Below, in pieces: positions 1-42,352 of a stretch of DNA of 42,352 nt. The stretch comes from Sphingobacteriales bacterium (lineage in GTDB: Bacteria > Bacteroidota > Bacteroidia > Chitinophagales > Chitinophagaceae). The translations under genes and the position numbers were made by a program. The stretch lies in NCBI GenBank assembly GCA_024642285.1, contig JAHEBJ010000014.1:1-42352 (forward strand), read 5' to 3'. Under the pieces are notes generated by a model. The model saw only the letters and a list, made by a program, of their open reading frames with translations, ran no database searches and was not told the origin of the DNA. Position 1 is the first letter of the stretch. Every line of letters starts with the position of its first letter.

Positions 1-1166
1 AAGGGGGGTATTTTTTCCAGGTAAAGGACAGGCTTTTTGATTCAAGACCTTTCGCCATCTATCTGCCTTCTGATAACAGGGACTTACGTTTATTAAGTGC
101 TGATAAACTTTTTGCTCCGGAAAATTTCGGTAATGGCACCGACAATAAATTTGCATTTAATGAATTGTCGGGATCAAGTTATCGCTACATCGCCAATTCA
201 ATCTTAAATGCAGGCTTCTTACAATTTAATAACAGGTTAACAGAGAAACTAAGTGTGGTTTGGGGGCTAAGAGTAGAAGATTTTGACCAGGTTATCGGGA
301 GTCTTAAAAAATCTGATCCACGCCATGTATACAGCAGAGTTACTGATTTCCTGCCCGGGTTAAATGCAAATTATAAAGTAAATAATAAAACCAATATTCG
401 CTTATCGGGTTCTCAAACAGTTATCCGACCAGAATTCAGGGAATTGAGCACGTTCCAGTTTTACGATTTTGACCTGGGTGCCACAGTTGCAGGTTATACA
501 GGCCTGGTAAGAACAAAAGTTTCCAATTTCGATCTCCGCTATGAATTATATCCAAGAGGCGGAGAGTTATTTACGCTCGGCGTCTTCTATAAATATTTCA
601 ATAATCCTATAGAGGCATATTTCAATCCAAGTTCAGGGGGCGCAAGCACCTACAATTTTCTTAATGCAACGGAAGCAATTAGTTTTGGAGCAGAACTGGA
701 ATTCAGAAAAAAACTTGACTTCAATCCCACATTTAAAAACTTCACTGTTCAGGGAAATATCTCTTATATATATAATCGTGTTGCCGGTATCGGACTTGAT
801 GAAGCCAGGGCCATGCAGGGACAAAGTCCCTATTTACTTAATGCCGGAATTCAATATGACATTGAAAAATACGGTATAAATACTACGCTTCTTTTTAATC
901 AGATAGGCAGAAGGATTGCATATGTTGGTGGAGGCGACCAACCTCCAATTTGGGAAAACCCCCGCCCATTACTTGATCTACAGATAGTAAAAAAGATATT
1001 ACAAAACAAGGGTGAATTAAAATTGAATATTTCAGATATCATCAACAAACAGGCGATTTTTTATACTGATCTGAACGGTAATAAGAAATTTGATAGTAAA
1101 GATGCGTTTGCCATCAAAAGAAAATACGGCAGTAATATCAGTGTAAGTTTCAGTTACAATTTTTAA
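1..1166 (+). CDS. TonB-dependent outer-membrane receptor, C-terminal part (5' end outside window)
   Basis: The frame is open from base 3 to the stop at 1164-1166, so about 387 C-terminal residues are visible and the plug and N-terminal domains are missing. The sequence has the alternating aromatic/polar strands of a large beta-barrel, for example LSVVWGLRVEDF and TNIRLSGSQTVIRPEFREL. It ends in VSFSYNF, the terminal aromatic expected for barrels assembled by BAM. The tail has a DLNGNKKFD stretch typical of Bacteroidota TonB receptors. It would sit in the outer membrane and import a ligand using ExbBD-TonB energy. The ligand cannot be read from this part. The next gene starts 29 bp downstream and encodes a lipoprotein, so the two are probably co-transcribed. 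The pst operon beyond suggests a phosphate-related ligand, which is inference only. A TTG at 165 is internal and not the start. Confidence 0.88.
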   Translation, partial: GGYFFQVKDRLFDSRPFAIYLPSDNRDLRLLSADKLFAPENFGNGTDNKFAFNELSGSSYRYIANSILNAGFLQFNNRLTEKLSVVWGLRVEDFDQVIGSLKKSDPRHVYSRVTDFLPGLNANYKVNNKTNIRLSGSQTVIRPEFRELSTFQFYDFDLGATVAGYTGLVRTKVSNFDLRYELYPRGGELFTLGVFYKYFNNPIEAYFNPSSGGASTYNFLNATEAISFGAELEFRKKLDFNPTFKNFTVQGNISYIYNRVAGIGLDEARAMQGQSPYLLNAGIQYDIEKYGINTTLLFNQIGRRIAYVGGGDQPPIWENPRPLLDLQIVKKILQNKGELKLNISDIINKQAIFYTDLNGNKKFDSKDAFAIKRKYGSNISVSFSYNF

Positions 1167-1195
1167 TAATAAAACAAGTCTAAAAAAAATAAAAC

Positions 1196-2608
1196 ATGAA
1201 AAAATTATTTCTTTACTCAGTATTAATTGCAGCAACGTCATTAAGCTGCCGCAAAATTGAAGTTGATGGCGGAACTACGGTTATTTCTGGTGGCGGAGGA
1301 ACAACTACCGAAAACACTATCCTTGAAGGAAGAATTAGTGAAAACCGTACCTTAAAAGCAGCTTATACATATAAACTGCGTGGCCTGGTGTATGTAACCA
1401 ATGGTGCTATCCTTACTATTGAGCCGGGTACAAAAATCGTAGGCGAAAATGGAAAGAACGGGGGGTTGATCATCACCCGTAGTTGCAAAATCATTGCAGA
1501 TGGTACAAAAGAGAAGCCAATCGTATTTACATCAGAAGCAGCAACTCCTCAACGTGGAGATTGGGCAGGGCTCGTTCTGTTAGGCAATGCGCCAACCAAT
1601 TCTTCTTTTAATGGTGTACAGGGTATTGGCGAAATTGAAGGAGGTATCAACAACAGTGATGGCCTGGGTTTGTATGGAACTCCTGCGACGCAGGCACAAA
1701 ATCCTGCAGACAACAGTGGAATCCTTCGCTATGTTCGTATAGAGTACGCAGGCTACGCTTTCTTACCAGATAAAGAGATCAACGGATTAACTTTTGGCGG
1801 TGTAGGCAGCCAGACAATAGTTGACTACGTGCAGGTATCTTATGCTAACGATGATTCCTTTGAGTGGTTTGGTGGCACTGTAAACTGTAAGCATCTTATT
1901 TCTTATAAAACACTGGATGATGATTTTGATACAGATAATGGTTACAGTGGAAAAGTTCAGTTTGGAATTTCAGTAAGAGATTCTGCAGTTGCTGATATTT
2001 CAAAAAGCGAAGCTTTTGAAAGTGATAATGACGCCAGCGGAAGTTCTTTGCTGCCGCAAACATCAGTTGTGTTCAGTAACATGACGGTAATGGGCCCCAA
2101 AGCAACATTGGGCAATACCGGAAACAGTTTATTTGTTTGGGGTGCACAGATCAGGAGAAACTCAAGCATGTCGCTTTTCAATTCTATCATCATGGGTTAT
2201 CCAAACGGGTTGTACATTGATGCAACAAAAGGTGTCCCCACAGATAATAATATTCCTGCATCTTTGTTTGTACAAAACAATATTATAGCCGGTTGCCCTA
2301 ACCCGGTTTTATACAGCATTGCCGGAAATTCAAACACACCCATTGCACCAAATACAACAGCTACCATAACCTCCTGGTTTAATACGCCTGTTTATGGTAA
2401 CAGTACCTATGCAACCAATAACGAAGTTGGACTTATTGCTCCATTCGATTACGCAACGCCCGATTTTAATCCTGCCGCCGGTTCACCTGCAGTTGCAGGT
2501 GCCAGTTTCAGTAATCCAAAACTGTCAACTGGTTTTACTGCCGTAAATTATAAAGGAGCATGTGCTGTAGGAGATACATGGTGGAAAAACTGGACAAAGT
2601 TTAATTAA
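1196..2608 (+). CDS. Exported lipoprotein with predicted right-handed beta-helix, unknown function
   Basis: The product has 470 residues. It begins MKKLFLYSVLIAATSLSC, a short lipoprotein signal with the acylated cysteine probably at C18, then a Gly/Thr-rich linker (about residues 25-40). The rest consists of short repeated strands such as ILTIEPGTKIVGE, PIVFTSEA and GDWAGLVLLG, followed by ILRYVRIEYAG and DYVQVSYANDDSFEWFGG. This pattern suggests a parallel beta-helix that may bind ligand at the cell surface. Such proteins are common in Bacteroidota and often follow a TonB-dependent receptor gene, as here. No catalytic motif is evident. A terminator follows, so the gene closes the receptor transcript. 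The lipobox is imperfect (S-L-S-C), but Bacteroidota tolerate this. A surface partner of the receptor is the best guess. Confidence 0.8.
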   Translation: MKKLFLYSVLIAATSLSCRKIEVDGGTTVISGGGGTTTENTILEGRISENRTLKAAYTYKLRGLVYVTNGAILTIEPGTKIVGENGKNGGLIITRSCKIIADGTKEKPIVFTSEAATPQRGDWAGLVLLGNAPTNSSFNGVQGIGEIEGGINNSDGLGLYGTPATQAQNPADNSGILRYVRIEYAGYAFLPDKEINGLTFGGVGSQTIVDYVQVSYANDDSFEWFGGTVNCKHLISYKTLDDDFDTDNGYSGKVQFGISVRDSAVADISKSEAFESDNDASGSSLLPQTSVVFSNMTVMGPKATLGNTGNSLFVWGAQIRRNSSMSLFNSIIMGYPNGLYIDATKGVPTDNNIPASLFVQNNIIAGCPNPVLYSIAGNSNTPIAPNTTATITSWFNTPVYGNSTYATNNEVGLIAPFDYATPDFNPAAGSPAVAGASFSNPKLSTGFTAVNYKGACAVGDTWWKNWTKFN

Positions 2609-2625
2609 TGTTTTCTTAAGCAAAT

Positions 2626-2657
2626 AGCATCCTGAGCTTAGCCGAAGGACAAATGCT
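2626..2657. repeat. REP-like imperfect palindrome
   Basis: The outer arms AGCAT (2626-2630) and ATGCT (2653-2657) enclose CCTGAGCTTAGCCGAAGG (2631-2648), whose ends are also complementary (CCT/AGG). From memory, the core resembles the short CCTTCGACAAGCTCAGG-type palindromes scattered through many bacterial genomes. I noticed only this copy in the window. It lies just before the terminator of the lipoprotein gene. Confidence 0.4.
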
Positions 2658-2693
2658 AAAACCACCTGATATTCCTGTCTGGGTGGTTTTTTA
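2658..2693 (+). terminator. Rho-independent terminator after the lipoprotein gene
   Basis: A perfect 9-bp stem, AAAACCACC (2658-2666) with GGTGGTTTT (2682-2690), encloses a 15-nt loop and runs into a T-rich tract. It separates the receptor/lipoprotein transcript from pstS. Confidence 0.8.
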
Positions 2694-2734
2694 TTTTAGA
2701 CCCGCCTTTGTCTCTTCTATATAACATATAGTGA

Positions 2735-2811
2735 TAACCAGTCGCTTAATAAATGGTAACAATTAATTAATATAAAAGTAACATTCCAACAACATGGTAT
2801 TTGTTCTTTTG
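2735..2811 (+). promoter_or_regulatory. Candidate Pho box array and promoter of pstS
   Basis: Tetramers related to TAAC occur in exact 11-bp register: TAAC at 2735, TTAA at 2746, TAAC at 2757, TAAT at 2768, TAAC at 2779 and CAAC at 2790. A -7-like element TTCTTTTG (2804-2811, seven of eight matches to TAnnTTTG) begins about 10 bp after the last repeat. There is no good -33 TTG, as expected where an activator replaces it. PhoB-type winged-helix regulators are known to bind 11-bp-phased direct repeats at this distance from the core promoter. Binding by the regulator at 8344-9027 is inferred. Confidence 0.6.
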
Positions 2812-2847
2812 CAGCAATTTATTAAACGATTAAAATCTTAATTAACG

Positions 2848-3945
2848 ATGAAAATTTTTTCAGGAATAAAAAAAATAATATTTTCTGCATTAGTGCTCAC
2901 ATTAACCGGAAGCATCATGCAGGGTTGTAACAACGGATCAGGAGACGGCAATGCTGAAGTCAAAGGCGACGATAATACTTTGCTAGGTGCAGGCAGCACA
3001 TTTGTATATCCATTGTTTTCAAAACAATTCTCAGAGTATAATAAACTGAATGGTTTAAAAATTAATTATCAATCCATCGGATCTGGTGGTGGTATTCTTC
3101 AGTTAACCAACAAAACAGTTGACTTTGGCGATTCGGATGCTCCGTTGAATGAAGAGCAGGCAAAGAATATGGGGGCTACTGCTTTACATATTCCAATGGC
3201 TTCAGGAGCTGTGGTAATCAGTTATAATGTACCGGAAGTAAAAGACACGTTGAAATTAAGTCCCGATGTTTTAGCAGATATTTTTCTTGGTAAAATAACC
3301 AAATGGAATGATGCAAAGATTGCAGCCATTAACAACGGTGTACAATTACCGGCTACTTCTATAGTTGTTGCTCATCGTTCAGACGGAAGCGGCACAACAA
3401 ATATTTTTACAGACTATCTTTCTAAAGTAAGTGAAGAGTGGAAATCAAAAGTGGGTAAAGGTTCTTCCGTTAACTGGCCCGTAGGGCTTGGTGGAAAAGG
3501 AAACGAAGGTGTTGCAGGTTTGGTTAAGCAAACGCCGGGAGCTATCGGATATATTGAATTAGCTTATGCCATGCAGAACAAAATGTCGTTTGCAAAACTG
3601 CAGAACAAAGCCGGGCATTTTATCACGCCGAATCTTGCTTCAACAAGTGCAGCTAGTAATATTGAGTTACCTGCTGATTCAAAAGTTTCATTAACAAATA
3701 CCGATGCTGTTGATGGATATCCGATCAGTGGCTTTACCTGGGCACTTATTTATACTGAGCAGAATTATAACAAGCGTTCAGAAGCAAGGGCAAAGAATCT
3801 TGCGAAATTATTATGGTGGAATATTCATGAAGGTCAACAGTATTGCTCAGATTTGCATTATGCACCTTTGTCGCCCGCGGCAATTGAAGTAGCCGAAGCC
3901 ATTTTGAAAACGGCCACTTATAATGGTAAGATCATTTTGGAATAA
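2848..3945 (+). CDS. pstS: Phosphate ABC transporter substrate-binding lipoprotein PstS
   Basis: The protein has 365 residues and a lipoprotein signal ending SIMQGC, so C27 is the likely lipidated residue. It should be anchored in the membrane and deliver phosphate to PstCA. Family motifs are visible: GAGSTFVYPLF after the linker, IGSGGGILQL, DFGDSDAPL, and the phosphate-loop motif RSDGSGTTNIF. GAIGYIELAYA and the C-terminal WALIYTEQ block are also typical of PstS. The length is normal. The gene has its own promoter with phased repeats and is separated from pstC by a stable hairpin, which may let it be made in excess of the membrane subunits. The ATG at 2848 directly precedes the signal peptide. 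Confidence 0.97.
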   Translation: MKIFSGIKKIIFSALVLTLTGSIMQGCNNGSGDGNAEVKGDDNTLLGAGSTFVYPLFSKQFSEYNKLNGLKINYQSIGSGGGILQLTNKTVDFGDSDAPLNEEQAKNMGATALHIPMASGAVVISYNVPEVKDTLKLSPDVLADIFLGKITKWNDAKIAAINNGVQLPATSIVVAHRSDGSGTTNIFTDYLSKVSEEWKSKVGKGSSVNWPVGLGGKGNEGVAGLVKQTPGAIGYIELAYAMQNKMSFAKLQNKAGHFITPNLASTSAASNIELPADSKVSLTNTDAVDGYPISGFTWALIYTEQNYNKRSEARAKNLAKLLWWNIHEGQQYCSDLHYAPLSPAAIEVAEAILKTATYNGKIILE

Positions 3946-3970
3946 AGAGATTAATAAAAAATAAACCCTG

Positions 3971-4006
3971 GAAATTCCCGCTGTAAATAATACGGCGGGA
4001 AATTTC
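3971..4006 (+). other. Intercistronic hairpin between pstS and pstC
   Basis: Bases 3971-3983 pair with 3993-4006 to give a 13-bp stem with one bulged A (4000), one G-T pair and a 9-nt loop. No T tract follows, so it does not look like a terminator. An mRNA-stabilising or processing structure protecting the pstS message is more likely. Confidence 0.65.
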
Positions 4007-4018
4007 ATAATTAAGAGA

Positions 4019-4930
4019 ATGGAAGTTTGGAAAAATATTAAAATAAAGAGGTCCTTCCGGCAGATAAGGATGGAGAAGATATTCAGGTCTTCGCTGGTAC
4101 TTATCGCCATAAGCATCCTTGTTTTGGTATTGGCTTTTATGCTTACGTTGATCATCCAGTCCATGCCTTCAATAAAAGCATTGGGCTTTGGTTTCCTGTA
4201 CGGCAAAACATGGGATCCGGTTGTAAATATTTACGGCACATATCCTTTTTTGCTGGGTACTTTATTAACTTCTTTTTTAGCGCTGCTGATCTCCATACCT
4301 TTTTCATTTTCAATAGCTATTTTTTTAGGCGAGTATCATCCACGTGGCTGGTTTTCGGAGTTTTTGAAAAACGCCATTGAATTGATTGCTGCCGTGCCTT
4401 CGGTTATTTATGGCTTCTGGGGGTTGTTTGTTTTAGTGCCGCTGGTAAGGAGTTTAGAAATTAAATTGGGTGTTACTCCATATGGAATCGGAATATTTAC
4501 GTCCTCATTGATCCTGGCTATCATGATCATTCCTTATGCCGCATCACTAGGCAGGGAAATGATCCGCATGGTACCTGCATCTTTAAAAGAAGCTGCTTAT
4601 TCATTAGGTGCAACCAGGTATGAGGTTATTAGAATGGTGGTTATCCCTTACGCTAAATCAGGTTTGTTTGCCGGTGTTTTGTTATCACTCGGCCGAGCAT
4701 TGGGCGAAACCATGGCGGTGACGATGGTTATCGGTAACACCAGCATCATTCCAAAAAGTATTTTTGATCCGGGTAATACCATGGCCAGTGTTATTGCCAA
4801 TGAATTTACCGAAGCAGCAAGTACACTTTACCTGTCATCGCTGATCGAATTGGGCTTGATACTCTTTTTGGTAACGGTTGTCATCAACATCATCGGTAAA
4901 AAAGTTATTAAGCGTTTTACAACTGAATAA
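4019..4930 (+). CDS. pstC: Phosphate ABC transporter permease PstC
   Basis: This inner-membrane permease of 303 residues forms the phosphate channel with PstA. The sequence gives about six hydrophobic helices. The first (about residues 24-47) is followed by the periplasmic segment GFGFLYGKTWDPVVNIYGTY, typical of PstC. The ABC coupling motif that docks onto PstB lies in SLKEAAYSLGATRYEVIRMV. GRALGETMAVTMVIGN is the characteristic late-helix signature. An ATG at 4070 (residue 18) is a possible shorter start. The stop is followed after only 2 nt by the pstA start, which indicates translational coupling. Confidence 0.96.
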   Translation: MEVWKNIKIKRSFRQIRMEKIFRSSLVLIAISILVLVLAFMLTLIIQSMPSIKALGFGFLYGKTWDPVVNIYGTYPFLLGTLLTSFLALLISIPFSFSIAIFLGEYHPRGWFSEFLKNAIELIAAVPSVIYGFWGLFVLVPLVRSLEIKLGVTPYGIGIFTSSLILAIMIIPYAASLGREMIRMVPASLKEAAYSLGATRYEVIRMVVIPYAKSGLFAGVLLSLGRALGETMAVTMVIGNTSIIPKSIFDPGNTMASVIANEFTEAASTLYLSSLIELGLILFLVTVVINIIGKKVIKRFTTE

Positions 4931-4932
4931 TC

Positions 4933-5778
4933 ATGGCACAGAATATAAATTACAGGCTGGGTAAAAGCAAATCATTCAGGGGATTGGTAATCTTCTTTTC
5001 CATCTTGTGTACGCTTCCTTTATTCCTGATACTTTTTTATATCATCAGGGAGGGTATCATACATATAAACTGGAATTTTTTGATTAACCTACCCAAGCCC
5101 GTTGGCGAAACCGGTGGTGGCATTGCCAATGCGTTGATTGGCAGTTTACTGATTGTTTTTTATGCCGCTGTTATTGCCATACCTTTTGGTATCATGGGAG
5201 GGATTTACTTAAGTGAAAATAAAAATTCCTGGTTATCCTACTGGTGCCGCCTGTCGGTTGATGTCCTTCAGGGTACACCGTCAATCGTTGTGGGTATAGT
5301 TATTTATTTCTGGATTGTAAAACCATTGGGTACATTTTCAGCTTTATCCGGAAGTATAGCTTTGGCGGTGATGATGCTGCCCATCATTGTAAGATCAACA
5401 GAAGAAACTTTAAAATTATTGCCCTCTACTTTAAAGGAAGCGGGGCTTGCACTAGGGCTCCCATACCATAAAGTGATGTTGCGGATCATTCTGCCATGCG
5501 GATTCAGTGGTGTGCTTTCAGGAATAATTTTAGCAGTAGCAAGAATAGCTGGTGAAACTGCCCCACTATTATTTACAGCGTTTGGAAATCCTTATTTTAC
5601 CACAGATATTTCAAAGCCAATGCAGAGTTTGCCGTTGTTGATTTTTAACTATGCCACCAGTCCGTATGACGAATGGCACAACCTGGCCTGGGGAGCTGCA
5701 CTTATTTTATTACTATGGATATTATTGTTAAACATAATAACAAAGATCACGACGAGAAGATGGAAAATACAATTTTAA
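4933..5778 (+). CDS. pstA: Phosphate ABC transporter permease PstA
   Basis: The second inner-membrane permease has 281 residues and about six transmembrane helices. The first (about residues 20-40) is followed by a periplasmic stretch with [15 protein letters not shown], typical of PstA. The cytoplasmic coupling loop [21 protein letters not shown] contains the EAA-type motif that contacts Pst[18 protein letters not shown] is a strong family signature. The 3' end overlaps the chosen pstB start by 19 bp. Confidence 0.96.
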
Positions 5779-6518
5779 GATCAATAGATTTTGATGCCTA
5801 CTTTGGCGATAATCATGTTGTAAAGAAGGTGAATATGGACATTCCCAAAAACAACGTGATTGCAGTGATGGGACCATCAGGTTGTGGTAAAACAACTTTC
5901 CTGCGCTGTATTAACCGTATGCATGAACTGATTGAAGGTGCCAAGACAAAGGGAAAAATGTTGCTTAATGAGGAAGATGTTTATAGTATGCACCCAATCT
6001 TTGTAAGGCATAAGATAGGTATGGTGTTTCAGCGTCCTAACCCTTTTCCTAATTTAAGTATCTATGATAATGTGATTGCCGGGTACAAACTGAATGGAAT
6101 GAAAATTACCAGGGCAGACCGCGATGCAATTGTTGAATCCTCTTTACAAAAAGCAGCGCTGTGGAATGAGGTGAAAGATTCGTTGCATAAAAAAGGAACT
6201 TTTTTATCGGGCGGTCAACAGCAACGTTTGTGTATTGCCAGAGCCATTGCTATGGAGCCCGAAATATTGTTGTTGGATGAACCTACTTCGGCACTTGACC
6301 CCATTTCAACTTCCAGCATTGAGGAGCTGCTACACGAACTGAAAAAAAATTATACCTTGATCATTGTTACGCACAATATGCAACAGGCGGGCCGTGTAAG
6401 CGATAGGACTGCTTTTTTCTATATGGGAGAATTAATTGAATACGACGTTACAAAAAACATGTTCACTAATCCAAGAGACGAAAGAACACAAAATTATATA
6501 ACCGGACGTTTTAGTTAA
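5760..6518 (+). CDS. pstB: Phosphate ABC transporter ATPase PstB
   Basis: This cytoplasmic ATPase drives phosphate import through PstCA. With the ATG at 5760 it has 252 residues, normal for PstB. Walker A is GPSGCGKT (residues 38-45). The Q-loop lies in [11 protein letters not shown], the signature is LSGGQQQR, Walker B is [13 protein letters not shown], and the H-loop is in [10 protein letters not shown]. The chosen start overlaps pstA by 19 bp. An ATG at 5715 would add 15 residues ([15 protein letters not shown]) and cannot be excluded. A start at 5673 would put unrelated sequence in front of the domain and is unlikely. The function is certain; only the first residues are in doubt. Confidence 0.95.
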
Positions 6519-6542
6519 CGATCCTAAAAATAAAAGATAGTT

Positions 6543-7211
6543 ATGACACAGTTTGAGACAGAAATGCAGGATTTAAAATTGGAAGTGATCAATATGTGGC
6601 AGTTGGTGCTGCTGCAATTATCCAAATCAAAAGAAGCATTGTTAACATTTGATAAAGACCTGGCCAGAGAAGTTATTGCCATTGAGAAAAGAGTGAATTC
6701 ATTGGAATTAAAAATTGACAGAGATTGCGAAAATATATTTGCACTTTACTCACCGGTAGCCGTTGACCTGAGGTTTTTATTAGCTGCGCTAAAGATCAAT
6801 ACCAATCTCGAGAGGATTGGCGACATCGCCGAAGGCATCGCCGGATATGTTGTGGCATCCCCACAAAAATTCAATGCAAAAATGCTGGAGTCAACCCGGT
6901 TAGTTGAAATGTTTGACGGATCAATAAGTATTCTAACTGATACGCAAACGGCTTTTGAATTTGAGGATACGATTCTTGCCCGTACAATCTTTTCGAGAGA
7001 TGATGTTTTGGATGAGATAAACAGAAATGCCGACGACGGCGCTACAAAATATATCCGGGAAAACCTGGATACTATCCCTGAGGCACTATACATCATATCC
7101 ATAATCAGGAAGCTTGAACGTGTTGGTGACCAGTCAAAAAACATCGCAGAGGAAATTATTTTTTATGTGGAAGCAAAAGTTTTGAAACACAATAAGAAAG
7201 CTAAAGATTAA
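6543..7211 (+). CDS. phoU: Phosphate signalling protein PhoU
   Basis: PhoU is a cytoplasmic regulator that links PstSCAB to the PhoR kinase and keeps the Pho response off when phosphate is plentiful. The 222 residues form two similar all-helical halves. Each half carries the family metal-binding ExxxD motif: E90-D94 in NLERIGDIAEGIA and E192-D196 in KLERVGDQSKNIAEEI. The gene follows pstB after 24 bp and closes the pst operon. Its TAA stop shares bases with the stop of the kinase gene on the other strand, so the two meet tail to tail with no spacer. Confidence 0.96.
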   Translation: MTQFETEMQDLKLEVINMWQLVLLQLSKSKEALLTFDKDLAREVIAIEKRVNSLELKIDRDCENIFALYSPVAVDLRFLLAALKINTNLERIGDIAEGIAGYVVASPQKFNAKMLESTRLVEMFDGSISILTDTQTAFEFEDTILARTIFSRDDVLDEINRNADDGATKYIRENLDTIPEALYIISIIRKLERVGDQSKNIAEEIIFYVEAKVLKHNKKAKD

Positions 7212-8257
7212 TCCTTCTTACTAAGCAGTGTAAAACCAAAAGTACTGCCCACATCTATCTTACTGCGTACATGAATGGATTGACCGTGTGCTTCAATAAT
7301 ATGTTTGCAGATTGACAATCCCAATCCGCTGCCACCTTCTTTGCGGCTCCTGGCAAGATCTGTACGATAAAACCGTTCAAAAATTCGAAGTAAATGTTCT
7401 TCGGCAATACCTGCGCCATCATCACTGATCTCTATCAAAACCCTGACTTCATCTACCTTATAGAAACTAGCTTCGATAATACCCGACTGCTTGCCGTATT
7501 TAATTGCATTATCTACCAGGTTAATTAGCACCTGTCTTATTTTCTCCTTATCGGCATAAACAGTTAGTGGCAATTCACATCCCTTTTTTATAATACAGTT
7601 TATTTCCTTTTCATCAGCCTTTAGCGAAAGCGTATCATAAACTTCTTTCAGCAGGTCCTGAATTACAAAGTTATCCTGAACAACCGGATGCTCACCACTT
7701 TCCAGCTTTGAAATGGCATCCAGATCTTCAACGAGATTTACAAGCCTGTCAACATTACGGGATGTACTTTGAAGAAACTTTACATTTACTTCGGGTTTTT
7801 CCAATGCACCATTAAGTAATGTATCAATATAACCTTGTATGGCAAAAATGGGCGTCTTCAGTTCATGGCTCAGGTTTTGTAAAAACTCTTTCCTGAATAC
7901 TTCATTTCGCTGTAAAAGTTCAATTTCTGCTTTACGTTGTTCTGCCCATGCTTCAACGTCTTCTCTTACTTCGTCAATACTTTTTTGTGGCAAAATATTT
8001 TTGTAATAAAACTCCTCTTTTCTAGTGGCTTTAGTTTGATAAATGAACTTATAAATGAGCTTTATTTTGCGATAGATGAACGTCTGCAGGGTGTACAATA
8101 TCAGTCCATAAGTGCCGGCAAAAATTACAATGAACGACAAAAAAGCTATCCACCAAACAGGTTTAAAAATAAATATTCCAATGGCTATAGGAATGGATAA
8201 TCCCAGCGCTGTTAGCAAGGATAATTGCTGTGGTGATATATTTTTTTTTGAAAGCAT
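7208..8257 (-). CDS. phoR: PhoR-like sensor histidine kinase
   Basis: This membrane histidine kinase of 349 residues is probably the partner of the upstream regulator in the phosphate response. Two helices (about residues 12-31 and 34-58) are joined by only a few residues, so there is almost no periplasmic domain. A coiled-coil-like segment leads to the H-box NLSHELKTPI with the phosphorylated histidine at H131. The catalytic domain shows the N-box NLVDNAIKYGK, the G1 box DDGAGIAEEHL and the G2 box SGLGLSICKHIIEAHG. Unlike E. coli PhoR, no PAS domain fits between the membrane and the H-box. The name rests on architecture plus the position facing phoU; a kinase for another signal is less likely. 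Confidence 0.85.
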   Translation of the reverse strand: MLSKKNISPQQLSLLTALGLSIPIAIGIFIFKPVWWIAFLSFIVIFAGTYGLILYTLQTFIYRKIKLIYKFIYQTKATRKEEFYYKNILPQKSIDEVREDVEAWAEQRKAEIELLQRNEVFRKEFLQNLSHELKTPIFAIQGYIDTLLNGALEKPEVNVKFLQSTSRNVDRLVNLVEDLDAISKLESGEHPVVQDNFVIQDLLKEVYDTLSLKADEKEINCIIKKGCELPLTVYADKEKIRQVLINLVDNAIKYGKQSGIIEASFYKVDEVRVLIEISDDGAGIAEEHLLRIFERFYRTDLARSRKEGGSGLGLSICKHIIEAHGQSIHVRSKIDVGSTFGFTLLSKKD

Positions 8258-8343
8258 TATTAATTTATTGTTGAGGATAAAACTATTACGAAAGTAATCA
8301 ACAATTAACTATCTGCAATAATCGTTGAATTTTGTAATAGGGG

Positions 8344-9027
8344 TTACAGATCAAATTTGTACCCAACTCCTTTTACTGTGGTGATACAATCGAGGTTTAG
8401 TTTTTGCCTGATCTTACGGATATGTACGTCAATGGTGCGGTCGCCAACAATAACTTCGGTTCCCCAAACCTGGTTTAGTATTTCATTACGTAAAAAAACT
8501 TTACCCGGTTTGCTTGCCAGCAAAGCCAGTAACTCAAATTCTTTACGAGCCAGGTTAATATCTTTTTCTTTGAGAATTACCAAATATTTTTCCCGGTCGA
8601 TCTTCAGATCACCAATTTGTAACAAGCCGGTTTCTTCTTTATTCAGTCGTCTGAACAGCGCATTAACTTTACTTGTTAATACTTTTGGACTAATAGGTTT
8701 GGTAATAAAATCATCAGCACCGGTTTCTAATCCTTTTACTTCGGTTACTTCATCACTCAACGCAGTAAGAAAAACGATCAATGTTTCTTTAAATGCAGGC
8801 TGCATCCTTAACAAATTGCAAACCTCAATACCATTCTTCTCTGGCATCATAATATCCAATATGATCAAATTTGGCTGAAAAGATTTCGCTTTATCCAACG
8901 CATCATTCCCGTTTTTAACTGCCACCACCTCATAACCCTCGTTTTGAAGATTATATTGAATGATTTCCAGAATATCGGGTTCATCATCAGCAATCAGTAT
9001 TTTATTTGGCGAATTAACCCTGCTCAT
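8344..9027 (-). CDS. PhoB/PhoP-like OmpR-family response regulator
   Basis: This DNA-binding regulator of 227 residues has an N-terminal receiver domain. It contains the acidic pair in ILIADDEPD, the phospho-acceptor D58 in LIILDIMMP, a conserved Thr in FLTAL and K110 in FITKPIS. The C-terminal winged-helix domain (about residues 130-227) shows the recognition-helix motif VGDRTIDVHIRKIRQKL and the closing VKGVGYKFDL. The ATG at 9027 is chosen. A TTG nine bases upstream lies inside the -7 promoter element and is unlikely to be used. The kinase gene follows after 86 bp, so the pair is probably one transcript. Control of pst through the phased repeats at 2735 is inferred from context. Confidence 0.9.
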   Translation of the reverse strand: MSRVNSPNKILIADDEPDILEIIQYNLQNEGYEVVAVKNGNDALDKAKSFQPNLIILDIMMPEKNGIEVCNLLRMQPAFKETLIVFLTALSDEVTEVKGLETGADDFITKPISPKVLTSKVNALFRRLNKEETGLLQIGDLKIDREKYLVILKEKDINLARKEFELLALLASKPGKVFLRNEILNQVWGTEVIVGDRTIDVHIRKIRQKLNLDCITTVKGVGYKFDL

Positions 9028-9033
9028 AGGATA

Positions 9034-9062
9034 CAAAAATAGTCTTTACCTTTAATGAACAA
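9034..9062 (-). promoter_or_regulatory. Promoter of the response-regulator/kinase operon
   Basis: Read on the - strand, TATTTTTG (9041 to 9034) is a perfect TAnnTTTG -7 element. A TTG (9062 to 9060) lies 18 nt upstream as the -33 element. Transcription would begin around 9030, only a few bases before the ATG at 9027, which implies a very short leader. Confidence 0.6.
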
Positions 9063-9135
9063 GCCGGTTTACAGTTTAAGTTGTATTATATAATTGTTAA
9101 GCAAGCTGTATTAACAATAATTTTTATTGTGTCGG

Positions 9136-9166
9136 TAACAGATATATAACGTCTGTTGTATTTTTA
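9136..9166 (+). promoter_or_regulatory. Possible Pho-box-like pair and promoter of the caspase-like gene
   Basis: TAAC at 9136 and TAAC at 9147 are spaced 11 bp apart, like the repeats before pstS. TATTTTTA (9159-9166) matches TAnnTTTG at seven of eight positions. Two repeats alone are weak evidence. Confidence 0.35.
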
Positions 9167-9188
9167 TGAACGTACTTGTAACTTAACT

Positions 9189-11405
9189 ATGAAAAAAACT
9201 GCACTTTTTTTATTTCTGTTCATTTCGGCCTATCCTGTTTTTGCAAGCCAGGATTCTTTAATTATCCCTATTTACCGTCAACTTTTTCATGATAGAATTG
9301 ATAGCGAACAAATTGAACTGGACAAACAAGACGGGAAAAAAGATGATTTCATCACGGCTACCAATAAACCGGAAGTTAACGTGATAATTACCGAAATAAT
9401 GACAAGGAGAATTGACGAATTGCAGGTTATAGTTGAAAAGGACAGTGCCATAAAAACAAATAACGAAAAAGTAAGGTACCTCAGCTATATAGAAAATCTG
9501 GTAAAGGGATACCGGGCCGGAATAAAATCCAAAGAAATTAACCCTGCTTTAGCTCCCCTTTTTATTGAAAATTTTGCCAACGCTATGAAAGCCAATATAG
9601 CGGGTGAGCATATAGCTCCTTTGCTTAATGCAGCACAATATCCAATAGCAAAATTGCTGGCCGAAATTTTTTCTGATAATATAGATTATGAAGAAAACAA
9701 GAAGATCATTTATAAAAAATACTGTTCGCTAAACCCTGATAAGATCCTACAGACTATTACTCCATTCATTGACGAACCATTTGCAGATTCACTGATTGTT
9801 GTAAGTTGTAAATTTAATCCTACAGCTGTGTACACCCGGGCCCAGGCGCCGGCATCCACACTCGGCATATTGGTACACCGCAATAATCATCCGGTAGTTA
9901 AAGCAGTTGTAGCGCTAAGCCAAACACCAAATGCTTTGCTGTACTTTCCTTTTCTCGACGATATCTTAAAAGGCAAAAAAACTATTGAAAGTATAAAACC
10001 GTTTATTGGTGAAGACGGAGTTGGCTACGACAGTGTTGGTTATTATAAGTTACTCGTAAAAACCGAAATTGATTATTATACCCGGATGACAAAGGCGCCA
10101 AAAGATACTCCCATTGCCATGTTTGGCACCAATGGCCTTAGAGAAACTTTAAAAAACAAAGCCAATCAGCATTTTATCACACCTATAAATATACTGCACG
10201 ACCTGTCAAACATCAATAAGCGTATGGCATCAACTGATTCTTTGTCGGCGGTTGAACTTTACTATATGATGGTAATGGGCGAAAATGAAATTTATACTTC
10301 CAGTTTTAAACACAGTTTTTCCAGGATGATACAACGCCTGGGTAAAACGCCTGGTACCGATACGTTGCTGCTTACTGTTCATTTTGACTTTTTTAAGAAG
10401 TTTATAAAAATGGCCGCTAACTATAATAAACTTGATGAATTTTTAAGCTATATGCCAAAAGAAAATTCGGAAGTGTTGATGCGTGGTTTTATAGCTAACC
10501 TTGATAATACCGGCAGCCTTGAAGATGCGATCGACGTAGCCGACTCGTACAGCAGCATCACCGATAGCAGTTTACAGATTACTATTCTCAAGTACATTGC
10601 TGAAAACGAAGCCCGTTGTGTTAAAGAAAATAACAGCAGAGGTAAAACCATTTATGGTTTGTTGCGTACAATATTCCTTTCGGCTAATCCAGATAACAAA
10701 ATAGACCTCACAGCAGCGCTGGGCATTCCTTCAATTTTTGAAATTGAAAACAAAGATCTTCGGGATGACAGTGGCAGAATTATTCAACAGGTTTATTGGT
10801 ATGGTGATAAGGATGGAAAAACATTTTTTCCGTCGTTTATCAACTCATTTTCAACACGTGAATGGACGATAACGGCTTTACCAGAATGGTATGAGATAAA
10901 ATCGAAAAAAGGCAAAGTGTGGATTTACGCTAACCGTCCGCTTGATAATGATAATAATCTGGACGACTCTGCCCAGATCCACCTGAACAGCTATCTCAGC
11001 GAAAAAGGGTTATACCCTGCTGTTATCATCCACCGCGGCCACAGCTACTGGTTACCCCGTACCATAAAACGCATGAGTGGCTATGCAAAAATTGTAATGC
11101 TGGGTTCATGTGGTGGTTATAAAAATTTAAACGACATCATTAAAGTAAATCCCGATGCTAATATAATCTCCACCAAAGAGATTGGCTCTGGAGATATTAA
11201 CCGTCCCATCATCAATTACTTGAACCAAACCTTTGAAGCCGGCGATAAACTGGTTTGGAAAGATATGTGGGTATCTCTTACCCGGCTATTTGAAAACGAC
11301 CCAAGCAGATCGGTAAGGGAAAGCTGGGATAATTATATTCCACCGTATAAAAATCTGGGTGCCATTTTTCTAAAAGGATATAATAATTTAAAACAGGAAG
11401 AATAA
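9189..11405 (+). CDS. Exported protein of unknown function with putative C-terminal caspase-like (clan CD) protease domain
   Basis: I recognise no named family. From the ATG at 9189 the protein has 738 residues and a clear signal peptide, MKKTALFLFLFISAYPVFA, cleaved near residue 19. A TTG at 9156 would put polar residues before the signal and is rejected. Residues 20-560 look mostly helical, with many Asp, Glu and Lys. The C-terminal part shows two hydrophobic strands, each ending in a candidate catalytic residue: PAVIIHRGHS (H615, H618) and KIVMLGSCGG (C641). Strand-His-Gly followed by strand-Cys-Gly is the layout of caspase-fold peptidases (caspases, gingipains, CHAT). The His-Cys spacing of 23-26 residues is shorter than usual. 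The gene is divergent from the Pho-type regulator and 107 bp before an ABC exporter. Protease activity is inference; the dyad could be non-catalytic. Confidence 0.6.
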   Translation: MKKTALFLFLFISAYPVFASQDSLIIPIYRQLFHDRIDSEQIELDKQDGKKDDFITATNKPEVNVIITEIMTRRIDELQVIVEKDSAIKTNNEKVRYLSYIENLVKGYRAGIKSKEINPALAPLFIENFANAMKANIAGEHIAPLLNAAQYPIAKLLAEIFSDNIDYEENKKIIYKKYCSLNPDKILQTITPFIDEPFADSLIVVSCKFNPTAVYTRAQAPASTLGILVHRNNHPVVKAVVALSQTPNALLYFPFLDDILKGKKTIESIKPFIGEDGVGYDSVGYYKLLVKTEIDYYTRMTKAPKDTPIAMFGTNGLRETLKNKANQHFITPINILHDLSNINKRMASTDSLSAVELYYMMVMGENEIYTSSFKHSFSRMIQRLGKTPGTDTLLLTVHFDFFKKFIKMAANYNKLDEFLSYMPKENSEVLMRGFIANLDNTGSLEDAIDVADSYSSITDSSLQITILKYIAENEARCVKENNSRGKTIYGLLRTIFLSANPDNKIDLTAALGIPSIFEIENKDLRDDSGRIIQQVYWYGDKDGKTFFPSFINSFSTREWTITALPEWYEIKSKKGKVWIYANRPLDNDNNLDDSAQIHLNSYLSEKGLYPAVIIHRGHSYWLPRTIKRMSGYAKIVMLGSCGGYKNLNDIIKVNPDANIISTKEIGSGDINRPIINYLNQTFEAGDKLVWKDMWVSLTRLFENDPSRSVRESWDNYIPPYKNLGAIFLKGYNNLKQEE

Positions 11406-11512
11406 TCAGGTTGCATCTTTGGGGTTGAGCATGGTCAAATTTTTTACTGTTTTAGCTTTTAAAATGTTATCCTTCCAGCTTATAAATTTTTCAAACGGCT
11501 TACCTTTACCCA

Positions 11513-13315
11513 ATGAGTGGTAAGACCGGGGCAAAAAAAATTTTCGATTTCGCTTTACTGCGCAGGGTATTTCATTTTGCAGCTCCTTATAAAAATAAAT
11601 TTTATGCTTCGCTGCTCCTGGCTATAGTGCTGGCGGCTATTGCACCGGTGCGTCCAATGTTGATTCAGCTTACTATCAATGAGGGAATAAAAAACGATAC
11701 TACATCGAACTACATAGCGGGTCCCGGAGGTTTTATTATTGAGATCACTATAATTCAAATTGTCCTCTTATTACTGGAAACCGGGTTTCGTTTCCTGTTT
11801 ACTTTTCTAACTGCATCACTTGGGCAAAGTGTGGTAAAAGATATTCGAGTGAGTACTTACAACAAAATTCTTCATCTCAACTTAAGGCAATACGATAAAA
11901 CACCGATTGGCACATTAACAACAAGAACAATCAATGACATTGAATCTATCAACGAAATTTTCAGTGACGGACTCATACCTATTATTGCCGACCTGCTGGC
12001 GATTTTCTCGGTACTTACTTATATGTTTTATGTAGACTGGCAACTTACGTTGGTTTGTCTTGCACCTTTTCCTTTTTTAATAGTTGCAACTTATTATTTT
12101 AAAGAAAGTGTAAATAAATCTTTTATCAGGGTGCGTAATGCGGTAGCCAATCTTAATGCTTTTGTGCAGGAACATATTACCGGTATGGCAGTCGTGCAGG
12201 CATTTGCCGCCGAAAAAAGAGAGTTTAATAAATTCAACCGAATTAATAAAGAACACCGCAACGCAAATATCCGGGCCATTTTTGCCTACTCCGTTTTCTT
12301 TCCTATTGTAGAACTTGTGATGGCATTATCCATCGGCTTACTGGTATGGTGGGCCGCAAAAGATGTGGTAAGTGCAGCACAAGCCGAAAAGGTGGCAGGT
12401 GTCATCACCGCATTTATTCTTTGTCTTAATTTATTGTTCAGGCCGTTGCGGGTTATCGCCGATAAATTCAATATCCTGCAAATGGGTATGATTGCCAGCG
12501 AACGGGTTTTTAAAGTGCTGGATAATGATGATACAACTATAAGAGAAGGTAATGCCAGTGCAGATAATATAAAAGGTAAAGTTGAATTTGAAAATCTTTG
12601 GTTTGCCTATATTGATGAACAATATGTTTTAAAGGACATAAGCTTTACGCTTGATGCCGGCGATACACTGGCCATTGTTGGTCACACGGGCAGCGGCAAA
12701 ACTTCCATCATTAGTTTATTGAACAGGCTCTATCAGATAAATAAAGGCAACATAAAAATTGATGACATCAATATTGAAGATTATCATCTGGATGAACTAA
12801 GATCAAAAATTGCTGTAGTGTTGCAGGATGTATTTTTATTCAGTGGCTCGGTAAAAGATAATGTTACGCTTCGAAATCCGGATATAAAAGATGAAGATGT
12901 AATTGCTGCAGCAAAGATGATTGGCATACATGATTTTATTTTGCAATTGCCAGGCGGCTACGATTATAATGTGATGGAAAGGGGGGCAACACTTTCATTG
13001 GGACAACGCCAGTTGCTTTCTTTTGTTAGAGCCTTATTGTACAACCCGGCCATTTTAATTTTAGATGAGGCTACATCATCGGTTGATACCGAAAGCGAAG
13101 CCCTCATTCAGCATGCCATTGAAACGCTCATAGCGGACCGTACTTCTATTGTGATAGCCCATCGACTTTCCACCATCCGCAAGGCGGATAAAATTATTGT
13201 GTTGGATAAAGGCGAGATAAAAGAAATGGGCAGTCATGACGAGTTACTGGAAAAACGTGGGTTTTACTTCCAATTACACAAAATGCAGTTTGAAAGGCAG
13301 GATAACTTGACATAA
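11513..13315 (+). CDS. ABC exporter half-transporter (MsbA/MdlB type)
   Basis: This inner-membrane exporter of 600 residues has a fused transmembrane and ATPase domain and would work as a dimer. Six hydrophobic helices lie within about residues 30-320. The ATPase domain has Walker A GHTGSGKT (390-397), Q-loop Q438, Walker B ILILDEA with catalytic E519, and H-loop H550. Its signature is LSLGQ (494-498) instead of LSGGQ, a variation seen in some exporters. The substrate cannot be read from sequence; lipid, drug or peptide export are all possible. It lies alone, 107 bp after the caspase-like gene. TACCTTTA at 11501-11508, just before the ATG, resembles a -7 element but would leave almost no leader. 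Confidence 0.9.
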   Translation: MSGKTGAKKIFDFALLRRVFHFAAPYKNKFYASLLLAIVLAAIAPVRPMLIQLTINEGIKNDTTSNYIAGPGGFIIEITIIQIVLLLLETGFRFLFTFLTASLGQSVVKDIRVSTYNKILHLNLRQYDKTPIGTLTTRTINDIESINEIFSDGLIPIIADLLAIFSVLTYMFYVDWQLTLVCLAPFPFLIVATYYFKESVNKSFIRVRNAVANLNAFVQEHITGMAVVQAFAAEKREFNKFNRINKEHRNANIRAIFAYSVFFPIVELVMALSIGLLVWWAAKDVVSAAQAEKVAGVITAFILCLNLLFRPLRVIADKFNILQMGMIASERVFKVLDNDDTTIREGNASADNIKGKVEFENLWFAYIDEQYVLKDISFTLDAGDTLAIVGHTGSGKTSIISLLNRLYQINKGNIKIDDINIEDYHLDELRSKIAVVLQDVFLFSGSVKDNVTLRNPDIKDEDVIAAAKMIGIHDFILQLPGGYDYNVMERGATLSLGQRQLLSFVRALLYNPAILILDEATSSVDTESEALIQHAIETLIADRTSIVIAHRLSTIRKADKIIVLDKGEIKEMGSHDELLEKRGFYFQLHKMQFERQDNLT

Positions 13316-13381
13316 TATCATCATATAACCCGATTTCAATAAATTCTTTTACCCCAATTTTTAATTTCAGCCCCCCACCCT

Positions 13382-13389
13382 TATCTTTG
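13382..13389 (+). promoter_or_regulatory. Candidate promoter of the ATP synthase F0 operon
   Basis: TATCTTTG exactly matches the Bacteroidota -7 consensus TAnnTTTG and lies 20 bp before the atpB ATG. The -33 region (about 13359) is T-rich without a clean TTG. Confidence 0.5.
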
Positions 13390-13409
13390 CGCCAAATTAC
13401 AGGTATATT

Positions 13410-14848
<1,439 letters not shown>

Positions 14849-14853
14849 AACCT

Positions 14854-14895
14854 TTACTGCATCCAAAGTACAGGACGGAGGATGCAGTAATTTTT
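14854..14895 (+). terminator. Terminator-like hairpin between atpE and atpF
   Basis: A perfect 11-bp stem, TTACTGCATCC (14854-14864) with GGATGCAGTAA (14880-14890), has a 15-nt loop and is followed by TTTTT (14891-14895). It has all the features of an intrinsic terminator, although atpF continues on the same strand 136 bp later. Partial read-through would favour subunits a and c over b and delta. Confidence 0.75.
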
Positions 14896-15031
14896 GCCCC
14901 CTGACCCCCTAAAGGTGGAAATGGAGTAAACTTTTTTTGGACCAGACTTTAGTGCAACTATCAACTTAATTGGCGTCGCACTCTTGTACAGTACATCAAC
15001 ACTGAACTTTTTATTTTATAAATAATTTAAA

Positions 15032-15526
15032 ATGCAATTATTAACACCGGCCTTCGGCCTTATTATCTGGACACTTTTAGCGTTCATCGTTGTATTTCTT
15101 CTATTAAAGAAATTTGCCTGGCCAGCTATCATTGGCGGATTGGCCGAACGTGAAAAAAACATTGCTGATGCTTTGGCTACTGCCGAAAAGATAAAGCTTG
15201 AAATGGCACAGTTGAAGAATGACAACGAAGCTATTCTGGTACAGGCACGTGAAGAAAGAGCCACCATGCTTAAAGAAGCAAAGGAAACAAAGGATAAAAT
15301 GATTAATGATGCCAAAGACGAAGCAAAAGTTGCGGCATCAAAAATCATTGCCGATGCACAAGCTTCTATATATAACCAGAAAATGGCGGCCATTACCGAA
15401 ATGAAGAACCAGGTAGGTAACCTTGTATTGGAAGTAAGTGAGAAAGTGTTACGCAAAGAATTAAGCAACAGAGCAGAGCAGGAGAATTATATTAAAACCC
15501 TGGCTGCTGAGGTGAAGCTGAATTAA
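15032..15526 (+). CDS. atpF: ATP synthase F0 subunit b
   Basis: The peripheral-stalk subunit has 164 residues. A single N-terminal helix (about residues 8-26, FGLIIWTLLAFIVVFLLL) anchors it in the membrane. The remainder is a long charged, Ala-rich coiled coil that reaches up to the delta subunit. The KFAWPAIIGGLAEREKNIADAL segment after the anchor is a strong family marker. It lies 183 bp after atpE, beyond the terminator-like hairpin, and 15 bp before atpH. The gap holds a C-rich stretch (about 14896-14925) and AT-rich sequence but no convincing promoter. Confidence 0.95.
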   Translation: MQLLTPAFGLIIWTLLAFIVVFLLLKKFAWPAIIGGLAEREKNIADALATAEKIKLEMAQLKNDNEAILVQAREERATMLKEAKETKDKMINDAKDEAKVAASKIIADAQASIYNQKMAAITEMKNQVGNLVLEVSEKVLRKELSNRAEQENYIKTLAAEVKLN

Positions 15527-15541
15527 AAATTTAGAATTATC

Positions 15542-16108
15542 ATGAACAATCCACGTTTAGCAGGCCGTTACGCAAAAAGTTTACTGGATCTGGCAACAGA
15601 GCAAAACCAGGTAGATGCGGTATGTGCAGATATGAAATGGATTCACAAGATCTGCAAAAGCAATCCCGATTTTGTGAATGTACTGCGCAGTCCGGTTATC
15701 AAACCAACAGCCAAACAAAAAATTCTGGAGTCAATTACAAAGGAAAGAGTAAGTGAACTTACCAGTGCTTTTATCAAATTGCTGGTTATTAAAGCAAGGG
15801 AATCAAATCTTCCTGAAATTGCTATTACCTATATTGATCAGTTTAACGAACTGCGTAATATCCATAAAGTAAAAATTACAACTGCCGAGGCGTTAACACC
15901 CGAAATGCAGGCCGCTATCATGGCGAATATAAAAGCTGCAGCAACTGCTGATCAGACTTTTGAAATTGAAACTGCTGTTGACAACGAATTGATCGGTGGC
16001 TTCTTATTTCAAACCGGTGGAACGCTGGTTGATGCCAGCATTTTAAGAGACTTAAAAGATATTCAGAAGCAGTTTATGAATAATGATTACCTGCACAGGA
16101 TTAGATAA
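15542..16108 (+). CDS. atpH: ATP synthase F1 subunit delta
   Basis: The delta subunit (188 residues) joins the top of the F1 head to the b stalk. The start NNPRLAGRYAKSLLDLA is characteristic of the N-terminal helical domain. The C-terminal half contains the conserved ELIGGFLFQTGGTLVDASILRDL block, clipped here as DNELIGGFLFQTGG followed by LVDASILRDLKDIQ. The gene ends the cluster: a terminator follows within 35 bp, and the next gene is on the other strand. atpA and atpG, which often follow atpH, are absent here. Confidence 0.95.
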   Translation: MNNPRLAGRYAKSLLDLATEQNQVDAVCADMKWIHKICKSNPDFVNVLRSPVIKPTAKQKILESITKERVSELTSAFIKLLVIKARESNLPEIAITYIDQFNELRNIHKVKITTAEALTPEMQAAIMANIKAAATADQTFEIETAVDNELIGGFLFQTGGTLVDASILRDLKDIQKQFMNNDYLHRIR

Positions 16109-16138
16109 AATATTTCACGCCAGGAGGCAAAGAAACGC

Positions 16139-16168
16139 AAAGCCGCAAATTTAGTTTGCGGCTTTTAT
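16139..16168 (+). terminator. Terminator after atpH
   Basis: Bases 16139-16149 (AAAGCCGCAAA) pair with 16155-16165 (TTTGCGGCTTT) around a 5-nt loop, followed by a short T/A-rich tail. The near-symmetrical flanks may also stop transcription arriving from the opposite strand. Confidence 0.8.
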
Positions 16169-16195
16169 ATTTACCCCCAGCGCTTTTATGTGCAA

Positions 16196-16939
16196 TTAAT
16201 AAGAAAACACCGGCGTCTTAATATCATGATAAAATAAAAAAGTCCATTTTTCCTTTTCTCCCTGTTGCCACCACTGCTGCCGCAGTTCCATACTTTTTCG
16301 GCCATCCATATCGTACTTGGCAATAAACCTGTTTTTCATTTGCTGTAACTGCGGGGCAACATCACCACCAAAAAAAATCTTTTGTCCATCTTCCTCAATT
16401 AAAAATACCTGATGACATTTGCTGTGTGCACCGGTAACCCAATAGCTTATATAGTCATCAATCTCCCCGTCGCCTTCCAGCAAAACAACCTGGTCGGAGT
16501 TTTGTATGCCGTCAAAATCCTCAACATGATAGGAAGGTGTACCTTTTGCCAAAGCGTATTCTATCTCATCTTTATGTGCATAGTACGTTGCATTAGGAAA
16601 GCTTAAAAACTTTTGCTTCAGCACTTCATCAGTTTTATAAATTCCTCCTGCATGGTCTTTATGCAAATGACTCAGCAACACTTTGGTTACTTCCATAGGA
16701 CCAATACCGTTGTTTAATAAATTCTGATGGATTTGTAAAGTACCATCAGGCATATTAAAGCCAAGACCTGTATCAATAACAATAATATCCTTTGAAGTAA
16801 CAACAGCAAAGGGCTGTATTTCCACCAGCAAACTGCCAACCGGCCGTTGCTGCAAATCGTCTTTATCTAAATTAAATGGAACAAATTTCTTTGTGGCATC
16901 AATGGTAAAAGCACCTTCGCTAAGTGGAATTATTTTCAT
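16196..16939 (-). CDS. Metallo-beta-lactamase-fold hydrolase
   Basis: This 247-residue cytoplasmic hydrolase has no visible signal peptide. The metal-binding HxHxDH motif is HLHKDH (residues 91-96). Further ligands are H172 in VTGAHSKCHQ, D193 in FFGGDVAP and H239 in FYHDIKTP. IIVIDTGLGF is the usual early strand. The set of ligands is complete, so it should bind two metal ions, but the substrate is unknown. MBL-fold proteins include lactonases, glyoxalases and thioesterases, and nothing here chooses between them. The gene begins 15 bp after rodA on the same strand, so it is probably the last gene of the elongation operon. That may be only genetic convenience. Confidence 0.88.
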   Translation of the reverse strand: MKIIPLSEGAFTIDATKKFVPFNLDKDDLQQRPVGSLLVEIQPFAVVTSKDIIVIDTGLGFNMPDGTLQIHQNLLNNGIGPMEVTKVLLSHLHKDHAGGIYKTDEVLKQKFLSFPNATYYAHKDEIEYALAKGTPSYHVEDFDGIQNSDQVVLLEGDGEIDDYISYWVTGAHSKCHQVFLIEEDGQKIFFGGDVAPQLQQMKNRFIAKYDMDGRKSMELRQQWWQQGEKEKWTFLFYHDIKTPVFSY

Positions 16940-16954
16940 TGTGCAAATGTAATC

Positions 16955-18307
16955 CTATCTCAACACCATCTGCCTGTCTGCATCCAGTTTTATCAACACA
17001 AAAATTAAAATAGTAAACGTAAGTAATGACGAACCTCCATAACTCATCAGCGGTAATGTGATTCCGATAACCGGTGCCAGCCCAACGGTAACACAAATAT
17101 TAACAGCCACATGAAAAAACATGATGCCTGCTACTGAGTACGCATATACACGACTGAATGTACTTCGCTGCCGTTCGGCAATGCGTACGATCCGTAACAG
17201 GAAAATCATATACAGCAGCATGAGCAAACCACTGCCAAGGAAACCAAAGTTTTCTCCTACAGAGGTAAAAATAAAATCGGTGTGTTGCTCCGGAACAAAA
17301 TCGCCACGGGTTTGTGTGCCCTTTAAAAACCCTTTTCCTAAAAATCCCCCGGAGCCTATCGCAATTTTTGATTGCTTTACATTGTAATTCTGCTGATCAC
17401 TTTTCTTTTGTTTAAGTTTTTCTTCTTCGGCTGCAGTAAGGTTGGATGTTGTTTCCTCTGCAAAAGGATTATCAACCCCAACCATACTAAATATTCTATC
17501 GGCTTGGTAGGGTTTAAAAACATTTTTAAAAGTAAATGGAACAACAAGCCCAACAAACAGTGAACTGAATGCCCATACCGCAATGATAACCGTTAGTAAC
17601 TTATTGCTCCGTCTTATTTGCCGCCGGTTAAAATAAACAGCTAAAACCGCCAATACAAGAAAAGCAATTAACAATGTTTTAGTGCTGAACAAAAGCGATA
17701 CCACCAGCAACACCGCCATAGAAACACCCGCAATTAAATAGCCCGGTGGTAATCCTTCACGATACATGGGAATTAAAAAGGAAAAATATACCAAAGCCAA
17801 ACCGGTTTCTCCCTGGAGTATAGACAATGCTGCAGGCGTAAAGGCAATAGCCGCAGCAATCATTTGACTTTTAGGTTTCTTAAAATCAGTTTCGGGCATG
17901 GAGAGATACTTGGATAGCGCCAGCGCCGTAAATATTTTACAGAGCTCTACTGGTTGCAGGTTCATAAATCCAAGAGGAATCCAGCTTTTAGAACCCTTTA
18001 TCTCTTTACCAACGACAAAGGTGGCCAGTATCAACAGTATCCCTGTTAAATAGGAAATATTTGATGTGGCAGTAAAGAGCTTGCTATCGGTTAACAAAAT
18101 AAAGACGGCTACAACTGCGCAGGCTGCAAAAAAGAAAAGCTGTTTACTGTAATTCTTTTTAAAGCCAACCAATGTACGCATGAAATCGTCGCTGCTTTTA
18201 TACTCTACAGAGTAAATACAAATGATCCCAAATATCACAATGATAGCATAAAGCCAAACCATCAGCCAGTCAACTCCTTTTGATATGGTGGGATTATTGT
18301 GGTTCAT
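16955..18307 (-). CDS. rodA: Peptidoglycan glycosyltransferase RodA (SEDS family)
   Basis: RodA polymerises lipid II into glycan strands during cell elongation, as a complex with PBP2. The 450-residue protein is almost entirely transmembrane. Motifs include the PVELCKIF loop, QGETGLALVY, KIAIGSGGFLGKGFLKGTQ, the catalytic aspartate in PEQHTDFIFTSVGE, and the closing GITLPLMSYGGSSLL. It is longer than E. coli RodA (about 370). Part of the excess is a charged insertion in the large outer loop just before IAIGSGG, containing a run of Glu and Lys (AAEEEKLKQKKSDQQ). It follows mrdA after 93 bp. Confidence 0.96.
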   Translation of the reverse strand: MNHNNPTISKGVDWLMVWLYAIIVIFGIICIYSVEYKSSDDFMRTLVGFKKNYSKQLFFFAACAVVAVFILLTDSKLFTATSNISYLTGILLILATFVVGKEIKGSKSWIPLGFMNLQPVELCKIFTALALSKYLSMPETDFKKPKSQMIAAAIAFTPAALSILQGETGLALVYFSFLIPMYREGLPPGYLIAGVSMAVLLVVSLLFSTKTLLIAFLVLAVLAVYFNRRQIRRSNKLLTVIIAVWAFSSLFVGLVVPFTFKNVFKPYQADRIFSMVGVDNPFAEETTSNLTAAEEEKLKQKKSDQQNYNVKQSKIAIGSGGFLGKGFLKGTQTRGDFVPEQHTDFIFTSVGENFGFLGSGLLMLLYMIFLLRIVRIAERQRSTFSRVYAYSVAGIMFFHVAVNICVTVGLAPVIGITLPLMSYGGSSLLTFTILIFVLIKLDADRQMVLR

Positions 18308-18400
18308 AAATTTGAAGGCGAATTGTTAGTTGGAAGTGATCTTTTCAAATCAAGAAATCTCCTCTCCACTAATCTCAGTTAACAAATAATTATTAACACC

Positions 18401-20533
18401 CTACCTGAGCGTATCTCTCAACTCCGGTTTTTTCTTTTCGTTTGGCAAGATCGCATCTGTATTAAATTTTATTTTAGCATCGCTGTCTTCTTTTTTCTTT
18501 TGTTCTTTTTTCAGTTCCTCTTTTTCTCTTTTTAACTGATCCAGTATTTCCTGCTCATCAGTGGCATCCAGTTCCATCGTATCCCTTATCAATTTGATAT
18601 ATCCTTTTGCCAGTAAATAAGCAGAATCTTTTCGATGCAACATGGAATCCACAGTTCTCATTTCACTATAAATACGTGGCGGTATCAAATTCAATTTTTC
18701 AAACTTCTCCACAATGGCCTCCCTGTTTTTTGCAATGGTATCATTCAAATACTTTTCAATCATCAGGCCAACAATGGGAGCTGCATAGGTACCTCCAAAA
18801 CGGCCGCTGTTTTCTACCACACACATGATGGCGATCTTTGGATTATCTCTGGGAGCAAATCCGCAGAAGAAAGCATGGTTGGGTTGTTTAACACCACGAT
18901 AATAATTTTCCACGGTTCCGGTTTTTCCGCAAATGGCAATGCCGGGTACTTTTGCTCCGCCGCCGGTTCCGCGGTCAACAACATCCTGCATACCCTGATG
19001 CACCACATCAAAAATGCTATCAGGAATATCTACTGCATTGTGTTTTTCTTTAAACTTAGACAGCATATCAAAGGTGTCGCCGCCTTCAATTGAATCTACA
19101 AGATGAGGAGTTTTATACCAGCCTTTATTGGCGATGTAGGCCATTTCGTTTGCTGTTTGTATTGGTGTTGTTAATACCTCACCCTGCCCGATACTCACCG
19201 ACCTGAACGTACAATAATTCCAACGGCTCTGCCCATAAACTTTATTAAAATATTTTGGCGTGGGAATATTTCCGCTGCTCTCCCAGGGAACATCAATACC
19301 TAATTTATGCCCTAAACCAAACGCATACATATACCTGTCCCAAACGGCTAGGCTGCTGTCAATATTCGGATACTTGGGATTATTGATTACCCGCTGCATT
19401 ACGGTGGCAAAATATGTATTGTCCGACATTCGGATGGCATTCAACAAATCGAAAGTTCCATAATCAAGACAACGCATGGGCTTGCCTGAACCGCAGCCGT
19501 AAAAAGCTCCCGAACAGGAAATTCTGAAATCTGTTGTAATAACTCCTTCATGCAAACCAACCAATGCCTGTAAGGTTTTAAATGTAGAGCCCGGCGAATA
19601 AGTAGCACTAACCGAACGGTTATATAATGGTTTGGCCGGACTCAGCAACAATTCTGCGTAATGTTTTCTTCTTTCGGCACCGGTTAATAATTTAGGTTGA
19701 TAGGTAGGACTGCTGATCATCGCCAAAATGCCACCTGTTTTTGGATCGATTGCAACAATAGAACCCAATTTATTCTGCATTAATTTTTCGCCCAGTGCCT
19801 GCAGGTCTATATCAATTGATGTGTACATATTTTGTCCTGCAATGGCAGCGGTATCAAATTTTCCATCTTCCAGTCTGTCGGTCAAACGGTTTTTATTATC
19901 TCTTTTCCAAAATTCAATACCACGTTGCCCCATCAATACTTTTTCATAAGTACGTTCCAGTCCGGCACGGCCAATATAATCGCCCATTACATAGCCTTCA
20001 TATTTTGGGCTTTTCAAAATATTAGAATCTACTTCACCCAGATAACCAAAAATATTTCCGCCTGCGTCAAATGGATAGTCACGTACCGAACGTTCCTGTA
20101 AAAAATAACCTGGAGCAAGCTTATACATGTTCTCATTGAGCTTGGCCATTTTCTCATTGCTGAGTAGTGGCTCAAAAACCGAAGCCCGGTAACTTTTATT
20201 TTTTATAATTGCAGTGATGATCCGCTTGTGAAATTCTGTTGAATCAATATCAAGAATACGGCAAAGTGTGGCAGTATCCGTGTCTCTTATCTTTCCGGGA
20301 ATCACCATCAGGTCGTAAATAACGGTGTTTTGTAAAATGGATTTTCCATTCCGGTCGAATACAATTCCACGGTCGGGATAAATTACTTTACGGAATGTTC
20401 CCTGCCCTTCGGCCATTAATTTATACCGGGATGAAAATAACTGGAGGTTGATCAACTGCGCAAAAATGATCACAAACATGCCGATAAAGACGAGGCTGAT
20501 CACATTTTTTCTAGATTGATTAAATACAGGCAA
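18401..20533 (-). CDS. mrdA: Penicillin-binding protein 2 (elongation transpeptidase)
   Basis: This class B PBP crosslinks peptidoglycan with RodA. The 710 residues begin with a membrane anchor (about 10-32). The pedestal domain (about 45-235) contains PDRGIVFDRNG and GRAGLERTYEKVL. The transpeptidase domain has all catalytic motifs: S316-TFK, S370-DN and K537-TG. Cys340, Cys347 and Cys355 cluster near the active site, where a metal site has been described for some PBP2 proteins. After the domain ends near residue 610 there is a charged tail rich in Lys and Glu (KREKEELKKEQKKKEDSD), probably a coiled coil or disordered. mreD is 65 bp upstream. Confidence 0.96.
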   Translation of the reverse strand: MPVFNQSRKNVISLVFIGMFVIIFAQLINLQLFSSRYKLMAEGQGTFRKVIYPDRGIVFDRNGKSILQNTVIYDLMVIPGKIRDTDTATLCRILDIDSTEFHKRIITAIIKNKSYRASVFEPLLSNEKMAKLNENMYKLAPGYFLQERSVRDYPFDAGGNIFGYLGEVDSNILKSPKYEGYVMGDYIGRAGLERTYEKVLMGQRGIEFWKRDNKNRLTDRLEDGKFDTAAIAGQNMYTSIDIDLQALGEKLMQNKLGSIVAIDPKTGGILAMISSPTYQPKLLTGAERRKHYAELLLSPAKPLYNRSVSATYSPGSTFKTLQALVGLHEGVITTDFRISCSGAFYGCGSGKPMRCLDYGTFDLLNAIRMSDNTYFATVMQRVINNPKYPNIDSSLAVWDRYMYAFGLGHKLGIDVPWESSGNIPTPKYFNKVYGQSRWNYCTFRSVSIGQGEVLTTPIQTANEMAYIANKGWYKTPHLVDSIEGGDTFDMLSKFKEKHNAVDIPDSIFDVVHQGMQDVVDRGTGGGAKVPGIAICGKTGTVENYYRGVKQPNHAFFCGFAPRDNPKIAIMCVVENSGRFGGTYAAPIVGLMIEKYLNDTIAKNREAIVEKFEKLNLIPPRIYSEMRTVDSMLHRKDSAYLLAKGYIKLIRDTMELDATDEQEILDQLKREKEELKKEQKKKEDSDAKIKFNTDAILPNEKKKPELRDTLR

Positions 20534-20598
20534 TTTTCAGTTGATAGTTAATTGTTAAAAGATAGGTGTTTATAACAAGTCCTTGTTCTCTAAAGTTG

Positions 20599-21132
20599 TT
20601 AAACCGTATTCGTTCGGAATTTTTGCTTGCGTGCAAACATCAATTCAGTAATAATGATCAATAATAAACTTAATACGGATGACAACAATGTTTTTACAAG
20701 GAAGTACCAGATATTTCCAAACTGCCAGGCTTCCAGCAAAAAAAGCCAGCTGTGATGAATAAAAGTAAGGACGCCGGTAAAGATAAGATAGGGTGCGATG
20801 CCCCCCATGCTTTTGAAAGAGGGTTCGTCATAGTTACTGTCGGCACCTTCCTGGGGAATTAAAAGGTTGATCAAATAGGGTCTTATATACGCAATCATTA
20901 CACATGCTGCTGTATGAAAACCGGGGTGATGCCGGAAACTGTCGAGCGTTATACCAAGTGCAAACGCAATCAACATTTGTTGCGTACGCCCCATATTAAA
21001 GGGCAGCCATAGAATAAAAAGAAAATAGATATACGGGGTCACCATCTGGTGCACATGAACTTTATCCAATACAAAAACCTGCACCCCAATAAACATGGCA
21101 AACCGGAAAATATATTTTAATAATGTACTCAT
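20599..21132 (-). CDS. mreD: Rod shape-determining protein MreD
   Basis: MreD is a small inner-membrane protein of the elongation complex. It has 177 residues and five or so hydrophobic helices, for example YIYFLFILWLPFNMG and MLIAFALGITLDSFRHHPGF. The G-x-x-x-D in the latter and the overall pattern match MreD, although the family is poorly conserved. Position supports the call: it starts 14 bp after mreC and precedes mrdA. The last residues are basic (ARKQKFRTNTV). Confidence 0.85.
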   Translation of the reverse strand: MSTLLKYIFRFAMFIGVQVFVLDKVHVHQMVTPYIYFLFILWLPFNMGRTQQMLIAFALGITLDSFRHHPGFHTAACVMIAYIRPYLINLLIPQEGADSNYDEPSFKSMGGIAPYLIFTGVLTFIHHSWLFLLEAWQFGNIWYFLVKTLLSSVLSLLLIIITELMFARKQKFRTNTV

Positions 21133-21146
21133 GAACGATTAAAAAT

Positions 21147-22004
21147 CTATTGCGTTTTCTGCTTTACTTTTTCCAGAATGGTTTTTATATTTTCTGCCTG
21201 GTTGTTTTCAATGGCATACACAAACTCCAGGTTATAAAAATTAGCCGCTGTTTTAAATTTAATTAAAAAATTGTTGGTACTTTTATCTCCCTTAACCTCC
21301 TGCACAATTCCTATCAACATACCTTTGGGAATACTGGTGCTGAACCCGCTGGAAATAATGGTATCGCCTTTTGATACTTTAGCACTTTTAGGAATTCCGC
21401 TGAGCGAAATAATATTAGGTGTTTTTCCATCCCAATTCAGGGTGCCGGTTTCGCCTCCTTTTAATAATTTTCCGCTCAGATGACTGTCTTTGTGCAGCAG
21501 GCTCATCACTACAGCAAAATCGGGACTGACTTCCGTAACCACTCCAACCACACCTCTATTGGGATCAATAATTCCCATTCCTTCTTTTACATTTTGCGAA
21601 GCTCCCCTGCCCAGCACAATAAAATTGTTTTGAGCAACTATTGAATTGTAAACTACTTTGGAAGGATAGTACCGGTATTTACGGAACTGCTCTATAGAAT
21701 CTACTTTTATAGTATCAATAGCTAAGTGGCTGCTAGTATCGGGCAATTCAAAATCGGCTTTTAATTTATTATATAATTTTTCATTGGCTGCAACCAGCGA
21801 GTCATTTGTTTTCTTGAGTTGAAAATAATATGCAACATTGCTGTACTGTTCATTTATTTTTCCGGTAAACTGGTTTGCTGTTTTGCTGAAGATGGCTTTA
21901 TGATACCTGCTGTAATAAACAATTAAATAGATACTGAAACCCTGCAACACCAGAAACAGGATAACATTAAAATACCGGCGAATGAAAAGAAAGATGTTAC
22001 GCAC
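21147..22004 (-). CDS. mreC: Rod shape-determining protein MreC
   Basis: MreC is a membrane-anchored periplasmic scaffold that activates PBP2-RodA. The protein has 285 residues. One helix lies at about residues 11-29 and a coiled coil follows (about 55-90, LKKTNDSLVAANEKLYNKL). The double beta-barrel domain begins near residue 105 and shows the family motifs FIVLGRGASQNVKEGMGI, GVVGVVTEVSP and KGDTIISSGFSTSIPKGMLIG. It is 83 bp from mreB, with a hairpin in between, and 14 bp from mreD. Confidence 0.94.
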   Translation of the reverse strand: MRNIFLFIRRYFNVILFLVLQGFSIYLIVYYSRYHKAIFSKTANQFTGKINEQYSNVAYYFQLKKTNDSLVAANEKLYNKLKADFELPDTSSHLAIDTIKVDSIEQFRKYRYYPSKVVYNSIVAQNNFIVLGRGASQNVKEGMGIIDPNRGVVGVVTEVSPDFAVVMSLLHKDSHLSGKLLKGGETGTLNWDGKTPNIISLSGIPKSAKVSKGDTIISSGFSTSIPKGMLIGIVQEVKGDKSTNNFLIKFKTAANFYNLEFVYAIENNQAENIKTILEKVKQKTQ

Positions 22005-22030
22005 AAGGGGGAAATATTTAATATCAAAAC

Positions 22031-22067
22031 TCTAAATTCGAAAAGGACTTCCGTTTTAGAATTTAGA
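22031..22067 (-). other. Hairpin between mreB and mreC
   Basis: TCTAAATTC (22031-22039) and GAATTTAGA (22059-22067) are perfect inverted repeats of 9 bp. The inner sequences AAAAGGA and TCCGTTTT extend the pairing imperfectly. There is no run of T in the transcribed direction, so it may modulate mRNA stability rather than stop transcription. Confidence 0.5.
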
Positions 22068-22087
22068 ATTTCTAATTTCGAATAAAT

Positions 22088-23113
22088 CTATCTCATTACA
22101 AAAGGATACCTGTCATAATGTTTTAAAGCGATTCCGGTTCCTCGTACTACACTCTTCAACGGATCATCTGCCACATGCACCGGCAATTTTATTTTTGCAT
22201 TCAATCTCTTATCTAATCCCCGCAACAACGCACCGCCGCCGGTTATATACAAACCTCTGCGGTAAATATCCGATGCAAGTTCGGGTGGCGTTGTTTCCAA
22301 TGCTTTCAAGATCGCTTCTTCTATTTTGAAAATACTTTTGTCCAATGCTTCAGCAACTTCCTGATAACTTACCATAACCTGTTTTGGAATACCGGTAACA
22401 AGATCACGTCCATTTACGGGAATATCATCTGGCGGATTATCCAGATCTTTCATTGCAGCACCCACCTGAATTTTAATTTGCTCTGCAGTACGTTCACCAA
22501 TTAATAAACTGTGGTAACGACGCAGTGCTTCCATAATATCTGCAGTAAATTCATCGCCGGCAATACGAATACTTTGATCGCAAACTATTCCTGCTAATGC
22601 AATTACTGTAATACCTGTGGTTCCTCCTCCAATATCAATGATCATATTTCCTACGGGTTCCTCCACATCAATTCCAATTCCTAAAGCAGCCGCCATGGGT
22701 TCGTGAATTAAATAAACTTCTTTTGCGCCAGCTTGTTCAGCACTATCTCGTACGGCACGTTTTTCAACTTCGGTAATACTGCTTGGTATGCAAATCATCA
22801 TACGCCAGCTTGGTGCAAACAATGGTTTTTTGGGATAAATGAGTTTGATCATTTCACGGATCATTAACTCGGCGGCATTAAAGTCAGCAATTACGCCGTC
22901 TTTCAGCGGACGAACAGTGCGGATGCTTTCGTGGGTTTTTTCATGCATCATCAATGCTTTTTTACCCACCGCTAAAATATTTTTCGGATTATTTCTGTCT
23001 AATGCAACAATTGAAGGTTCATTTACTACAATTTCGTCGTTATGAATGATGAGGGTGTTTGCCGTACCTAAATCAATTGCTATTTCTTGTGTAAAAAAGT
23101 TAAAAAGGCCCAT
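22088..23113 (-). CDS. mreB: Rod shape-determining actin homologue MreB
   Basis: MreB is a cytoplasmic, membrane-bound actin-like ATPase whose filaments guide cell-wall elongation. The 341 residues show the N-terminal membrane-binding MGLFNFF, phosphate-1 IAIDLGTANT (11-20), phosphate-2 IIDIGGGTTGITVIA, and the adenosine motif ITGGGALLRGLDKRL. VRPLKDGVIADF and EPMAAALGIGI are strongly conserved MreB blocks. It is the first gene of the mreBCD-mrdA-rodA group. The 226 bp upstream, up to purD, are AT-rich and hold no gene. A weak -7-like sequence is visible on the - strand near 23326. Confidence 0.97.
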   Translation of the reverse strand: MGLFNFFTQEIAIDLGTANTLIIHNDEIVVNEPSIVALDRNNPKNILAVGKKALMMHEKTHESIRTVRPLKDGVIADFNAAELMIREMIKLIYPKKPLFAPSWRMMICIPSSITEVEKRAVRDSAEQAGAKEVYLIHEPMAAALGIGIDVEEPVGNMIIDIGGGTTGITVIALAGIVCDQSIRIAGDEFTADIMEALRRYHSLLIGERTAEQIKIQVGAAMKDLDNPPDDIPVNGRDLVTGIPKQVMVSYQEVAEALDKSIFKIEEAILKALETTPPELASDIYRRGLYITGGGALLRGLDKRLNAKIKLPVHVADDPLKSVVRGTGIALKHYDRYPFVMR

Positions 23114-23339
23114 ATTTTGTCGTGTGAAAAAGAATTTAAATCAATGCCAGCAAAGTTGGTGGAAAATAATTGAATTAACAACCGCAATTTCTTTATTTTT
23201 CAACATTTTACAGAAACTTTTGCAAACGCTTCTTTTCAGCAAAGATCAGCAACGATGCAGGTTTACTAACTTATTAAGCAACGCAGATTTTTTGATTTTA
23301 TTTTTCAAGTGGGTAAAAACAAATTATTTGAGCGTAGAA

Positions 23340-24626
23340 TTACCTGTTGGAAAATTCGTACCCGATATCGGAACGAAAATACATCCCTTCAAAATCCAGT
23401 TGCTCCATGATATAGTTTGATAACTCAACTGCCTCCGGAATATCAGCACCATAGGAGGTTACAGCCAAAACCCTTCCGCCATTGGTAACAATATCATCTC
23501 CCACTTTTTTTGTACCCGAATGAAAAATAATGCTGTCTTCCAGTGTCGAATCCTGCAATCCCCTGATTATTTTTCCTTTCTCATAATCACCCGGGTAACC
23601 ACCACTCACTGCAACAACAGTAGCAACTGCCCGTTGATCAAATTCAATCTTTACTTCGTTCAGTCTCTGTTCGGCAGTGGCCAGTAACAATTCCACCAGG
23701 TCATTTTTAATACGTGGTATCACCACTTCTGTTTCCGGATCACCCAGACGGCAATTGTATTCGATCACTTTCGGTTCGCCGTTATCATTCATCAAACCTA
23801 AGAATATGATCCCTTTATAAACCTGTTTGTCTTTCTTCAATCCGGTAATGGTTGGTTCAATTATTCTTTCTTTTACTTTTTTCATAAATGCCGCATCCAC
23901 AAATGGCAACGGACTAACAGCCCCCATTCCGCCTGTATTCAGTCCTGCATCTGCTTCTCCTACCCTTTTATAATCCTTCGCCTCGGGTAACAAAACATAA
24001 TTTTCTCCATCGGTTAAAACGAATACACTTAGTTCTATTCCTTTCAAAAATTCCTCTATCACCACTTTCTTTCCGGCTTCTCCAAATTTGGACTGCAGCA
24101 GCATAAGGTCAAACTCCGACACTGCCTCCAGGTGATTCTGGCAGATCAATACGCCCTTTCCGGCTGCAAGTCCATCAGCCTTTAACACCACCGGAAGTGT
24201 TTGTTTTTTAATGTAGTCAACTCCTTCCAGATATTTGTCGGATGTAAACTCTGCATAGGCAGCGGTAGGAATATTATGCCGCTTCATAAAGTCTTTTGCA
24301 TAAGCTTTACTGCCTTCCAATTGAGATGCAGACTTTGAAGGACCAATAACATGTATATGCTCTAATTCCTTGTCCCCCTTAAAATGATCATAAATACCTT
24401 TTACCAGTGGCTCTTCTGGTCCAACAAAAATCATATCAACTTCATTCTGCAAACAGGCTTTCCCTAATTCATCAAAATCGGAAACAGCAATGTGTAAATT
24501 GGTACCGCACAAAGCTGTACCAGCATTACCCGGTGCGATAAACAAGTGATTACAAAGCTGGCTTTGAGTCAACTTCCAGGCTAACGTATGTTCCCTGCCT
24601 CCGGCGCCAATTAAAAGAATATTCAT
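23340..24626 (-). CDS. purD: Phosphoribosylamine-glycine ligase PurD
   Basis: PurD joins glycine to phosphoribosylamine using ATP, the second step of purine synthesis, in the cytoplasm. The 428-residue length is normal. The N-terminal motif MNILLIGAGGREHTLAW, the ATP-grasp segment VVLKADGLAAGKGV, TGGMGAVSPLP, and the metal-binding EYNCRLGDPETEV are all present. The gene lies between mreB (same strand, 226 bp downstream) and a divergent transporter gene. The shared 212-bp upstream region is AT-rich. The spacing to mreB is large enough for a separate mreB promoter. Confidence 0.97.
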   Translation of the reverse strand: MNILLIGAGGREHTLAWKLTQSQLCNHLFIAPGNAGTALCGTNLHIAVSDFDELGKACLQNEVDMIFVGPEEPLVKGIYDHFKGDKELEHIHVIGPSKSASQLEGSKAYAKDFMKRHNIPTAAYAEFTSDKYLEGVDYIKKQTLPVVLKADGLAAGKGVLICQNHLEAVSEFDLMLLQSKFGEAGKKVVIEEFLKGIELSVFVLTDGENYVLLPEAKDYKRVGEADAGLNTGGMGAVSPLPFVDAAFMKKVKERIIEPTITGLKKDKQVYKGIIFLGLMNDNGEPKVIEYNCRLGDPETEVVIPRIKNDLVELLLATAEQRLNEVKIEFDQRAVATVVAVSGGYPGDYEKGKIIRGLQDSTLEDSIIFHSGTKKVGDDIVTNGGRVLAVTSYGADIPEAVELSNYIMEQLDFEGMYFRSDIGYEFSNR

Positions 24627-24764
24627 TTAATCTTAAATTTTTTAGTTGCCTGCTCTTATGGACTGCGAATTTAAAATTATGGTGCTTGATTTCAATATTT
24701 ATTTATAAACGATGGTTATTTATCCCAAACTGATAACGATTGTTAATTAAATTGATTGCTCAAA

Positions 24765-24797
24765 TTTGTCTGTACTTATCATAATTTTCCTATTTTG
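24765..24797 (+). promoter_or_regulatory. Candidate promoter of the first POT transporter gene
   Basis: TTTG (24765-24768) could be the -33 element. TATTTTG (24791-24797) is one base short of TAnnTTTG. The spacing of 22 nt is slightly long. The leader to the ATG at 24839 would be about 37 nt. Confidence 0.4.
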
Positions 24798-24838
24798 GGC
24801 AACCAAATCAACTTTCAAGCAACTAAAAACTACTTAAC

Positions 24839-26578
24839 ATGAGCGAAACTAATGCGTCTATCAAACATCCGGCAGGGTTGTTTGTACTTTTTTTTACTGA
24901 AATGTGGGAACGTTTCAGCTACTATGGCATGAGAGCTATTTTTACTTTGTATATGACAAAGGCATTATTCATTGATAAGGCAGATGCTTCGAATATTTAT
25001 GGTAGTTATACCGGGCTGGTATATTTAACTCCATTAATAGGCGGCTATGTAGCGGACAGATACTGGGGTAACAGAAAGTCAATTTTTGTTGGTGGATTAC
25101 TGATGGCCATTGGCCAGTTTTTAATGTTCTTCAGTGCAAGTAATTATCAAAACCCAGGATTAAGTATGATTTTCATGTGGTTTGGATTGTCGGGACTTAT
25201 CATAGGCAACGGTTTCTTTAAACCCAATATATCCACCATGGTTGGTCAGCTTTATCCAAGAGGCGATACCAGACTCGACTCTGCTTTCACACTGTTTTAT
25301 ATGGGGATAAACCTAGGTGCATTCTTTTCTCCAATAGTATGCGGAATATTAGGCGACACGGGAAATCCTGGAGATTTCAAATGGGGATTTTTAGCAGCCG
25401 GTATTGGTATGTTGATTGGTATCTTATCCTTTGAGCTGATGAAAAAGAAATACCTCGTTACACCTGAAGGCGAATCGGTTGGTGCTGTTGCTAATAAGAA
25501 AAAAGACGTGGCAGACAAAGCGGCCGCATTAGCTAAAGGTGAGGAAGACACATCTATCGTAGGATCAATTTCAAATAAGAGCATTGTTATCTGGGCACTC
25601 ATTTCTGTGGGACTTATTGCCGTGTTTCATTTTGTAATGGATCAGGACTGGATTGGCTCATGCATCTTCAGCGTTTCAATTGCTGCACCTGGCCTCATAC
25701 TTTCTGACTCATCTTTATCTAAAATAGAGAAGGAAAGAATTGTGGTTATTTTTGTTGCAGCATTTTTCGTTATTTTCTTTTGGGCTGCTTTTGAACAGGC
25801 AGGAGCTTCGCTTACATTTTTTGCCGATGAGCAGATGAATAGAACTGTAAATATTAATACCAGCTATGGTACAGTTTACCTGATTGTAGCAGCACTTGCA
25901 GGCTTGTTGTATTATACGCTCCAGCGAATTATGAATATCCCGAAAGAATTTAAAATACTTTTCAGCGGCATAGGCCTGTATCTCGTATACCTTGTTATTT
26001 CGGGCTATATTTCGTCAAGCTCTTTTGTACTTGCAGATATTCCGGCCTCAACATACAATAGCGTTAATGCAATTTTTATTGTGATACTTGCGCCGGTATT
26101 TGCCGAGCTATGGGGTAAACTTGGCAGCAGAAATCTTGAACCTGCTTCTCCTTACAAGCAGGCACTGGGCCTCCTTTTCCTTTCGCTGGGATATGTTGTA
26201 ATTGCAGTAGGCGTTAAAGGGCTTGAGCCCGGTATTAAAGTTAGTATGATGTGGTTGATTATGCTTTACCTTTTGCATACAATAGGCGAATTGTGTTTAT
26301 CACCAATTGGACTATCGCTGGTTAATAAACTTGCACCGGTGCGGTTTGCATCAGTGCTAATGGGCACCTGGTTTTTGGCAAACGCCACTGCCAATAAATT
26401 TGCAGGTACTTTAAGTGCACTTTACCCCGATGGTGGAAAAGCTACAAAATTTATGGGTTGGGAAATGACCAATTTATATGACTTTTTTATTTTGTTCATA
26501 GTGATGTCTGGCGTAGCATCGCTTATCTTGTTTGTTTTAAGCAAGTGGTTGCTTAAAATGATGCATGGCATCCGTTAA
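24839..26578 (+). CDS. POT-family proton-coupled oligopeptide transporter (copy 1)
   Basis: This inner-membrane symporter of 579 residues should import di- and tripeptides with protons. The proton-coupling motif ExxERFxYYG is intact (E21 to G30, EMWERFSYYG). The PTR2 signature GNGFFKPNIS is at about residues 123-132. The later helix motif FFWAAFEQAGASLT has the acidic residue E319. A charged cytoplasmic loop (about 205-245, with ANKKKDVADKAAALAKGEED) separates the two six-helix bundles. Extra helices account for the length, as in other bacterial POTs. It is the first of three POT genes in a row, and its transcript ends at a terminator before the second. Substrate range cannot be told from sequence. 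Confidence 0.93.
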   Translation: MSETNASIKHPAGLFVLFFTEMWERFSYYGMRAIFTLYMTKALFIDKADASNIYGSYTGLVYLTPLIGGYVADRYWGNRKSIFVGGLLMAIGQFLMFFSASNYQNPGLSMIFMWFGLSGLIIGNGFFKPNISTMVGQLYPRGDTRLDSAFTLFYMGINLGAFFSPIVCGILGDTGNPGDFKWGFLAAGIGMLIGILSFELMKKKYLVTPEGESVGAVANKKKDVADKAAALAKGEEDTSIVGSISNKSIVIWALISVGLIAVFHFVMDQDWIGSCIFSVSIAAPGLILSDSSLSKIEKERIVVIFVAAFFVIFFWAAFEQAGASLTFFADEQMNRTVNINTSYGTVYLIVAALAGLLYYTLQRIMNIPKEFKILFSGIGLYLVYLVISGYISSSSFVLADIPASTYNSVNAIFIVILAPVFAELWGKLGSRNLEPASPYKQALGLLFLSLGYVVIAVGVKGLEPGIKVSMMWLIMLYLLHTIGELCLSPIGLSLVNKLAPVRFASVLMGTWFLANATANKFAGTLSALYPDGGKATKFMGWEMTNLYDFFILFIVMSGVASLILFVLSKWLLKMMHGIR

Positions 26579-26596
26579 AATATTCTGATAATAAGT

Positions 26597-26625
26597 AAAA
26601 GGCGATCTGAGGGTCGCCTTTTTAA
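26597..26625 (+). terminator. Terminator between POT copies 1 and 2
   Basis: AAAAGGCGA (26597-26605) pairs with TCGCCTTTT (26614-26622) in a perfect 9-bp stem with an 8-nt loop, followed by T-rich sequence. It suggests that copy 1 is transcribed separately from copies 2 and 3. Confidence 0.8.
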
Positions 26626-26661
26626 TTTTCTTGATTATCTTACAAAACAAAAAATAACTGT

Positions 26662-28242
26662 ATGAGTAAAACAGCAAATCACCCAAGAGGCCTTTACGTT
26701 TTATTTTTCACCGAAATGTGGGAACGTTTTGGATACTACCTGATGCTGGGCATCTTCTCCCTTTACATGCTGGATAGTGTTGAACATGGCGGCATGGGGT
26801 TTTCAGCCGTAAAAAAATCTGACATTTATGGTACCTACCTTGGGTTGGTTTACCTGACGCCTTTTATTGGCGGATTATTGGCAGACAGGATATTGGGCTA
26901 TCGCAAAAGTATTATAATTGGAGCCTTACTTATGGCGTCAGGCTACATAGGTTTAGCACTTCCGGGAGAAACGACTTTCTACCTTTCTTTATTTCTTATA
27001 ATTATTGGAAACGGTTTCTTTAAACCCAATATCTCAACATTAGTGGGCAACCTGTATAACCAGGAACAATACAAGGATAAAAAAGATGCTGGCTACAATA
27101 TCTTTTACATGGGGATAAACATTGGAGCTTTTGTCTGCAATTTTGTTGCCGCCTATATGCGTAATAATTATGGTTGGGGTTATGCTTTTGCCGCCGCAGG
27201 TGTTGGTATGCTTATTGGCCTTGTATGGTTTCTGAAGGGGATGAAACATGTAAAAGATGTTGATGTGCTCAAGCCTGTTCAAAAAGAAGATCTTCCTTTA
27301 AGCAAAATCTTTACCATGGTGCTGTTGCCGGTTTTTGCTTTTGCTATAATTGGCTGGATGATTCCGGGAAATATTTTTGGAAGCGATGGAACCGATGCTT
27401 TTCTGATAGGCAGTGTTCCCGTTGTTGTTTTTTATGCTTCGCTCTGGTTCAGGGCCAGTCCCGAAGATAAACGACCCGTTGGTGCTTTACTGGCTGTGTT
27501 TGCTGCGGTAGTAATTTTTTGGGCAATCTTCCACCAGAATGGCGATGCCTTAACTGTTTGGGCAAAAGACTATACCGACCGTACTATCGACAGTAAAGTA
27601 ATGGAAAAAGGATTTGATGCGGTAAATCTAACTCAGAATCTGGCCTACGACCCGGCTGCACCAGATAGCTATTTTAAAAATCTGCCGGCAGATAAAATGC
27701 CCGAAGCCGGAAAAAGTTTAAAGCTTTATTCAACGGAACTATATCAATCAATAAACCCTTTTTGGGTAATTTTCCTTACGCCGCTGCTTGTTGGGTTCTG
27801 GGGCTTTTTCCGGCGAAGGCAGAAGGAACCGAGTACCCCGGCCAAAATTGTATTGGGTTTGCTAATTACCGGATTATCGGCTTTAATAATGGTGGCTGCC
27901 GTTAAAGCAACTAGTGTAGATTCAGAAAAAGCTTCTAACTGGTGGCTTTTTGGAACCTATGGTATCATTACGTTTGGAGAACTATGCCTTTCACCAATGG
28001 GCTTATCGCTTGTATCAAAACTGAGTCCGCCAAGGTTAACTTCATTATTAATGGGAGGCTGGTTTTTATCAACTTCCATTGGTAATAAATTATCAGGGAT
28101 TCTTTCAGGATTGTGGGAAAGTTATGAAGACAAATCAAAATTCTTTCTCATAAATTTTGCGTTGGCATTTGCTGCTTTCCTGTTGCTATTTGCTATGCTA
28201 AGATGGTTGAACAAGGTAATGAAGGAAAAAGGAGTTAAATAA
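26662..28242 (+). CDS. POT-family oligopeptide transporter (copy 2, divergent motifs)
   Basis: The protein has 526 residues and the same fold as copy 1. The PTR2 signature GNGFFKPNIS is intact. The first motif reads EMWERFGYYL (E18 to L27), so the usual final Gly is Leu. In the later helix, where copies 1 and 3 have FEQ, this copy has FHQ with H291 (IFWAIFHQNGDALT). An outer loop of about 55 residues after this helix (about 303-357, including PDSYFKNLPADKMPEAGK) is longer than in its neighbours. These differences suggest altered proton coupling or substrate. Copy 3 starts 11 bp downstream, so the two are probably one operon. Confidence 0.92.
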   Translation: MSKTANHPRGLYVLFFTEMWERFGYYLMLGIFSLYMLDSVEHGGMGFSAVKKSDIYGTYLGLVYLTPFIGGLLADRILGYRKSIIIGALLMASGYIGLALPGETTFYLSLFLIIIGNGFFKPNISTLVGNLYNQEQYKDKKDAGYNIFYMGINIGAFVCNFVAAYMRNNYGWGYAFAAAGVGMLIGLVWFLKGMKHVKDVDVLKPVQKEDLPLSKIFTMVLLPVFAFAIIGWMIPGNIFGSDGTDAFLIGSVPVVVFYASLWFRASPEDKRPVGALLAVFAAVVIFWAIFHQNGDALTVWAKDYTDRTIDSKVMEKGFDAVNLTQNLAYDPAAPDSYFKNLPADKMPEAGKSLKLYSTELYQSINPFWVIFLTPLLVGFWGFFRRRQKEPSTPAKIVLGLLITGLSALIMVAAVKATSVDSEKASNWWLFGTYGIITFGELCLSPMGLSLVSKLSPPRLTSLLMGGWFLSTSIGNKLSGILSGLWESYEDKSKFFLINFALAFAAFLLLFAMLRWLNKVMKEKGVK

Positions 28243-28253
28243 AAATCAAAGCA

Positions 28254-29735
28254 ATGAATGCAATAACACTTGATGACATCCAGGATTTTAAAGGCAAGTA
28301 TCCCAAACAACTCTGGTTTTTATTTTTTGTAGAGATGTGGGAACGGTTTTGTTTCTATGGCATGCGTGGTGTACTTGCTATTTTTATGGTTGGACAAATG
28401 CAGATTACCGACCGGGAGGCTAACCTGAAATATGGCGCCATACAAGCTTTTGTATATGCTTTTACTTTTATCGGTGGAATATTTGCAGATAAAATTCTGG
28501 GGTTTAATAAGTCGCTGGTCTTTGGAGGACTGGTAATGATCCTGGGTAACCTGATAATTGCTTTTTCTCCGGCAGATTTCTTTTACATAGGGATTACTTT
28601 ATCCATTATAGGAACCGGTTTTTTCAAACCCAATATATCAACAATGGTTGGAGATTTGTATAAGCAAGGTGATGAACGCCGGGATGCAGGTTTCAGTTTG
28701 TTTTATTCCGGTATCAATCTGGGAGCATTGCTGGGTGGCATAGTTTGTGTTTACCTGGGCAAATATGTTTCCTGGAATGCAGCATTCTTAGCTGCTGCAA
28801 TTGTAATGGCCATAGGTGTTGCCACTTTTATTTTTGCTAAAAAACAACTGGGGCCAATCGGTCAATCACCTATTCTGCATCTAGAAAAAAACAAAAAGAG
28901 ACTACGGGAAATAGCAGTTTACATAGGCATTTTATTTTGTGTACCATTGATTTTAATTATGGTAAAAAACACCGACTACACCGATATTTTCATGTATACC
29001 ATTGGCCCATTGGCGTTTATTTATTTTATGTATGAAACACTTAAATTAAAAACAACAAAAGAAAAACTACAAATTGGCGCCGCCTTTATTTTTATTTTCT
29101 TCTCTATTGTTTTTTGGGCATTTTTTGAACAAAGCGGGGGATCGCTGAGTTTGTTTGCTGAAAAAAATCTTACACATGAAGTATTAGGTATTCCCATGGA
29201 TCCTAACATGGTTAACAATTCCTCCAACTCCTTATTTGTAATAATATTCAGCTTTCTCATTGGCCTGATATGGATATGGATGGCTAAAAAGAAAATAGAA
29301 CCCAATACAGTAGTAAAATTCGGACTGGCATTTTTGTTTCTGGCGGGAGGTTTTTACGTATTTTACTATACCCGTTTTTTTGCCGACAGCAATGGTGTTA
29401 CATCCCTGAACCTTTTTACGTTTGCCTGGTTTGTTATAACATTTGGAGAATTGTGTTTGTCTCCAATTGGCATGTCTATTGTAACAAAATTATCGCCTAA
29501 ACATTTATCTGGCATGATGATGGGTATGTGGTTTCTTGCTTCGGCTTATGGGCAGTATTTTGCCGGCTTACTAGGTGCCGGCATGAGTACCCCTAATAAT
29601 GATGCAAGCTTGTTGGAAAAACTAATGGCCTATACCGACGGCTACAGGCAATTGGCTATTTATGCACTTATTGCCGGTGTTATATTAATCATAATATCGC
29701 CGTTGGTAAAAAAGATGATGTACGAGGTTAAATAA
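28254..29735 (+). CDS. POT-family oligopeptide transporter (copy 3)
   Basis: The protein has 493 residues, the shortest of the three. Its motif is EMWERFCFYG (E27 to G36), the PTR2 block is GTGFFKPNIS, and the later helix carries E292 in VFWAFFEQSGGSLS. GELCLSPIGMSIVTKLSP near the C-terminus is shared by all three copies in similar form. It lacks the long charged loop of copy 1 and the long outer loop of copy 2. The 3' end overlaps the end of the DUF1501 gene on the other strand by 8 bp. The three copies are clearly diverged, so duplication is not recent. Confidence 0.92.
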   Translation: MNAITLDDIQDFKGKYPKQLWFLFFVEMWERFCFYGMRGVLAIFMVGQMQITDREANLKYGAIQAFVYAFTFIGGIFADKILGFNKSLVFGGLVMILGNLIIAFSPADFFYIGITLSIIGTGFFKPNISTMVGDLYKQGDERRDAGFSLFYSGINLGALLGGIVCVYLGKYVSWNAAFLAAAIVMAIGVATFIFAKKQLGPIGQSPILHLEKNKKRLREIAVYIGILFCVPLILIMVKNTDYTDIFMYTIGPLAFIYFMYETLKLKTTKEKLQIGAAFIFIFFSIVFWAFFEQSGGSLSLFAEKNLTHEVLGIPMDPNMVNNSSNSLFVIIFSFLIGLIWIWMAKKKIEPNTVVKFGLAFLFLAGGFYVFYYTRFFADSNGVTSLNLFTFAWFVITFGELCLSPIGMSIVTKLSPKHLSGMMMGMWFLASAYGQYFAGLLGAGMSTPNNDASLLEKLMAYTDGYRQLAIYALIAGVILIIISPLVKKMMYEVK

Positions 29736-30921
29736 AATTCAAATATTCGAATTTATTTCCGAGTATCATTTTATCATCAGCCGCCAACCATTTATTTAAA
29801 ACGGTAGCATACACATTTTTAAAATCAACTTTGTGTTTCAGGTCGCCATCGTTTAAGTCGGCAAGATCGGGCATTGTATTTAAAATACCTTTTTCTTTTA
29901 GCCCGCCGCTGATGAAGAACATATTATTTGCAGTGCCATGATCGGTTCCGTTGCTGGCATTCTGTGTAACCCTGCGGCCAAACTCACTAAAGGTCATCAT
30001 CAGTACATCTTCAAAACGTCCGTTGGCTTTTAAGTCGGTAGTAAATGCTTTTACCGCATCGTTCAGTTCGGTAAACAATCTTTTTTGCTGATTGTCCTGA
30101 TTTACATGTGTATCAAAACTTCCTAAGGAAACATAATAAACTTTAGTGTTGATGTCCGACATGATCAAAGAAGCAATCGTTTTTAAATCCTTTCCCATAC
30201 CTGTGTTGGGATAGGCTTGTGATGTAGGATGTACTTTACTTTGCTGATAAATATAATCGGCGCTGCTGAGGGTGGCGCTCATGGTCTTGTACAAATAATC
30301 GATGGTTTCTTCGCCGGGTTTATGATCGGCATTTACATCTTTTATAAAACGACCATTACTGGTATTGTATAATTTTTTGGGGTCTTTAAATGCGAGTCCT
30401 TTGTTTTCTTCTCCTTTCAAAGCAAGACTTAATACATCATCCAGTTCCATGGCTTGTGTGGGTTTGTTGCAACCTTTGCATTGTGCATCTAAATAGCGGC
30501 CAAGCCAGCCTGTGTTAACATACTGGTTGCTTTCGCTGGCGCTGTGCCAAATATCCATGCTTCTGAAATGTGAACGATCGGGATTTGGATAACCAACACT
30601 ATTCATTATGGCCAGACTGCCATCATCATACAAACCTTTAAATGCCTCCAACGCAGGGTTTAATCCAACTTCATCCGTCAGCAACAAAGATTTGTCTTTG
30701 GCAATGCCCAGCTTTGGTCTTTCTTTATAATAAATATCGTTACGCACCGGTATCACCGTATTCAAGCCATCGTTACCGCCACTGAATTGTATCACTACAG
30801 CCACTTTATTTCCTGGTGGCACCATCATGGGCTTTTCAAAAGCCTTTAAAAATTTCGGCATCATCATAGATGCGGTAGCTAATGAACCGATCTGTAAGAA
30901 TTCTTTTCTTTTAATAACCAT
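29728..30921 (-). CDS. DUF1501 family exported protein
   Basis: DUF1501 proteins resemble sulfatases and alkaline phosphatases in fold, but their activity is not established. This one has 397 residues. The N-terminus VIKRKEFLQIGSLATASMMM looks like a weak Tat-type signal, although the paired arginines are KRK. Family motifs are clear: FSGGNDGLNTVIPV, RSHFRSMDIWHSA, SLGSFDTH, TFSEFGRRV and NGTDHGTANNMFF. The His and Asp in these motifs could hold metal. It starts 20 bp after the DUF1800 gene and must be co-transcribed with it; the two families are nearly always paired. Confidence 0.9.
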   Translation of the reverse strand: MVIKRKEFLQIGSLATASMMMPKFLKAFEKPMMVPPGNKVAVVIQFSGGNDGLNTVIPVRNDIYYKERPKLGIAKDKSLLLTDEVGLNPALEAFKGLYDDGSLAIMNSVGYPNPDRSHFRSMDIWHSASESNQYVNTGWLGRYLDAQCKGCNKPTQAMELDDVLSLALKGEENKGLAFKDPKKLYNTSNGRFIKDVNADHKPGEETIDYLYKTMSATLSSADYIYQQSKVHPTSQAYPNTGMGKDLKTIASLIMSDINTKVYYVSLGSFDTHVNQDNQQKRLFTELNDAVKAFTTDLKANGRFEDVLMMTFSEFGRRVTQNASNGTDHGTANNMFFISGGLKEKGILNTMPDLADLNDGDLKHKVDFKNVYATVLNKWLAADDKMILGNKFEYLNFI

Positions 30922-30941
30922 TTTTCATTCTTAATTTTTAA

Positions 30942-32390
30942 TTAGCATAGCTGATACTCCGGCGTTGCCATAAGATTTACAACAGCACTTTTAATATAGT
31001 TTTCCCTGCTTTCTGAATTCACATATTTATCAAGCACCGCATTGCTTACCTGGCTCTTTGTTTGCAAAACCGTATCAGCAATATTTTCCAGCAGTTTTTC
31101 CCGTTGTACTTTTTCAAAAATTTTATTTACCGAAGTCCAGTCTATGTTGGCTGTTCCGCCTTTTATTGAAGCCTTAATTTTCTTTACAGCCATTTCCATC
31201 ATGCCCATCTGAACATCATCATCTACCTTAGGCATAATATTCAGGGCGTCGTTGGCAGTAAGTATTTGTGGAATTCGAAGGCGAAGCATTAAGGAACTGC
31301 TGTCTATCCAGTTTTTGCCGCCCGGCCAGCCGGCTACGTTTGGCGGTACAAACAATACCTGTCCCAAGGCCCGCTGAAACAAAAGCTGCGACTGATCATT
31401 CTCCAGTTGCATGGGCAACAACCTTCGGATGCCTGCCATCAATTCAACCGGCGATTTTATTTTATTGCCAATGTTTTTCTCCTCATAAAACCAATCGCTG
31501 GTATAAATATCTTCCAGTAGTTTTGAAATATCATAGTTGTTGCTGAAAAACCTGCGGCTTAACCATTGTTGATTTTTTTCATCTACATTTTCATTAACAA
31601 AATAGCGGTATATCTTTTTAGAAATATAGCTGGCAGTCTGTTTGTTTTCTAAAAGTATGTTCAGGATATCATCGCCATCAAAATTTCCTGTTTTGCCTAA
31701 AAATGTTTTACTGTCAAAATCGTGCTGATTTTTCAAGAATGTAAATTCACCTTGTGCATTAAAACTCCAGCCAGTGAAAGCACGTGCCGCCTCTTTAACA
31801 TCGTTCTCGGTGTAATTGCCACGGCCCATGGTAAACAATTCCATTACTTCACGGGCAAAATTTTCGTTGGGCTTCGATTTTCTGTTTTGCTGGTTGTTTA
31901 AAAAAGCAATCATAGCAGGTGACTTGCTCACCGCCTTTAACATATCCGCAAAACTTCCTAATGCATTGGTACGGATGATATGCAGCAACTCCTGCTGGTA
32001 AAAACTGTTTTGATTTCTGCAGGCAAAATGACCATGCCAGAACAGGCTCATCTTTTCCCTTAGCTGGGCTTCGCTTTTCACCATGGTTTCCAGCCAGCGG
32101 ATATTCATTGTTTTCAGGTCTTCCCTCGACTGGTCTCTAATTTTCTTCCTCAATACGGGGTCACTCAATTTTTTCTGTATTTCTCTTGGATCGGTTATTC
32201 CCATCACGTACTCATCAACTGGATTTTTTGTCACTTCAATTTTTGCAACGGGCTTGTCCGATGTTTTAACCAGCAAAGCCCATAAACTTTTCCTTGACAT
32301 GGAATCCAGCGATGCAGCATTTTCCGCCATAGGACCAAAGGCGCTGCGCCACAATAAATGTTGATTTTTTAAACGATTTGAAGCCGGCAT
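30942..32390 (-). CDS. DUF1800 family protein
   Basis: This family of unknown biochemical role is found beside DUF1501 in Bacteroidota, Planctomycetes and others. The protein has 482 residues. Conserved blocks are MSLFWHGHF with its paired His, NENFAREVMELFTMGRGNYTE, AARAFTGWSF, VPPNVAGWPGGKNWID and the C-terminal ATPEYQL. No convincing signal peptide is visible at the chosen ATG. The start could lie elsewhere, or the protein may be exported with its partner. The 138 bp between this gene and tamL hold no gene and no strong promoter. Confidence 0.9.
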   Translation of the reverse strand: MPASNRLKNQHLLWRSAFGPMAENAASLDSMSRKSLWALLVKTSDKPVAKIEVTKNPVDEYVMGITDPREIQKKLSDPVLRKKIRDQSREDLKTMNIRWLETMVKSEAQLREKMSLFWHGHFACRNQNSFYQQELLHIIRTNALGSFADMLKAVSKSPAMIAFLNNQQNRKSKPNENFAREVMELFTMGRGNYTENDVKEAARAFTGWSFNAQGEFTFLKNQHDFDSKTFLGKTGNFDGDDILNILLENKQTASYISKKIYRYFVNENVDEKNQQWLSRRFFSNNYDISKLLEDIYTSDWFYEEKNIGNKIKSPVELMAGIRRLLPMQLENDQSQLLFQRALGQVLFVPPNVAGWPGGKNWIDSSSLMLRLRIPQILTANDALNIMPKVDDDVQMGMMEMAVKKIKASIKGGTANIDWTSVNKIFEKVQREKLLENIADTVLQTKSQVSNAVLDKYVNSESRENYIKSAVVNLMATPEYQLC

Positions 32391-32528
32391 GATGATTGCA
32401 CTATATTTTATTTGACCGAATGTATTTTAAAGACTGTTGCAATGGCTAAAAGTTTAATTGAAGCCCGGAATTTAAATCATTATAAATAATCCCGAAAACA
32501 ACTGCTATTTCACCACGAATTTTTTTTG

Positions 32529-34820
32529 CTAAAACGGCAAACCCAGAGCTATATTCAATATAAGGTTTTCCCTTCTCCAGGCACTGCTGCCAAAATCTAT
32601 CTGCTTTAAAACCCATCGCTGCCCATCTGGCAAATAAGGTTTCCGCAGCGGGACCCCGATATCAACTCTTATTAATACAACACTTGCATCATAACGCACA
32701 CCGATACCGGAAGCCACGGCAAGTTCTTTAAACCAGTTTTTGCTGAGTTGTCCTTGCTTGCCAAAAAGCAATGTATCTTTTGTCCAGATATTTCCTGCAT
32801 CAAAAAAAACTGTCGTGCTAAGACTAGATGTTATAGACAACCGAATTTCTGAATTGAAAAGAAACTTGTAGTCGCCGCCGATTAACTGAAAAAAACGTTG
32901 ATCAATCAACGTTGGCTTATATGTTCCAGGCCCCAAATTGCGAACTCTGAAGCCCCTGATGGAACTGGAACCACCAATAAAATATTGTTTTGCAAATGGA
33001 AGTAATGCAGAATTGCTGTATGGAAAACCAATGCCTAACTGAATCCTGTTTGCCCATTCAACATTCTTCACCAATTTCCTCGTGTAATGAAGGTCAAAAT
33101 CAGTTTTAACATATTGAGCAAATGGAGTATTGAAAATTTCTTTTTGTCTGAAGCTTTTTGCACCTGATACGAGCCCCGCAATATTACCAGAAAGGTCGAT
33201 ACCTGCATTAAAATGCCATTTATTTTTTCCTCTCTTTGATCCTTTGTTGAATGTATAAGTAAAATAACTTCCCAAAATTGCCTCGGAATAAACACTGAAC
33301 AAAATCTCGGGTGTAGCTATCACCTGTCGGTAAAAAGAATCAGTAATATCACTTGCGTTTAAATAGCTTAATGAAACCGGGGCAAATGTAAATTCATTAT
33401 TAGCATTAGTTTTCCAGGTAAAATCATATTGCAATCGAAATAAATTTTTCGTGTAATATAACTGCCTGCGGTAGAGTTCATATCCAATCAACAAATTTGT
33501 ATTGGGAGGATAAAAATTATTCTCTTTTATACGCAAAAAAGGTATTGCATAATAGGGAAACTTAATACTGGTTTCTCCTCCCAATCGGTAGGTATTATTA
33601 TTACTCAATGAATCGGCATAAGGAATTTCTAAGGCTGCATATGTTTTAAGTGTAAGTAATTCGGCGCCTCTAAAAAGGTTCTTGTTTTTCCAGTTAATAC
33701 TAATTTGGCCACCCACAGAATTATTTTCTTTAATAAAACCATCAACCTCGCTCTGCAACGATTTCATTTTAGCAGGGGTAAGATAATAGTATACATTCAT
33801 CCAGTGCTTGTTAGCAGAATCCTTATCTGCTTCGAATCTGTTTTTTACAAATTTAAAAGTACCAAGGCTGATCAAACGGTTTAATGTTGAATTTTGTGAT
33901 CGGCTGCTGTACAAACTACCGGGCCTGTACGTTACAGCGTTGGAAAAAAGCTTAGGCTTAAATTTTTTAGTCGAATCCTTTATATACAGTCTGTCAATTC
34001 CAACCGCACCGCTGATACTGGTATCCATTTGAGCTTTTAAAAGTGAATAATTGGGGAACACCGCAATATTATTTATGTAGTATGGATACTTTGCCTGTTC
34101 CGGAATATTTTTCTTTACATTGAAATAAAGATCAACCTGACGATTACCAATAGAACTGTCGGCATACGCCATCAGGTAATCGGCATTAAAATAATAGTAA
34201 CCCCTGTTTTTTAAATACAGATCGAGCCGGTCTCTTTCGGCACTAATATTGCTTAACGTATATGGATCTCCAGCTTTTATAATGCCTCTTCTTTTTTGGT
34301 GTTCTTCCAATAAATTCAAAAGATCTGAGCTATCCTTTATCCACTTAATACTTTTAATATGGTATTGTGGCTGCACGTTTGCTGTATAAATTGCTTTAGT
34401 AAAGTAACCTGAGTTCAAAGTATCTCCACGCACGGTTGTATGAAAGTACCCGGTATTTTCCATAAATGACTGTATATTCTCGGCGGTAGCATTTGCATTT
34501 ATCCTACTGCTGAGTACAGGCGCTTCTCCTAATTTTCTTCGCAGAAAAGGGCGGAGGCCTTTTTCCTTTTTTGATTCACCTATTACATACCACCACCAGA
34601 CTTTATATGGCTGCCCGAGTATGAATTTATTTCTGTTAGGCTTTACAGCAAGTTTCAATTGTTTTGCCAGTTCTTTTTCTGATTCTTTTACTTCGGAGCT
34701 TTTCTTAACAACAATTCTAGCACCTTTGTAGAGTTTTTCACCAGGTGGTAAAAACCGGTTTACACTGCACGACGTTATTGCTGACATCAAAATCAATCCA
34801 AGAAAATAATTCCTATTCAT
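32529..34820 (-). CDS. tamL: TamL: TamA-like Omp85 outer-membrane lipoprotein
   Basis: Omp85 proteins insert or translocate other proteins at the outer membrane. This one has 763 residues and begins with a lipoprotein signal, MNRNYFLGLILMSAITSC, with C18 as the lipid site. POTRA-like repeats fill about residues 25-345. The C-terminal barrel carries the Omp85 lid-loop motif IRGF (621-624, in GGSSSIRGF) and ends in NIALGLPF, with the terminal aromatic. A lipidated TamA relative encoded beside tamB is the TamL type described for Bacteroidota. It starts 16 bp after tamB, so the two form an operon. Confidence 0.9.
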   Translation of the reverse strand: MNRNYFLGLILMSAITSCSVNRFLPPGEKLYKGARIVVKKSSEVKESEKELAKQLKLAVKPNRNKFILGQPYKVWWWYVIGESKKEKGLRPFLRRKLGEAPVLSSRINANATAENIQSFMENTGYFHTTVRGDTLNSGYFTKAIYTANVQPQYHIKSIKWIKDSSDLLNLLEEHQKRRGIIKAGDPYTLSNISAERDRLDLYLKNRGYYYFNADYLMAYADSSIGNRQVDLYFNVKKNIPEQAKYPYYINNIAVFPNYSLLKAQMDTSISGAVGIDRLYIKDSTKKFKPKLFSNAVTYRPGSLYSSRSQNSTLNRLISLGTFKFVKNRFEADKDSANKHWMNVYYYLTPAKMKSLQSEVDGFIKENNSVGGQISINWKNKNLFRGAELLTLKTYAALEIPYADSLSNNNTYRLGGETSIKFPYYAIPFLRIKENNFYPPNTNLLIGYELYRRQLYYTKNLFRLQYDFTWKTNANNEFTFAPVSLSYLNASDITDSFYRQVIATPEILFSVYSEAILGSYFTYTFNKGSKRGKNKWHFNAGIDLSGNIAGLVSGAKSFRQKEIFNTPFAQYVKTDFDLHYTRKLVKNVEWANRIQLGIGFPYSNSALLPFAKQYFIGGSSSIRGFRVRNLGPGTYKPTLIDQRFFQLIGGDYKFLFNSEIRLSITSSLSTTVFFDAGNIWTKDTLLFGKQGQLSKNWFKELAVASGIGVRYDASVVLIRVDIGVPLRKPYLPDGQRWVLKQIDFGSSAWRRENLILNIALGLPF

Positions 34821-34836
34821 ATCGGCCGCTTAAAGT

Positions 34837-37800
34837 TCATTTTTTCTTTTTCCATCCAAAAAGTTCATTGAATGTGTCAAAGTCCAGGGTTACTATAAAT
34901 CCCAACCCTGTCTCAACTATAAATCCATCCATAAAAACTTCATATTGATTTTTACGATATGCCTTCAGTAAATACTTGCCATCTTTCGAAAGTTTATAGC
35001 CAAACGTTACGTCGGGTATGTAATCGTTGTTTGATTTTGACGCAGCTTCCTGCCCCTGTACTGCAAAATGTTTTCCAAGGCTTATGGTTAACCTGTCATT
35101 AAAAAAACTTTTGCTCATAGCTATATTAAGATCCGTATGTTGTGTAGCAACCCCGTTATTATAATCTTTGTAATTGTTAAGATTTAAATCAATGTCTATT
35201 CCCTCCAATAAGCCTTGTGCAATTTCATTTAATGCTGATGAAAGAAAGTGACTTACACTCTGCCGGGCAAGATCATCAAAATCAGTACCAGTTCCTTTAA
35301 AGAAGTCGCTGCTTTGTTCACTGATAAATTTGTTAAGCAATAAAAGTGAAAAAACCTGCTTATTGGTCGAAGACTCATCAATACGCAACTGTGCCAGCTT
35401 ATTTTCAATTGTTGTTCGAACATCGCTGTTAATGGTTGCATCTTCGTCTACCAGCTGGATATCAAATTTTAAAATTGGTTTGTTTAATGTCCCTGTCAAA
35501 TAGAGTATTACCTTAAAGGGAATTTTTTTGTTTAAGGAATTGGTAAGTGCGGGATCGGCATTTCCTACTTCATTTCCTAACAGATCGTTAGCTGAAGATT
35601 TAACTGTATAGGAAGCAACGATATCCATTCTTGCCCTCATAGGGTCGCCAGCAAACATAATCGAACTGCCCTTTTCCAATATAAATTTACGTTTCAGAAA
35701 CTGGTAATTAAAATCATAATATCCACTCGTCAATTCGTAAATACCAGAAAGGACGATATGCCCCCCGGGGTCCACTCCTGCATTCAGGTTAGCTGCCCCC
35801 TTTACATTTATTTGGTCACCGGTAATTGGATCAATAACAATAGTCAGTTCTGCTTTTTTCTGTACTTCAACAGTAAGATTGTAATTGAGAAACTGAGCAA
35901 ACCCCGGTACGGCTTCTTCCTTTTCAGCAAATGGCTTATAAAGTGATTTCAAATCAAAAGTATCGAGATCGATAAAACGAACGATTGTCTTTCCCTCATC
36001 TTTACTGTAACTGGTTTCAGGAACAACAATAACAACATTACTTTTATCCTTTACAGTAATATCTCCCCGGATAACAGGAGAAACCAAATTCCCCGTAATC
36101 TTAATATTCAGATCTGCGACTGCCAGACCGTAAAAGTCGCTTACGGTGGACTTAGGGGCATTAAGTAAAATAAAATCAGCAGCATTTATACCAAGATCAA
36201 AAATAAATTCCCTGGCTTCATCCTCTTTAACATTGCCGTCAATTTTCAACTGGTTATTCAAAGAATCAGATATGATAAAATAATCCAGTTTTATTTCAGG
36301 ATATTTAAAAACAATTTTCTGTTTTTTTATACTAAACGCTGTACCTAATTGAGCAATATTGAATCTTGCAGTGTCGAAATTTAACTGGCCATTCCAGCGT
36401 GGATCATCAAACCGCCCATTCAGGTTCATATTGCCATACATATTACCCGAAGCATTCTTTAACTCGCCTCCGGCAAATGCCTCCAAATCAGCAACATTGA
36501 ATTTATTAATGGTGGCGTTAATATCAAATTGCTGCTGAGTGTTGTTTAAATAATAATTTCCAATAGCAGCAATATCATTTCCTTTTCCTTTTAATCCAAG
36601 AACAACCAAAATATTATCGTCGGTCTTTTTTTCACCCAACGCCTGTAAATTTCCAAAAGGTATTTGCTTGATTGCAAGATCGGTTATAGAAAAAAAACCG
36701 CTAAAAGCAGGCAGTTCTTTCTTCAAGTCAGTCACTTCCATTTTTGCCATTAAAATGCCTGATAAAAAAACTGTATCCTGGTTTATAATTGAACTAATGC
36801 TTTTTAAATTAAATTTTTCAATATCAATTACGATTAAGCTGTTTGAAAGTTCTTGTTTACTGTTTACATATATTTTTGAGGTGTCGTTGGTTATTAAGAG
36901 ATTATGGATGATTAACCCATCAGGTGAATATTTTACATAATTGTCGGCAGCTACCTCCCAATTTTCATAATTGAGAAGCAGTTTGTCTTTGAGATGGAAA
37001 AAATAATTTTTGTCCTTGGCAAAAAACGATGCTTTTCCTCCAAACCAATCTTTGCCTTTTTTATCTTTTGTAATTGTATTTATTAAAATACTGTCATTGG
37101 CTATAGTTCCGTTAATCACGCTACCATAAAAAATCCCTGATGCATGATTTAATGTATCAAGATTAATATCATAGTTTAATCTTTCATTTTCAGAAACAAC
37201 ATCAATGCTGCCATTCCGGATAGCATAATCATCGTAGGCCAGGTAAGGAACGAATAATTTCAAGTTTAAGGCACTGTCAGTTTTGTCAGATGCAAAATTT
37301 CCGCTGAAATTAATGTTGCTGTAATCTTTGAGCCCTGGCACAAAGGTTGTTATCAACGGATGTTTTTTTACTACCCCTTCAAATACCACTTGCTGATGGG
37401 AAAAATTTTTTGCGACAACAGAATCAGATATGCTATAATAATGATTGACATATTGAACAACCACATCGGCAATTTTATTATAATCAAAGCCACCTTGTAC
37501 ATGGAGGTCAGCAAAAGGTGCGTTTAAATTTATATCATCTATTCCATTAGCCGTGGTTGCAACTAACGAAATACTATCTACAGAATAATACTTTTTTCCA
37601 ACCTGCATCTTTACTGAATCAATGAGTGTGGTAACATCAAGATGCCGCGGTTGAGTATTATTAGCTGCAATCTTAGCCTTTAGTGAAAAATTCAATGTGT
37701 CATCATACAAGTTAAGATTCTGAAGCTGTGCTGTATCGATATTTATAAAACCAACTAAAGATGGGTATTCATTTTGAAGATTCGCCCTAACATCATATTG

Positions 37801-40080
37801 CAGTTTAATATTAGTATCATTAATTGATCCCCTGCTGTCAATAATACCTGAATCAAGATCAGCAGTAATTTCTGTATTTTGATAATTATAATTATTGTAT
37901 TGCAGTTCTTTTACGGACGAAATAAGATCCGCCCTCATTGTTTTATAATTATAACCGGTTCCTCTTATTTTAAACAAGCCTGTAACTTTTCCCAATACAC
38001 TATCCTGGCTTATTAATTTTCCAATATTATAATTGACAGTTGTTATATCGAGTTCATAGGTTGCTTTCTCCGGATCCTTACCATCTTTAATAGTCCCTAG
38101 TATAGTTATCATCCCATAACTTCCATCAAGCTTTAAATCGGCAACAAGGTTGTTTAAATCACCGGAAAGTGTTCCTGCTATAAAATTTTTTTCTGGCAGT
38201 TTTATTTCCGGGGGCAATGTTTCCGGGGGAATAAGTTTCAATATAAAATCCTTGTCAAAACTGCTTTTCCTGATTGCAAAATCTAACTTCATTTTTTCAG
38301 GATCGGTTATACTCTTCAGCGAAAATTTTCCATCTATGGCTAAACCTTTCCCGGAAGCGATAATATCAGATACCAGGTTGTTTTGATTGCCTGTAATATG
38401 TCCTCTAAGATTAATGATATCTGGCAGGCTTACCAATGATTCCTGATTTTCCTTTGGCACGAACCTTAGAAGATCAGATTTTCTTATGCTGCTTTCAGTA
38501 ATGTACAGGTCGTAATAAAATTTATTTACATCGGTTAAATTATATAATGTTCCATTCGCATTCAAACGGCTGCCGGATAACCCCACCAGCTGCAGATAAG
38601 GCAAATAAAGCTGAGCAAGATTGCCGCGGAGTTCTGTATTAAAAAATACCTTGCTATTTGCAAATTCTGGTGGTGGAAAAGATTTTCTTAATGCCGGCAT
38701 CAATTGATACAAATCATTAAAAGCGATGGTAGAATTTTTAAAATTGGCTGCAACTCGGCTTTTATCTGGATTGGTTACAATTTGCGAAAGGTTTTTGAAT
38801 TTAATTTCTGCAAAATTCTGTAAAAGGCTTTGCGGCGTTTTTACATATAGTTCTTTTGCAGAAATAACAGAATCAGTCATTAAAAAATTAACGTGAGTTG
38901 TATCTAAAGCAAAGCCACCACTATCTTTAAAACAAAATTGTTTAATCATGGCTGCGGTTCTGTTTCCCGAAAAACTGAATTCATTAATAGTGGCAGCTAC
39001 ATTATTTAAATTGAGGTGCCCAAAATCCAACCCGCCGGCCACCGGCAGGTTATTATCATCATATTTAAAGACATTGTTTGAAAGTGAAACCTGCCCGGCT
39101 TGTATGTTCCAGGAATTACCTGAATTTACAGATGCTGTTTCGGATTTCGGAGTAACTTTTTCTGTTATTGTTATAGGTTTGGTAAATTGTAAAAACGAAC
39201 TGTCAAGTTTCAATTCGTGGGCTCTGGCAACCGAACCTGCCAGGTTAAACAACGCTTTATTCAGGAAAAAGTGTTTTATTTTGTTGGCATAGTAAGCACC
39301 TGAAATTTTATTTTCAACAGCAACATTCACTTCCCGCAAATCGAGAACAGATGCTGATATATTTAATTCACTATTACTTGAAGCAGCATTATCATTTGTT
39401 GTAACTGACAAAGCCTGGTCTAAGCTTTCTTTATAGGTGGTCATAAAAAAATCTATACCCGAAGCGGCAAAATCATCAATTCCGACCTGAAGTTTATCAG
39501 GCTGAAATTTATTTAATGAAACATCAAGATTTTTTATTCCGGCAGTAAAATCTGTCCCCTCATTTTTGTCTTTAAAACAAAGCGAGATATTTTTGAGCAG
39601 CAGCTTATCTAATTTTATTTTTAATGCCGATGTATCTCTTTTTTCAGAGGGACCCTTTGAACTCCCCGAAAACACATCAACAATAAACTGGTAATTGAAT
39701 ACAGGGTCACTCTCCGGCCTTTTTATATTGACTCTGATGTTACTTAAGTCCAGTTTTTGAATATCCACATTACCCCATATCAATTTGAGCATACTTACAT
39801 GTACAGAAATACGCTCCCCAAAAAATAAAGTATCTTTTTTTTGATCTTCAATATAAATATTGTTCAGTTCCAGCCACCTGGGCAAACGGTAATCTATAGA
39901 ACCAATACTGACTTTTGTTTCTAATTTTTCCAGCAGGTAAGTTTGAATCTGGTTTTTTACTACCCTTTTACCAACCGGCAGATTAATAAATATCAGTAAA
40001 AGACACAAAAACGTTAACAAACTCCCAACTATATAAGCGAGTACTTTAGCCGTTTTTTTTATTCCCCTTTTAATTGACAT
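34837..40080 (-). CDS. tamB: TamB (DUF490) inner-membrane-anchored envelope bridge protein
   Basis: TamB-type proteins span the periplasm as a long beta-groove and carry lipids or help outer-membrane protein assembly. With the ATG at 40080 the protein has 1747 residues. A single helix (about residues 13-33) anchors it. A long series of short beta repeats follows, and the C-terminal part (about 1300-1690) has the DUF490 pattern, for example GQLNFDTARFNIAQLG and IDPITGDQINVKGAANL. ILYLTGTLNKPILKFDIQL is a strong family segment. A GTG at 40116 would add 12 residues before the signal-anchor and is less likely. The pairing with tamL just downstream supports the call. Confidence 0.92.
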   Translation of the reverse strand: MSIKRGIKKTAKVLAYIVGSLLTFLCLLLIFINLPVGKRVVKNQIQTYLLEKLETKVSIGSIDYRLPRWLELNNIYIEDQKKDTLFFGERISVHVSMLKLIWGNVDIQKLDLSNIRVNIKRPESDPVFNYQFIVDVFSGSSKGPSEKRDTSALKIKLDKLLLKNISLCFKDKNEGTDFTAGIKNLDVSLNKFQPDKLQVGIDDFAASGIDFFMTTYKESLDQALSVTTNDNAASSNSELNISASVLDLREVNVAVENKISGAYYANKIKHFFLNKALFNLAGSVARAHELKLDSSFLQFTKPITITEKVTPKSETASVNSGNSWNIQAGQVSLSNNVFKYDDNNLPVAGGLDFGHLNLNNVAATINEFSFSGNRTAAMIKQFCFKDSGGFALDTTHVNFLMTDSVISAKELYVKTPQSLLQNFAEIKFKNLSQIVTNPDKSRVAANFKNSTIAFNDLYQLMPALRKSFPPPEFANSKVFFNTELRGNLAQLYLPYLQLVGLSGSRLNANGTLYNLTDVNKFYYDLYITESSIRKSDLLRFVPKENQESLVSLPDIINLRGHITGNQNNLVSDIIASGKGLAIDGKFSLKSITDPEKMKLDFAIRKSSFDKDFILKLIPPETLPPEIKLPEKNFIAGTLSGDLNNLVADLKLDGSYGMITILGTIKDGKDPEKATYELDITTVNYNIGKLISQDSVLGKVTGLFKIRGTGYNYKTMRADLISSVKELQYNNYNYQNTEITADLDSGIIDSRGSINDTNIKLQYDVRANLQNEYPSLVGFINIDTAQLQNLNLYDDTLNFSLKAKIAANNTQPRHLDVTTLIDSVKMQVGKKYYSVDSISLVATTANGIDDINLNAPFADLHVQGGFDYNKIADVVVQYVNHYYSISDSVVAKNFSHQQVVFEGVVKKHPLITTFVPGLKDYSNINFSGNFASDKTDSALNLKLFVPYLAYDDYAIRNGSIDVVSENERLNYDINLDTLNHASGIFYGSVINGTIANDSILINTITKDKKGKDWFGGKASFFAKDKNYFFHLKDKLLLNYENWEVAADNYVKYSPDGLIIHNLLITNDTSKIYVNSKQELSNSLIVIDIEKFNLKSISSIINQDTVFLSGILMAKMEVTDLKKELPAFSGFFSITDLAIKQIPFGNLQALGEKKTDDNILVVLGLKGKGNDIAAIGNYYLNNTQQQFDINATINKFNVADLEAFAGGELKNASGNMYGNMNLNGRFDDPRWNGQLNFDTARFNIAQLGTAFSIKKQKIVFKYPEIKLDYFIISDSLNNQLKIDGNVKEDEAREFIFDLGINAADFILLNAPKSTVSDFYGLAVADLNIKITGNLVSPVIRGDITVKDKSNVVIVVPETSYSKDEGKTIVRFIDLDTFDLKSLYKPFAEKEEAVPGFAQFLNYNLTVEVQKKAELTIVIDPITGDQINVKGAANLNAGVDPGGHIVLSGIYELTSGYYDFNYQFLKRKFILEKGSSIMFAGDPMRARMDIVASYTVKSSANDLLGNEVGNADPALTNSLNKKIPFKVILYLTGTLNKPILKFDIQLVDEDATINSDVRTTIENKLAQLRIDESSTNKQVFSLLLLNKFISEQSSDFFKGTGTDFDDLARQSVSHFLSSALNEIAQGLLEGIDIDLNLNNYKDYNNGVATQHTDLNIAMSKSFFNDRLTISLGKHFAVQGQEAASKSNNDYIPDVTFGYKLSKDGKYLLKAYRKNQYEVFMDGFIVETGLGFIVTLDFDTFNELFGWKKKK

Positions 40081-40436
40081 GTTGAAAATGTGCAGATTAA
40101 CTCTCCAGATATCCACATTAATGAAGTTACCACATTATGCAAAGAAAATATTATTCTGCTTACAAAAAATAGTTTTTCGTTTAATCTAAAAAGGAGCTAA
40201 CAAAAACAACCTTTACAAGTTTTAGTTGCTTCTGGTAACTAATTGCCCCAAATTGCTGAGGTTTTAGCACGATTAATTAATTGCAGCAAACAAAAAAATC
40301 GGGTAATAAAATCAATCATAAATTTTCTGTTCAGCATCTTCATCTATATTAATTTATTTTTAAGGATTTTTTTATTCTACATTTATGCTTGTTAAAGCTG
40401 CTAATTTCTATTTTTTATTCACTCAATTACTGCATC
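40081..40436. other. Divergent intergenic region tamB / Xaa-Pro aminopeptidase
   Basis: This 356-bp AT-rich stretch contains no credible gene. It must hold the promoters of both flanking genes. TACATTTA (40378-40385) is a near match to the -7 element for the + strand gene. Reading leftward, CAAAAAATA (40162-40170) is a -7-like sequence with one extra base for tamB. An ATTAATTAAT palindrome lies near 40272. I see no clear operator. Confidence 0.4.
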
Positions 40437-41777
40437 ATGAAATTGCTGAAACTTATTTTTTGCTGTACATTATTACTGCTTGCTGAAAATTCATTTTCGC
40501 AAACCATGTGGAAATATTTTAAGCCTGAAGACTTTGAAGCACGCCGCAACAAGTTAATGGAAAAAATAGGCGATGGGGTTTTAATATTACAGGGAGCCGA
40601 GCTACCTGAAGCTTATGTGAAATTCAGGCAGGATAATAATTTTTATTACCTCACCGGCGTTGAAATACCAGATGCTGTTTTAATCATTGATGGCAGACGT
40701 AAAGAAACTGTTTTATTAGTTCCAGACAATATCTCAAATGATATTAAAACTGAAGCCCTCATAAAACCGAGTGAAGAGGCTGCATCCATATATAAATTCA
40801 GTAAGATTTTTTCTAAAACAAACCTTACATCATTACTGAGCTGGCGCTCTGAAAGCGGGCAAACTATTTTCTTGCAAGCAACACCTCAGGAAACAACCGA
40901 AATGAGCCGTGACCGATGTATGATGACCAGGGCGAACAGGCTTAACGATCCCTGGGATGGCAGGATATCAAAAGAAGTAAATTTCTATAACAAGATAAAA
41001 GAACGGTTTCCTGCAACTGTTATAAAAGATATTACACCCATACTTGATGAAATGCGCTGGGTGAAAGACAAAAAAGAAATTGCTGTATTAAGAGAATGTG
41101 GCCGCATTGGATGCCTGGGTATTAATGAAGCTATGAAAGTTACCAGGGCGGGTATTTATGAATATCAAACCGTGGCCGCCTGCAATTTTATTTATGAAGA
41201 CATGGGTACCGCAGGACCAGCTTATTTTGCCATTGCAGCATCAGGTGAGCGTGGGTTGATCTGGCATTATAATGCCAACAACCATATAATGGAAGCCGGA
41301 ACAGTATTGCTTATAGATTATGCTCCCGAGGTTAATTATTATGTAACCGATATTACCAGGACCTGGCCGGTACAAGGAGAGTTCAGCGTTGAGCAGCTAA
41401 AATTTTACAATTGTGTAAGGGAGGCCCGTGATGAAATAATAAAAGCGATGAAACCCGGTGTTACCATCAATGATTTAAGAAAAGTTGGCGAAGAAGTATA
41501 TAAAAGAAACGGACTTGGAAAATACTGGTTCGGATATGTTGGCCATTTTGTTGGTATGGCAGTACACGATGTTGGGCCATACGACAAACCTTTTGTAGAG
41601 GGTGTTGTATTTAATGTAGAACCTATATTAGAAGACAAAGAAAAAAAGATACACATCCGGCTGGAAGACACTATCGTTATTACATCAACCGGAGCAGAAA
41701 ATCTTACACCGCAATCTCCGGTAGAACCTGCGGAAATTTATAAACTGATAAAAGAAAAAGGTGTTGGAGAAAAATAG
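40437..41777 (+). CDS. Exported Xaa-Pro aminopeptidase (peptidase M24B)
   Basis: This metallopeptidase removes N-terminal residues that precede proline. The ATG at 40437 is chosen because it begins a good signal peptide (MKLLKLIFCCTLLLLAENSFSQ); an upstream start at 40389 would add 16 residues of unlikely leader. The mature enzyme has an N-terminal creatinase-like domain (about 30-200) and the pita-bread catalytic domain. All five metal ligands are present: D294 (LLIDYAPE), D305 (VTDITRTWP), H370 (GHFVGMAVHD), E395 (NVEPIL) and E410 (IRLEDTIV). Total length is 446. Export to the periplasm or surface would produce small peptides suited to uptake by the POT carriers. Confidence 0.93.
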   Translation: MKLLKLIFCCTLLLLAENSFSQTMWKYFKPEDFEARRNKLMEKIGDGVLILQGAELPEAYVKFRQDNNFYYLTGVEIPDAVLIIDGRRKETVLLVPDNISNDIKTEALIKPSEEAASIYKFSKIFSKTNLTSLLSWRSESGQTIFLQATPQETTEMSRDRCMMTRANRLNDPWDGRISKEVNFYNKIKERFPATVIKDITPILDEMRWVKDKKEIAVLRECGRIGCLGINEAMKVTRAGIYEYQTVAACNFIYEDMGTAGPAYFAIAASGERGLIWHYNANNHIMEAGTVLLIDYAPEVNYYVTDITRTWPVQGEFSVEQLKFYNCVREARDEIIKAMKPGVTINDLRKVGEEVYKRNGLGKYWFGYVGHFVGMAVHDVGPYDKPFVEGVVFNVEPILEDKEKKIHIRLEDTIVITSTGAENLTPQSPVEPAEIYKLIKEKGVGEK

Positions 41778-41784
41778 ATCTATT
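41773..41784. repeat. Palindrome spanning two convergent stop codons
   Basis: AATAGATCTATT is a perfect 12-bp palindrome. It contains the TAG stop of the aminopeptidase (41775-41777) and the TAG stop of serS read on the other strand (41782-41780). It is too short for a useful hairpin and may be coincidence. Confidence 0.5.
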
Positions 41785-42352
41785 CTGTAATTTTTTTATT
41801 CCCGAAGTAACTGTGCAATACTTCGGGCAAATCAATTCCGTTTTCAGTTTGATTATTTTCCAGCAAACAAGCCATTATCCTTGGTAGTGCCAACGATGAG
41901 CCATTTAAAGAATGTACCAATTGCGATTTGCCATCCGCATCTTTGAATCTTATTTTCAACCTGTTTGTTTGAAAGTTCTCAAAATTGCTGACAGAACTAA
42001 CCTCCAGCCATTTTTGCTGCGCTGCGCTGTACACTTCAAAATCGTAAGTAAGGGCAGATGCAAAACTCATATCGCCGCCGCATAATCGTAAAATGCGGTA
42101 AGGTAGTTTGAGCAAATTCAATAGTTTCTCAACATGGTTTACCATCTCCTCCAAAATTTCATAACTTTTGTCGGGATGAACAATTTGTACGATCTCTACC
42201 TTATCAAACTGGTGAACACGGTTCAAACCACGCACATCAGCACCAAAACTACCGGCTTCTCTTCTAAAACATGGAGTATAAGCTGTCATCTTCACCGGCA
42301 GATCAGTTTCTTTCAAAATCTCATCACGGTAAATATTGGTAACCGGCACTTC
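41780..42352 (-). CDS. serS: Seryl-tRNA synthetase, C-terminal part (5' end outside window)
   Basis: This cytoplasmic class II enzyme charges tRNA-Ser. The last 190 residues are visible; the frame stays open to the window edge, where EVPVTNIYRDEIL begins. Motif 2 is TPCFRREAGSFGADVRGL followed by HQFDKVEIV. The serine/ATP pocket segment is DMSFASALTYDFEVY, and motif 3 is NGSSLALPRIMACLLEN. The N-terminal coiled-coil tRNA-binding arm and motif 1 are beyond the window. Its stop lies 2 bp from the stop of the convergent aminopeptidase gene. Confidence 0.97.
   Translation of the reverse strand, partial: EVPVTNIYRDEILKETDLPVKMTAYTPCFRREAGSFGADVRGLNRVHQFDKVEIVQIVHPDKSYEILEEMVNHVEKLLNLLKLPYRILRLCGGDMSFASALTYDFEVYSAAQQKWLEVSSVSNFENFQTNRLKIRFKDADGKSQLVHSLNGSSLALPRIMACLLENNQTENGIDLPEVLHSYFGNKKITE

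Follow-up and report, generated by a model that had tools for sequence, protein, structure and literature searches.

The window analysed here, a stretch of 42,352 nucleotides, encodes beside Pho-type regulatory genes a protein annotated in related records only as hypothetical, for which the original prediction proposed a caspase-like (clan CD) domain. Does the protein carry such a domain, and what would its active site do in the cell envelope? The gene product is an exported protein comprising a signal peptide, a helical region, and a C-terminal domain predicted to adopt a caspase (clan-CD-like) fold, and its family is unnamed (Table 1). The N-terminal MKKTALFLFLFISAYPVFA-S was read by eye as a signal peptide; its hydrophobic core is short, because no 19-residue segment averaged above 1.6 in a Kyte–Doolittle scan of the 738 residues. 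In the full-length predicted model (mean pLDDT 89.6), residues 28–511 are helical throughout except for isolated bridge residues. The signal peptide, the long helical region, and the positions of H615, H618, and C641 are all as originally proposed.

Table 1. Positions of the features discussed, in window coordinates
Feature	Position	Strand	Basis or remark
Exported-protein gene	9189..11405	+	ATG 9189, stop 11403-11405; 738 aa plus stop
Signal peptide, residues 1-20	9189..9248	+	judged by eye
Helical region, residues 28-511	9270..10721	+	full-length model
T370-S371-S372, helical region	10296..10304	+	invariant in alignment A3; T370 and S371 likewise across 25 rows that include Azospirillum
Predicted caspase-fold domain, residues 527-738	10767..11402	+	domain model; VIA match to C11 iotapain
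YGDKDG (538-543), linking strand 1 to helix 1	10800..10817	+	conservation
HRGHS (615-619), where strand 3 ends; H615 or H618 as candidate catalytic His	11031..11045	+	conservation, model
GSCGG (639-643), following strand 4; C641 as candidate nucleophile	11103..11117	+	conservation, model
W690 and W694, after strand 5	11256..11270	+	conservation
Conserved 16-base element, consensus ATTATNAAATTGTTAA, between regulator and gene	9085..9100	+	one mismatch in window
PhoB-like response regulator, divergent neighbour	8344-9036	-	best NCBIfam TIGR02154 PhoB 224.2 bits, cut-off 296.2 not reached
PhoR/PnpS-like histidine kinase	7208..8257	-	HisKA + HATPase_c; NF046044 PnpS 245 bits, cut-off 400
MsbA-like ABC exporter, downstream neighbour	11513-13315	+	TIGR02203 465.6 bits, cut-off 602 not reached

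The C-terminal domain, modeled separately as residues 527–738 (pLDDT 92.0, pTM 0.90), shows the caspase-like order β1-α1-β2-α2-β3-α3-β4 by DSSP, as compared with the available part of PMC4357240, and an extra two-strand meander precedes β2. H615 is the fourth residue of the strand 612–616, H618 lies two residues past that strand, and C641 lies three residues past the strand 635–638. The histidine thus falls at the C-terminal end of β3 and the cysteine after β4, with the histidine first, which is the clan CD placement as judged by sequence position. Element order and His/Cys placement in the predicted domain support the caspase-like α/β fold put forward in the original prediction. His-Gly after β3, a usual but not formal mark of clan CD, is absent; HRGHS stands in its place, and R616 and S619 are kept in all 292 domains with letters there. 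The top VIA structural match is a clan CD peptidase, the C11 iotapain, aligned over 30..241 of the model, and the match to clan CD is only modestly above that to unrelated α/β proteins. Just one clan CD entry occurs among the 50 matches listed for the domain alone, which slightly lowers our confidence in the best explanation. Caspase, gingipain, and separase were absent among the 50 matches listed by Foldseek for both models. We file the protein as a candidate new clan-CD-like family, outside every named family.

Conservation of the two motifs was assessed at several depths. H615, R616, G617, H618, S619, G639, C641, and G642 are identical in 43/43 full-length rows, the window protein included; this set omits 8 of 51 homologous ORFs, each of 690 residues or fewer (truncated L038, L040, L042, and L043, plus L044 and L049, each in two pieces). 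Alignment A3 comprises 107 rows whose identity to the window protein falls as low as 20%, with paralogues at 20–24% included. Only 25 of 718 window-protein residues are invariant in it: P183, P211, F255, N334, L336, H337, R345, T370, S371, S372, Y538, D540, W559, N582, Q596, H615, R616, G617, H618, S619, Y620, G639, C641, G642, and W690. Since H615, H618, and C641 are all among these 25, their observation is more than chance. Within residues 21–738, C641 is the only one of four cysteines to be invariant in A3, and of 11 histidines just H337, H615, and H618 are. The widest count covers 294 unique homologues, many of them close relatives, giving 293 domain rows, of which 292 have residues at the motif positions; a fragment lacking the motif region (P0216) was left out. 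H615, G617, G639, and G642, like R616 and S619, occur in 292 of 292 rows, C641 in 291, and H618 in 290. D540 is present in 293/293, D542 in 291/293, W690 in 292/292, and W694 in 289/291. The exceptions at 618 are two paralogues of ~1000 residues with Y or L, and the exception at 641 is one metagenomic protein with Y. Clustering at 50% identity yields 19 clusters; 17 retain H615, H618, and C641, whereas the remaining two have lost the full set but still carry H615 and C641.

Both motifs recur 26 residues apart at all eight loci found in f120 and f125, two other families of the class, and in the three translated Azospirillum plasmid proteins (of four found). A diverse set of 25 copies shorter than 800 residues includes these loci and proteins and omits the long (~1000-residue) paralogues; its invariants are R345, T370, S371, F405, D540, D542, H615–S619, G639–G642, N671, W690, W694, Y716, and P719. 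The candidate histidines and cysteine are thus essentially invariant rather than freely varying across homologues, and this conservation does not fit the degenerate protease that the original prediction had allowed for. A second conserved patch lies in the helical region at window positions 10188–10304 (residues 334–372), comprising N334, L336, H337, R345, T370, S371, and S372 in A3; R345, T370, and S371 remain invariant when Azospirillum is added. The Azospirillum proteins (L173–L175; Alphaproteobacteria) keep YTSS, YDDPDG, HRGHSY, and GSCGG, and no Pfam match above cut-off was found for them.

The spacing between the candidate residues is 26 for H615–C641 and 23 for H618–C641. The original prediction took this as shorter than usual and hence as a minimal variant, a reading that loses its basis because H2003 and C2029 of human separase are likewise 26 apart, according to the portions available of PMC9729208 and PMC12609080. 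As for which histidine would be catalytic, H618 lies just after β3 and H615 within its last residues in the domain model. H615 is lost in no row examined, it is the one that yields the 26-residue distance known from separase, and it aligns with the histidine of the C25 GHG in an HHalign profile alignment that is itself insignificant. In the inactive TPR-CHAT protease, the catalytic histidine is described within a sheet in the available text of PMC9729208. The catalytic histidine would be H615 or H618, with H615 slightly favored.

No named family claims the protein by sequence. Neither Pfam nor NCBIfam gave a match above cut-off, including CHAT (PF12770), Peptidase C25 (PF01364), C14 (PF00656), and C11 (PF03415) in Pfam; PDB sequence searches found no relatives, with separase absent up to E 10; and PADLOC returned no match for three family members. 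These results agree with the earlier description of an uncharacterised family. A defense-system role was considered and set aside on the PADLOC result. Part of a limited literature search on novelty returned no paper. Profiles of CHAT, C25, and C14 were built from related genomes, the first versions omitting two loci with stops (L106 and L139), and all 20 rows per family were recut for the final comparison. HHalign then gave probabilities of 1.9–2.1% for CHAT, 0.9–1.0% for C25, and 0.7–2.2% for C14, all insignificant, and maxima over all profile versions were 5.2%, 2.0%, and 2.2%, respectively. Eight decoy profiles from neighboring genes reached at most 0.7%, with scores up to 19.4 that overlap those of C25 and C14, and reversed queries reached at most 0.2%. 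These scores give no sequence evidence of descent from CHAT, C25, or C14. A C11 match at E≤1e-15 occurs in one of 60 class genomes. According to the available part of a recent review, members of the clan are grouped by structure and function rather than by sequence similarity (PMC12445089).

Of 7993 candidates scored in the homologue search, 2142 had E≤1e-3. Among the 120 homologues listed, those named by their source are called "hypothetical protein", except one that carries just a flag, and most relatives in named records belong to Chitinophagaceae or Ferruginibacter. In the window's bacterial family, taken as Chitinophagaceae and searched with the C-terminal profile A1, the gene is present in 234 of 244 genomes, 204 of 209 good genomes, and 99 of 101 genera. 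At the order level it occurs in 39/119 genomes, 28 of them outside this family; 25 of these 28 have at least two matches each, and in 20 of the 25 two matches lie on one contig, a few kilobases apart, as ORFs of ~1000 and ~700 residues. The class sample contains it in 15/295 genomes (seven in the window's family and eight in f120/f125; profile A5), and the phylum sample in 14/395, all in the window's family. Outside the phylum, the search covered plasmids and phages: four of 72,556 plasmid records match, all from Azospirillum, and no family members were found in phage records. Confinement to a single bacterial family was thus overturned by the order, class, and Azospirillum matches. One weak phylum match (G107; E 3.7e-4, a 46-residue open frame with two stops) was discarded; it is absent with profile A5. 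A search from a long paralogue led to one distant protein. The window's own genome carries on contig C155 a distant second copy (L002/L078; 23–27% identity) with the same motifs, and a search from it found 103 relatives at E≤1e-3. Adjacent copies of ~1000 and ~700 residues are seen in other families of the order (L141–L146, L150, L155, and L156); in two long copies of such pairs H618 is gone and C641 is kept.

The gene's surroundings match the original prediction, with the PhoB-like regulator divergent and the ABC exporter downstream. Among 36 relatives from named records, the divergent regulator adjoins in 34, and the other two (L038 and L042) have almost no upstream sequence; the exporter comes next downstream in 33, L040 and L043 having no downstream sequence and L019 about 1 kb without an exporter match. 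For 11 main copies from other genera of the same family, the regulator is divergent in nine and the exporter downstream in seven; neither adjoins the distant paralogues L078 and L080. Of 17 loci elsewhere in the order, in families other than the window's, five (L143, L145, L149, L155, and L156) have a regulator or kinase at 42–57% identity, and L150 has a kinase match at 28% only. The regulator, kinase, and protease genes are co-oriented in L143, L145, and L149, the kinase-to-protease gap being 86 bases in L143 and 23 bases in L149, with one extra gene in L145. The regulator/kinase pair was not seen beside the gene at the eight f120/f125 and three Azospirillum loci. The gene's tie to the PhoB/PhoR-like pair is strong in one order and does not extend across the family as a whole. 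In the window, pst and phoU genes lie alongside (2848–7211); they were not found in the relatives' available flanks. At L070, the kinase is followed by a PhoU-like DUF47 gene and a phosphate permease, and this arrangement favors a function of the pair in phosphate physiology.

Between regulator and gene, the 16-base element occurs at two or fewer mismatches in 38 of 43 spacers, with 5/9 in other genera and 33/34 in near relatives, the latter count not being independent because the consensus was read from part of the very spacers counted. Shuffled spacers average 4.0–5.7 mismatches. The element may be an operator or part of a promoter. A genome-wide Pho box was not supported, with four sites at one or fewer mismatches in the genome versus two for the reversed pattern. 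Elsewhere in the window, an Omp85-family gene adjoins a 1759-residue TamB-like gene (32529–40116, minus strand) in what looks like an outer-membrane assembly pair, and a 470-residue protein without a Pfam match (1196–2608, plus strand) lies beside a TonB-receptor-like ORF, an arrangement shared by several relatives (e.g. L016, L041, and L048).

Taken together, the protein is most likely, with somewhat better than even confidence, a site-specific cysteine endopeptidase acting in the cell envelope, with a clan-CD-like fold. C641, on the loop after strand 4, would attack the peptide bond as the nucleophile, assisted by H615 or H618 of HRGHS, where strand 3 ends; the helical region would bind and present the substrate in the manner of separase and TPR-CHAT. 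In the window's bacterial family, the protein is probably part of an envelope response controlled by the neighboring PhoB/PhoR-like pair. In the gingipain RgpB, Asp163 on helix 1 binds the P1 arginine (available part of PMC4357240); D540 and D542 sit in the corresponding place, at the start of helix 1 in the predicted model, and on this placement we would guess at a basic P1 specificity.

The near-invariance of two histidines and two aspartates exceeds the needs of a Cys/His dyad, and linkage to a PhoB-like regulator would suit a phosphatase. A metal-dependent hydrolase such as a phosphatase or amidase, with H615/H618 (HxxH), D540/D542, and perhaps C641 binding metal at the C-terminal edge of the sheet, is nevertheless unlikely: the two long paralogues that lose H618 still keep D540, H615, and C641, C641 is as conserved as both histidines, clan CD fits the residue placement, and no Pfam or NCBIfam match above cut-off points to such an enzyme. 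Some caspase-fold domains act as regulators, and the gene order links the protein to a kinase whose hydrophobic stretch, confined to about residues 11–61, leaves little room for a periplasmic domain. A catalytically inactive exported scaffold or regulator, for instance of this histidine kinase, is still quite unlikely, as the dyad candidates, needless for a pure scaffold, are kept in the examined rows of two phyla. We consider it also quite unlikely that the domain is instead another cysteine-dependent α/β enzyme (an acyltransferase, a peptidyltransferase, or a pyroglutamyl-peptidase-like amidase). A Ras-like P-loop GTPase is ruled out for practical purposes by the missing P-loop: GxxxxGK[ST] is absent, G at 539 occurring in 167/293 rows and K at 544 in 161/293, the protein appears exported, and no Pfam GTPase match was found.

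The family of this "hypothetical protein" is deeply conserved, and its active site is predicted to be of the caspase type; the lack of a matching Pfam or NCBIfam model for so conserved a family is an annotation gap. More broadly, we tentatively propose, at a shade under an even chance, a new clan-CD family with an HRGHS/GSCGG site: an exported, separase-shaped protease, near-universal in one Bacteroidota family, present in Azospirillum, and linked to PhoB/PhoR-like genes in one order, which would point to undescribed regulated envelope proteolysis in a phosphate or envelope response. If this is true, the predicted active site, the presence in nearly all genomes of the window's family, and the gene order suggest a protease dedicated to the envelope and controlled by a PhoB-like regulator, which is testable, and clan CD would gain a family with separase-like architecture in exported bacterial proteins.

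Comparison with known systems places the protein near several clan CD families and inside none. The clostripain-like C11 family, represented by iotapain of Bacteroides thetaiotaomicron (PDB 6nag/6n9j), has His-Gly, whereas the window protein has HRGHS and no Pfam C11 match; in PmC11, H133 and C179 are 46 apart (available part of PMC4357240), versus 26 or 23 here. Gingipain and PorU of C25 are, like the window protein, exported Bacteroidota proteins, and a profile alignment, itself insignificant, pairs their DDEDG, GHG, and Cys with YGDKDG, H615, and C641; the window protein lacks a Pfam C25 match, and no type IX secretion tail was found on it (NCBIfam, E≤5). TPR-CHAT proteases (Csx29/Craspase; CHAT PF12770) are CRISPR-linked, with H585 and C627 42 apart, and the window protein has no Pfam CHAT match; we know of no signal peptide in them. 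Separase (C50) is eukaryotic, acts on cohesin inside the cell, and has His-Gly (H2003-G2004), whereas the window protein is bacterial, exported, and has His-Arg. Separase combines helical repeats with a C-terminal protease domain and a 26-residue His-Cys spacing, and the window-protein model joins a helical region to a C-terminal domain, with a spacing of 26 if the histidine is H615 and 23 if it is H618. If true, such a separase-like layout in bacteria, a helical region with a 26-spaced protease domain, bears on the origin of separase.
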